Shown here one piece after another: positions 1 through 64,000 of a stretch of 64,000 bases of DNA. The position numbers and the translations under genes are program-made. This DNA is from Acholoe squamosa (lineage: Eukaryota; Annelida; Polychaeta; Phyllodocida; Polynoidae). The stretch covers positions 29,083,495 through 29,147,494 of the forward strand of contig OX439048.1 of assembly GCA_949317995.1 (NCBI GenBank), in the 5' to 3' direction. The number at the start of each line of letters is the position of its first letter. Within the stretch, counting starts at the first letter, position 1. The notes beneath the pieces are model-generated. The model saw nothing but the letters and a program-made list of their open reading frames with translations. It was not told the DNA's origin and did not search any database.

Positions 1-109
1 TGATATAATGCTGCTATATTGGTTTGCAAAGAATGAATTTTATAAATTTATTTACTTTTATTTACCTGTTAAACCCTTGGAATGTTCATCACGAGTGAGG
101 CAGAATGCC

Positions 110-2250
110 ATTGCATTAAACTTGTCGCTGGCAAAAGCTATTGTTGCTATAAACATTATATTGATAGCACTGCTAAGGAAATCCTTTAAATACCTGTTGT
201 TGCTAAGCAACAAAGGTCTCTAGAAACAAACCAATACGTAAAGTAGGCACACTAGGTTTGATATTAGGGGTTAAGGTTGGTTAGTATTATCATTTGACAC
301 AGTATTATGCATTTTAGGGAGCATTTTAGCTGATTTTCAGTGTTGCCAAGAAAACGGTTGCCATGGTAACCAACACGAAAAGAAAAATTCCCACCATACA
401 TTTTTGGAAGCTTAGGTACCCAAGGAACATATTTATGTATGTTGGGTAAAATTAACATCCACTTCCCACGAAACTACACTTGCCCCTCTACTGTGATCTA
501 AATCATATAGTTATAGTTCATTTGTAAACTTTCATTCACTCTCTTGGCATAAACCATGTAAAGATGTTGGACTAAGTGACCATGCTTTCAAATACTTGTG
601 TCCTACCTCTCTAAACATAGAGATAATATATGATTGAATTGTAGGAAATTTCAGCAATACAACAAATAATGATATAAATTGTATAAAGTAGATATTCCTA
701 CATTATAATTATATACTTCACTGCACCACACCTCACACTTACCTGTTGAATAGATGTATACATCTAATAATTCATACAAAGCTGTTATAAGAGCACCCAA
801 TACTCAATCACAGTTGATCCTAGAATCCAAAGAGAGGTATGATATTGTTATAGCATTTCGGATAATCACTTTTAATTTTATCCTTAAAGACCTCTTTTTC
901 CTTAATCAGTGTATACCTTATCTTCTTCTCATTCCATCTTCTAGTGGCCTACTAATGGGTAATCAGATTCCTAGATTGCTAAAGATCTGATTGTTTCTGA
1001 TGACCTTAGCCTGATTTGATGTTAGATAATTCCCAACCTGCATTGCCTCTTGCTAACTAAATACATCATTTTAGAAATTATGAAATTACATGGATTCCTT
1101 AACTGATATGTTTATAATGGACTATGGAAACACATGGATGGATACACATATTTCAAAGGGAACTGCTATATGTGTCTATTTCTATGGAGGTGACATTAAA
1201 TTGTTATTGCTGGACATGTCTAATTAGTTGTTAAAGGGTTGGGGTACTAGTAAAATCAAAACAGTCAACCTATCAGTATATCAAAGTTGTGTTGCTAGGT
1301 AGACTGCTGCTGCTACTGTTTCTAAGCAACCAAGGTTCCTATAGAGAGGTTCTATGTAATAATAAACCCCTTGATAATAGTATTATGGGGATGAGAGTGG
1401 CTAGTCTATCATCTAAGAGATTTATAGACCATTTTTGAGGCATTAATGTATATATTTTTTTGTATGGTTTTGTACTGCTGTACAGACATGTGACTTTGCT
1501 ATAAAAAAGACGACAGCATATCAATGTTGCTATATGACTGGAAGTTTGTTTTGTTTTGTTTTTAAGAAATAGATTTAGGGCACTAGTGAATCCCCCAAAA
1601 CACCCAATAACATTGAGTTTAGCCCGTTACTAAGGAAATCCTTTAAGATACTGCTGTTGCTAGGCAACCAATGTTCCTTGAAACAGGTTATTTTAAATGG
1701 CAAAGCCCTTTATAACAATATTATGGAGATAATAAATGCAAGTTTATCATTTGAGAAATTTATAGGCTAATTATGATGTGTTGCTGTGTATTATTTTCTA
1801 CTGCTGCAAAGCGATATGACTGTTGCTATGGAAAATTAAAGCATGTGATTGTTGCTATATGACTGTAAATTGTCACTTTATAGATCTAGGCCACTAGTGA
1901 AACCAACAGAACTAGCTCAAATGAGTACCCGTGCTGAGAAATGCCAAATAACATTGTGTTAAGAAAGCTGCTGTTGCTAAGCAACCAATGCAACAGACCA
2001 GGAAGTAAGGTAGAATCCTTAGGTGTGATATAAGGGGGGTAGGGGTGATTGGTTTTATCATTTGATATAATATTACAAGCCTAAGGAAGTATTTTAGCTG
2101 ATTTCTAGTGTTCTCAATGAAAATGGTTGCCATGGTAACCAAGGTGGTAAGACAAATTCCCAACATACATTTATTGAAGCTTAGACACCCAAGGAACATA
2201 TTTATGTATGTTGGGTAAAATTAACATCCACTTTACACGACAGCCAAAAT
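110..2250. repeat. Degenerate ~300-bp repeat, about four copies
   Basis: Related blocks occur near 165-470, 1285-1480, 1625-1800 and 1960-2245. Shared landmarks are CTAAGGAAATCCTTTAA, the palindrome GTTGCTAAGCAAC, TTGCCATGGTAACC and a conserved end reading ACATATTTATGTATGTTGGG. The first and last copies align over nearly their whole length; the middle two are partial. No coding potential is seen; short ORFs here are not conserved between copies. The family is unrecognised. The GTTGCTAAGCAAC palindrome also occurs alone near 12537. Confidence 0.7.
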
Positions 2251-2510
2251 CATGACACTTGCCCCTGTACACTTTGGAAAAACAGCACCCCAACCTTAAA
2301 AAATACACGCAAAATACTCACACATTTGTCAGCATAATTTTTACAAGTTGAAACTTGTCAAACTAGCTTGAAAGGTCGCCCCTAGCAACAACCCCAGTGT
2401 TAACAAAGCTACTGCCATCTTGTTAGATAGTGATCTGAATTGACTTGATCTGTCTTACTTTTGTCTGTACTGATTACTGAACATGTAGTGGTCAGACGGG
2501 AGTAGATTTG

Positions 2511-2847
2511 CAGGGCTCGACAAATCCGTGCCCAATGCCCGTGACTCAAAAAGAATTCACTGGGCACAAAATATTTTTCAAGTTGTGCCCAATGGGCACA
2601 GCTGTCCAAAAGCTACTTAAGACATCAGCACAAGGCAATGCTGCTGAGATTATCTGGGTCTGGCTGGACTCAAGATGTGGTGAGATAAAATCGTTTTATT
2701 CATATTAAAACTATGTGTTTTCTAAATATGTAATTTTCAGTGTATAAACCAAAGGTCCTGGGTACAGAGCTTGCCTGCTGGGCACAACTTTTTTTGGCCC
2801 TTGTGCCCAGCGGGCACACAGTCTCTGAACTGATTTGTCGAGCCCTG
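2511..2847. mobile_element. hAT-like MITE with a 6-bp target duplication
   Basis: Termini are CAGGGCTCGACAAATC at the left and GATTTGTCGAGCCCTG at the right, a 16-bp perfect terminal inverted repeat. GATTTG directly flanks both ends (2505-2510 and 2848-2853). Inside, GTGCCCA/TGGGCAC motifs recur in both orientations. There is no transposase, so the element is non-autonomous. CAGGG...CCCTG termini are typical of hAT elements, but hAT normally makes 8-bp duplications, so the superfamily is an inference. Confidence 0.82.
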
Positions 2848-2875
2848 GATTTGAGAAGATCGGAGATAAGAGATA

Positions 2876-3598
2876 TGGGTCAGGCCCCCAAAAAATATTA
2901 TATATTTCGTGTTTTAGGCCCATTTTGAGCTCTGATGGCTCTGTAAAATTATGTTGACAGTCAATACTATTCTTTCTGGCCATACTCCAGAGAGAACAGT
3001 TGGTGCTATTAGGGAAATGCAAATGTACAACAATCCATCATGATCTTATTGAGTTACAGTGTCTTAAAGTTGAAAAAGTGGACAAAAATGTTTTTATGTA
3101 ACTTTCTTCACTTTTAACAGCACCCTGTGTTGAGTCAATTTATATAAGATCATCTAAAGGCATTTATTGTTTAGTTAATAATCACAAGTAGCCTTACCAT
3201 ACCTTGGTACATGTGGACTTTCATGTAATGTCTCATCCGAGACTTTTATCAATATACATTTCTTTTATCCATAACACAGAAGCAGCATGCTGAATGCTGG
3301 TTACTAACACACCCCTAATTATTGGTATTTCAATAGAAAGTGTACATGTTTGCCTTGTTATTTTAAGAGTAGCTTTGCATATAACTTGACGGTTTCTTTA
3401 TTTTCTGTGGCCTTGAAGTTTACTATACTTAGGTCTCGGATGTGACATCATAGACTTTTCGATTTTGAGCTATAAAAACTAGACCGTTTGGATAAAGTCT
3501 GTATAGGTGAGATGCCCCTTTAAAAAAATGTAATAAAGAGACTCTCATTTTTCTGTCCTTAAAATCAGAAATCTGATGGTTTCTGGCGACCTGACCCA
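2876..3598. mobile_element. 723-bp insertion with short TIRs and TA duplication
   Basis: The segment begins TGGGTCAGG and ends CCTGACCCA, flanked by TA on both sides (2874-2875 and 3599-3600). The homologous repeat at the right edge of the window lacks it. No coding sequence is seen inside. The short 9-bp TIR and TA duplication suggest a Tc1/mariner-like or related non-autonomous element. Confidence 0.6.
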
Positions 3599-3665
3599 TA
3601 TAATATAAGGGTCCAATTGAGGCCCCCTATAATTCTGACCCCTGGTTTACAAATTTCTCTATTTT

Positions 3666-4382
3666 TCTTATTTAGGTTATTTCAATTACTAAATTTAGTA
3701 CCCCACTGTGTCCATCCACATCGCCCTCCCTGCTGGGGACGTTTCAGAAATGTATGACCTAGGCCTGTGAAAATATAATCATGATGAGTGAGTGATTAGT
3801 GATTTATTTATGCCTTTCGACAGCTTCTGACATATTCATGGTGAGAAAGGTACATAAGACATCAATTGATGGAGGGTGTCTGTACGCAGGCATCAAAACA
3901 AACATGCAGGGCAAAACAGATTAGATTATGACCTTTTTTACAATGGGATGCGGAAGCCTGCATGTCCCAATGGCCCATTTCTTCAATACAGGTTTGTTTA
4001 GTAGCAGAAGCAACTAAGACTGTATACCTTTAGGCCTAATCCCCATCGAATTCATCAGGGTAAGTGAAGCAGGAGCTAGGGTATAGAGAGAGGCAGTGGG
4101 ATAGACTGCAGTCGGTCTCTTTTCTGACCAAGCTCCCCTATGTTGTAATGCATCTATGGGGACATCTGGCCGCCAATACAAATAGGCAAGATACGTATTC
4201 TGCTCTACTGTACCAATAAATGTGTCCCAGCATCAGTTCCACTAACAGAACTGACCATGCTCCCCCAACTGCCCCTTATAGGATTGCCACGGCCATACAC
4301 ATGCAGGCCATGATCCAGAGCTAAGTACAGGAGAACTGCTATCTTACCATTCATTCCTCCAGGGGCTCTCCATTTGCAGTAA
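3666..4382. other. Intergenic, nothing recognised
   Basis: Mixed AT-rich sequence with no supported gene, RNA or repeat boundary on either strand. Confidence 0.5.
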
Positions 4383-4650
4383 GGGAGTGATCAGGGGGGG
4401 CTGGTGGGTTTGTGTGCGAACGTATGAAAAAAATGTTGACCCCCCCCCCCTCATGAGGGGCGAAAGTCGTGCGCGAACATGCCCTTTTAAGCAATAGTAA
4501 AGCGCAGGGTTTTCCAATGAAAACAGGTGAGAGGGGTTTAAAAAATTCTGACCCCCCCCCCAGTCAAGGGGTTGAAAAAATGTTGATCCCCTCAAACCCA
4601 CCAGCCCCCCCCCCCCCCCCACTGTTGTTAAAAACATAATGATCACTCCC
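4383..4650. mobile_element. MITE, GGGAGTGATCA family copy 1 (PIF/Harbinger-like)
   Basis: Begins GGGAGTGATCA and ends TGATCACTCCC. A TAA precedes it; the matching position after it reads CAA, probably a decayed TAA duplication. The interior is a G-run/C-run foldback with phrases such as CTGGTGGGTTTG and its complement. Two better-preserved relatives lie at 54652-54963 and 56319-56632. Three-base TWA duplications are typical of PIF/Harbinger. The reverse-strand ORF crossing this region is a by-product of the repeat. Confidence 0.8.
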
Positions 4651-5520
4651 CAAGGCCCTTCCCAATATTGAACGCATATACTGAATACATCACCAGGCCA
4701 CGATCTCTGCCAATACCAGATTCCCCATACATACATTCTGCTCACACCTTGCCAATGGTGAAGAAGGCAATGTATTGCCTCTGGCATGATAAGATAGGGG
4801 TTCCAAGCACTTGGGTAATTTGTGATTCTCATCAAGAATCTCCGTATCACGCCTCATTTATTACACCCCAAGTGGCTAATATCTCCCTACCTTTCAGTCC
4901 CATGTCTTCTGTTATCTAGATCTATAGATTGTGCTGAAATGGTGGCATCTATGTTAGTGTCCTTATGGGTCGATAATAATACTCAGGCAATTTGCATCTG
5001 AAGTCAGATTTTTATTTTGTAACAGCAATAACGCTACCCCATATCATACACCAATTTGCAGCATCCTGAATGCCACACAACTACGATTAAATCAGTTTCC
5101 ATACCTACTAGCTCGGATTTTGAACCATTAATAAAAAGAAGCAGTCTTGATTCACTGTCTTCGTTCATCCGTGTGTATATATATTTGGTGACCAGAAATA
5201 AATTGAATTCGGATAATTAGATATTGTTCTGCCCAAGTGTGTCATAGAAATATTATTGGAAATGCCACATTCAGTCCAGTTCGTCATCTTGATAACAGGA
5301 AATGACACTTTCTTTAGGCAAAGAAAAGAAATGTGGGCACACGTGCTGTAGAGGAACACTATTCTGATCACATGCCCCAGGAATGCCACCTTCTATGGAA
5401 TGCGGTCACTTTTTTCGGGGCCACTTTGAGGCTCGGAGATGACAGATTTCCATGGATCAGACACATAGGCAGATCCAATAAAAGTGGTGAATAATTAATC
5501 CTTAGAATCCTTGTAGGATG
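4651..5520. other. Intergenic, nothing recognised
   Basis: No supported feature. The sequence separates the MITE from the apparent 5' region of the LINE. The exact 5' end of the LINE cannot be placed; 5521 is only where LINE-like sequence becomes plausible. Confidence 0.4.
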
Positions 5521-6547
5521 TCAAGAGGGCGGACTAGACACACCACCTAGCACGCGGGGGAGAAAAAACGCAGGGTTTCTATGAAAATAAAACTTTTTAA
5601 AGTCACTTTGGAGGTACAACAACTTTTTAAAGGTACAGTACACCAACTTTGGGAAAAGTTTATGGTGAAAACCATCAATAGAAGGATTGAAAACAAATGT
5701 TAACACGTCGTAGACTGGCACATGTTGACGAAATGACAGGCCGTATTGACAGAGAAAAGGAAAAGGCTTCAAAGTCGCCTGCCAAAAGAAGATATTGGTA
5801 ATAAAAGCATGAAGGGAATACAAGAACAACTTAAAGCTATAACACAAAGGCTTGATGATTTAAAGAAGAAGGAAAATAAGGTACAAAATCAGTCGCTGAG
5901 AGTGTCACTGAATTATCAACGAGTCTTGATGCCTATACAGAGACTCAGAACCGACTTGAGTCGAAAGTTGACAGGGTTTTCTGTTATATTATTCGGCAGA
6001 ATTATCAAATTGAAAAGCTGAAAAAAAAAGATAGAAGCCCTAGAATGGGAGAAAAGAAGGCTAAATCTGGTCATAGGTGGGATTCCTGAGAAGAGGTACA
6101 AACATATGAAAGGGAAAATTGCGGCTTTATTCAATGATTTGGACTTAGATTGCGGTGTCGAAGAGGTCGACATTATATTTAGACTGGGGGCCCCACGAGA
6201 AGACGGGCGCGTTCGACCTGTCTTAGTGTGGTATATATATATATATTAAAACTATGAAACAAAAAGGTGAGGTGTTCAAACATCTAAAGAATCTGAAGGG
6301 AAACGATACGTGGAACCAAGTATTCATTAATGACGATCTATCACCTACTTATCAGAGTAAACAGAGAGACCTAAGAAGCCTAGTATCCCACATCAGAAAG
6401 GAATTAGAGAAAAAAGGTGACACGAATTCTACAGTCCAATTGAAATGCTTGAGTATTGTCCTGAATGGCACGAAATACCAGTACGAGGAAGTGGACAATC
6501 TCACCCTGGGTTTCAGGATGATGGATGCAAAAACAGTTGACGTAAAA

Positions 6548-6853
6548 GATGGGGTGGCCTTTCAAGGCTCTTTCTAACCTCTATCCAATTTCATTAGATG
6601 TGATATTGAATATACGGACTACACTTATTCATCTGCAGATGTGCTATATCAGGTAGAAAAAGCTTGGTTTCATAACTTGATGGATTTGCACAACAAAATC
6701 AAGAAGATGACAGATCCCGATGAAGCCAAAAGGGAGGGAAACCAGATTAAACAATCACCTGAGTGGCTACAGGAAGAGAGACATGCCACAATGGACATTG
6801 TCATTGACTGTAAATTTGAGCAGAGCCAGAAACATAGGAATTTCTTTCTATGA
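6548..6853 (+). other. NADAR-like domain within LINE ORF1
   Basis: In a single frame except for one stop, the region reads FQGSF, stop, PLSNF, then TYSSADVLYQVEKA, then DLHNKIKKMTDPDEAKREG, IKQSPEW and KFEQ. This order (PLSNF, SSAE-like helix, YQ..KA, EAK..G, W, KFEQ) is the NADAR/YbiA pattern. Characterised NADAR proteins remove ADP-ribose from N-glycosidically modified guanine or act on related ADP-ribose intermediates. The usual C-terminal part (Asp and WG.G) is not visible downstream in any frame, so the domain may be truncated or diverged. The residues present are the conserved N-terminal and central ones. Function in the element is inference. Confidence 0.72.
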
Positions 6854-7095
6854 CATTTCCAAGGATACTATCAGGGTTGCCAAAAAGTTAGGTATACTTT
6901 TGGTAGAATACTGAGAAGCTTATCAAATGCAGCTAGGAGAGGGGGAAGCCACTTCTCAGGCTGGAGACCTGGGGGAACTTGGACAGGTTGGAGGAGAAGG
7001 CAAAGGCGACGACGAGCAAAAAGGTGACAAAAACTTTAACTAGCAACACAACTAGGAAATTGAGTTATTAAAAATTCACCCAGAACTGAAGTCCA

Positions 7096-7736
7096 ATGGC
7101 AGCACAACATAATGCAGTTGCATTTATGGACAGTAGGGGTAGGCATTTCCAACAGTATATTGACAAAGTAAACAATGCCGGTGTCAACATTACCGCATGA
7201 TTTAGACCGGGAGCGACTGTCACTGAGTCTGCTGACAGTGCGCTGTCATACGCCATAGTAAATCCCAATGACATTATCTGATAAGTGGTGTAAATAATTA
7301 TACAACTCGCCACCCTCCACCGGCTGTAGGATTAAGGTCTTACTACACCTTCGATTGGCAATCGTCAGAAGCACTTGCCACTGCTATGGAGTGTATGTTA
7401 AAAGACATACAAGAGAAGTTTGATAAACAGGCGCCTCAGTCTACATTCATTATTATGACAGGCCTTCAACTCAATCATGTGGGTGTAAATGGAAGCGATG
7501 ATGCAAAACAGAAAATCGTGGATAATGCTACCTGGGATCTTAACCAGCGTATATATCATATCAACAGGGAACACCACCTGACCATTCCATGGCTTAGCAG
7601 ATCTGTGCACACATATCATACCCCAACGGGACGAAAGGACTTGTATAAGAAGCTCGAAGATGGTTTACACCCTTCTTTTGGTCTCCTAAAATCCTGGGCA
7701 AGATTGCTCATAAACCATGTTGAATCTCTTAATTAA
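7096..7736 (+). other. SGNH-hydrolase (esterase)-like domain of ORF1
   Basis: From 7096 the frame reads AVAFMDSRGRHF, then FRPGATVTESA, then VNPNDII, matching the first half of LINE-encoded SGNH domains (block I, then PGAT). After a frameshift near 7280 it continues GVNNYTTRHP and runs open to EDGLHPSFGLLKSWARLL, the C-terminal Asp-His block. The catalytic nucleophile position reads MDSRG rather than GDS, but the Ser is present. CR1-type ORF1 esterases are thought to aid membrane or RNP handling. Confidence 0.6.
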
Positions 7737-8251
7737 AATATCCATAGCGCGTCCGGAGAATGTTTCTTGTTATAAACAATAAGGGCATTCAATGGCTGTG
7801 CTGGCTACATACTTAGATATTCTCAAAATTGTTTTGTTAAACCTAGATTCAAGTGAGAATATCTAAGATCCCAAAAATCCATTCTAACTTTTCCGATTAA
7901 ATGCAACACAGAGAACCTACTCCTTAGGTAAAACCCTATTTCTATATCAATAATGATGTACCTCTATGATTGACAGTTGTTACTTTTTTAATTCATCACT
8001 TTGTTATTAACAATAAAGTGAGACAATATAGTGATATTGAAGATTTTTCAATTTTGTATACACTTTGTATCCCCATTACAACTTCTATACGAGTGGCGAA
8101 AGATGCCTAAGCTCTATGGAGTCAGAATATATTTTTTCCTTTTTCTTTTATTTTTATTTAGGGACTGGGGGGGGGTGGTCATGAGGTACGGCCTAGGGGG
8201 ACTCACGGGGGAAAATTAGGAGGTCATCTACTTGTTCTAGCTTGTCCTCAT
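7737..8251 (+). other. ORF1-ORF2 spacer of the LINE
   Basis: AT-rich spacer with no supported coding sequence, ending in a G-run region (8170-8215) shortly before the ORF2 start. Confidence 0.5.
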
Positions 8252-11227
8252 TTGTCTATGATAATGGATAATGATGTATTATGTCTAGGGCAAGGGCTAG
8301 TAATAACACATTTCAATATGAGAAGCGTAAGGAAAAAACATGATGATATTATAATATATCTATATGGTAAGTCTGTGGATATCTTTACCATCTCCGAGTC
8401 ATGGTTGGCAGCGAAAGATATGTCGAAGAATTTCGAGGTACCAGGTTACAATCTTTATAGAAATGACAGAGCATGGCTGAATGAAAAAGGAGAAATCAAA
8501 ACAGCTGGTGGAGTTATGACCTATGTCAGGAACGATTACATTGTCTCTGAGAATGAATATGACAACTTAAATAAATCTACAAATACCATAGAATGTCAAG
8601 TTTTAACTGCCAAAAAAGGTTATCAACGAAAATGTGTCATTGTCAATGTATATAGACCTCCAGATGGATCGAAGGATGATTTTATTACTGAAATTAAGAA
8701 TGTAGTAGAAGGGATCAAACACAAGCATCTTACCAATATTGCAGGGGCGTAGGATGCAAATTTTTATTGGGGGGGGCCCAGGGGTCTCAGTTGGGGGGCC
8801 TGCAATATTTTTATATAGGCTTATATAGGAAACCCCCTTATTATTGGGGGGCCCGGCCCCCCTGCCCCCCCCCTTTTCCTACGGCCCTGTATTGCTGTAT
8901 TGGGGGATTTCAATTTTCATTTTGGAGACAAAGAAGATGAGCAGGTACATGATTTATGTGAGACATTAAACCAGTTTGGTTACAGGAGTATCATTAAAAC
9001 AGGTACTATGAAGGATAATACATCTGTTATACTAGATCAAATATTTACTAATATTGAAGGTATTAATGAAATATTAAATATTAGTGATCATTGCCTAATA
9101 TACTGTGTTAAACCCATAGTAAAGAAAAATAAACATAAGATTAAACTATAATGTCAATAAGTTTAAGGGTGAACTGAACAAGTTTGATTGTAATAGTGTA
9201 AAAGCAATGGATGACTCCGAAGAAATCTGGAACGTGTTTGTAACTAGAACAACTACTGTCTTGGATGGAGTGTGTCCTTTTGTAGAATATACTGTTAAGG
9301 AAAGCAAGAGGGAGTGGATAACTAGAGAAATTATTGCTGAAATCAAAGAAAAAGATAGGTTATTAAAAGTTGCTAGAAAAACAGGTAACAACTATGATAG
9401 ACAACTAGCCGGTATTGCTAGACATAGAATTAAAAATGTTGTAAAGTTAGCTAGGGATACATAATGTTAATAATATTGTTGAGAACTCACGTGGTAATCA
9501 GAAGAAATTTTGGTACAACTTGAATAAAGTTTTTCCTCTTAAATCCAAAGAAAAAGCAGGTATTGTCCCTAAAGATGAACAAAATATGCTATTAGACCCA
9601 CAACAGTCAGCGACTCACATAAATGAATTCTTTAGTGGTATTGGTGTTTAGTTAGCAGAGAAATTTAATGCATGATGGTCTCCTGAACCTGGAGTAATGC
9701 CCTATCCTGTAATAGAAGATCTCGTTATAGAAAATGAGATTGTACTGAAGTATGTTAAAGATATAAATATCTCTAAATCCTCAGCAATATATGGTCTACC
9801 AACACATATACTGAAAACTATGTTTACTCATTTAATAGATAAGTACAGTCATTTATTGAGAGTTATATACCACACTGGTGTGATCCTTGATACATGGAAA
9901 ATAGCAGGAGTTATTCCAATTTTTAAATCTGGTACAAAAGATCAGGTTAACAATTACAGACCGATCTCCCTATTGCCATTACCAGGAAAGATTTTTGAAT
10001 ATGTTATACATAACCATATTTGTGCTCATCTGGAACATTTTGAAATTTTGACTAATGCACAAGGTGGATATAGAAAGGGCAGGAGGTCTACTGTTGACAC
10101 CGTGGGTAAATTTACAGACTGCATTCATATTAATAAAACCAAGTGGCTTTCACATTGGCTACATTCATAGATTTAAAAAAGGCCTTTGATACGGTCAACC
10201 ACATCATTCTTTTGAATAAGTTGAAATTCTATGGCATTCGTGGAAAAATGATAAGATTTAATTCAAAATTTCTTATTCAATAGGAAGCAATTAACTGTAG
10301 CCAATGGATATGAGTCAAGCGTGCTGGATATATCATGTGGGGTCCCTCAAGGGTCAGTGCTTGGACCGTTATTTTTCCTTCTATATGTGAATGATGTACA
10401 AAAAGTATGTACATATACCAATATTGCCCTATTTGCTTATGAAACTGTTATTGCGCAGGTAAAAATGAACAAGATGTATTCATGAAAATGCAAGAAGACT
10501 TAAACAGATATACAGAGTGGTGTTCATTAAATTGGTTGACTATTAATGACTGTAAGTATAAGGAACTATATGGTTTTCTTCCCGACATCCATGACCACAC
10601 ATAAGCTACAGTTGAATGGGCAAGAAATCCACAAAGTCCCCACTTACAAATATTTAGGTGTAAACCTGGATTCTAAATTGAATTATGAAAAGTTCATTAA
10701 AAACCAAATAACCACCATAGAGTTTAGAGCTTACCAGTTATACCGAAATGCAAGGTTCTTAAGTAATAAAACCCTATTGTTGATCTATAAAACTTTTATC
10801 TTACCAATTTTTGATTATGGTTGTGTTTTATGTCAAAAGGTATCCGTTACAAGAAATAGGAAACTTCAAAGATTACAAAACAGATGTCTTAAGATATGTC
10901 TCAAACTGGATATATCCACTGATACTGAAATGGTTCACCAAGCAGCTCACATGAATTACTTAGAGGATAGGTACTGGTACTACACAGTGATTAATGCATA
11001 CAAAAACTCTCTTGGAGGAATCAGTCGATGCAAGAATGCTGTATACAAGACAATGGGATGGAGTCAGACTCAAGCAGATAACAACCAGACTAACTTCTGT
11101 GCAAAACAGTGTTTATAGTGTATTGGCCGATACTTTGAATGCACTTCCAATAGACACAAGGAATGTCCAAACCCTAGAATTTTTTAAAAGCAAGATTAAG
11201 GATGAGCTGGTAAAGAAAGTACCATAA
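8252..11227 (+). pseudogene. LINE ORF2: APE endonuclease and reverse transcriptase
   Basis: The endonuclease runs from 8252 to about 9150, with THFNMRS, TISESWL, VNVYRPPD, GDFNFHF and SDHCLIY in order. It is split at 8742-8889 by a MITE. A frameshift near 9150 leads to the linker (EWITREIIAEIKEKDRL), and another near 9464 to the reverse transcriptase. RT landmarks are NNYRPISLLP (9950), [13 protein letters not shown] (about 10155-10205) and GVPQGSVLGPLFFLLYVND (about 10340-10395). The catalytic F-A-D-D box is replaced by FAYE (about 10430-10445), so polymerase activity is lost. The C-terminal segment ends ALPIDTRNVQTLEFFKSK, typical of CR1/L2 ORF2. At least five frame breaks are present. Confidence 0.88.
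8742..8889. mobile_element. 148-bp MITE inside the LINE endonuclease
   Basis: Begins CAGGGGCGTAGGA and ends TCCTACGGCCCTG, an imperfect 13-bp TIR. It is flanked by TATTG on both sides (8737-8741 and 8890-8894). The interior is G-run/C-run foldback. Removing the element and one TATTG copy puts the endonuclease back in frame between TNIA and VLGDFN, which independently confirms the boundaries. No coding capacity. Superfamily unclear: CAGGG termini hint at hAT, but the duplication is 5 bp. Confidence 0.88.
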
Positions 11228-11660
11228 AGTATAGTCCTTGTGCCTGATTTTCCCCTAAACCTTCCCCCCCTTATAGGTTCCCCCCATTCCTCCCCCCCCC
11301 CTCTCTTCTCTTTATTTATATATGAACAACACGTGTACTGTTAGCTCCAGTTACAACCATTTTATAGTATAAAGGATATGGAACAACTACAAATCAATGA
11401 TAAAGGTGTTATACTCAGTTTAATGTCCTTTTACTAATAATGTAACTAGACCTAGCTTGAGTTATTAACAATTCAAACGTATGACAAAAGTGTACAAACA
11501 CAGATCTATTTTCTCATTATTTATTGTGATGAAATTGTTATTTCCATATATAATTGTTGAACACATATAGTGTAAAGTGGTAAAATGTATGATTTGCTGC
11601 AGACCGGGACTGCCTGAAAGGGTGAGACACAGCAATAAATACAGTTTGTGTTATTAAAAA

Positions 11661-12196
11661 TACGACAAGATGGATAAAACTGAAATATTATTTATTTTCC
11701 CCAAAAAAGAGGGCAACATGTCATATCAAACTTATTGCACAACTGACGTGGTGCATGGGTGGGTGCTGGGGTCTCTGTCGGTGAGTGCAGACAGTTGCAA
11801 GGTTTTCACTCAGTATAGTGTCCACACTAGACAGAGAAATAGGTCATTTCAGACTGGATAATTGGTGTCCGCAGGGTAGGGTGGACACATAGAGAATTGG
11901 CTGCATTAGACTTAGAAGGAGTTTCCTACATTGAATTAAAGGGAAAATGATTCAATCTTTGCATAATGGCTGCTTTGAGGAGGTAGCTGTATTAGAGGCC
12001 TGGCCGTTAGGTGATGGTTAACTGTATCTTTAAAGGAAAAGACATCCCTATATTCAACTTGACTTATCTTCTTAGGATTTATATTGAATGACTAGACAGC
12101 AATCAAAAGATAAAGGAAAGGAATATGTAAGACAGAATTTACATATATATATATATATGGGGGACTGTAGTCAGATTTTGTTGAATTGTTAAAATT
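11661..12196. other. Intergenic with a short TA microsatellite
   Basis: No gene is supported. A short (AT)n run lies near 12140-12158. Confidence 0.5.
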
Positions 12197-12355
12197 CAGT
12201 GGCGGATTTAGACGGGGGGCGCAGCAGCGCGCATCCCCTTCTTTCTGCCAGTAGGTAAGAGTTTATTTTCCTTGTTTAAGCCTCAAATTTAGCCAAATAT
12301 AGGGGATAAATAAAGGGTGCACCCCCTCCTTTTCAAAATCCTGGAACTGCCACTG
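12197..12355. mobile_element. Short MITE, CAGTGGCGG...GCCACTG termini
   Basis: Left end CAGTGGCGGATTTAGAC and right end ATCCTGGAACTGCCACTG form an imperfect TIR. The core is a GC-rich foldback followed by a C-run. The flanks AAAATT and CAAATT are similar but not identical, so the duplication is uncertain. Resembles short hAT-type MITEs. Confidence 0.6.
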
Positions 12356-13555
12356 CAAATTGGAAATAGTTACCGGTACAACAAAAAATGTATATAGGTA
12401 GGAGGACTCCCATCATATTAGTCAGGTGTGGCAAAGAAGGAGTAATAACAAGACACGGCTTTGACACTTAAAGGTAGTTTTAAAGGCATTGCACATACCC
12501 TATATCCTCTTTGTCATGCTATTTTGTTGATTTAAGTGGTTGCTAAGCAACCGTGAATAACTGAATCGCCATACCCTAATTGTCCAAAATCAATCAAAAA
12601 ACCTTTGCCGAACCTTAGTGCAAGGTATACCCCCTTGGCTACCTATGGGATTGCACCATAGCCCAGCACATGCCCTATCAAGAGGACTTCTTGTAAGCCT
12701 TAAAGAACATTCAAGTGTCATATGTCTTGTAAATAAAGAATTTCCTCATATTCTCGGTTTCTACTTCTTTATCACCTTCCTACTGCTACACAAATTTAGT
12801 TTAAAAGCTTCATTAGTTTTGGAAGCTCCATAGGTTTTTAGTATGGAAGTCTATGGCGAATAAACTTCTACTTCCACTTTCATTTGCCAAAATTTGAAAC
12901 ATACGATTTTTCCCAAAATCGAACAGCTTATGGAGAAAAGTCCTACACACTCAGTCTCACTGGTTTAGATCCATTCACTTGCAAATACTAGTTGAGTGAT
13001 TAATCCTTCCTTAGAGCATGCCTGTCTCATAGAACTGGGTCCTACTATACATAATACAAGAAATGTGAAGCACATGTAAAAGATATGAATGACTGTTATG
13101 AACTCTATACCAATAGATGTTGACCTAGATAAGCTCCACGAAAGATTGATGAAAAAATATGAAAATTACGGGAAAAATGCCTAAAAACTGCCAATAAGTG
13201 ACCAAAATTCACATAATTAAAAAGGTTATTCCAGGATCAGTCCTATTTTGCTAGGGTTGGTCGGGTAACTGGAAACAAACCTTTTTTTGTAGGCCTAGAT
13301 AGAGTGAGTGAGTAATAGATGCTTAAAATGCCATTTTGACAGTTAGGGCCATATTCATGGCAAAAAGAACTATATATTAATTTGAGTTGAATAATAAATG
13401 AATGGTGGTTATTTCAATTGTAGGGTGGGCCTAGAGTTCCCCTGGACTCTAGATCCAGGGGACTATACATGTGGACAGGAAACACATAATTATGGTTTGT
13501 TACCAATGATTGAGACACACTTCATTAATTATGCCAATATTGAAATGTAATATAT
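12356..13555. other. Intergenic, fragment of a dispersed repeat
   Basis: Contains an isolated GTTGCTAAGCAAC palindrome (about 12537) and, at 13235-13300, a copy of a dispersed motif (TTGCTAGGGTTGGTCGGG then ACTGGAAACAAACC) also seen near 26410, 40590, 55570 and 57780. No gene recognised. Confidence 0.5.
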
Positions 13556-13641
13556 GATGATTATGCTTGCACTAGTGCCTTTAGGCAGAGCCGAGTGCCT
13601 CTATCAAGTACCTAAAAGGCATGAGTGCAAGCATAATCATC
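13556..13641. repeat. Near-perfect hairpin (86 bp)
   Basis: The left arm starts GATGATTATGCTTGCACT and the right arm ends AGTGCAAGCATAATCATC; TGCCTTTAGG pairs with CCTAAAAGGCA further in. Probably a foldback MITE core. A transcribed hairpin RNA cannot be excluded. Confidence 0.75.
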
Positions 13642-13769
13642 CACATTGCGTTTATACCACGGTCTGCACCTTCAGGATGCACATTCTGCATTCACTGACA
13701 TACAAACATAATTATATATGGTATCCATAGGGCCCCAGACATAAGACTCATCTAACCCAACACCTTTGT

Positions 13770-13850
13770 CCAGCCCCGTGGCTTAATGGATAGCATGAAT
13801 CACTTTGAATCAGAAGATCCCTGGTTCTAGTCCCACCTATGCTGAGCTTT
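13770..13850 (+). mobile_element. tRNA-Gln-like SINE head
   Basis: An A-box-like TGGCTTAATGG lies at 13779-13789 and a B-box GGTTCTAGTCC at 13823-13833, at tRNA spacing. Between them CTTTGAA matches the anticodon loop of tRNA-Gln (TTG). The acceptor and T stems do not pair well, so this is a SINE head or tRNA pseudogene rather than a functional tRNA. The SINE 3' end was not defined. Confidence 0.6.
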
Positions 13851-14289
13851 TCCTGTATGAACCACTGTCAAAGCTAAACCTAAAGTGCTGTCCCATATAA
13901 GAATAGTATAGAAAGAGAACACTGTCAATAATGAAGTGTCAACTCTCAGTACCTCTACCCAGTGATAAAAGCACTCAGATTATCCAGTTTGGGCACCCAA
14001 AATCGTTCTGAAATGTGATAACCGTGGTATAGTCTATGATAATATTGTACACATCACACGATTTCACAGATGAATGTGTCCGCGCATATGTGCACATGTA
14101 CAAAAAGGGGGCAGAATAAAACCGTAGTGTTGTAGATTTTAATAGAATAGTAGAGAATAGACCTGTGAGGCATAGCGCGGCAACTTGTAATCTTGTGTCT
14201 AGTAGTAGAATAATAGGAAAGCTAACTTCAAAGGCAATTAAAGGTTGTACCAATGCCTCAATATTGTGCCAAAATAGTCCATAGGAGAA

Positions 14290-14445
14290 GAACAGTGAAC
14301 GAAAATAAAAATCAGGCCTCCCCTATCCCTTACACCGTGGCGACTCTGAACCATTGACTAGTCTACAAGTCTCACTAGTAGGACTTAGAGTCGCCGCGCT
14401 AAAAACTTAGAGTTAGACCCTTTTGTGTGGGCTAGGGAAGCCCAC
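14290..14445. repeat. Imperfect inverted repeat
   Basis: CAGGCCTCCCCTA near 14314 is loosely mirrored by TAGGGAAGCCCA near 14430, and GTGGCGACTCTGAA by TTAGAGTCGCCGC further in. Looks like a decayed MITE. Confidence 0.45.
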
Positions 14446-16627
14446 CCATGAAAAGATTGTAGTTAACACAGCAGAGAGCAGCCTTCCCTCATGAATTCTA
14501 TGATGTCACAAAAGACCAAATGCACCAGTTACTGCACAGAGGATGTTTCAAAGATTTTTTTTATCAAAGTGACGTGTACAATGTCATGCATCTTATGGGG
14601 TAAGTTGGTGGGGCTATTAAGTGCTAACAATCAAACAAAACACGCAGCTACTTTCAAAATGCACCTGTCAGCAGCATTTACTTGTAAGTGGCCAGTGCTG
14701 TGCAGTCTACATTCAGGTGTATTTGCTCCATTGTGAACAATTACCACTGGCAATGGGTATTTGATTTGTACCCTTTATTGATTAACAAGGCGTTAAATAC
14801 TGTACAGATAGTAGATTCTATGTACTGCGTATGGTTTGCTTAGAGAGTGCTACAGTCGTTCGCTTACGATGTTCATGACAAATAAAAATATTTTCCAAAA
14901 AATAAATTTGTCCCTCCCTCCCTCATGGGTGTGAAAAATCCCACCCTCTGGACAGGAAACAGACACATTTTTAAAGGTGGCCTTTCTGCTGAAAAGCAGT
15001 TTAAATAATTCGTGAGCATTGACGCATCCTGTAATGTATAAATGGCATACCGTCATTTGAAGGGGGATTGTTCATCACAAGATATCACAAAGCCTTCTAC
15101 CCTTGGCTACTTGATACTTGAAAGCAGCCTCAGTGAGTCAGCTCCACAGGTCTGCATTCATGCATTATGATGGTTGTAAAATGCTATGATATATTCTGTA
15201 ACCATTATTTAGTTAAACAGCTGGTACACGATTGAAATCTGTAACATAAAAATCAATTTGCACACATCTACAGCATATCGTGTATATACCTGTTCTGCTG
15301 GGAGGAACCGTATCGATCCCATCTGTTGGGAATGCCAACCCTCAATTGACTGTCACTGGACCTATAACTGAATGATTTTTATCGACAGGTCTATGGAGAA
15401 TTCTCCATCCCTAATGCACAGATGTATTGGGATGTCCCTTCTATCACATCAAGCTTGAGTGCAATGTGTCTTCAATGGGCCCGCATTCTGTGAATCTCGC
15501 TGTGTGTGCCTTGCAGGCAGATCTCATCGAGACTGATAGGTTTACACTATCAAAGCTATTTACCTTCGGAAAGGGGCCACTTTTATGCTATATCAAGTTC
15601 TTAAAGCCCCATGCCAACTCAGCATAAAGCGCACAGGGCTTGTTGTTCTCATAGTTCTCATTACGTCTTGAAATGGTAAACTCTGATGCAGCATTTAATT
15701 AGCTGCATTATTGAATGTTATTCTTCATTTCCACCTCTAGAACATGCCTGAGAAATTTAATAGTTTGATTTGGATATTGGAATAGCCTACCTCAGGTTCC
15801 CATCTCAGACTGAACCAGGCTTCGTCTAAGAAAGATAAGGATAATTAGGATACAGCCTTTCATAGCCTTCACTGCTTTAATGACATCAGTATTTACAGAG
15901 TAATGTGCTGAGGTACAGCATTTGCAGTTCAAGGATATTCTTTAGCCTTTCAACTTATAAATAACATCCTATAATACCATGGACTCAATGACTGGCATAG
16001 GGGTGTCTGTGTCTCTAGAGTAATGAAATTTTCATCATGTTAAACACACTATTCATAAAATCTAATCTGTTTTCCCAACCCCTGAATAAGATATAATTTG
16101 CAGACTTCCCGGCATAAGATAAAGTTCTAACTTGTCAGTCCTAGAATCAGGCCTGCACTTGACAACTCCTCTATCTAATTTTTGGAAAGCCCTACACTGA
16201 AACCTGTTGTTGAAAAGAGTAGTATATATTTCCCCATGCTAAGTTATGGCATCTCGGCAATTAGCAAAGCCAACTCACTTCTCTTGCAGTATAGAGATTA
16301 TCCTTTCTACACTGACGGCAAAGGTCAAGAAACTGCTTGGAGAGCAGATGCTGTTTTGGCACCGGTATAATCACCCGATGTCATCTGATTCATGATAACT
16401 CCTAATGGCAGATACTAGGTCTTAGACTGTCATTTCATGTTGTTCTAAATGATGGCCTGCCACACTCACATGTGACCGGAAAGCCATCTACCAGTGCCTC
16501 CTTTGACGTCATGACGGATACTTAGTTGATTTGGCATTACCATGGTTATGGCTTTCATGTCGGCCAGACAGGCCTTATGGTGCCACTGTGTCTGGCAATG
16601 GATATAGACAGAATTAAACGAACATGG
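14446..16627. other. Intergenic, nothing recognised
   Basis: No supported gene, RNA or repeat family in about 2.2 kb. Short ORFs lack domain-like sequence or splice context. Confidence 0.5.
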
Positions 16628-16692
16628 CGTACATTGTGGTCGATCCCTCGGGGGAGACAGCCCCCCTCATGGTGGATCGACCACAATGTATG
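16628..16692. repeat. Hairpin with 19-bp arms
   Basis: CGTACATTGTGGTCGATCC is mirrored by GGATCGACCACAATGTATG across a GC-rich loop. Weaker pairing extends outwards (ACAGAATT and AGTTCTGT). Foldback-type structure. Confidence 0.7.
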
Positions 16693-16814
16693 TAATTGGA
16701 GTTCAGTTCTGTATTTATTTCATGTTATGATGATAAAATGTCTAAGGATAGGGCATTGCCCTAAAATGATCTATGGGCAACTGTGTTCTATGTGCTATGC
16801 TAAACTATGCTTTA

Positions 16815-18846
16815 ACTAATTGCTGACAAATAGTGAGTAATTACTGACATATATTGAATAGTTGCTCACAAATACTGCATTATTACCGACATAGGAGGAG
16901 GTACTGGCATATATTGACTGAATGCTGACAAAAAGTGAGTAAAATACTGACATTTATTGACTAATTGCTGACAAATTGTATGTAAATACTGACATGTGTT
17001 GACTAATTTCTGATATCAAATGACTAAATACTGACATATCCTGAATAATTGCTGACAAAGAGTGAGTAATTACTGACATATATTGACTATTTCTGATAAA
17101 TAGTCAATAATTACTGAAATATATTGACTAATTGCTGAAAAAGAGTGAGTAATTACTGACATATATTGACTAATTTCTGATAAGTTGTGAGCAATTACTG
17201 ACATATATATCGACTAATTGCTGACAAAAAGTGAGTAATTACTAATATGTATTGAATGATTGCTGACAAATAGTGAGCAGTTACTGACATATAGACTAAT
17301 TGCTGACAAATAGTGAGCAGTTACTAACATATATTGACTAAATGCTGATACAATGTAAGTAACTTCTACCATGTAATGACTAATTGCTGACAAATAGTGA
17401 ATAATTACTAACATATTTATATTAACTAATTGCTGACAAATAGTCCATATATACTGACATATTTTGACACATACCAGTCAAGGCAGGATGCACAATTGAA
17501 TCAATGGCTATTTCTCTGTTATATATTGACTAAATGCTGACAGATTGTGAGTAAATACTGACATGTATTGACAATTGCTGATATAGAGTGACTTAGTACT
17601 GACATATATTGATTAATTGCTGACAAATTGTGAGTAAAATTATACTGATATATATTGACGAATTGCTGACAAATAGTGAACAATTACTAGTGCTGACAAA
17701 TAGTGAGTAAATACTGACATATATTGATTAATTGCTGACAAATAGTGCATAATTACTGACATATATTGACAAATTGCTGACAAATAGAGAACAATTACTA
17801 ACATATTTTAACTAATTGCTGACAAATAGTCCATAGATACTGACATATTTTGACTAATATCTGACAAATTGTGAGAAAGGGAGGATGCACAATTGAATCA
17901 ATGGCTATTCCTTGGTTATATATTGACTAATTGCTGACAGATTGTGAGTAAATACTGACATGTATTGATAATTGCTGATATAGAATGACTAAGTCTTGAC
18001 GTATATTGACTAATTGCTGACAAATTGTGAGTAAATACTGACATATTTCGACTAATTGCTAACAAATGGTGAGTAATTACTAACATATATTGACTAATTG
18101 CTGATAAATGGCGAGTAATTACTGACATATATATATTGACTAATATCTGATAAATTGTGAGTAATTACTGACATACCGTAAATCCCCGGTCACAAGCCGG
18201 CCCCGGTCATAAGCCGGGGGGTGAGTTCAGGAAAAAAATAAAAGCCGGTTTTTGGGTCAAATTTTTACCATTTTCTCTTTATTCTATAGTAAAAAACCCC
18301 AGTCATAAGCCGGGGGGGGGCTTTGGGAAAAATTTAGAAGCCGGTTTGAGCCCAAAATAGAAAAAGAAAATCAGGCTTATGACCGGGGATTTACGGTATG
18401 TGGACTAAGTGTTGTTATAAGATGGAGCAGGTAAGGTCTAAGACCTAAAAGACCCGAGTTTTTAATGCAATTTTGAATGCTATTTTCAATTCAATTTTCA
18501 ATATTCAATCAGATATTGACAAATAGTGAGTGATTACTGACATATGTTGATGAACTGCTGACAAATAATGAGCAATTACTAACATGTATTGACTAATTGC
18601 TGACAAATAGTGCATTATTACTGACATATTTGGACTAATTACTGACAAAAAGTGAGTAATTACTGACAAAAAGTGAGTAATTACTAACATAAATTGGCTA
18701 ATTGCTGACAAATAGTGCATTATTACTGACATACTTGGACTAATTACTGACAAAAAGTGAGTAATTAATGACAAAAAATGAGTAATTACTAAGACAAATT
18801 GACTAATTGCTGACAAATAGTGCATTATTACTGACATATTTGCTGA
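16815..18846. repeat. 42-bp satellite array 1
   Basis: Tandem, diverged copies of a unit made of two related 21-bp halves: ATTACTGACATATATTGACT then AATTGCTGACAAATAGTGAG. Read on the minus strand the unit is 14 codons and often stop-free, giving ORFs rich in SVITHYLSAISQYM; these are repeat by-products. Near 17470 and 17880 the array contains a non-satellite phrase (GATGCACAATTGAATCAATG) that recurs in the second array. A MITE interrupts it at 18176-18396, and about 80 bp near 18410-18500 are non-satellite. Confidence 0.9.
18176..18396. mobile_element. TA-flanked MITE, CCGTAAATCCCCGG family
   Basis: Begins CCGTAAATCCCCGGTCA and ends TGACCGGGGATTTACGG, flanked by TA. The interior repeats CATAAGCCGG in both orientations. 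It sits inside a satellite unit: removing it leaves ACTGACATATGTGGACTAA, close to the satellite consensus. No coding capacity. Relatives with similar ends lie at 39594-39884 and about 60082-60546. Confidence 0.88.
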
Positions 18847-18849
18847 CAA

Positions 18850-20850
18850 TGCAAAATGCCATCCATAAAAGGGTTAACTGCACATCAATGCCTTGTCTAT
18901 CAATAAAGGGTTGACTGTGCATCAATGCATCATGCTATCCCTAAGGGGTTAACTGTGTATCAATGCATCATGCCATCCATAAAGGGTTAAGTGCATCAAT
19001 GCATCAGGTTATCCATGAAGGGTTAAAGTGCATCAATGCATCTTGCCATTCATAAAGGGTTAAATGTGCATCGATGCATCATGCCATACATAAAGGGTTA
19101 ACTGTGTATCAATGCATCATGCCACCCATAAAGGGTTAAAGTGCATCAATGCATCATGCCATTCATAAAGGGTTAAAGTGCATCAATGCATCATGCTATC
19201 CATAAAGGGTTAACTGTGCATCAATGCATCATGCGATCCATAAAGGGTTAACTGTGCATCACCGCATCATGCCACTCATAAAGGGTTAACTGTGCATCAA
19301 TGCTACATGCCATCCATAAAGGCTTAAAGTGAATCAATGAATCATGCCATTCATAAAGGGTTAAATGTGCATCAATGCATCATGCCATTCATAAAGGGTT
19401 AACCGTGTAACAATCCATCATGCCATCAATAAAGGGTTAAAGTGCATCACTGCATCATGCCATTCATAAATAGTTAACTGTGCATCAATGCATCATGGCA
19501 TTAATGAAGGCTTAAAGAGAATCAATGCATCATGCTATTCATAAAGGGTTAACTGTGTAACAATCCATCATGCTATCTATAAAGGCTTAAAGTGAATCAA
19601 TGCATCATGCCATTCATAAAGGGTTAAATGTGTATCAATCCATCATGCCACCAATAAAGTGTAAAAGTGCATCACTGCATCATTCCATTCTTAACGGGTT
19701 AAAGTGTGTCAATGCATCATGCCTTTCGTAAAGGGTTAAAGTGCATGAATGCATCATGCCTTTCATAAAAGGTTAAAGTACATCAATGCATCATGCCATT
19801 CATAAAGGGTTAACTGTGCATCAATGCATCATGCTATCCAAGAAGGGTTAACTGTGCATCAATACATCATGCCATCCATAAAGGGTTAAGGTGCATCAAT
19901 GCATCATGCCATCCATAAAGGGTTAAAGTGTGTCAATGCATCATGCCTTCCATAAAGGGTTAAAGTGCATCAATGCATCATGCCATTCATAAAGGGTTAA
20001 CTGTGCATCAATGCATCATTGTATCTATAAAGGGTTAACTGTGCATCACCACATCATGCCACCCATAAAGGGTTAAATGTGCATCAATGCTTTGTGAAAT
20101 CCATAAAGGGCTAACTGTCCATCAATGCATCATGCTATCTAAGAAGGGTTAACTGTGCATCAATGCATCATGCCATCCATAAAGGGTTAAAGTGCATCAA
20201 TGCATCATGTCATTCATAAAGGGTTAAATGTGCATCACTGCATCTTGCCATCCATGAAGGGTTAAATGTGCATTAATGCATCATGCTATCTATAAAGGGT
20301 TAGATGTGCATCAATGCATCATGCCATTCATAAAGGGTTAACTGTGTATCAATGCATCATGCCACCCATAAAGGGTTAACTGCACATCAATCCATCATGC
20401 CTTCAATAAAGGGTTAAAGTGCATCAATGCATCATGTCATTCATAAAGGGTTAACCGTGCATCAATGCATCATGCCTTTCATAAAGGGTAAAAGTGCATC
20501 AATGCATCATGCCATTTTTAAAGGGTTAAAGTGCATCAATGCATCATGCCATTCATAACGGGTTAACTGTGCATCAATGCATCACGCTATCCATAAAGGG
20601 TTAAATGTGTCTCAATGCATCATGCTATCCATAAAGGGTTAAATGTGCATCAATGCATCATGCCATTCATAAAAAGTTAAATGTGCATCAATGCTTCATG
20701 CTATCCATAAAGGGTTAAATGTGTATCAATGCATCATGCTATCTATAAAGGCTTAAAGTGAATCAATGCATCATGCCATTCATAAAGGGTTGACTGTGTA
20801 TCAATGCATCATGCCATCCATAAAGGGTTAAAGTGCATCAATGCATCATA
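18850..20850. repeat. 37/38-bp satellite array
   Basis: About 50 copies of a unit reading CCATAAAGGGTTAA, then AGTGCATCAATG or CTGTGCATCAATG, then CATCATG. The unit contains the self-complementary ATGCAT. Copies vary by single bases and small indels. It begins where the 42-bp array ends. No ORF persists. Confidence 0.92.
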
Positions 20851-22271
20851 GGGAAGTATGTGCGGCCCCTGGACAGCCTGCTAATCCTGTAAGGATCACA
20901 TTGTGAATCAATGCATCATAAACCCTATGTACTACCCTATGTATACCCGTATAGAAACAGACACCAGTGCATTAAAGGGTTAAAATGGGTTTTCACAGCT
21001 ATATCCAGGGTGAGTAGACTTTCTTTGTCCAAGCACTAACAGCCAATATTAAAAGGATATGTTGGTCCCTGTGCAACCCTATGTGTAATCCTATGAGTAA
21101 AAAAAGGGCAATATGTGGCTAGGCTATAGCAAGTCTACACTAGAAGGGCGATTCAACATCGGTGAACATGGTTCTTGTAAGTATTCTTTGGGCAGTCTAT
21201 GCCCAAAGAATAATAAAGATGCTTAAAATCAATGAATTTAGCATGTAAATAAGTCACGTGGCCAGCAGTGTGGATCGAGACACGTTACGCCACTGGAGGT
21301 GTGGCGTAGGCCACTCTAGTGTTAAGTCTATGGAGAGTTGTTAGGCCAGTTGTTATTCACATGAAATAAAGGCTTGTCCTTTCATGGCAGTTTCTGCTGA
21401 CAGCAGCCTGATGGTATTGACAGCACAAATGAACACCAATCTTCCTCTTTAAGTTTAAAGCATGAGATGAGATTGTGCTTGGTAAATCTCAATTTGTACA
21501 TCACAGAGAGAGGATAGCCAGTCTTTTAACATCGCTGCAGCTTATGTACATATGCAAGTTGGCATAAGAATACACAGAGGTTTAGCTGCTAATGGCAGAT
21601 ATTCATTATAAAATCATAACAATGAGCCCATTGATACTTTGTTGCAGAAATCGCAGATGCAAGGTCTTTGGAATAATAAGAAAGGACAGAATATGATCCT
21701 TTGGATCTGAAACTAAGCACGTCCTAGTTGATACGATGAAAACTAAGTCTACACTCAATTTCTTCCTTAGCTTTACCTTTAGCAATTTATATAAAAATGA
21801 CCAAAATGGATATACTTTGACAACATTAGACCTGCCATTGTGACACCCTTACGTAAGATGACTGCATGTATACCCTCTTCTGAAATTATCAGTGCAGATG
21901 GAATGCACGAAACTATTAAGTTTTGGTTAACAATCTATCTTCTCTTAAATCATCATTGTATCTAGGCACTGATAGGAATCGTGTTGTGAACTATAAAAGC
22001 TTACAAGCCCAGCCCATGCATGGGAACGTCTCCCTGTGGTGGGGAAATGAGAAGCGGTAGGGGTATGAGAAGCGGTACTGGTCTACTATCTGCTTTCATG
22101 TAACATTAATTCATTCATCAATCATTTTGGGCTATTAAGTGTCAGATGGGACAAATTCCCTACGACGCCCTTGCATTTCTTATTTAGTGTTTCATGGAGG
22201 CTACACATCTATTGGAAGATTTGACCATGTATTTCAGAAAGGGATAACCTATGGGATAACCTATGTTTATG
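20851..22271. other. Intergenic
   Basis: A short degenerate tail of the 37-bp array (to about 21000) is followed by unremarkable sequence. No gene supported. Confidence 0.5.
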
Positions 22272-22575
22272 CACTGAAAACCTGGAAGAGCCGAAACTAG
22301 TCAGCGGTGACGACTTTAGGTCCTCAGGTTGACAATACCTAAAACAACTACTTTAAGTGGTCAAAATGACGACTTAAGGTCGTCATCCTGACGACCTAAT
22401 TCGTCAGTATGACGACTCTGTATTGTCAGTATTGTCATACTGACGACTTAGGTGGTCAAAATGACGACCTAAAGTCGTCATTGTGACCACCTAAAGTAGC
22501 TGTATTAGGTATTGTCAACCTGGGAACATAAAGTCGTCACCACTGACTAGTTTCGGATCTTCCAGGTTTTCAGTG
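22272..22575. mobile_element. Foldback element with GACGAC/GTCGTC core
   Basis: The left end CACTGAAAACCTGGAAGA is mirrored by TCTTCCAGGTTTTCAGTG at the right. Pairing continues almost to the centre, so nearly the whole 304 bp can form one hairpin. The core is built from GACGAC/GTCGTC motifs joined by CTAAAGT and AGGTATTGTC. No target duplication could be fixed and there is no coding sequence. Confidence 0.85.
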
Positions 22576-24406
22576 TGCAATAACACTAAACATCCCTTCA
22601 TTCTATACATCAGCACAATGCAAAATATATGCTTTGTCCTGTGTGGGGCTAACCTGACAGGGTCTCTCACATTGACAAGTTTTAGTTTGTTTCTTTTACC
22701 TTAGTCGATGACCTATTACATGCATCAATGATCTACACTGGGGAAGTGGAACTCTGTCGTTTCTTTAGGCGAAACACACAATGTACTTATAGTCCCGGTC
22801 CCCACACTCAAAAATTCATTATGACACCATGTAGGGTCTGGAGTCCCAATTATATCCCCTTTCCACTGATTTCTGAGTGGAAAAAAACCTTTTGGCAAAA
22901 TCATGAATTTTTAGGACCTTAAAAGTATCCCTTTTTTCATGAAATGCGGACATATCTACAAGGCCTACCCCTTTCCATGAAAAGAAACAACAAAATTAAT
23001 AATGGACAAATTTGGATGTCATGCACTCATTTGCCTGCCAGAATTTCCACTGTCTGTGGATGAGATACATGGACAGCTGGAACTATGGTGATTTGAAGAC
23101 CCCCTTTCCATGAAGGCACATGAAAAAACACCCCCTTTCCAAGGAGGCTCGTGTATAAAAACATCCCTTTTTTGAGTTTCCACTGACTTACAAAGACTTG
23201 TAAAAGGGCCCCCTTTTCTGTGTTTTCCGTAACACACCTGGTGTCAGTGGGCATCAGTGAGTGCGGAGGGCGGGCTTATAGTATAAGTTAAACATTCTAA
23301 TACAAAAGGTTAAACTTTGCAAATAGACAGAAGATTGCCTGCCCCAAGGCTTTCCTTTTTATCAGTGAAGGTTGTGTACTTCTGTTTTAGCTCCATGGCC
23401 CTTTCGTGATGCTGTTTGATAATGTAAGAGGATCAGACTTTTCAGCTGAAGCTTCGTATAGCTCTATGATTATAATTCATTATTCACAGTAGGGAATATT
23501 GTATAGGCAAATCTCTTATGGATTCTTATGATTCTCTGAAATACTACTCTGTCTGTACTAGGAATTCCCCGCACAAAAGGAGGAAATTCAGAGTTTTGTT
23601 TGCTATGCGATGGTACTGACAGTCCAGTGACTTACAAGTAAGCATGCTGCAAGAGACCATAATACATGTGTAGGACGTCACATGTTGCAAGAACATTATA
23701 ATATGAGAAAAGCAGATTGATATGTTGTGTTGGAGGTTGGAGGGGCAGGGAATCTAGAACGGGGGCCCTATTATCTACATTTTTCAAAATTATATTCTGT
23801 ATAATACATTGTTTATAGACAGCTTTGTCCAGAGATGTAGTCAAATTTGGCTGCTGGGCAAAGGGCACATCGACCAATCTGAATTGCCTTCATTTACGAT
23901 GAAGCCCGTCTATAACAGCGAAGGTATCTCACATACCTTGACTTTCAGTTCACTTCCAAAATAGCTTCGTCTATTCCTTGACTGTAGCAAAACTTTTTGG
24001 GTATTTCTGTACATATAGGGACTTCAAAGCAACAGGGAGAGAGAAGTACAGAGGGGACAAGAGGAAAATAGGATATTGCCTTTAGCTTGTTTTTGTAGCT
24101 TTTGAGATCGCAGAAGCCTATCTTGATGTTGACAATCTCAGTGATATAATATAATTATATAGCAGACCCTAGCATTAACTTTATAGAATGTTACTGGCTG
24201 AGAAAATCCTTGGCAGAAAAAGAACTGATCCTCTGTAAGTGAATGTTCCCTTCACCTATCTCAGATAGAAAAATGGTGTATGTTGTCTAAGAATATTTTA
24301 ACAAATGGGCGATGCACATTATTTTGCTGTATGACGAGGCTTAGAACGCATAAGATGTAACAAACCTTTTGTTCCTGGTAGAATGAAATGAAAAATAACT
24401 TACAGA
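22576..24406. other. Upstream region or intron of the GPCR gene
   Basis: No coding exon recognised. Because a splice acceptor precedes the GPCR start codon, a 5' UTR exon and promoter may lie here or further upstream, but I cannot place them. Confidence 0.4.
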
Positions 24407-24426
24407 TTTCTATTTTTTATTTTCAG
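24407..24426 (+). other. Candidate 3' splice acceptor before the GPCR start
   Basis: A pyrimidine-rich tract ends in TTTTCAG at 24426, eight bases before the GPCR ATG. This fits an intron in the 5' UTR with the whole coding region in one downstream exon. Confidence 0.65.
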
Positions 24427-24434
24427 GTCTCAGG

Positions 24435-25595
24435 ATGAATGAAACGGATGTGCCCTTTCTCGCAGCCAATGGTAGCACCAGTGAGTTAATGAGCAATTAC
24501 TCCGAACCCTATCGTAGCCCAGCTCCTGATACTCAGGAAGACTATCATGACTTCTATAAGACTGCTCAGTTTGTCACCGGCATGGTCTGCTACCCCATTC
24601 TCTGTGTGGTGGGCATTGCTGGCAATGTCCTCACTCTCATTGTACTACATCACCGTAAGATGCAAACCTCCACCAATGTCTTCTTGCGGTGGTTGGCGGT
24701 GGCCGACACCATCAAACTGCTGAATGATGCCTTGTACTTTGTCAACATGGTCCTCATGTTCACCCAGCCCAAAGCCGCCAACAATATGATGGGCCACATG
24801 TACCCAGTCAGCCATTATATATTCAATGAAGCAGTATGTGTAAGTGCGTGGCTGACTGTTTCAGTAGCAGTCGAAAGATACATTTGTGTATGCCATCCAA
24901 CAAGGGCGAAGGAATGGTGTACTATCAGAAATGCCACAATTGCCAGTGCACTAGTGTTTTTCCTGATGAGTCTGATTGCTGTGCCTTCAGCTATGAGGTA
25001 CAGAGGTGTTATGGAGTACAATAATGACACCAATACAACAGAGTACAAGATAGACCTCACAGACCTGGGGCGCAACAAGCGGTTCATGGATATTTACCTA
25101 TGGACACAGAACCTGCTGCGCTCCATCATACCCTTGTTCGTTCTCATCTTCCTCAATGTACGCATCATCTGTGAACTCTACAAACAGCGCGTAAAGGGGA
25201 AGAAGATGTCATCAAGAAACCGCATTACCATGATGTTGCTGAGTGTTATCATTGTCTTCATCGTCTGCATCTTCCCTGATGCAACCATGTCAACAGTGCT
25301 CGGCTTTGGCTATGCGGATGGGAACTACCTCGAAAGGGGTATCCGTGAGATCAGTGACACTCTCTTGGCCTTCAATTCGGCAGTGAACTTTGTCATCTAC
25401 TGTGCTTGCAGCAAGCTGTTCAGGGACACATTTGTGGCTACCTTTTGCCAAGACTCAAAGAGGCCACACCATGTCGATGAGAATCAGACACGTCTCCTTT
25501 CAGAGAGGCGAGACGTTGGCCCCGCCACACCGAAGCGAGTGCTGCTGAATGGAGAGAAAGTCTCATGTGATGATGGTGCACAGACCTATGTATGA
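24435..25595 (+). CDS. Class A GPCR, FMRFamide-receptor/GPR139-like
   Basis: An intact 386-residue seven-transmembrane receptor, probably a plasma-membrane receptor for a neuropeptide. The N-terminus (1-45) has N-glycosylation sites at N2, N12 and N21. TM1 (46-71) carries GN with N64; TM2 carries LAVAD with D91; TM3 ends ERY (147-149) and is followed by CVCHP; TM5 has P233; TM6 reads CIFP (278-281) in place of CWLP; TM7 reads NFVIY (318-322) in place of NPxxY. NFVIY and the ERYICVCHP run are typical of the invertebrate FMRFamide-receptor and GPR139/142 group. Two more N-glycosylation sites (N198, N200) lie in extracellular loop 2. There is no cysteine at the usual top-of-TM3 position or in loop 2, so the standard disulfide seems absent. 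The tail (324-386) is basic and Ser/Thr-containing. The start fits the acceptor just upstream. The ligand cannot be told from sequence. Confidence 0.95.
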   Translation: MNETDVPFLAANGSTSELMSNYSEPYRSPAPDTQEDYHDFYKTAQFVTGMVCYPILCVVGIAGNVLTLIVLHHRKMQTSTNVFLRWLAVADTIKLLNDALYFVNMVLMFTQPKAANNMMGHMYPVSHYIFNEAVCVSAWLTVSVAVERYICVCHPTRAKEWCTIRNATIASALVFFLMSLIAVPSAMRYRGVMEYNNDTNTTEYKIDLTDLGRNKRFMDIYLWTQNLLRSIIPLFVLIFLNVRIICELYKQRVKGKKMSSRNRITMMLLSVIIVFIVCIFPDATMSTVLGFGYADGNYLERGIREISDTLLAFNSAVNFVIYCACSKLFRDTFVATFCQDSKRPHHVDENQTRLLSERRDVGPATPKRVLLNGEKVSCDDGAQTYV

Positions 25596-26922
25596 TGGTC
25601 ATGTCAGAGAACTTGGCAAAGTCTGATATTAAACTCAACAGCAGTTGGTACTACAGTCAAAGGAGTGTAAGACAGGGTGGCGGTGGGGATTGAACATACC
25701 TAGTTTGTTAACTAACAATTGTTATGTGCTTACATTTGTTGTGGTATACTGTTGTTGAGGAAAGTGCATTAAGGAATTTACCAATATTGATTTCCTTTGA
25801 GGTATTCAAACTAAGGAGCTATTACTACTTACTTATTCTTCATTGCATGTGTCTGATAGAGTAAGTGTCAATGATGTGGTGCATGTCCACCCTAAATTTA
25901 CATCATGGTCATTTAATTCAAGCCCTCACTATAATATAGTATTATGGATCAATGTTATTGATATTTCTAATCATTTCCTTATTGGAATTATTATATGAAG
26001 TGGTTTTGTGCAATACAAAGTAGAAATTTGAAAGGACGTGTATAAATCACAAGGATGAATTTACACATGATATATCTCCTATATAGAGAGAACAAGTGAA
26101 AGGATAATGAAATTATTATAATAGCCATGGTCAGAGTAAACGGTTTGGTACAATGTACATCAGATACATGGCCATTACAAGAATGATGTACATATTCTAT
26201 AGGTGTATATGAAGTGTAGGTATGAACTCTAAGTATCTGTTTTGAGATGTGGATTTGAATAGCATTATACATGTACATGAATAAGTAAAGCGGTTCCAAT
26301 ATCAATTTTAGTCAGGTAATTCATCATTACAGGCAAACTTCTCGGAGAAACTGTGTATTAGTGAGTTTGATAAGCAATGACACACTGGCACACGGTAATT
26401 ATGCCTAAACGAAAAGGTTTGTTTTTCAGTCACCCTACTGACCCTAGCAAAACAGGGCCGTCCCTAGAGTCTTTTTAGAATTTTGGAGGTTTTTAAAGAT
26501 TTCCTTTTTCGTCTAGTACTTTATATCCTTTACTCATGTTTCACATTTGTATGTTTTTTCACATTCTGACCGTAAAATCAAAGAATGTGACTTCACATAC
26601 AGTTGTATACAATTTTTTCTTTAATTAAAATAAAAAAGACCTACTAACCCTAGATGTTTGAACCATGTTACTGGGAACACACAATTCTTTTGGGCCTTAC
26701 AACAATAAGATAGAAATACTGCATACTTGCAATTGACCATGATTTTCTACATCAGATATATAATGTCTACATTATGCCAAACTACAATTGCAGTTCTACA
26801 TTTAGTATGTCTGAAATTGCCATGTTTGTGTCCTTCCTATATGGACTTGTTGCTATACCATGATATAGGTATCTACCTTCATAGTATGCTTTATTTCTTG
26901 TACAATTGCAATAAAATATTGA
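25596..26922 (+). other. GPCR 3' UTR and flank
   Basis: No ORF of interest. AATAAA occurs at 26629-26634 and 26910-26915; either could be a polyadenylation signal, but both are far from the stop codon. A dispersed motif (CCCTAGCAAAACAGGGCCG) lies near 26440. Confidence 0.4.
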
Positions 26923-26933
26923 CAAAATAAACG

Positions 26934-27501
26934 GGTTCCAGTCATTTGGGCCCTCTTCCCTTTAGCCCCCTGTCATTTGGCCCCCATTCATTTGGCCCCT
27001 ATGTCAACTGGCCGCTATGTCATTAGGCCCCCTGTCACCAGGCCGCAACTTACCCCTATTCAAACTCTTATCATCTTCCCTCATTGAAGGTACATCACCA
27101 TATATCATTAGTACGTCATCAGTGTCTCCAGTACGTCATCAGTGCCCCCAGTATGTCATCAGTGCCCCCAGTATGTCATCATACGTCACCATACATCATT
27201 AGTACGTCATCCGTAACTCCAGTACGTTATCAATGGCCCCAGTACGTCACCAGTGCCTCCAGTACGTCATCAGTGTATCCAGTACGTCATCAGTGCCTCC
27301 AGTCAACATTGTAACCATTGTACGTCATCGTACATCATCGTACGTCATCGCTGATGTACAATGACGTACAATGAGAAGAGGCTAAATTTATGCCAAAAGA
27401 CATAGAGGCCACATAATTTTGCGGCTAGTTTGTTTGTGCCCATATGACTGGGGGCCAGATAACATGTAGCTAATTGACTGTGGGGCCAGAAGACAGTAAT
27501 T
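26934..27501. mobile_element. Foldback-like element with TACGTCAT core, flanked by 11-bp repeats
   Basis: CAAAATAAACG occurs exactly at both edges (26923-26933 and 27502-27512). The left end carries several CATTTGGCCCC-like phrases; the right end carries their complement (GGGGGCCAGA). The core is a series of AGTACGTCATCAGTG units ending in a tight hairpin around 27320-27372. No coding sequence. Superfamily unknown. Confidence 0.65.
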
Positions 27502-28223
27502 CAAAATAAACGAGTGTGTGAGAACATGGGGGGGGGAAATGAGGGCGAGGGGGGGGGGTTACTGCTCTGTGCGACCAGCATAACTTTATGTAGTAATTAA
27601 TAACATGGGGTTTGGTAGGGCAGTCATGATTGTAGGTCATTTGGCCCCTGCCAAACAGCCCCTGCGATTCAGCCCCTTGCCATTTGGCCCCAGACCATTC
27701 GGCCTCAAATATGTTATAAATACATCATATATAGGTCATTAACTCTCTATTATGGAGATTTGATCATACAGGACATAAATACATCATAAATACATCATTC
27801 CTACATCATAACAACGTCATCAGTACATCATAACTTCCAAATTCTTGTCACATAATGTATTTATGATGTATTCATGACATATTTATGACGTATCTATGAC
27901 ATATCTATTTATAAAAATGATTCTCCAACTCATTTGGAGGTTATGACTTAGTTTTGCCGTATTTATGATGTAGGAATGTCGTAGTTATGACGGAGGAATG
28001 ACATACTTATGATGTATAAATATGACTCTTCAGGTGACTGGAAGTTATGATGTATTTATGATGTAGAAATGACGTATTTATGACATAGGAATGACGTAGT
28101 TATGATGTATGAAAAGACTGTTCAACTAAATTGGCAGTTAAGACGCATTTATGACATATTTATGATGTATTAATGATGTAGATATGATGTACTTATGATG
28201 TTGTTATGTAGCGTTTTTTCAAT

Positions 28224-28322
28224 GTTATGAGAGAGCATGCGTGGGTCTATGGTTCAATATTCCACGACCGCAGAGCAGGAGTGGAATATTGAACCATAGA
28301 CCCACAAGTGATCTCTCATAAC
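28224..28322. repeat. Near-perfect hairpin (99 bp)
   Basis: GTTATGAGAGA and GTGGGTCTATGGTTCAATAT on the left pair with ATATTGAACCATAGACCCAC and TCTCTCATAAC on the right, around a 15-bp loop. Foldback type. Confidence 0.85.
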
Positions 28323-28969
28323 GCGTTTATCTAACATTTGTCTCCATTTTGTATCAATTTCTTACCTGATAACCCCATAATAAATCCAGGAGAAGACATT
28401 TTTAAGTGCATGCGATCTACACGGTTTGCCAAGCCGTCGTGGCCATGTTGCCGTTCTGCCTGACGAAATCCTGCCTGACATACCTCCACCTTTACACATA
28501 TTTTTCGGGTAGAATCCAAGCATGCCAGCTCCTGTACTTCTAATGCCAGCAAATATATGATCACTAGTCGGTGTTCGCCTACATTTTGTCTCCATTTTCT
28601 TATCAATAAATGAGAATCCAATGATTTTACATAGCGATCAAATGCACACGGCCCGGTACACGGCCATTGCGTCTTGTTGACGAAGCGGGTAGGTGCCCTG
28701 ATGTACCTGACCTACTTTCGGCTGAAGAACTGGGTCAGCAAGCTGCAATGGTGGGTGCCGAGACGTATCGCAATGGAAAATCAATGGAGTCTTTTTTATT
28801 TCGAACAAAATGGAGAAATTAGGCATGGCATGTTCATATAGGATATCTATGGATGTTTCTCTGTTAATAACTCCACCAGGCTCCATTGGATTCTATACTA
28901 ACAAGGTGTGTAAACTTCAGGTATGTCGCAACACTTTTTCAAATCCTCCATGTGGATCGGTTTCTAGCA

Positions 28970-29042
28970 CTGGTCGGCTTGGTATAGTGACAGTGAGCTC
29001 GTCTCCTGCCACAGCGGCTGGGGATCGATTCCCCGTTGAACC
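28970..29042 (+). other. Possible tRNA-like SINE head
   Basis: TTGGTATAGTGACAGTGAGC resembles an A-box region and GGGATCGATTCCCC a T-arm/B-box. Stems are incomplete. May be a tRNA-derived SINE start or chance resemblance. Confidence 0.35.
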
Positions 29043-29639
29043 CTAAATGGTTTTAATAGGAAATCGATGGCGTAGTTGACTTTGTATGCTTACCCAATTT
29101 ATTAACATGTCCAGGTAGAAACCAGCACCTTCTTGAAGACAAACAAAAGGTCTCAGAATGCGTTTGGCTGGATAATGAACCGTGATTTATAAGAAAAAGG
29201 CACTGTCCAGGCCCAAATCGTTAGATAAGATGTATTAGGGGCGGAATGGTTAGGTGCTGAATGGAAGGGGCTGGATGGTCAGGAGCCGGATGGCTGGGGG
29301 CTGAATGGCCAGAAACCGGCAGTCATACCAGAGCAATCATTACCGGTAGTGATCACCAGACATACGGCTGTTAGGGCGAGCACATAATGAATTGAGTGAG
29401 TGCTCCCACTACAATTTGAAACATGGTAGTCGTAGTTTCTTGAGAAATATCATCCTGGGCACATTTGTATTGTTTTGAAATAAATTAGTGCGATTGAGCT
29501 GGCCATCTTTCGACACATACACAAAATGGCAGTCCAGTATAGAGGAAAGGACTTTTTTGAGAATCTGCAGAATGCACTGTGAAATTTACCGTAATGCCTG
29601 ATGTATAAGGCATAACCTGTCCTAAGGAAGAGGCTTCAA

Positions 29640-30320
29640 TGTCAAATGTCAATTGACAGTGTAAGTTCAACACACATTTTTTCCAGTGTAGGAAGGGTGG
29701 TAGTGGAGAGAAGCTAGACAGTGTAAGTTCAACACACATTTTCTTACAGTGTAGGAAGGGTGGTATTGGAGAGAAGCTAGACAGCGTAAGTTCAACACAC
29801 TTTTTCTACAGTGTAGGGAGGGGGGGAGAAGCAAGACAGTGTATGTTCAACACACATTTTTCACAGTGTAGGGAGGGTGGTCGGTGGTGGAGAGAAGCTA
29901 TATATTGTAATTTCAATACACATTTTTTACAGTGTAGGGAGGTCTGGTCGTGTTGGTGGAGAGAAGCTAGACAGTGTAAGTTCAACACACATTTTTACAG
30001 TGTAGGGAGGGGGGCCGTGGTGGTGGAGAGAAGCTAGACAGTGCAAGTTCAACATACTTTTTTATTGTGTAGGGAAGGGGGGGTCGGTGGTGGAGAGAAG
30101 CTATACATTGTAAGTTCAACAGACATTTTTTACAGTGTAGGCAGGGGGGTCGTGGTGGTGGAGAGAAGCTAGACAGTGCAAGTTCAACATATTTCTTTAT
30201 TGTGTAGGGAAGGGGGGGTCGGTGGTGGAGAGAAGCTATACATTGTAAGTTCAACAGACATTTTTTACAGTGTAGGGAGAGTGGTGGTGGAGATAAGCTC
30301 GACAGTGTAAGTTTATGCAT
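29640..30320. repeat. ~62-bp minisatellite
   Basis: About eleven copies, spaced 55-67 bp, of GTAAGTTCAACACACATTTT, then ACAGTGTAGGGAGGG, then GGTGGTGGAGAGAAGCTAGA. Minus-strand ORFs with repeating LHCKKCVLNL phrases are by-products of the repeat. Confidence 0.88.
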
Positions 30321-30604
30321 CATTCCCATTGGTCATCATGATGCACCAATGAAGTGCTGGCAAGCAGACTCACCACTATGCAGCCTGACATGACAACATA
30401 CGAGGAGGCTTGATGACTTCAGAAAAACCTTGAGGATAGCACAGCATAGCTGTGATGAATTATTTTGCCAAGGTTGATGACCAGAATATCTGAATAGGTT
30501 CCCTCTTGCTAAAATAGCTCATCTTTTGAAATTATTAGACCATGACCTAGACTGCTTAGGCCTTGATGAAGTCCTTTCAGTAATTCATTCATTCATTCAT
30601 AGTT

Positions 30605-32520
30605 ATTGACATATTTTGACTAATTGCTGACAAATAGTGCATAATTACTGACATATAATGACTAATTGCAGAAAAATAGTGGGCAAGTGCTGACATGTTT
30701 TGAATATACCAGTCAAAGCACGATTTACAAATAAATCAATGGCTCTGAATCTTACAGACCCATATTCCTGATGGTCCCTGAGGTAGACTGCATTATATCA
30801 GCTAATGCACCAATGAATCATACTATGTACTATGCTAACATAATTTATAATGACATATGTTGGCTAATTTATTTCTGACAAATAGTGCATAGTTACTGAA
30901 ATATTCTGACTAATTATTGGCAAATAGTGACAAAGTCCTGACATATATTTACTTTTTGATGAAAAAATGTGAGTAAATACTGACATATTGACTAATTGCT
31001 GACAAAATGTATGTAAATACTGACATGTGTTGATTAATTTCTGATATATAGTGACTAAGTACTGACATATCCTGACTAATTGCTGACAAATAGTGAGTCA
31101 TCACTAACATTTATTGACTATTTGCTGACAAATAGTAAACTATTACTGATATATTTTGACTAATTACTGACAAAAAGTGAGTAATTACTATTATATAACG
31201 ACTAATTGCTGAGTAATTACTATTGTATATTGACTAATTGCTGACAAATAGTGAGCAATTACTAACATATATTGACTAATTGCTAGTGAGTAATTACTAA
31301 CATCTATTTATTGAAATGCGAGTAAATACTGACATGTATTGACTAATTGCTGCTATATAGTGAGTAATTACTGACATATATGGACTAATTGCTGACAAAT
31401 AGTGAGTAATTACTGACATATATTGACTACTTTCTGATAAATAGTGAATAATTACTGACATATATTGACTAATTGCTGACAAAGAGTGAGTAATTAGTGA
31501 CGTATACTGACTAATTTTTGACAAATTGTGAGCAATTACTGACATATTGACTAATTGCTGACAAATAGTGCAGTTACTGACATATTTTAATTAGTTGCTG
31601 ACAAATTGTGAATAATTACTGACATATTTTGACTAATTAATTACAAATAGCAACAAAGTACTGACATACATTGACTGATTGCTGACAAAATGCAAGTAAA
31701 CACTGACAAATATTAACTTATATCTGACAAATTGTGAGTAATTACTGACATAAATGAACTAATTGTTATATAGTGACTAAGTACTGGCATATATTGACTG
31801 ATTGCTGACAAAATTAATAGTAAGTAAATAGTGACATATATTTACTAATTGCTGACAAATTGTATGTAAATACCGACATGTGCTGACAAATAGTGAGTAA
31901 TTACTGACATATATTGACTATTTCTGATAAATAGTGAATAATTACTGACATAATTATATTGACTAATTTCTGACAAATTATGAGCAATTAGCTGACATAT
32001 ATCGACTAATTGCTGACAAATAGTCAGTTATTACTAATACAAATTACATTGAATAATTGCTGACAAATAGTGAGTAATTACTGACATATATTGTCGAATT
32101 ACTGACAAATAGTGAACAATTACTAACATATTGACTAACTGCTGATAAAATGTACGTAATTACTTCCATGTTTTGACTAATTTCTGACAAATAGTGAATA
32201 ATTACTAACATATATTAACTTATTGCTGATAGATAGTCCATAGATACTGATGTATTTTGACAAATACCAGTCAAGGCAAGATGCACAATTGAATTAATGG
32301 CTATTTCTCTGTTATATATTGACTATTTGCTGACAGATTGTGAGTAAATACTGACATGTATTGATAATTGTTCATATATAGTGACTAAGTACTGACATAC
32401 ATTGACTAATTGCTGACAAATTGTGAGTAAATACTGACATATTTCACCTAATTGCTAACAAATAGTGAGTAATTACTAACATATATTGATTAACCGCTGA
32501 CAAATAGTGAGTAATTACTA
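30605..32520. repeat. 42-bp satellite array 2
   Basis: Same unit as the array at 16815-18846, with alternating 21-bp halves. It also carries the non-satellite phrase at 32265-32310 (CAGTCAAGGCAAGATGCACA, then ATGGCTATTTCTCTG) found in array 1 at 17470 and 17880, so the arrays share higher-order segments and not just the unit. Confidence 0.9.
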
Positions 32521-34209
32521 TCACACCATAGCACTAACACTAACTTGTTATAGCCTTAAACTCAATACATGTATCATAAAAACACAGATTAAAACAAATT
32601 AAAACACAGAATGATGTCAACATTTTCAATCAAACACCAGAGAATGGAGAAATGGAAAGACATCCATTTAGTGCAAACAGGGCTTGTGCCCCGGGTGGCT
32701 GCAGGTATTGAAGTTTATCAACAGTCTGTTAGTTTTTCGCTCCGATCGACCTCGCACTATCGAAAATTTGTTTCGACTGAAATTAAGCGAAAGAAAATTT
32801 TGGACTGGGACAAATTTTTGTCAAAACCCCAACTAGGTGTCAGTAGGTTATACTTGCAAGGATAAGAATTCTATAAAGGGAGCAATGACACACATCTATA
32901 TATATATGAGAAAGTACCAAGATACTGCATAATTATGCTAATTATGCAAATAATATGCACGGATATGGAATGTTTGGTATCAATCTGGGGTGTTTCGTCC
33001 CCCTAAAGAACATGCCCCCCTAAAAAAATTGTTTTGGAAAAGAATAAGCGAAATAATTTTTTAACTAGCGGCCTTTTCGGCCTCAGCCAGTCCACCTGCG
33101 CCCTACCTCCAGCCAAACCCTATCTGGTTTAAGTGTCACCGGCGAAAAAGGGCAGGTTTGAGGAAGGAATGGATCAAAATATATGTTTTTTTTGGCACTG
33201 GCAGAGAGGTCCAAGAAATGGCAGTTTTACACACAAAAAATCATATCTCCCTTAATTATAGGAGTTTCCCATAGTGTGACCTATAGGTTAAGGAAAGCTC
33301 AAGCTCGTGAACGTCATGGCGGTCTTTGTTTTCAAATCTGCACAATGGGAACAAAGTTATCGATAATTTTAGTCTATTACACCAACTTAGCAATCTTTTA
33401 AGGACAAATAAATGCATTGGAGCATCACGCTGACCTTATGGAATAAAATGACAAGAGTGGAACGGTGTGTGACTGTCCCCTCTGGAGCGCTACCACAAAG
33501 TGTCAGATTTTGACTTTGCATCCAACTGATGTTCACCATGACAACTCTGACTGTCAACCAATAGGGTTGCAGCATTCAGATCTGAAGTACCCCCAATGCA
33601 ACGCGATTCATTGACACTCTCCCAGCATATGTTTAGTGATTCTGCTGTGGCTATCTCTCCAGGCTGAGCTTAGGTGTGTAAATGGGTAGTTGATGGTGAA
33701 AAATACAGACAGTTTATTCCCATTATTGGGTATATCTAGAGTGTGGTTTCAATCTAAATGTCTCATCAGGCGCGAGTGGTGATAAATAATGAATACAATG
33801 AATTGTATTCTTTGCATATCTATCAGATATTCATAATTATTCAGCATTAAAAATATGGAAAATAGTTAAAAACAAATACTGAAAAATGTCTGTATTCAAA
33901 TTAATATATAGTTTAGATTAATGTCAGGGCGATGGTCATTTTTATTCAAAAGTGTTTTAAAGTAAGTGTTATAGAGTCCTATATTGAACGCTAAAAAAAC
34001 CCCCAGTACTCAGTGCCTGTAGGGGGGTACGATAACCCTGTCTGGGGGTGAGTTCCAGGGGGGGGGCACTGGTCTGAATGAGTCAGTGCCATACTCTTAC
34101 TCGACCAAATCAGTGGGATTAGTAGTGGTAGGACAATGTCCATATGGATTTTAGGTCCATATAATTCCTTGTACATTTGCGGACCCAAAAGGTTGTTTTG
34201 TTTTGTAAC
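32521..34209. other. Intergenic, nothing recognised
   Basis: No supported gene or RNA. The part next to 34209 may belong to the 3' end of the Penelope-like element, whose end is not defined. Confidence 0.45.
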
Positions 34210-35802
34210 GGATAAAGTTTGATGGGTTGGCTGTGTACTGGGTTAGTCCAAAAGGTTGAGCCCTTTAGGTGTGATGCTGCTGAGCCTGTGCATCCACCTT
34301 CTTTCCTCTTGGTCTCTCTCAGTATTACCCTCTGCAGTTTTGGGAGGGTGTTTAATGAAACTTAATACACTGATGGAGACTCCATTGTCCCAACCTAGTG
34401 GGTTCTCTGGGGGACAACAAGTAAAGTGTCTGGCTACCGTTGTGTCCTCATGGTTGTCAATGTCATACATATGACGACCCAATCTATCGAGGAGTCTCCG
34501 CTCAGTCTGTCCCACGTATTGCATGCCACAGTGTTTGCAGGTGATCGCATAAATTATATTGGCACTTTGGCAGTTTACATTGTATAGAGTTCTAAATCTT
34601 CTACCCATTGTATGTGAAGTGATATATCCTGTCTTATTGATTTTAGGGCAATATTGACAGGTATTTTTACGATTACAGGGGTATTTTAGAGTGTGGGATC
34701 TCTTTTTGGCTTGGTTAGAACTTGTAGAAGCTCTGACTAATTCGTCTTTCAGTGATTTGTTTCGACGTTTGCCAAAGATGAGTTTAGCGTCATGATAAAC
34801 CCTAGTGGCTTTGGATTTGAGCATTAGGTCCCAATTCTGTCTCACTATGTCCTCTATGGCGGGGTTAGAAGGGTTGTGTGTCATGATGCAATAGAAAGCC
34901 TTCTTCCTATCTTTAGGCTTTTCCTTAATGGTTAGTAATTTTGATCTGTCCTGAGTATCTGCTTTCATTAAGGCATTGAAAATCAGATTTTTGGGGTATC
35001 CTCTGCGTAGGAAGTGTGTGCATAGCATTAGTCCATTTCTTCTAAATTCAGAAACGGTAGAGCAAATGCGTCTAACACGTAGGAATTGAGAGTAAGGGAT
35101 ACCCAGTAAGGTGTGTCGGGGGTGTTCAGAAGAGAACAGGAGGTAGTTGTGACTGTCAGTAGGTTTACAGTATAGGGTGGTCTCTATCTGTCCCACTGGA
35201 TTTAAACGGACCGTAATGTCCAGAAAGTTGATCCCAGTGGTGGAGTGTTCTAAAGTGAATTTGATGCTCTTATGTCAGTCATTTAGATGTCTGACGAATT
35301 TTAGCAACTCGTCAAGTCCATGGGTCCAAATCAGGAAGATATCATCTATATATCGTTTCCAAAAGAAAGGTGCTGGACGATAAGTGTACACATATTTGTC
35401 TTCGAAACTGCCCATAAATATATTAGCGTAAGAAGGTGCTAGTTTCATACCCATGGCGGTGCCACTGATTTGTAAAAAGTGTTTATTGTCAAACTCAAAA
35501 TTGTTACATGTCAGAACAAGCTTTAGTAGCTTAGTTATGGAGTGGTTTGTGGGTTTTTTATTCGGGTGCCTGTTGTCAGACAGTGTTCTGCCTACTGCAT
35601 CAATCCCCTCAGCAGTTGGGATATTTGTGTAGAGGCTTGTGACATCCAAAGTGGCCAGAATGGTACCTTCTGGTAGATTTAGGTCTTTTATTTTGTTTAG
35701 GAAGTCTGTACTGTCTCTCAGGTGGGATTTTAAGTTACCAACCAGGGGTTGCAGAAAGTGATCTACTAATTGAGAAATTCGCTCAGTGGGGCAACCATTG
35801 GC
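34210..35802 (-). mobile_element. 5'-truncated Penelope-like element
   Basis: Minus-strand sequence encoding a Penelope-type reverse transcriptase followed by a GIY-YIG endonuclease. The 5' end is cut off near 35802 inside the RT coding region, directly at a palindrome (35775-35821). The 3' end is uncertain; related sequence may continue towards 33990. Confidence 0.9.
34243..35801 (-). pseudogene. Penelope-like RT/GIY-YIG polyprotein, partial
   Basis: The frame starts within the RT at CPTERISQLVDHFLQPL. It continues with DVTSLYTNIPTAEGI (motif A), GTAMGMKLAPSYANIF (motif B) and RYIDDIF (motif C, both Asp intact). A TGA near 35275 interrupts HLND and HKSIKF, in the same frame. Downstream come CQYCPKI, a Cys pair typical ahead of the nuclease, then IYAITCKHCGMQYVGQTERR, the GIY-YIG core, and a C-terminus ending near SSITPKGLNLLD. 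The RT N-terminal motifs are missing through truncation; apart from that one stop the frame is open. Confidence 0.92.
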
Positions 35803-35821
35803 TGCCCCACTGAGCGAATTT
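35775..35821. repeat. Palindrome at the truncated 5' end of the Penelope-like element
   Basis: A 19-bp arm AAATTCGCTCAGTGGGGCA (35775-35793) is repeated exactly in reverse complement at 35803-35821 across a 9-bp spacer. The left arm is RT coding sequence; the right arm is an inverted copy of it followed by unrelated DNA. Confidence 0.9.
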
Positions 35822-35929
35822 TTTGGAATAAAATGACAGGTGATCCAAGGATCTCCCGGCTAATAAAGATGTTTTGGGTCTATGATACCAACTTAGCGAT
35901 ACTGTAGGCCTATTAAGCGTTGTTTTCAG

Positions 35930-36524
35930 GACAGATAATTTATTTCATGGCCAAATACAATGTTGTAGGGGTGTATCAAACATAATATACAGTGTTTTCG
36001 TGGCTCAGGACGGCACTGCAGGTAATGTGGGCTCTGGGAGTTATATAATAGCAACGGGACGTGTAAGGGCCGCGTTTCCGTGGCTTTGGACGCCTCTACA
36101 GGTAATGTGAGCTCTGGGAGGTGTGAAAAACACAATTAAAACACGCTCTAGAGAGGGGGGGGGGGGTATTAGGCATCTCTACTGGTGCTGAAGGGGCTAG
36201 TGGAGACAGGTGGGAACTGTAGGCAGGGAGAGCAAGCTGTAGGCGAGATCTGAGTGGGTAGGGCGTCTGAGGTGTTATAAACAGCATAGACAATCAAAAG
36301 TCGGTTATTTCCAGCTTATTATGGGAGCTATAGGTGCGATGTAAGTGGGTAGGGCGGGTAGCTGGCTCCCCAGGCACTGTATGGACGCCTATTTATCCTC
36401 AAGGGCCACAGAGTGATTTAGGTAATTGGACGCAACAACTCCTCTAAATATAATAATGCTACGTGATTGGGGCTCCTAATATGGGAATGGTATGGATGTT
36501 TACGGTCCCAAGACTCCAAATAAA

Positions 36525-36570
<46 letters not shown>

Positions 36571-36900
36571 GGTGGCCTTTAGTGGGTTAATGGATAGAGA
36601 TGGCCAGGGCAGGTTGAATTGGTGCATGTTGACTGGACAGTGTACAGGCTATAATTACATAGCTCTAGGCGTGTTCTGAGTGGTGAGGGCCGGTTGAATT
36701 GGGGCATGTTAACTGGACAGTGTACAGGCTATTATCACGTAGCTCTAGGCGAGTTTTGAGAGGGGAGGGAGGGTTTAATTGGTGCATGTTGACTGGACAG
36801 TGTACAGGCTATAATCATGTAGCTCTAGGTGAGTTTTGAGAGGGGAGGGCGGGTTGAATTGGTGCATGTTGACTGGCCAGTGTACAGACTATAATTACAC
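35930..36900. repeat. Minisatellites with a TA microsatellite
   Basis: Near 35997-36118, two copies of a segment with CAGGTAATGTGGGCTCTGGG. From 36590 to 36895, about three and a half copies of an exact-period 80-bp unit (GAATTGGTGCATGTTGACTG, then TGTACAGGCTATAAT, then AGCTCTAGG). A (TA)n run lies at 36528-36568. The block around it (CGGTCCCAAGACTCCAAATA, then GTAGGTGGCCTTTAGTGGG) is also found at 51971-52090 without the long TA run. Confidence 0.75.
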
Positions 36901-37431
36901 ACATGTATAACAGGCTGGGTAAACTGCCATAACTCAACCATCTATCAGTAGTTTGTCAGTGCCATTTAGTGCCATTTAATGCAACAGAAGCAATGGTCGA
37001 CTCAAGGGTAGTTGGACTGTCGTATTTAGTGTGCAATCGACCTCCCATGTGAATGCAATGGAAGAGGCTAGAGCCTCTTCAATGAAATGTCATATCAAGC
37101 ACAATTACTTTGATATTTAATTGGTGCCTGAGTCTACACTTGCAGATGAGGTATGAAAGGAAAACCCAAAGAGAGGGCATACAATTACATGGTCTATATG
37201 CCTGGGAGTGCTGCCAAAAATACCCCCAGGGCACCCAAGATTACCACAGCAGGACACCAGAGGCACCACCTATAGGCTCAAGGGCTTGTTTTAGAGATTG
37301 TGCTAATGATAGAGAGATGTCAAATTGGCAAATGGCTTGATATAAACACTAGCATAATGATAATGCCTATTGTACTTCTATTTTAATTCACGTAGTACAC
37401 GTAGATACCACCACAAATTCAATCCAGTCAC

Positions 37432-37828
37432 CTAAAGTCGCCTAATTTTAAAATTCCCATAGAGCCCATTGAGGTTCCTGAAACCGTAGCACTTTCTCGC
37501 TTCCTTTCGCAGAAACAGTTGAATTTCGGTCACGTGACCCTTGTATTTTATGTTTATTTGCAACAAGGATTACAAAGTATCAGCACATATCTAAACCCTG
37601 CGGCAGATATATTTTGTAAATGATGGTCTCTTTAAACAATATCACCCTGAATATCACCCAGCATTTCATGTTGAAGAGGGAAAATAAAGTTTCAAATAAA
37701 TTTCCAAATAAACATGATACACAAGGGTCACGGGAATTCAACCGTTTCTGTGAAAGGAGGCGAGAAAGTGCTGCAGTTTCAGGAACCTCAATAGGCTCTA
37801 TAAATCAGAAACAACAGTTAGGCCCTAA
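37432..37828. mobile_element. Foldback element with ~110-bp arms
   Basis: The left arm (37450-37563) with GAGGTTCCTGAAACCGTAGC and GGTCACGTGACCCTTGTATT is mirrored by the right arm (37692-37805). The arms differ at scattered bases and small indels, so the copy is old. The spacer is about 130 bp. No coding sequence; the + strand ORF over the right arm is a by-product. Confidence 0.85.
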
Positions 37829-39359
37829 GTAAGGGGTATTTGGTCTATCCAGCATTACTTCCAAATGATGTTCTTCAATCAATGGTATCTTTGAAATCAA
37901 TTTTTAATTACCTCATCGAGTTAAAAAAATCTAAATCCCATCCAGATGTTTTGGATTGTATTTTTTTTAACCCAGTGTGCTAGAAATGACAGAGATTCGC
38001 TGGAAATTGCAAAAGGCTGTGAGTGTGCAATCTGTTGATACAGTCTTCAATGATTCAAGAGTTGGGTGTCACATCATGTTGTCAAACATGCGAATATTGA
38101 TGGAATAGCCCCTGGTCAGCTCCCCCTGTGGGAACTCGCCCAGGAGGAGAGCGCCGGGTCAATACGTGCAGGAGGAAGGTGTCACTGGAGTGTAAAGCAT
38201 AGACTGGAGGGTGTAAGGCAAAAGATAACTGCAAGGGGCCCGCCTATACACCTCTCACCACCCCTGGGTGCCTCCCTATTGATTTCTGCATTTGGCTGAG
38301 ATAAGCTGTCAGTAGGCATAACGCATAAAACCACCAGTGTATACTTCATTGAACAGTGGAACATGGTGAGGGTGTTCATAGAATACAGAGAAACTTACTC
38401 TACACTCTCTGGGATGTTGCAACGGTTTAACCAAATAGCCAAGTAAAGGAAGTTCACGTGTGCCCCATATTGTGCAACATCCTAAATGGTCACACAACCT
38501 TGCTGTTGTTGGTTTTGTTTTGTTTTTGTTGTCGTTTTTTTTTCATTCCAACTTCGGTCAAAAACTGTATGCTTAAAACGGGTGACATGGTTCAAAAGTT
38601 GAGGTATATAGGTAGTTTTGTTTTTCTTATATGGGCATGCATATTGATTTCCATTTGTTATCATGGTAAAAAATAGTTCACATCTGGAAATATGATAAAT
38701 TCAGAGATCATCTTCATCAGATATAGAATAGCATTGTGCAATGCAGGTAACCCGAAAGGGCATCTAATCTCTACTTTTATGCCCCCTCTAAATCAAAATC
38801 TAAACAACTTGGTTAGGTGAGCATACATGTAGTCATTATCAATGCTTAAGCCTATGGGCAAATACACCATTATCACTCACGTTCTCCTCATCAGCCAATA
38901 ACTTCTCTCTTGGTGAGTTAAGCCCTCCATCATGTCAACAGGTCTTAAATGTGGGCCTATCCAACCAATACACAGGTTGGTGCACTCCAAATCAATCAGA
39001 ATTACTATAATCTCCAGTGTATAAGGCATGTCTTATTCAGATGTGCAGCATTATAAAGTAAGTAAGTAAGTTTTTACTACTGCCCTTGGTATAGTGGCCG
39101 TGCTTTATGGACATGGAGCTGGGTGATGATCTCCCTTTGAGGCAATTCAGCTTTCAGGAGGTGTACCACACAGAAGCAAGTACCATGGGGCTATACAGGT
39201 TTCAGGATACATACACAGTGCCCATGGATGCCAGCCTATGGTTGCTTCGCTTTGACATTTCTGTCTCCACATTTTGTCACTGCCCCCTGCTTACTTTCGC
39301 ACAGTGAGATAAATCTTTGGTGCTCCTCACTTTACCGACCAACGAATGGATGGAGAGCT
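37829..39359. other. Intergenic, nothing recognised apart from possible SINE body
   Basis: No gene supported. The last 280 bp may be the body of the minus-strand SINE annotated next. Confidence 0.4.
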
Positions 39360-39432
39360 GAGTCAACTCGGATGGGACTCAAACGGACAATCCGGCAATC
39401 CATTGGCGAGCGTGCTGCCTACTGCGCCACCC
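39360..39432 (-). mobile_element. tRNA-derived SINE head
   Basis: On the minus strand: GGGTGGCGCAGTAGGCAGCA (A-box region), then about 35 bp further GTTTGAGTCCC (B-box). This is the classic tRNA-derived SINE start. Stems are degenerate. Confidence 0.6.
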
Positions 39433-39593
39433 ACATTATAAAAAGCTTCCTTGTATAGTATAGTGCTGCTGCCACCTGGTGTTTTGTCTTTAAATGATTC
39501 CTGGAATCAACACTAGGTAACACTACTAGACAATTTCTATATTTTTGAGAATCTAGGTGAATTTAGATGACTCAAAAAGATACATTCAAACTA

Positions 39594-39884
39594 CCGTAAT
39601 CTCCCGCGTATAAGGCGCGTCTTATACGGGGGGTTTTAGTACTAATTGGATCCACAAGGGGGACACCAAGACCTTTCTTTTGATATGTTACACTACCATA
39701 TAAGCTCTTCTGCTGCATTTGGGGTCCAGGAGGGTCACTGGGGTCCAAACAGCACATAGCTTTTTGAATTTTGAAAATCCATTCATTAGAACAAAAGTTA
39801 TGAATTTTTTATTTTTTTGACCATATTCTGAAACTCTGGGTGCGCCTTATACGTGGGATGCGCCTTATACGCAGGAGATTACGG
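39594..39884. mobile_element. TA-flanked MITE, CCGTAATCTCCCGCGTATAA family
   Basis: Begins CCGTAATCTCCCGCGTATAA and ends ATACGCAGGAGATTACGG, flanked by TA. GCGCCTTATACG-type phrases recur near both ends. No coding potential. Related in its ends to the elements at 18176-18396 and 60082-60546. Confidence 0.88.
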
Positions 39885-40115
39885 TATGTGTAGATGATGT
39901 TATGATTTATGTTCATTCCCTAACATGCCACAACATGGATGGAATGCTCAAATGGAGAACAAAAACTGATGATACAATGTTAGGTCAAGTTCTACTTTTC
40001 TTCAGGCGCCTTTCTTCACACCTTATTTGTGGCTTTCTAAAAAAATATATGGTCAGCATCCCACACATCCTATAGACAAATGACTTAAAACAGGCCTGTC
40101 CATCTCTCACTATGC

Positions 40116-40330
40116 CTATGTAGTGACGGATGTTAAAGAACCATTGCCTCGGTAAAAGTGTAGGGGCGTGCTTTCTATCTTCCCATAGATTCGGTCACCA
40201 TCATCCCCCTTCCCCATTAAACTAGGGTCCGGGCAACTACGCCACAAGGGTAATCTCACTTCGGTGTGGATACAACCCGCGGGACATCTCACCCTTGAGT
40301 GTCGGCCGTAAGGAAGGCACAAGGTGAGAT
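40116..40330 (-). mobile_element. SINE-like sequence
   Basis: On the minus strand it contains CCGCGGGTTGTATCC, a B-box-like phrase, near the start and ends with GGTTCTTTAACATCCGTCAC, a tail style common in marine-invertebrate SINEs. Only weak evidence. Confidence 0.35.
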
Positions 40331-41659
40331 AAAATTCGTACTACTACATCCTATATTCATCAACATTCATCAATTTTTCTGCACCACCTCTGCCCAAAAG
40401 GACGGGAATGTTGATCCCATTTGCACCTCCTGTGGGGTTTAGCATCGCACAGAAAAGTGTCTCCACTTTTCCCACTGTTATTAGTGTCTTAAAAACTGCA
40501 TTTTCACCCTGGCTCTTATAACTCGTTTGGGTTAATTAATAATAATTAAAAAAAAAGAATCCCCTAAAGGAAACCTGCGGTCCATCTTGTTTTGCCGAGG
40601 TAGGTCAGGTGATCGGAAATCAAACTTCACTGGCCTAAACCACATCAAGGGTTTGTTATTCATACCCTCATCACACACGCAAACTTAATTTAGCAACTCT
40701 CTGTGGCCCTTGCCTGGTGCTCCCAGGTACAACATGATCCTACACCATGAATGAAAAACAAGATGAGATTAAAATAAATAACAGGAATGTGATGTGATCA
40801 TAAATGGGACCAGTAGTCTCGCAATACACTTGCTCTCATCAGCCCTGTAAGATCACTTAAGAATGTGTAATACAGTAAACAGGGTACATGTACTGGCATT
40901 ACTCTCGGAAATCTCTATCTCCATCCAGATACCTTCTCTCATATATATTAGACAGAGCAGTCTCGAGTCTCCGTCTGCTCTGTATCCGTCCTGTAATTGG
41001 CATCTGCAGTATTAGCTTTATCTATATCTGCCCAATGCTTGACTTGCTTGCTGATGAGAAGAAATGAGAGAATGGAGCGGAAGCAGTAAACGGTGACTGC
41101 ATTTGCGCAGTTGGTTGTTGATGTTGTTATAGAACTGCGCAGCTGCTGCTGTAGTGATAACACTGGACACAACTGGTCCCTCTACCCCCACGTGTAGGTA
41201 TAAAGTCACGTGACTGATAAGAGTGTCTGTCCACACCCCCACAATCCCCTTTGGCAAGAATGCAGTCAGGCTCGACACTTCCAGCCCCCAGATCCAGCCC
41301 AACATGCTACGACGGATAGACGCGGACCAAGACTTGAATGAAGTTGGCTTCTGGCAGCACAACTTAAAGCTGTAGGGCTACGTGCAAAAGTATATCTCTG
41401 CTAAGGCCAGTTAAAGTATAAAGTGGCCTTAACAGAGAAAGTCTTCCTCATTATAACTTTCAGACCTAATCATAACAAATTGGTGAAAAGAAATTGTGAT
41501 AACCTATGCAAATCGTGCACCACTAGTATAAAGTTACAAAGAATGAAATTGATAACATGTTATATGAGACCTGAGATTATCTCGTGAGATAAAAGAGGAT
41601 TATAATCCCCCAAAAAATGAGCAAATGAGGTCCAAAACAAACTAAAAGAGAAGACTCCA
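40331..41659. other. Intergenic, one dispersed motif
   Basis: Near 40595-40650 is a copy of the dispersed motif (GAGGTAGGTCAGGTGATCGG). Otherwise nothing recognised. Confidence 0.45.
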
Positions 41660-41810
41660 TGCATAGTCACAAATGCATGCACTGATCCAAATGCAAAGTA
41701 TGTCCTACAAAAGTAGGTGACCAAAAAGGTACACCGAGAAACTAAATTAGTGTTAATAAACTGCAACAGTTCAAATGTGATATATTGCACAGAATGCAAA
41801 AAAAAAAGTA
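41660..41810 (+). pseudogene. Penelope-like GIY-YIG fragment
   Basis: Reads ACTDPNAKYVL, then a stop, then LVLINCNSSNVIYCTECKKK. The order (Cys-Asp-rich stretch, then NC.SSNVIY..C..C) matches the zinc/GIY entry region of Penelope-like endonucleases. No further nuclease motif follows. Its C-terminal part is duplicated at 42501-42620. Confidence 0.55.
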
Positions 41811-43160
41811 AAACAGATATTCAATTCAAAATTCTCTATCTATACTGTAGCCGGGGGACGCATATGGGTCCAAGTTGTCCGACTGCAGTGTACCTCTTTA
41901 CAAACATCAAAATTGACCTCATGTGAAATTATATATGTATGGCTTTGTCTGGCTTTAGCTAGTTTAGGCCAGGAAACCTGTACTAACTTAGCATCATATC
42001 TTCTTGTTGCAAAATTTCTTGTATCTCAATGGGACTCTTTCTGGGCATATTTAAAAGCATCACAAGATAATAATGGCCCTCTTCGGCCAAATCCGGGATT
42101 ACCCCTCCAAGTCAGTTACAAGTAAAATAAGAATCCTTGTTGGAAGTAAAAGAGATGACAGTGGTTTAATGCTTAAGTATAGGCCAGGTGTCTACATATA
42201 TCTTATAATGGTTTTTTTACCCTCAATTATGGAGGGGTAAACCCATGTGGATTTACCCCTCCATTTCAGTATTGGCTTTCCTATAGCCTATGGCCCCCTT
42301 TTACCCCACCATCTACTTTGGAAGGGTATTATCATGTGGGTTTACCCCTCCAAACTTCTACCTCTCCACTATAGGATGGAGGGATAAAAGGTAACTATAT
42401 AGCACAGTTTTATCCCTCCATGTAAGTAGTATAGGTTATATAGGTGTTGGAGGGGTATTTGTTTCAGCATCCATACAGAAAACCTTTATCCCTCCATAGA
42501 CAAAGTATGTCCTACAAAAGTAGGTGACCAAAAAGGTACACCGAGAAACTAAATTAGTGTTAATAAACTGCAACAGTTCAAATGTGATATATTGCACAGA
42601 ATGCAAAAAAAAAGTAAAACAGATATTCAATTCAAAATTCTCTATCTATACTGTAGCCGGGGGACGCATATGGGTCCAAGTTGTCCGACTGCAGTGTACC
42701 TCTTTACAAACATCAAAATTGACCTCATGTGAAATTATATATGTATGGCTTTGTCTGGCTTTAGCTAGTTTAGGCCAGGAAACCTGTACTAACTTAGCAT
42801 CATATCTTCTTGTTGCAAAATTTCTTGTATCTCAATGGGACTCTTTCTGGGCATATTTAAAAGCATCACAAGATAATAATGGCCCTCTTCGGCCAAATCC
42901 GGGATTACCCCTCCAAGTCAGTTACAAGTAAAATAAGAATCCTTGTTGGAAGTAAAAGAGATGACAGTGGTTTAATGCTTAAGTATAGGCCAGGTGTCTA
43001 CATATATCTTATAATGGATTTTTTACCCTCCATTATGGAGGGGTAAACCCATGTGGGTTTACCCCTCCATTTCAGTATTGGCTTTCCTATAGCCTATGGC
43101 CCCCTTTTACCCCACCATCTACTTTGGAAGGGTATTATCATGTGGGTTTACCCCTCCAAA
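41694..43160. repeat. 807-bp tandem duplication
   Basis: Sequence from 41694 recurs from 42501 almost unchanged for over 600 bp (from CAAAGTATGTCC through TTTACCCCTCCAAACTT). Differences are single bases and one A-run length, so the duplication is young. The duplicated stretch includes the Penelope fragment and several GGAGGGGTAAA/TTTACCCCTCC inverted motifs. Confidence 0.92.
42501..42620 (+). pseudogene. Second copy of the Penelope-like fragment
   Basis: The same INCNSSNVIYCTECKKK reading as at 41750-41810, in the second unit of the tandem duplication. One base fewer in the A-run gives a longer open frame downstream (to 42931), but that extension has no recognisable domain. Confidence 0.5.
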
Positions 43161-43162
43161 CT

Positions 43163-44620
43163 TGTTGGAGGGGTATTTGTTTCAGCATCCATACAGAAAA
43201 CCTTTATCCCTCCATAGACAATGGATGCTATATCCCCCAAAATATGCCAAGCCCCATTTTATTTTTATTGATCCCCCCCTGGAAACCCTTTCCCCCGGGG
43301 GTTATTTCCTGTTGGATGTTTTAAGATTCTATGGCAAAGGGATTGGTTACCTTTATACTACTACTGTTTTATCCCTCCATGCCCAAAATCATTTACCCCT
43401 CCACAGATTGGAGGGATAAAATAGTAGTAGTATAACCCATCCACCAACTTAAAACATCCATGGGGGGAAAACACCCCCCTTGGGAAAGGGTTTCCAGGGG
43501 GGACAAATAAAGAAAAACAGGGGCTTGGAACTTTTTGGGGTTTACAATCTTGGTAGCGCAGTTTTATTCATCTGGAGGGGTATTTGTTTTAGCATCCATA
43601 TAGAAAACTTTTATTCCTCCATAGATAATGGATGCTATATCCCCCAAAATATGCCAAGCCCCATTTTATTTTTATTGATCCCCCTGGAAACCCTTTCCCC
43701 AGGGGTTATTTCCCTTGAATGTTTTAAGATTCTATGGCAAAAGGGATTGGTTACCTTTATACTACTACTGTTTTATCCCACCATGCCAAAAACTTTTACC
43801 TCTCCACAGATTGGAGGGATAAAACAGTAGTAATATAACCCATCCACCATAAGATAGGAACTTAAAACATCCATGGGGGGAAAACACCCCCTTGGGGAAA
43901 GGGTTTCCAGGGGGGACAAATAAAGAAAAATAGGGGCTAGGAACATTTTGGGGTTTACAATCTTGGTAGCGCAGCTTTATTCATCTGGAGGGGTATTGTT
44001 TTAGCATCCATATAGAAAACTTTTATCCCTCCATAGATAATGGATGCTATATCCCCCAAAATATGCCAAGCCCCATTTTATTTTTATTGATCCCCCCTGG
44101 AAACCCTTTCCCCAGGGGTTATTTCCCCTTGAATGTTTTAAGATTCTATGGCAAAAGGGATTGGTTACCTTTATACTACTACTGTTTTATCCCACCATGC
44201 CAAAAACTTTTACCCCTCCACAGATTGGAGGGATAAAACAGTAGTAGTGTAACCCATCCACCATAAGATAGGAACTTAAAACAGCCATGGGGAAAAACAC
44301 CCCCCCCCCTTGGGGAAAGGGTTTCCAGGGGGGACTAAAAAAGAAAAACAGGGGCTTGGAACATTTTGGGGTTTACAATCTTGGGCAGCTTTATTCATCA
44401 GGAGGGGTATTTGTTTTAGCATCCATATAGAAAACTTTTACCCCTCCACAGACAATGGATGCTATACCCCTCAAAATATACCAAGCCCCATTTTATTTTT
44501 ATTGATCCCTGCTGGGTGTCTGTAATGGAATAAAGGGCATCTCTATATTTCTGGCATATACTGGAAATATCCCAAAATATGGGAAAATTGCCTTTATTCC
44601 ATTACCGATCCCCCTAAACA
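43163..44620. repeat. ~410-bp tandem repeat, about three and a half copies
   Basis: ATGGATGCTATATCCCCC recurs at 43221, 43628, 44040 and (diverged) 44455. Each unit has a hairpin: TACTACTACTGTTTTATCCC near the middle is mirrored by GGGATAAAACAGTAGTAGTA about 50 bp later. CTGGAAACCCTTTCCCC likewise faces GGGGAAAGGGTTTCCAG. Short ORFs repeat with the unit and are not genes. Confidence 0.9.
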
Positions 44621-44709
44621 GAGGTACCAAAATTTAAAAAACTCCAACCAAAAGGAGGGATAAAACAGGACTACATGTAATGGTTCATTGTATGCTATAT
44701 AGATATGGG
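44621..44709. other. Short spacer
   Basis: Nothing recognised. Confidence 0.4.
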
Positions 44710-45030
44710 TGGCTCTTTGGCTTGCTTAGTAGCTATAAGAACCAACACAACACGAGTAGTTTGGGTTGGGCAAAGCCCTCAATCTTCCACCCCTCGAATG
44801 GCCTTTATTAAGTATAATCAGAAGGTCAGGTAACGACTCCAGTCCCCTCCTGCCGATCGCCCGGCTCCTTAGTAGGAGCTGGATGTGAGGCGTGGTGCTG
44901 CCCCCTCTTGTACCAAACGGGTATCGCGAAGCGACGCCTGGTTGGCATAGAAGGAATAAGCAACACACAAACATGTCTCTTGGGTGATCCGCACTAGTAT
45001 ATATACAACGATGCCAGCCTCTACACATTT
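44710..45030. repeat. Dispersed repeat, most complete of three copies
   Basis: Contains GTTTGGGTTGGGCAAAGCCC, CGAATGGCCTTTAT and GTGCTGCCCCCTCTTGTACC. The first half recurs at 48070-48165 and the second half, same orientation, at 53665-53740, the two outer edges of the long inverted structure. No coding function recognised. Confidence 0.7.
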
Positions 45031-45150
45031 ATAAGACAGGTCTTTTGAGTCACCATACTTTGATTTCCCCTCCCCCTATAATCTATTCTTTTTTTTTAGG
45101 GGGGGGGGGCAGGAGGGATGAGGATTAGGCTGACTCAAGAAGTATTAAAC

Positions 45151-45510
45151 TCACCAATCTAAATACAAATGGTCAGTTGATAGATGCCAAAAGGGAAGGC
45201 AACCCTGTGAAAAACATTCTATCCTACAGTCCTTAGTTCCATGGAAAAAGGCCGTTTGATACAAATAGGTTCCATATTTTTCATTCAACCCAACTTTTTT
45301 ATAAGACACTAAAAAGTAACCTTCTAAGTCTACCAGGGCATTGGGTATCCTCCCATGCAACCATGTTTCTGAAATAGAAAGACAGTCAATATCAGCATTA
45401 TCAAATTCCAGCCTAAGTTTAATAATATTACTGGGAATGCTACATACATTCATGTGACAAACCGAGATACCTCTGATGTCACCAAAAAACTCATTAGTCA
45501 TTTGAGTCAA
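45151..45510 (-). pseudogene. LINE endonuclease fragment
   Basis: Minus-strand reading VCHMNVCSIPSNIIKLR, then DIDCLSISETWLHG, then LVDLEGYFLVSYKK. This is the N-terminal part of an APE-type endonuclease of CR1/L2 style (Asn block, then SETWL Glu block). Frame quality falls after 45250, and no RT follows, so it is a truncated copy. Differs from the LINE at 5.5-11.7 kb. Confidence 0.75.
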
Positions 45511-46595
45511 AAACCATCAACATCATTGACACCCCCATTCTGTGCCCGGCCAGAGCATCACCCTCAAAGGTCCTCCAACCCCCCAGCCCACCCCAGGGAC
45601 TACCCCAACATATTTTCAAAAGGCAAAATAGTCCATGATACTCGCATGTAGTGCTCATCATGGTATCTTAGTACAGCTAGAGAAATGTGAGATCAAGGGT
45701 GCTTTCTCCTGACAAGATAATTATAATAACTCATATATATGGAGAGAAAACAGGTTATTAGGGATAGCTATCTGTTGGTGAAACGTATAGAAAAGTCAGT
45801 AAGACTAAGAGAATAATTGAACACATTGGACATGTGAGCAACAAAAGATATGACATATGTGAAGTATAGCTCACATAGCCATTATCAGCTGGGGGCCGCC
45901 ATTAGACCCCGACGGCACTATGACTAACACCTTCAGCCCCCGACTCCGCAGTATATGCCAGGGATGCCTCCCATTGGTCAATAATACAATAGCCATGTGC
46001 CGTATAGCATGTATAGGAACAGAAAACATGAAAGGATAATTGTTAGACTGGGTATATGTACACCCACAATCAAATATTGGTATGAAAATCAGAAAATCAA
46101 TAGAACTATCTTGAATACAACAATTGAAATCGGTTGTACCAGTAGGAATGCATAATTATATATTGGACAGTCGCCATGGCTGATCTGAACATAAATTATT
46201 CAAATGCCACGCCAAAAAACATTGTGATAGTGTTATCAGCTCGGCTAGAAACTGCAACTCCTTTGACCCAGAGTCACTTAGAGACCTAAGAAAAATGCGC
46301 AGGTATCCTGACCAACCCTATTTCTCTTCTTTTTTTTTAGATTAGGCCCTTTTCGGCTTTCCCCTACTTTAAGTCGCCAAAGAATCATTAAGTCTTTAAA
46401 ACATCTTAAAGGCTACTTAAAATCAAGGTTGTTTGAAAAAAAGTGGAATTTCAATGAAGCAAACGGAATGCATATTTGTTTCTATGTACTGGGAGTGATA
46501 TAGAAAGGAAAACTGCCTATCATGGTATTAATGCTGAAAGAATATGATTTCATTGCTGAAGAAGGGTCATCTTCATTGTGATAAGTATTCACTGA
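45511..46595. other. Intergenic, nothing firm
   Basis: No gene recognised. A dispersed-motif fragment (CCTGACCAACCCTATT) lies near 46308. Confidence 0.4.
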
Positions 46596-46599
46596 TTAA

Positions 46600-46814
46600 C
46601 CCTTTAAGGGCAGAGCAAAAATTATTGCTCTGGCCATGAGGACGGCCTCTGAAAAAAGTACAGTTCCTAGAGGACGAGCCCATTTCCAATTCCTATACAA
46701 ATCCTATATAATTGGCGTCGACTGTAGTCGACGTTAAGCCTACCATGGTGTCGACTATAGTCGACGCTAGGCCTACCATGGTGTCGACTATAGTTGATGC
46801 TACCCCTCAATGGG
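46600..46814. mobile_element. piggyBac-like MITE with palindromic core
   Basis: TTAA lies at both ends (46596-46599 and 46815-46818). The element begins CCCTTTAAGGGC and ends CCCTCAATGGG. Inside are three copies of a 33-bp unit containing the 16-bp palindrome GTCGACTATAGTCGAC (46717, 46750, 46783; the first and third have changes). TTAA duplications and CCCTTT-type ends suit piggyBac. No coding sequence. Confidence 0.75.
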
Positions 46815-46989
46815 TTAAGGGTCATATTTATTGGGGTAAACATTTATTGAATTAAGGACATATGTGGGCTGACAATAGTCAATCAATAAGGGTAATTACC
46901 TTTTGTGAAACATTACAAAATAATGATGTAACATGATTCAGTTCTGAGACTCACTAATAACGAGGCCGCTTAGGTTGCTAACAGTTAGC

Positions 46990-47660
46990 GACCTAATTAG
47001 TTAGAGACTTAAAAGTAGAGTTGTATAATAGGGAAAGGACAACAAAATTAAAACATTCAAGGGAAGATTCCCCCAGGAAAGGGGGTTTCTTTAGAGGGGA
47101 GACCTTTAAAAAAACTGGGGCTTGGCTTTTTTGGGGGTAAAATATTTTAGTGCCATAGGCTAATCATATGAAATGGAATAGTACAGTAGCTCAGGAGCAG
47201 AGGCTATTCATAACTGTTAGCGACCTAATCAGTTAGAGACTTAAAGGTAGAGTTGTATAATAGGGAAAGGCCAAGAAAATCAAAGAATTCAAGGGAAAGA
47301 TTCTCCCATGAAAATGGTTTCTTTGAGGGGAAATATAACAAAAAAAATGGGGCACGATTTCTATGGGGGGAAGAGAGTCTATAGTAAGGGCATTTAAATT
47401 GCTAATGTCAAAGTCCCAGAAAGTTTAAGTCGCTTATAATGTATAGGAACACTTATGGAGATATTTTCAAAGTTCCAGAAGGTTTAAGTCACTCATAATG
47501 TATAGGAACATTTATGGAGATGTTTTCAAAGTTCCAGAATGTTTAAGTCGCTCATAATGTACAGGAACACTGATGGGGGTAATGGCAAAGTCCCAGATGG
47601 TTTAGGTCGCTAATAAAATTCATAAATCACATGAGGTGTGTGCTGCCCATAAAAGGTTTA
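46990..47660. repeat. Local direct repeats
   Basis: A segment with GTTAGAGACTTAAA and AGAGTTGTATAATAGGGAAA occurs near 47000 and 47230. A roughly 60-bp unit (GTTTAAGTC, then CTCATAATGTATAGGAACA) occurs about three times at 47420-47580. The parts near 47060-47110 and 47290-47340 are diverged, inverted relatives of the CTGGAAACCC section of the 410-bp repeat. Confidence 0.65.
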
Positions 47661-48059
47661 AGTCGCTAAGACTTGCCATGGGTTATTATATTCAAAATTA
47701 TATTGCCATTTATAAGAAACAGGTTCCTTGTTTTACTTTTACCCAATTAGCGAACTAAAAGTGGATAAAGTCATTTAACGAACTCAGATGTACGTGGTTC
47801 TCCCCATTGCCACTGGTGGTATGATGAAGCCACAGTCAGACCTCTGAGATAGCCCTGAAATAGCCATGAGATATCCCTGAGATAGCCATGAGATAGCCCT
47901 TAGACAGTTATGAGACAGCTGAGATAACCTGAGACAGCCATGAGATGAGATAGCTATGAGTGACCTTAATGTGAATCTATTGAAGAAATGGCTGTCAAAT
48001 ATAATCATTTTAGAGTTGTATCATGCCAGGCAGGGCATTATGCCTCTGTAGGGGTCCGT
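47661..48059. other. Short simple repeats
   Basis: GAGATAGCCATGAGATA-type short repeats at 47845-47960; otherwise nothing. Confidence 0.5.
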
Positions 48060-51000
48060 ATATTTCGTTGCTCCTTGGCTCGTTTAAAGCTAGAAGGACC
48101 AAACACAACTCAGTAGTTCAGGTTGGGCAAAGCCCCAATTCCACCTCTCGGATGGCCTTTATAGTGGGGGCTGTTAAGGATTCCAGGGGAACTTGCTGGA
48201 CAAAACTCTGAAATTTGGCATATGGGCTCATTTTTACCCCCTTTTCAATCGAGATGGGGAGCCAACGCAAATTTTCAACCGAACCCCCCCAAAATCCAAG
48301 ATGGCCACCAATTGGGCATATATTTTCAAACTATTTCTCTAAAATCCTTATTACTCAAGATAACTGGTCATGCAATATCTCAAAATGACGGAATGAATTT
48401 GCATCTAAACCCTCAAAAAATCTAAGATGGCCATCAACTAAGCATCAATTTTTATCTTTTTACTCTAAGATCCTTATTTATTAGCAGAACTGGTCATGTA
48501 ATACCTCAAAATAAAGGTATTGATTACCTCTTCTTATCTAGAAGTAGAGCTGATACAAGTTTTTATCTAAACTGGCGAGAAATCCAAGATGTCCACCAAA
48601 TAGTCATACATAGATTTTCAACTCGACAGAAAAGGTAATGTGATACCTAAAAATGAAGGTATTGAGCTCCTCGAAGAACCACCCTGAATTCAACATAGCT
48701 ACCAATTAGGCATATATTATATAGATTTTCAATTATTTACTCTGGAATCTATAATTTTTGGAGAACAGGTCATGTAATACCTCAAGGTATTGATCACCTG
48801 TCCTGGCCTAGAATGGAAGTCTATGTGAATTTTCATTGGAACCAAACCTAAATCCAAGACAAGGTAGACTTGATCTGCAAAATCATAACTTTAAAATCCC
48901 TATTCATATGAAGAACTAGTAATAAAAGTCCTTAGTAGTGGTGTTGGTCACCTTTTGTAATATAGAAGAAGAAAAGGCAATGCAGATTTGCCAAAGAAAA
49001 AGCGACCCAAATTAGCCATTACATAATGCATGCATAGAGTCTCAGATTCTTACTGTAAAATCCTTATTTTGTGAAACTTGTCATTTAAACGTCAAAATGA
49101 AGGCACTGACCACCTTTAATATTCTTGAAGGGGAGCCAATTTGATTCTGATCAGCACTCCCCAAATATTTGATGAACTTGATGTAAAAGAATAGAAACCA
49201 ATGCAATTATTCTCCTGACAAGACAACCATACTAAGGTAATGCCTCTATACTTAAGAGGTATTAGCTTCATTGCCTTTCAACTGCTTGAGCTCTAGGTAC
49301 AGATGCTATCATGTATCATGAATAGACTTTTTTCAATTTTTGTTATATATCCAGTTAAAAAGTCCAACTTGACACTTTTTCCCCTGAATTCAGTGAATTG
49401 ATGTTTTGTGTAAATGGTGAAAGCATTGTCAGAGTGAGTAAATTTAAAACAAGTACTTTATTGACATTGAAATATACAAACATATTATCAAAACCTTTAA
49501 AACTTGAATATAATATTATGGCTCTATGTTGATTGAAAATAATATGTGTCATCCCCATGTTTTGTATCAATCATTGCCTCAACTGACCCCTTGTCCTATA
49601 TCCATCTACTGACTCTTTTCCCTCAACTTAGACATTATTTTCAAATGTTTTCAAATGTCATGACTGTAAAGCCCTGGGTATGAGACACAGATTATAGACC
49701 ATAAATAGCAGACCCATTATAGCTTATGGATAACACTTAAAGGATATGTGTTTTACTTTCAACAGACTATCAAAAAAGTAATGAATGAGGACCTTTTCAC
49801 ACCCCAGTTGATGCTAACAGCAAAGCCATGAACTCAGGGTGTGGCTTTCATGTTGGTGCAGTCTATATATGCATGGTTTTGCAGTAAATATGATGGGAAC
49901 TGGGCTCGTAGGTCATATGGTAGCCAACTTTGATTTAGGAATCCCAACAAGGGGTCCATGGTTAGGAGATTATGTTAAGGATTCAACTGAAAATTTAGAA
50001 TCTAAGATCTATGATCAAGAGGCCCGTGTTAAGGATGCAATTGAGAGGATTCAATTTAGGATCTGTCATCTATGATCAAGATATTAGGGTTTCATATTTA
50101 AATTTGACGATCAATTCTGAGTTTAATATCAATTCTAAAAGCAGTTAAATTGCAGTGCGTTTCCCGGATTAGAAAATTTATCCCATATTTTCGGCAAAGT
50201 AAACACAGCAAAGCTGTAATGCCGTGCATATTCATATCATGTTCTAAGAAGTATAGAATTGATTTACAACATTTTTAATATGATAGTAGATCAAAATTTT
50301 CAGAACAAATATTATTTTAATACGGAATCTAAAAGCCCTTCATATGTTGTGTGTTTTGCAATTTATTCATCTATAACATACTTTCAGGAAAGTAAACACA
50401 GCAATGCTGTAATGCCGTGCATATTCCTATGATGATCCAAGGAAAAAAGATCATTATATATGAACTCTATGGCCTTTGGAATGGACCTATACTTAAATAT
50501 ATGCTCTGATTGTGGTGCTTCCTCGCTCTCCATGTAAAATCCTGCCCCATTGCTATAGTATGGTGTAAACCTATGCCTGGATTAAAATATGCAAATAAGG
50601 AATGTGTGTGAGGGTTGGGAGTAGTGTGGTGGTGGTATTGGTGGTGGTGGTGTCACAATGGTCACTAACATCCATCTGATAACTTTTGAAGATCAAAATT
50701 GACCATATATGGCCTGGATCCCTGTGATTCCTTAAACCAAGATGGCCGACACACAAGGAAAACAAAAGAATAAGGTAGTGGAGGTGTCCCAATGGTCACT
50801 AACATCCATCTGATAACTTTTAAAGATCAAAATTGACCATATATGGCCTGGATCCCTGTGATTCCTGAAACCAAGATGGCCGACACACAAGGAAAACAAA
50901 AGAATTAGGTAGTTGAGGTGTCCCAATGGTCACTAACATCTATCTGATAACTTTTGAAGATCAAAATTGACCACATATGACCTGGATCCCTGTGTTTCCT

Positions 51001-53740
51001 AAAACCAAGATGGCCAACACACATTGAAAACAATAAAATTGGGTACTCTAGGTGTCCCAATGGTCACTAACATCCATCTGATAACTTTTGAAGATCGAAA
51101 TTGACCATATATGAGCTGGATCCCTGTGTTTCCTAAAACAAAGATGGCCGACACACATGGAAAACAATAAAATAGGCTAGTTGAGGTCTCCCAATGGTCA
51201 CTAACATCCATCTGATAATTTTTGAAGATCAAAGTTGACCATATATGGCCTGGATACCTGTGTTTTCTAAAACAAAGTTGGCCGACACATATTGAAAAAA
51301 AAAAAGAATTAGGTAGTTGAGGTCTTTCAATGGTCACTAACATCCATCTCATAACTTTTGAAGATCAAAATTGTCCATATATGACCTGGATCCCTGTGAT
51401 TCCTGAAACCAAGATGGCCAACACACATGGAAAACAACAAAATTGGGTAGTTGAGGTCCCCCAATGGTCACTAACATCCATCTGATAACTTTTGAAGATC
51501 GAAATTGACCATATATGGCCTGGATCCCTGTGTTTCCTAAAACAAAGATGGCCGACACACATGGAAAACAATAAAATAGGCTAGTTGAGGTCTCCCAATA
51601 GTCACTAACAGCCATCTGATAATTTTTGAAGATCAAAATTGACCATGTATGGCCTGGATCCCTGTGTATCCTAAAACAAAGATGGCCGACACATATGGTA
51701 AACAATAGAATTAGGTAGTTGAAGTCTTTCAATGGTCACTAATATCCATCTGATAACATTTGAAGATCAAAATTGACCACAAATGACCTGGATCCCTGTG
51801 TTTCCTAAAACCTAGATGGCTGACACACATGGCAAACAATAAAATTGGGTAGTTGAGGTGTCCCAATGGTCACTAACATCCATCTGATAACTTTTTAAGA
51901 TCAAAATTGACCATATATGGCCTGGATCCCTGTGTTTCCGAAAACCAAGATGGCCGACACACATGGAAAACGGTCCCAAGACTCCAAATAATCCAATGCC
52001 ACGCCACTTAAAACTCCTAAAAAAGTGCATCATACTTATGTGTACATGTATACATAAATATACATGTAGGTGGCCTTTAGTGGGTTAATAGTCAGTGGTG
52101 CTGAGAAACGCACCACCAGCAGAAGAGAACCACATGGTGCTGGGGGAGGTGGTGGCAGGCAGGTATGGGGCCACCACAGGAGCACAGCCACCACCACTAT
52201 TCAGAGGTGGGTGGGGGGGGGGGGTATATATACTATATACCATGGCTCTGCCTGAGGTGTCCAGGGCTACCACCACTCTGTCCCCAGGGTCTACAATAAC
52301 AGGTCCACCAACACCACCACTGCCACCACTTCTATGCTTGACTGATTTGCAGATTTTAATCCAGGTATAGGCATACTCAATACTGTACCTATGACAGGAT
52401 TATACATGGAGAGCGAGGAAGCACCACTATGAGAGCTTGTATTTAAGAATGGGTCCCCTCCTATAGCCGTTCATTCCTAAGAATGAACGGCAATAATGTA
52501 TAGGTTTGCTCTCCTCCTAGTTTAAAAAGAGAAGGTCAATACCATTAATTTGATGTATCACATCACTAGTTCTACTGATAGAAAGGGGTTTTAGTGTAAA
52601 CAGTTCAAGAGCTAGCTATGACTACGTGGATCGCCATCTTCAGGGTTCCTATTGGTCAATTAAAAGCCATTTATTGCCATCCAAGGGTGCTTAAAAGTAA
52701 GCTGAAAAAGGTATTGGAAAATTTTTTGACCTAATTAGGGAGTGCACACTGTTAACGATACTGGTTGTTTGATGTCTAATTGAATGGACAAACGCTTTTA
52801 GCCAGAGTTTGCACCCCTCACCCAAAGATTGCCTTATTAATAGATAGTTACAATTTAGGTAAATCCAGCTCAATCCCAGTTTAAACTTTGACCAATAAAC
52901 AGTCGGAATCATAACCTTGCAGGGGATTCTGATAAGGGTTCATATTGGTTCACCCTCTGTTTTGAAAGAGGCAATGAATATCTTTTATACAAGGTGTAAC
53001 ATGACAAATTTAACCAATGATATAGATTTTAGGGTAGAATATTAAAAAAAACTTACATAATTATGCTTAGTTGACAACCATCTTGAATTTAGAGTGATTC
53101 TTATGAGAATTTGCATTGTCAAAGAATAAGGATTTTAGAGTAAAGAATTGAAAAATTATGTACACCTATTTGGCACTCATCTTGGATTTATGGAGGTTCA
53201 GATAAAAACTTGTATTAGCTCTACTTCTAGATGAAAAGAGGTAATCAATGCCTTCATTTTAAGGTATTACACGACCTGCTGATAAATAAGGATTTTAGAG
53301 TAAAAAGATGAAAGTTGATGCTCACTTGACTTGCCATCTTGGATTTTCAGGCGGTTTGGTTGCATATTCATTCTGGCTCCCCATCTAGATTGAAAAGGGG
53401 ATTCTATATCATCATTTTGAGATATTATGACTAATTGTCTTGAGTAATAAGGATTTTAGAGAAACAGATTGAAAATATATGCCCACTTGGCAGCCATCTT
53501 GGCTTTTTTGGGGTTCAGGTGAAAATTTGCGTTGGCTCCCCGTCTAGAGGGGTAAAATGAGCCCATATGCAAAATTTCAGACTTTTGTCCAGCAGGTTCC
53601 CTTAGCAGCCAACAATGACCTTAACAGCCCCTACTATAATTCAATAGTATAGGAAGGATCAAAGTAGCGCATCTGACCTGGTGCTGCCCCCTCTCGGGTC
53701 AAATAGGTATCGATGGAGGTGACGCCTATCTGAACAAAAG
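48060..53740. repeat. Large interrupted inverted-repeat structure
   Basis: The left arm 48165-48960 (AACTTGCTGGACAAAACTCT, GGGGAGCCAACGCAAATTTT, AATCCAAGATGGCC) is mirrored by the right arm 52900-53635. An inner pair, 50505-50590 (GTGGTGCTTCCTCGCTCTCC, ATGCCTGGATTAAAAT), mirrors 52345-52440. CCACCA/TGGTGG tracts flank the centre, which holds the 134-bp repeats. Outer edges carry parts of the repeat seen whole at 44710-45030. The arms are diverged and contain ~115-bp internal repeats. No coding sequence found; the rest of 48960-50500 is non-repetitive apart from a 40-bp phrase repeated at 50203 and 50398. Confidence 0.8.
50640..51970. repeat. 134-bp tandem repeat, ten copies
   Basis: The start of GGTCACTAACATCCATCTGA recurs at 50659, 50794, 50928, 51062, 51196, 51332, 51466, 51600 (one base changed), 51734 and 51868, spaced 134-136 bp. 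Each unit carries AAGATGGCCGACACAC. Minus-strand ORFs with FRKHRDPGHIWSILIFK change frame each unit (134 is not a multiple of 3) and are by-products. Confidence 0.95.
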
Positions 53741-54651
53741 GTGCTCCGTGCTAAAACTTAGAAATTCAGATCACTATAGCTTTTCAGTGATATATTGCAT
53801 GAGAAGATGCTCTCATTTTAAATGAAACAGTTATCGGTTTAACGAATCGAAATGATTTTCAGATTCCAGGTGCAGCTCATTGGGACAACTCGGACTAATA
53901 GGGGATCTATGTTGTCCCTACTTAGCCGTTCAGACAAAACACTAAGGGATACTAACTCATAAAGAAGTGTATGAAATGCTAGCTCAATATTTTTCTGGTG
54001 TTTCGTTTACAGTGACCAGGGAACAGAGAGCCTGCCGAAGAACACTGCAGAAATGGAAAGTGTGTATAGCATCATAACATGCAGTGGCCATATATCTTAT
54101 CACTTTAAAAAAAAAAAAAATATTCGGAGTCAACGCCCTCCATAATACGGGAGCAGGATTGAGTTAAGTGGGTGGAGAAGGAATTAAATGCCCTAGCAAT
54201 TTTGATGTGTATTTTGGGGTTGCTATGCGACATAAGAATATAAAGTGGAATGTAAGAATTTTTTAGCATAAAGGTCTTTCACGTGACGTCAGTTTGTGCC
54301 GCATGAAGGTGTTGGAGATCTGCCACTGGCTGCCATACCCACGCTGCCATAGAGAATGCACTGTGGCGATCTACTACCCTTTACTAAATCCTTATCTTCT
54401 ACCCATCCTGTGGCTTCATCAAAAAAATCCCTTTCACTATTAATAATAGAGATATAGGGGAGTATGTGGAACCAAGAATTATGAATGTCCGATTTATATA
54501 AATGTTGAAAATCTCAAGTTGAAGTTGAAGAATGTGCCATGTGAGAGCAGGGGTAAAGAAGTGGCCTGCCTGACTCAGTACTGTGGTGACCTCCTAAGTA
54601 TTACTAGCCTGTATGAAATTCTCATTTTCTCCTAACCCTAAGGGAGTGATC
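53741..54651. other. Intergenic, nothing recognised
   Basis: No supported gene, RNA or repeat boundary. Confidence 0.5.
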
Positions 54652-54963
54652 ATTTTTTAACAACAGGGGGGGCTGGTGGGTTTGAGGGGGGTTAGAATTT
54701 TTTCAACCTCTTGACCGGGGGGTGTCAGAATTTTTTCAATACCTCTGATGGGGGGGGGTCAAAATAATTTCACCTGTTTTCAGTGGAAAACCCCGCGCGT
54801 TACTATAGGCTGAAAGGGGATGTTCGCAAGCGATTTTTGTCCCTTATGGGGGGGGGTCGAAAAAATGTTACCCCCTCGAGAGGGGGATCGAAATTTTTTT
54901 CGCACATCTGTGCGCAAACCCACCAGCCCCCCCCCCCCCCGTTGTTAAAAAATGATCACTCCC
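54652..54963. mobile_element. MITE, GGGAGTGATCA family copy 2
   Basis: GGGAGTGATCATTTTTTAAC at the left is mirrored by GTTAAAAAATGATCACTCCC at the right, a 20-bp perfect TIR, flanked by TAA on both sides (54649-54651 and 54964-54966). Interior G/C-run foldback. PIF/Harbinger-like by its TAA duplication. Confidence 0.9.
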
Positions 54964-56318
54964 TAAGGCTTGATCAAAACATCCTTTTAGTCACTAATTG
55001 TAGAGATGTAGGGGAATATGCAAAACTAAATATTCTAAGTATCCAATCAATATAAATATTGAAAATCTTATGTGAAAATGGAAGGATGGCCTACGCGAGA
55101 TACTGACACTGACAGTGTGTGGCTAGCTTTACTGATGTGATCTGTTACCCTTGATAAATTACTATTTTTCTCCTAGTCCTGGGGTTTGATTGAAAAATCC
55201 TTTTTAACAGTAATAGTAGAGATGTAGGGGAATGTCCGATCTCTATGAATATCCAAAGTCTTGTGTGGAAGTGGAAAGAGCACTAAGAGTGATACATATT
55301 GTTTACATGCAGGATCTCCACCATGGTCGCTGAGGCTGTGAATCCACATTCGCTGAAAACTCTCTATCTGTAACAAATGATTTTGGGCCCTTGCCATACA
55401 CATGTGTGCGTCTGGAAGTTAGCCTGAGAATCCAGCTGTGATCCTGTAATGCAATATACTGAAACCAAGCTGTGTCTACTGGCAGTCGGCAGGGTTCTTT
55501 TTTAATCTTGATATTTGATACCCCTAAGGATGGATATCCACTTAGCCCTGTAAAACCAAAAAAAGTTGCGTGTTTCAGGTAGCCCGGCCCTACCTAGCAA
55601 AACAGGGCCGACCCTAGCCTTTTTCCTCTAATTTTAAACAAAATATTTACTTTTGGGTGGCCTTTTAAATTTATTCAGCGATTGGTGAGTCACCGCTGTG
55701 CGTCATGAGTCACCACAGTGCAAGTCATTGTAGTAGTTACAAAATTTTACAAAATAAAAAATAAATCTGATCTACCTAGGCTGAGAAACTGCCTCTCTTA
55801 CTCCCATAGAGAGGCAGAGAAAGCTGTAGTTTAAAACTGGAGGAAAGGGTTGCTAACATGGGCTTGTGAGCACTTTTTGAACCACTAATACTTGGAATTT
55901 TATGATTTCTCCAACTGCCTGAGATAGGCCAACTTGTTTACTTTCCAATCCACCAAATTTAGAAATCAAATGTCTAAAATTGAATATTTTAGGGCATTTT
56001 TTTCCAAACTGTTCCTGATTTTGATTGTATTTAACTGCAGACTGGTCCATGGTCAGCGCATTGATAGGCTGACTTTCTGTCACTGGTGGCGACAGTCAGC
56101 CGATCAAAGGCTGACTGTGATTAAGAGTTTCTTCCACTTTTTAACTACAGGTGAGTTCAGGAACTGAGCTAGATCTACCCTGCCCAATTCTTTTTCAACA
56201 TGTTACCTGAAACAATGTTTTTGGCCTAAACTGAAACACAAAACATATTGCATTTTTTAGTGACTGCCGAGAGGATATGAATATCGCCACACTGGCATTG
56301 GACCTCGGTTGTTACTAA
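54964..56318. other. Intergenic with one dispersed-motif copy
   Basis: GCCCGGCCCTACCTAGCAAA and CAGGGCCGACCCTAG lie at 55580-55620; otherwise nothing recognised. Confidence 0.5.
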
Positions 56319-56632
56319 GGGAGTGATCATTATTTATGAACACGGGGGTGGTGGGTTTGAGGGGGGTCGTAAAATTTTCAGACCCCCTCCCAAGGGGGGG
56401 CTAAAAAATTTTGACCCCTCTTGAGGGGAGTTTAAAAAATTCACCCTCTTTTTAGCAAAAAAGCCTGCAAGCTACTATAGATCAAAGAGGGGTGCGAAAA
56501 ATTCTCCACACCTCCGGCGTGGGGGGGGCGCTAAAAATTTTGACTGCCGTCGAGGGGGGGCGTGAAAAATGTTAGCGCATCCGCGAGAAAACCCACCACC
56601 CCTCCCCCCCTTGATAAATAATGACCACTCCC
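56319..56632. mobile_element. MITE, GGGAGTGATCA family copy 3
   Basis: GGGAGTGATCATTATTTATG at the left and ATAAATAATGACCACTCCC at the right, flanked by TAA (56316-56318 and 56633-56635). Same GGTGGGTTTGAGGGGG foldback interior as the other copies. Confidence 0.9.
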
Positions 56633-57892
56633 TAACGATGATTCCTACAAGTAAATGGAGTTCCAGGCATAAATAATCGGGATATGATACCAACTGGCAA
56701 CTGTGGTACCCGATACGTCATGACTGTAATACATGAATTGATAAAACTTACCAGTAACTGCTGACGTCCACTCCGCACCTAATTTAGTAGTAATCCATGA
56801 AATCCATCTGGAATCATAATCCCTGTGTATTGTTAATGGAACGAATTGTCTATCTAATTGTGCTGATGTGTACATTCATATCATTATAATGTCCTTGGTC
56901 TTGAATTCCTATGTTTAATTCAATCATGTTTATTTGTCATTGGCTAGTGCTGTATGCAATTAGCGGAGACACTTCATTGTGCTACCTGCCAGTCAAATAA
57001 AACATGTGTCAAAGAACAAACAGCAGAAGTGACCGAGCTCCTTCAACTTCAAGGTTTAATGGCCATCTGCGCTGGTTTTAATCAGGATGATCTTATTCCC
57101 AATTTTTCAGAAGACATGATAACGTCACTGTATTATGGTATGTCCAATTACAAGTTGTCTGCCATGGAACTTCTTTCAACTAAGTCACTCACTTCTTTCG
57201 CAACGACTGAAGACAAACGGAACAGAATTTCGGAGCAGACGACAATTTTACCCAATTAGAAGTTGATTGGTCGGCGCGCCAACTCCACTCAAGCGGAACG
57301 GGCCATGGTTCAGGATGAGTGCAGTCAGCGCAAACAAGTTGTCATTGCTGCCCTACCGTGTGTCCCCATCGTAATTATTGAAGTTTGAAAGTTAGTCTAG
57401 GGGGATGAGGGGACGTAAAAACATTTGCCCCCTAAACTTAAAGACCTTTGATCTCATGAGGGGGAGGGGTCGTAACCCTTTAAGCATAAAAGAAAATGTA
57501 AGTTTCCGATAACTTGGTATAGAAAGTGTTTTTAGCTGAGCCTTATTTTTTCTTGTCTATGTATTGAAATGTGTTTTTGATAATTGAGTACAGATGGTTT
57601 TATTATTCATTTTATATGATTTATCATACCAGCCAAAACGTAGAGAGCTTGGGCAGAAATGTCACGTGAACGCTCTGAATATTAGAAATATGAAATATGT
57701 AATGAAATAATTATGAAAAATGTTTGAAATATCATGGAAATTTCCTTCAAAAAGCCTAAGGTAGACCCTCTTTGGCTAAGGTAGGTCGGGTGACCGGAAA
57801 CAATGTAAAAAAAATCTATTAAATGCAGGTGCCATTGTTTTTATCAAGGGATGAGTCATTTATTCCCATGTGCGGTGGGGGGGGGGGGGTTA
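56633..57892. other. Intergenic with one dispersed-motif copy
   Basis: TAAGGTAGGTCGGGTGACCG lies near 57775. A 101-codon ORF at 56954-57259 has no recognised domain or splice support and is not called. Confidence 0.45.
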
Positions 57893-59013
57893 GAGGAGCA
57901 GCGCGGCCGTTGGCAGACTGAGACATTACTTCAAGTAGATAAGCCATAGCTCGTTAGTAGGCTACCTGAGGTAGACAAGAGAACGGACCAATCAGAGGCA
58001 AGCACCATGACAGCAGATGCATCTGCTGTTGACAAGATGGTGGATGATTTTCACATCGATCCAGGGCATAAATAAACAATTTTCTGTTGTTCTATACAGG
58101 ATTAGATGCTGTATTGATCCTATCTTGCATCCTCTAAGTTGCAAAATCATGTAAATGTGAGCTATTTACACATCTGTGGCCTGCTTAATATTGGAGAGGA
58201 CCACTGGACTTAGCATATTTTTATGTCAATGTCTTTACCTGAAGTAGACTAGGAACGAACGCCTTCTCTGTATACCCCAGGTAGATAATGAATGCCTTCC
58301 CTACCCTAGGTAGAAAAGGAACACCTTCATTACCCCAGGTAGACAAGGAACGCCTTCCCTACCCTAGGTAGATAAGGAACGCCTTCATTACCCCAGGTAG
58401 ACAAGGTATGCCTTGCCTACCGCAGGAAGATAGCAAACACCTTCTCTACCCCAGGTAGACTCGGAACACCTTCTCTACCCCAAGTAGACAAGGAATCACC
58501 TTCTCAAGCTTAGGTACTGCGAAAACCTTATCTACCTGAAGTGCACTATGGATGCATTATCTACCTAAGGTACACTAATGGTTGTCTACCTGAGGTACAC
58601 TGTGGACTCCCTATCTACCTGAGGTACACAACACCTTATCAACCTGAGGTACACTATTGACACCTTGTCTACCTGAGGTACACTATGGACACATTGTCTA
58701 CCTGAGGTACACTATGGACTTGTCTACCTGACGTACACTAGACACTTTATCTACCTCAGGTACACTATAGCTCCTCTGTACTTTGCATACACGCAAAGAC
58801 AGTAGCAGGAGCCATATAGTGTACCTCAGGTAGACAAAGCATTCATAGTGTACTGTGTCTACTCCAGTGGTCCTTCCAGTATAAATCTGCTGTTCAAGTC
58901 CTGGTTCCTGATTGGTTAGTTCTATCGTTTACCTCAGGTAGCCTAATAATGAGCAGGTACTTGTCTACTTGATGTAATGTCTCAGTCTGCCAACGGCCAC
59001 GCTGCCCTCATGC
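57893..59013. mobile_element. Foldback element with CTACC-AGGTAGA core, copy 1
   Basis: TIRs of about 100 bp: GGCCGTTGGCAGACTGAGAC at 57905 is mirrored at 58976-58996. Further in, GTAGGCTACCTGAGGTAGAC and a GACCAATCAG phrase are also mirrored. The core (58240-58860) is an irregular array of TACCCCAGGTAGACAAGGAA-type and TCTACCTGAGGTACAC-type units. No coding sequence; no clear target duplication. Confidence 0.85.
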
Positions 59014-59082
59014 CTCCGTCAAATAACATGGTTCCCTGTAGAACCACAAGGGGGCAGGTCTTGCATCAGGTGTAGTGAATGA

Positions 59083-60020
59083 CAGCTCCGCCGTTGTCCC
59101 ACTGAACGTTTACCCCAGGTAGACTGACTGAAGCTAATTAGGAGTCTACCTGAGGTAGACAAAACAACTGACCAATCAGAATCCAGTAACAACTTCAGCA
59201 GCAGATTTGCTTGCCTGATTGATAATCTGGCTAATTTTTTATTTATATCAGCTTGTCTACCTGAGGTAGACAAGGGGGACTTCTCTACCTAGGGTAGACA
59301 TCACTAATCTACCTCAGGTAGACAAGATACACCTTCTCTACCTGAGATAGACAAGGGGTCTCTATCTCAGACAGACAATGAAATACATGTACTCATTTAC
59401 CTCAGGTAGACTAGCAACCACCTGTCTATCTCAGAAAGACAACTGTTTATCTGTACCTCAGGTAGACAATGAAATACTCATTTACCTCAGGTAGACTAGT
59501 AACAACCTGTCTACCTGAGGTAGACAACTGCTTATAGATCTACCTCAGGTAAACTCCAAACGGCTTGTCTACCTCAGGTAGATTAGGAGCTGCCTGTCTA
59601 CCTCAGATAGACAACTGTCTGTCTATATGAGGTAGACCCTAAACTGCTTGTTCAGAGTCAGAGTCAGAGATAGTAATCTACCTCAGGTAGACTCTGAACT
59701 GCTTGTTTACCTCAGGTAGATTAGAAACTGCTTATCTACCTCAGGTAGAGTTCTGCTTATCTACCTCAGGTAAACTATAAACTGCTTGTCTATCTCAGGT
59801 AAACTGAGAAAGAATTCCTAAAAATCCTAAGTCCTAATCCCATGAGCTTACAGGCCACTCTATAGTCTAAAGCAAGCCCAGACTGATTGTCAGTAATAAT
59901 GGGGTGTAGGTGCTGAGCTGTGATTGATCTATTCTATTCTCTACCTGAGGTAGACTTGTAATGAACTTTTGCTTAGAACTCTACCTGAGGTAAAGCTTCA
60001 GTGGGCCAACGGCGGAGCTG
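59083..60020. mobile_element. Foldback element with TCTACCTGAGGTAGA core, copy 2
   Basis: CAGCTCCGCCGTTG starts the left end and CAACGGCGGAGCTG ends the right. Further in, CCCACTGAA and TTTACC.CAGGTAGA are mirrored. The core carries dozens of the 15-bp palindrome TCTACCTGAGGTAGA or its CTCAGGTAGA variants. It follows copy 1 after about 70 bp and shares the GCCGTTGG and CCAATCAG phrases. Confidence 0.85.
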
Positions 60021-60081
60021 CTACAGAATGCGCGTATATAGAATAAGCTGCTGTCCTCTTCCCAGTTAGAACAGCTATTTA

Positions 60082-60546
60082 CCGTATTTCCTCGTGTATG
60101 CCGTGTATACATTAGCCTGTCGCGTGTATTAGCCTGCGCAAAAGGCTACTTAGTGTAGTATAAGCCCGTCCCGTGTATAAGCCCGAGGGTGATAATCTTT
60201 AGCCACTAGAAATGATATTTGAGGCCATAACTCTTCCTCTACTTGAAATATAGACCAAGATTTTTCAACCATATAACACCAGAATATATAATAATCATTC
60301 CTATTACCATTATAGAGTGACATAATGCATCAATCAATAAGAAAATGTTGGAAATAAAGTGATAAACATGTAAAAAGTGAGCGATTATACTGCAAAATAA
60401 GAGAAGATCTCTTATACCGGAGGTTACTGATTTTCCAGGTGTAGGAATATAAGCCTACCCCTCGTATAAGCCTGCCCCGTGTGTAAGCCTGGTCAATCTG
60501 GCACTTAGTGCTATTGCAAGCCCGGGCTTATACACGGGGAAATTAT
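60082..60546. mobile_element. TA-flanked element, CCGTATTTCC/TATAAGCC family
   Basis: The left end TACCGTATTTCCTCGTGTAT resembles the two CCGTAA elements; the right end, CTTATACACGGGGAAATTAT, is its mirror with changes. TATAAGCC phrases recur near both ends. Longer (about 465 bp) and more decayed than its relatives. Confidence 0.75.
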
Positions 60547-61196
60547 GTCTCTTTTTGCGAGAAACTTGTTAGATTTACATTCTACAATGTATATACACAA
60601 TTTATACATACACTATTTACATTCTGCATTTCAAAATGATTTGCAGTACACCCCCTCCCCCAAATAGTATGATGATTGATAGCCCTATCTCACCAATATC
60701 ACTATGTTAGCACTACTAATCATGTAATATCTCTTTTAGATACTGGTTAGAAGACATGCCACAAGTTATGCAAAACCAAAGATCTCTGCCGCGCCCCATG
60801 AATAGATCTACAGCACAGGATCGACCAAAGGTTTACAAAAAAAAAGTTAAGTGATTTACGTTCACTGATGGTTAGTTGGACTTGTTGAAAAGCATTGTTC
60901 CAATGTTGATTTGAGGTTGGAGCATACAATTATTCAATGTTGGTTTGAGTCCACAAATGGAGTTAAGCTGAGTCATTTTTGAACATTTTTTTCATCATGG
61001 AAATGACTTTTAATGGACGTCAAAATAAGCTCATTTTGTTCCCTGGGAAGTCTGTGGTGACAAAACTTAAGGTTGGTCGCAACTCGTTGATAATTAACCC
61101 ACTGCATAGGTCCCTGTGCATGTAAATTATATAATTATTGGTCAGATTTTACACAGAAAAGGATTTGGGCAATGTTGTAACGCAATTTTGTTGCTC
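60547..61196. other. Intergenic, nothing recognised
   Basis: No supported feature. Confidence 0.5.
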
Positions 61197-62442
61197 ATGT
61201 GTATACCCAGACCAAAATGCAGTAGAAAAGCAGTACTAAAGCAGCTGAGAAACAGTATGGTGTGGCAGTAGTGATTCAGTGTGAAAGCAGCATCAGAAAC
61301 AGTATTGTATCAGCATCTACTGGCATTCTACTGCTCAGTACCACAGAAATTGCAGCGGTTCAGTAGTAGGGCAGTAGTATTAGCAGCATGCAAGCAGTAT
61401 TGAATCAGTTGTCCCAATTATGTGAATTAGATGGCAGCATTTGAACAGTATCTACTTATTTAATGCTGCATGACCATATATGGGGTTGGGGCAGTGTTCA
61501 ATCAGCACTACTGCATGACTGCTGCTATAGCAGTAGGTGAGCAGTAGGCCATACTGAAGACTACTGCTGGGGGCAGGTAGAAGCATAAAAGAAGCAGCCG
61601 CTGTTTTAGTACTGTCACTACCAATGCCTTTCTAGGTGGTCCTTGCTGGATTTGAACTTATGATCTACTGATTACTGCACCAACGCATTAGCCCCCTGAG
61701 CCACCACCCCATCAGCTATGTGGAGCTGTCATTACTCCCTAGTAGTGCATGCAACTCATATAGGAGGGGGCAGTATTGATTCAGTAGTACTGGGTAACTT
61801 CTACCATAGCAAGAGTGTATGAGTAGACCTGTCTGATAAAGTGCTGCTATAGTAGAATCCCTTGCACTTTATTGAGCTTTGTAATTATCAATGATACATG
61901 TACATGTATACTATGTATACACCTCGACATCCATGTTTATCCATTAGGCCCCCTACTGGCACTCAATAACATAATAATATACAAAGGTATAAGTATGCTT
62001 TTCTTCACAAACACTGAATAGTTTCAGAATTTCATTACTGAATCTTTTGATTACTGTTCACAACCATACTGACATTTACACTGGACTGTCTCAGAAGCAT
62101 CAGGTCAGTAGCCCAGTAAATAATCCATGAATGGACAGAGTGATACCAGTAGATGGTCAGTAGACTACTGCATCTATGCTGCTGCACAGAGTGTGGCAAT
62201 TTTTTTATCTATTAACATTCAGTTGAGAGTCAGTAGACTACTGATTCTAGCCTGAAAATGTAGTGCATGTTCAGTTGATAGTCAGTACACAACTGATCTA
62301 CGCTGAAAATGCAGTGTAGAGTCAGCTGTTTCAGAAGTATTTCAGCAGTGCCTACTGCAAAATGCAGTTGTTGATCAGCATATATATTCTCAGTAGCTAC
62401 TGATAGGAGAAGCAGATACTGCCTTCTGGTCCGGGTACACAT
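61197..62442. mobile_element. Foldback element with GCAGTA/TACTGC core
   Basis: The left end ATGTGTATACCCAGACCA is mirrored by TGGTCCGGGTACACAT at the right (62427-62442). The interior is dominated by GCAGTA, CAGTAG, TACTGC and TAGACTACTG motifs in both orientations. A tRNA-like sequence sits inside (61635-61707). No coding potential; no target duplication found. Confidence 0.75.
61635..61707 (-). mobile_element. tRNA-derived SINE head
   Basis: On the minus strand: GGTGGCTCAGGGGGCTAATG (A-box region), then AGTTCAAATCC (B-box), then GGACCACC. The outer five base pairs of an acceptor stem (GGTGG/CCACC) can form, but the T stem cannot, so it is not a working tRNA. Confidence 0.6.
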
Positions 62443-63113
62443 AAACATACTCTGATGGTCTAAATAATGTGAGTTTTGCAGTATTTTTTTCTATTCTAAA
62501 GGCCTAAAACCTTATGTGCGAGATCATTATGCCAACATTATTTTCATTAGAAAGGTAGGCCCTACTTATGTGAGGCAATTTCTGAGGAGGTTTAAGAAAA
62601 AAGCTGTTGCCTTCCCGTACTGATTTCAACCAAAAAAAGGATGAAAAGTCAATTTGTCCCCACTCAATTACCTGATGCTTTCATGGACTGTGTTCCTGTA
62701 CCTCCCCATACCAGTAAAAAGTATAAGACGGACCCCACTTACATGCTTGAAGAGCACCTTTCTTCTTTTTTTTGACTTATCACTAGAGATTACAGCATCA
62801 AATGAAATTTCTCTCTGGGAATATTTCAAGCTTTTTTTGTCCAGACAATCGTTGAAGTCTTTATTATCTCTGTAGTCTGCAGTCGAAATAGCATACAGTC
62901 CCAAAATTATTTACTATAAAATACACAACATACTAGATAGGTCAAAACCTTTCACGAAATACGTGGGTACTATAAATATGTGCATATAAATCTTCCTCAA
63001 GTTCATACTACAAGAAATAGCTTATAAAAAGATGGAGTTATATATCCATCATTGCGCTTGCAATATTAACAAAACCCTCAATTGTGTAATTACAAACACT
63101 TCCGTCTGTTTAG
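62443..63113. other. Intergenic, nothing recognised
   Basis: A 78-codon minus-strand ORF at 62668-62904 has no recognised domain and is not called. Confidence 0.45.
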
Positions 63114-63243
63114 GGAATAATGCACGGGGCATGGCTGTGGTCGTGCTCTAGACTGTATTGAGACATTGAGGGGCCTTATAGGCCCCGAGATGTCTCAATA
63201 CAGTCTAGACCACGACCACAGCCGTGACCAAGTGCACTATTCC
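63114..63243. repeat. Long near-perfect hairpin (130 bp)
   Basis: GGAATAATGCAC at the left is mirrored by GTGCACTATTCC at the right; inside, CTAGACTGTATTGAGACAT pairs exactly with ATGTCTCAATACAGTCTAG. The loop is short (AGGGGCCTTATAGGCCCC, itself paired). A second, smaller inverted phrase (AGTGCATTATCC and GGATAATGCACT) follows at 63342-63410. Confidence 0.9.
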
Positions 63244-63880
63244 TGTTATAACACCAAAAAATCACCCATCAGCCACCTGACAACACATGAATATCAATTG
63301 TGAAGTCTAAAGGTGAGATGAAGTTAACCTACTTTGCCAGGAGTGCATTATCCATCTAGATAATGCATGGTCAGTCAGCCAATCAGAATGCAGCATTCAG
63401 GATAATGCACTCTGACTTCGCCCAGCAGTGTTATAACGGCTGCTGATGCATGATGTTGTCACCATACCTATAATTGATATGTTTCAATTCAATACTCATA
63501 TATAGCACCACTCTCTTAAGGCAGAATTCCAATATGACCAACATGCATAGATCCACCGATTGTCTTGTGATACACTTGCTACTAGTAAAATTAAGAATGG
63601 TCGGATCAGCGTCGGTAAATCAGAATTTGGCAGCACTTTCCATCACAGTCAGTCATCAGTCGTTTCTGAAACCTCCCCAGATGGGAGGGTGATGTGAGCA
63701 GGGACAGTGGGGCTCTAAACATCTGGGCCATAGAAAATGAGAGAGAATTTTCTCAAAATCACAAAATCAATGAAAGATTAGAAGAAAAATGAACAGGAAA
63801 ATCAGAAATAAATCAGGAATTTTCAAACCATGGGATGTGTAGAAAAAATACAGTCATTTTAGTAAAAGAAATAACTGCTT
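63244..63880. other. Flank of the hairpin, nothing else recognised
   Basis: GTTATAAC-type boxes occur at about 63245 and 63430, on either side of the smaller inverted phrase. No gene supported. Confidence 0.45.
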
Positions 63881-64000
63881 TAAGAAAAATAGAGAGATTT
63901 GTAAACCAGGGGTCAGAAGTAGGAGGCCTCAATTGGACCCTTATCTTATCTGTTATCTGCGATCTTCTCAAAACTACTCCCGACTGACCACTAGCTGATC
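63881..64000. repeat. Inverted, uninterrupted copy of the 2.5-3.7 kb repeat
   Basis: Read on the minus strand it gives AGTGGTCAGTCGGGAGTAG, GAGAAGATCGCAG and AGGGTCCAATTGAGG without the two insertions present at 2511-2847 and 2876-3598. It probably continues beyond the window. Confidence 0.8.

Follow-up and report, generated by a model that had tools for sequence, protein, structure and literature searches.

The 64,000-nt stretch of Acholoe squamosa DNA analysed here (the window) holds, at ~5700-11200 on the plus strand, what is, judging from its sequence, one broken and dead copy of a LINE; all parts of the element described below lie on that strand. ORF1 starts with a coiled-coil-like N-terminal part (5697..6009), recognized by translation across frameshifts and stops; a coiled coil is suggested by relatives, namely by a helix (52-134) in the predicted model of P0001, a related ORF1 protein, and by sub-cut-off matches to coiled-coil families in the ORF1s of loci L015 and L020. 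It is followed by a segment resembling the RRM and CTD of the L1 ORF1p (6010..6538), which lies in two frames and whose read-through was matched by a related-ORF1 profile with an E value of 5e-39 and 124 bits. P0001 was retrieved with the whole ORF1 read-through (E 1.4e-30), and BLASTP aligned the two at 33% identity over 287 columns, with the NADAR within the alignment. Then come the N-terminal two thirds of a NADAR domain (6548..6850; the name reportedly goes back to De Souza and Aravind in 2012), identified with Pfam PF08719 and a profile of ORF1 NADARs and containing a stop at 6575-6577; the site of a 76-nt deletion (6849..6850), placed by alignment with the three family copies L030, L032 and L034; a remnant of the NADAR C-terminus ending in LGILLVEY (6852..6911), found by comparing the frame translation with L032 (LGKLLVEYREAY); and, in the same frame as the remnant, an acidic C-terminal tail of ORF1 (6912..7040), similar to the tail that ends the ORF1s of L032 and L033. 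Downstream lie an SGNH-like ORF (7096..7736), which is broken in the window and open in L033 and L032, the endonuclease part of ORF2 (8303..9148) and a broken reverse transcriptase (RT) part of ORF2 (9676..11118), the last identified by RVT_1 and by the RT tree. Within the endonuclease part, 8303-8749 resembles the beginning of a LINE endonuclease, though without a Pfam match, and 8882-9148 matches Exo_endo_phos_2 at E 0.009, under the Pfam cut-off; the RVT_1 match on 9676-10167 (E 7.7e-4) is likewise under its cut-off. The window thus has the LINE order of ORF1 followed by endonuclease and RT on the same strand, with weak sub-cut-off matches only for the latter. The endonuclease part is interrupted by a short insert (8742-8889) with 13-nt near-complementary ends (inverted repeats), like a small DNA transposon, of which no second copy was found within the window.

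Elsewhere, the window contains an open 398-aa frame for a rhodopsin-type seven-transmembrane receptor (24399-25595, plus strand; 7tm_1, E 1.8e-29) and, on the minus strand, a reverse transcriptase followed by a GIY-YIG domain (34243-35859; RVT_1, E 1e-8; GIY-YIG, E 1.3e-4), presumably the arrangement of Penelope-like elements. A 121-aa minus-strand frame at 45151-45516 resembles the start of a LINE endonuclease (SISETWLHGR) and matches no Pfam family at E 0.01. Long tandem arrays with units of 21 to 414 bp occupy 16815-20849, 29826-30313, 31210-32237, 43166-44509 and 50649-51971, and neither a tRNA nor an Rfam match at gathering level was found within the window.

The first-pass annotation had read the motifs PLSNF, TYSSAD, LYQVEKA, DPDEAKREG, SPEW and KFEQ, in this order, in one frame broken by a single stop, and had proposed a Pfam search as a check. 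The motifs were borne out in a plus-strand frame that has no other stop between 6227 and 6853, and PF08719 matched 6578-6853 with an E value of 3.7e-9 and 37.5 bits against a cut-off of 35.1, spanning profile positions 29-111 of 163. The ORF1-NADAR profile, made from 66 NADAR-bearing ORF1 proteins, scored 53 bits on the window (E 9e-17) over profile positions 1-98 of 150, and the next best score in the six window frames was 0.3 bits, below the inclusion threshold. These two matches, together with the family copies that carry NADAR, rule out a chance resemblance. A PDB search with the 91-aa NADAR piece of the window returned no matches. The string LSNLYP in another frame near 6563-6600 was judged coincidental, since over this stretch the NADAR frame and its relatives align with no gap. 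The C-terminal WG.G part, noted at first pass as not visible, is indeed absent: relative to L030, L032 and L034, 76 nt are missing after 6849, which shifts the frame and removes the catalytic Glu region (the glutamate of LYEAS or LYEAT and the [GA]CG motif). Where WG.G would stand, KHFGCG, KHFACG or KYFACG is found in the six window-family copies read and, as family copies keep the stretch lost by the deletion, the absence is a lesion of the window copy. In this copy the catalytic Glu/Asp (E125 position) is deleted, and the E43 position is Asp.

The window's own family was collected with the DNA at 6254-6853, which besides itself matches 17 distinct places elsewhere in the genome (L037 and L039 being one place), with eight of the 17 matches covering at most the first 145 bases. 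Family members without NADAR, which had been named in advance as the finding that would speak against a true ORF1 domain, were looked for: 15 of the 17 places keep a NADAR profile match, which is absent from L035 and L046 and covers only 43 positions in L044. An SGNH-like frame is present in 14 of the 17 (absent from L035, L046 and L047). L032 and L033, 75% identical in DNA, have an open 490-aa frame consisting of the RRM-CTD and a full NADAR, with the L032 ORF1 scoring 83.8 bits against PF08719, and L040, L042 and L045 carry the RRM-CTD and a near-complete NADAR within a single open frame. Intact family members therefore retain NADAR and support its assignment to a LINE ORF1. The broken state of the window copy and its incomplete NADAR might invite the view that the domain entered this LINE by chance or in this copy only; the family copies refute this view, to which we leave virtually no probability.

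Of the architecture originally claimed, with RRM, NADAR and SGNH inside one ORF1, the RRM-NADAR part stands and the SGNH part does not. The SGNH-like segment forms a separate open frame of 223 aa in L032 and 218 aa in L033, starting 17 and 32 nt past ORF1, and the corresponding part of the window is 79.1% and 77.7% identical to these frames. An SGNH domain inside ORF1 was thus rejected for the window family, which places the NADAR near the C-terminal end of ORF1. The SGNH label denotes a sub-cut-off Pfam match plus motifs: Lipase_GDSL_2 on the window read-through gave E 0.002 and 19.1 bits against a curated cut-off of 32.9, and by eye DSRG and GVNN are found in the frames of L032, L033, L042 and L045 and DGLHP in three of them. 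The SGNH-like ORFs of L032 and L045 had no Pfam match at E 0.01, a PDB search with the SGNH read-through gave no hydrolase, and the single-sequence model of the SGNH piece had a mean pLDDT of 51.

To place the family among other NADAR-bearing sequences, the 1.48-Gb genome was searched with PF08719, giving 3224 first-look candidates, of which 150 were scored; all 150 exceed the PF08719 cut-off. From these, 20 loci of 9.9 kb were hand-picked for long open frames and differing lengths, and are not a random sample; beyond them only L001-L008 were examined, as 3.4-kb loci. In all 20 hand-picked loci a NADAR ORF1 is followed by a same-strand ORF with an RT motif, which further argues against a copy-specific insertion, and RVT_1 (E 9e-16 to 1e-40) as well as endonuclease families were matched in each of the seven ORF2s that were searched with Pfam. 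The intact order of RRM, NADAR, SGNH, endonuclease and RT for which a search had been suggested is found in part: related elements have RRM-CTD-NADAR and then an RT ORF, with an endonuclease in these seven ORF2s, and in L032 and L033 the SGNH-like frame is separate from ORF1. By RT motif and tree, the 20 loci fall into six RT groups, namely type A (L009-L014, L028), type B (L015-L018), type C (L019, L024), type D (L020, L021), type E (L022, L023, L027) and type F (L025, L026); the tree took in 16 of the 20, the other four being assigned by motif or ORF1, and it held no reference LINEs, the groups other than B going without reference names. Three types were compared with human L1 ORF2p: type B (L015) could be aligned along ~880 residues, endonuclease included (353 bits), and the alignments of types A and E were confined to the RT (95 and 76 bits). 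The window RT adjoins type D (L020/L021; 41-42% identity) with support of 94/98, just below the starred level, on a long branch of the kind for which the tree tool warns that joins may be false; with 19-22% identity to the L1-like type B, it is not of the L1/Tx1 group. The RT motif GVPQGSVLGPLF is, we assume, typical of the Jockey superfamily (CR1/L2).

The RRM-CTD profile matched the ORF1s tested of types B, C, D, E and F and of the window (L027 in the second round only) and gave no match in three type A ORF1s tested. Type A ORF1 frames with NADAR are 566-777 aa long, and the RT motif of this type, GVLQGGVLSPKLFN, is unlike those of the other groups. In type A the frame runs on for about 200 residues past the NADAR, and in L009, the copy read, this part includes an SGNH-like IIGNSNARG motif; as SGNH, it is weak (SASA, E 0.072) and has no clear likeness to the other SGNH-like ORFs. 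Neither the Ser nor the His motif occurs in the middle ORFs of type C, L006 and L008. In type E, a 240-aa middle ORF lies between the NADAR ORF1 and ORF2 (L022:3302-4021, L023:3263-3982), with a weak sub-cut-off match to Pfam NarE (E 0.0011), which we take to be an ADP-ribosyltransferase family; this middle ORF also resembles the SGNH-like ORFs, though very weakly. In a NADAR tree of 33 rows each LINE type forms one clade; the deep branching order is not fixed, the placement of the window is unsure, and type B adjoins L001/L002 with support of 91/93, below the starred level. L001 (G000:C17:9901769-9902218, minus strand) and L002 (G000:C14:682108-682554, minus strand) have the top NADAR scores among the 150 scored in the genome, 183.8 and 169.3 bits, and their 3.4-kb loci contain no RT motif and no other open frame of at least 200 aa. 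From sequence, both look like stand-alone NADAR genes of ~200 residues and are candidate host enzymes.

Active-site residues were mapped on the NADAR structure 8bau, and the numbering fits that of PMC11543638 at an offset of two. The own-genome set consisted of 25 LINE ORF1 rows (the six RT groups plus L004-L008; L003, split by a stop, was omitted), many of them near-identical. E43, W89 and E125 are kept in all 25; K50 is Lys in 19 and Arg in 6, K75 is Lys in 23, D130 is Asp in 21 (replaced in types D and F), and W133 is Trp in 17 (replaced in 8 of 25), with Phe in the six window-family copies read. The database set held 66 of 77 proteins, the other 11 lacking a near-complete NADAR (in nine the protein stops, or the domain is lost, after the NADAR has begun; P0074 and P0077 have none). 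There E43, K75 and D130 are each kept in 65, W89, E125 and W133 in all 66, and K50 is Arg in 58 and Lys in 6; R79, Y84 and R93, which contact ADP-ribose in 8bau, are not conserved. According to the available part of PMC11543638, Ala or Asn in place of the acid at the E125 position abolishes efficient activity; in an E. coli C7 NADAR, Gln at the E43 position inactivates the enzyme, while Ala there changes activity only slightly in vitro; and Arg substitutes for Lys at the K50 position in vitro, yet does not rescue cells from the toxin. The model of P0001 has the fold of solved NADARs and that of an L1-ORF1p-type RRM-CTD. Could the NADAR be kept as a non-catalytic module, binding ADP-ribose or nucleic acid as an accessory to the RRM-CTD? 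The lost R79, Y84 and R93 contacts and the differences in W133 among LINE groups are consistent with such a role, and transcript binding is the role supposed for the RRM, esterase and CCHC parts of ORF1s (PMC4120745, available part). Both distal-ribose acidic residues, on the other hand, are kept in every own-genome row and in 65 to 66 of the 66 database proteins, and a pure scaffold would not need both, so we consider a binding role unlikely.

Selection was assessed by Nei-Gojobori counts made by script. In type C (L019 versus L024), the NADAR has a saturated pS of 0.84 and a pN of 0.061, compared with pN values of 0.121 for the RRM-CTD, 0.155 for ORF2 and 0.221 for the middle ORF (Fisher tests, which treat sites as independent: NADAR versus ORF2, p 3.7e-7; versus middle ORF, 4e-11; versus RRM-CTD, 0.006). 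The NADAR of type D (L020 versus L021) has a dS of 0.67 and a dN of 0.017, and that of type B (L015 versus L018) shows 8 synonymous and 2 nonsynonymous differences; in type A (L009 versus L012), 5 synonymous and 0 nonsynonymous differences in the NADAR compare with ~20 and 27 in the N-terminal part (p 0.02). Within the window family, L040 and L042 give a NADAR dS of 0.49 and dN of 0.066, with the RRM-CTD more constrained (dN 0.034), and L032 against L040 or L042 gives a pN of 0.29 in NADAR and RRM-CTD alike. For types F and E and for L006 versus L008, pS is saturated and NADAR pN is 0.31-0.39, so that no statement about selection is made for them; in type F, NADAR pN (0.32) is slightly above that of ORF2 (0.28). 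Purifying selection on NADAR is clear where pS is unsaturated or pN is low, and the NADAR evolves more slowly than ORF2 in one of the two groups compared (type C, not type F). The intact relatives with a whole NADAR under selection suggest that these LINEs use this domain.

The explanation we propose is a LINE whose ORF1 joins an L1-ORF1p-type chaperone to a NADAR serving as a local eraser of guanine ADP-ribose, followed by SGNH-like and endonuclease-RT ORFs, and we regard it as evenly poised between right and wrong. What it takes from observation is homology, architecture, intact copies, the fold of a related protein, kept active-site residues and, in several groups, purifying selection. ORF1p (coiled coil, RRM and CTD) would coat the element RNA and thereby tether the NADAR on its C-terminal side; the tethered NADAR could strip ADP-ribose from guanine bases of LINE RNA or new cDNA; and the template would then stay readable when host or other ADP-ribosyltransferases mark LINE nucleic acid. 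In the available parts of the sources, NADARs are reported to remove ADP-ribose from guanine in DNA (PMC11543638) and guanine ADP-ribose in RNA (PMC11833690), and a guanine-N2 DNA ADP-ribosyltransferase of clams, CARP-1, to produce a mark of the kind that NADARs remove (PMC11209040). Counting against an eraser are the window copy, which lacks the catalytic Glu region and has Asp at the E43 position, the unconserved R79, Y84 and R93, the variable W133 and D130, the reported slight effect of Ala at E43 and failure of Arg at K50 in cells, and the type F NADAR, which is not slower than ORF2.

The main rival to the eraser is that the ORF1 NADAR targets host ADP-ribose signalling (free derivatives, or ADP-ribose made by PARPs at integration nicks) rather than LINE nucleic acid. 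PARP1 and PARP2 are active where L1 integrates, and L1 mobility is said to fall when they are missing (PMC8535693, a review, available part); for viral NADARs, the targets proposed are soluble ADPr derivatives or host modification (PMC9503650, available part). Fusion to an RNA-binding ORF1p would argue instead for a target within the RNP, and the NADARs assayed did not act on phosphate-end RNA-ADPr, apparently being specific for guanosine-ADPr (PMC11833690, available part); we find host signalling quite doubtful as the target. A YbiA-like N-glycosidase acting on small metabolites, e.g., riboflavin precursors, seems very unlikely to us: E. coli YbiA ranks with the nearest relatives of solved structure, and riboflavin biosynthesis intermediates have been described as NADAR substrates (in the part of PMC9503650 available), but there is no evident reason for a metabolic enzyme to sit on an RNA-coating protein in six RT groups. 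Returning to the eraser, it is tempting to speculate that NADAR is a general LINE tool in some animals, present in the ORF1s of at least six RT groups of one genome (one L1-like, the others not), gained repeatedly or via ORF1 exchange and erasing nucleic-acid ADP-ribosylation; in this breadth the proposal is tentative and somewhat doubtful. If true, guanine ADP-ribosylation would be a mark that animals place on retrotransposon RNA or cDNA, and with it a layer of genome defence not known until now; and should the NADAR be an active eraser, these would be animals in which ADP-ribosylation matters for retrotransposon nucleic acid. The roles of eukaryotic NADARs, those of animals included, were called unclear in 2024 (PMC11125620, available part).

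Scans of viral_contigs with the ORF1 profile and the window CTD gave no relatives, and a protein search with a mixed alignment, in which the best 7995 word-sharing candidates were scored, gave one match, a ribA/ribD-fused NADAR. Human LINE-1 ORF1p (2yko/2ykp) shares only 13-14% sequence identity and, to our knowledge, has no NADAR. The NADAR of Phytophthora nicotianae var. parasitica (8bau) and E. coli YbiA (2b3w) are stand-alone proteins without fusion to an RNA chaperone. The first-pass annotation knew of no described LINE with such an architecture, which needs to be qualified: several Tx1 families of Crassostrea gigas (Repbase) likewise have a YbiA-family NADAR, apparently in ORF1 and with an unclear role (PMC12477816, Genome Biol 2025, available part). 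Our type B, with its L1-superfamily ORF2, is probably of this Crassostrea kind, whereas the window RT is not type B, and the available part of PMC12477816 names no LINE group with NADAR besides Tx1. Among the literature matches listed, mostly without subscription papers and without Repbase, there was no report of NADAR in LINE groups beyond Tx1, of the NADAR fold together with ORF1p or of selection on an ORF1 NADAR. The same source describes, in its available part, another retrotransposon-captured NADAR in a Gypsy lineage of Ectocarpus, which differs in being an LTR retrotransposon with the domain in Pol, and for which the authors found almost only bacterial matches. Finally, the esterase-bearing ORF1s of vertebrate L2/CR1 elements likewise place an esterase-type domain 5' of the endonuclease, with no NADAR among the ORF1s of Table 1 (PMC4120745, available part); in contrast to these, the window family has a separate putative SGNH ORF after its NADAR ORF1.
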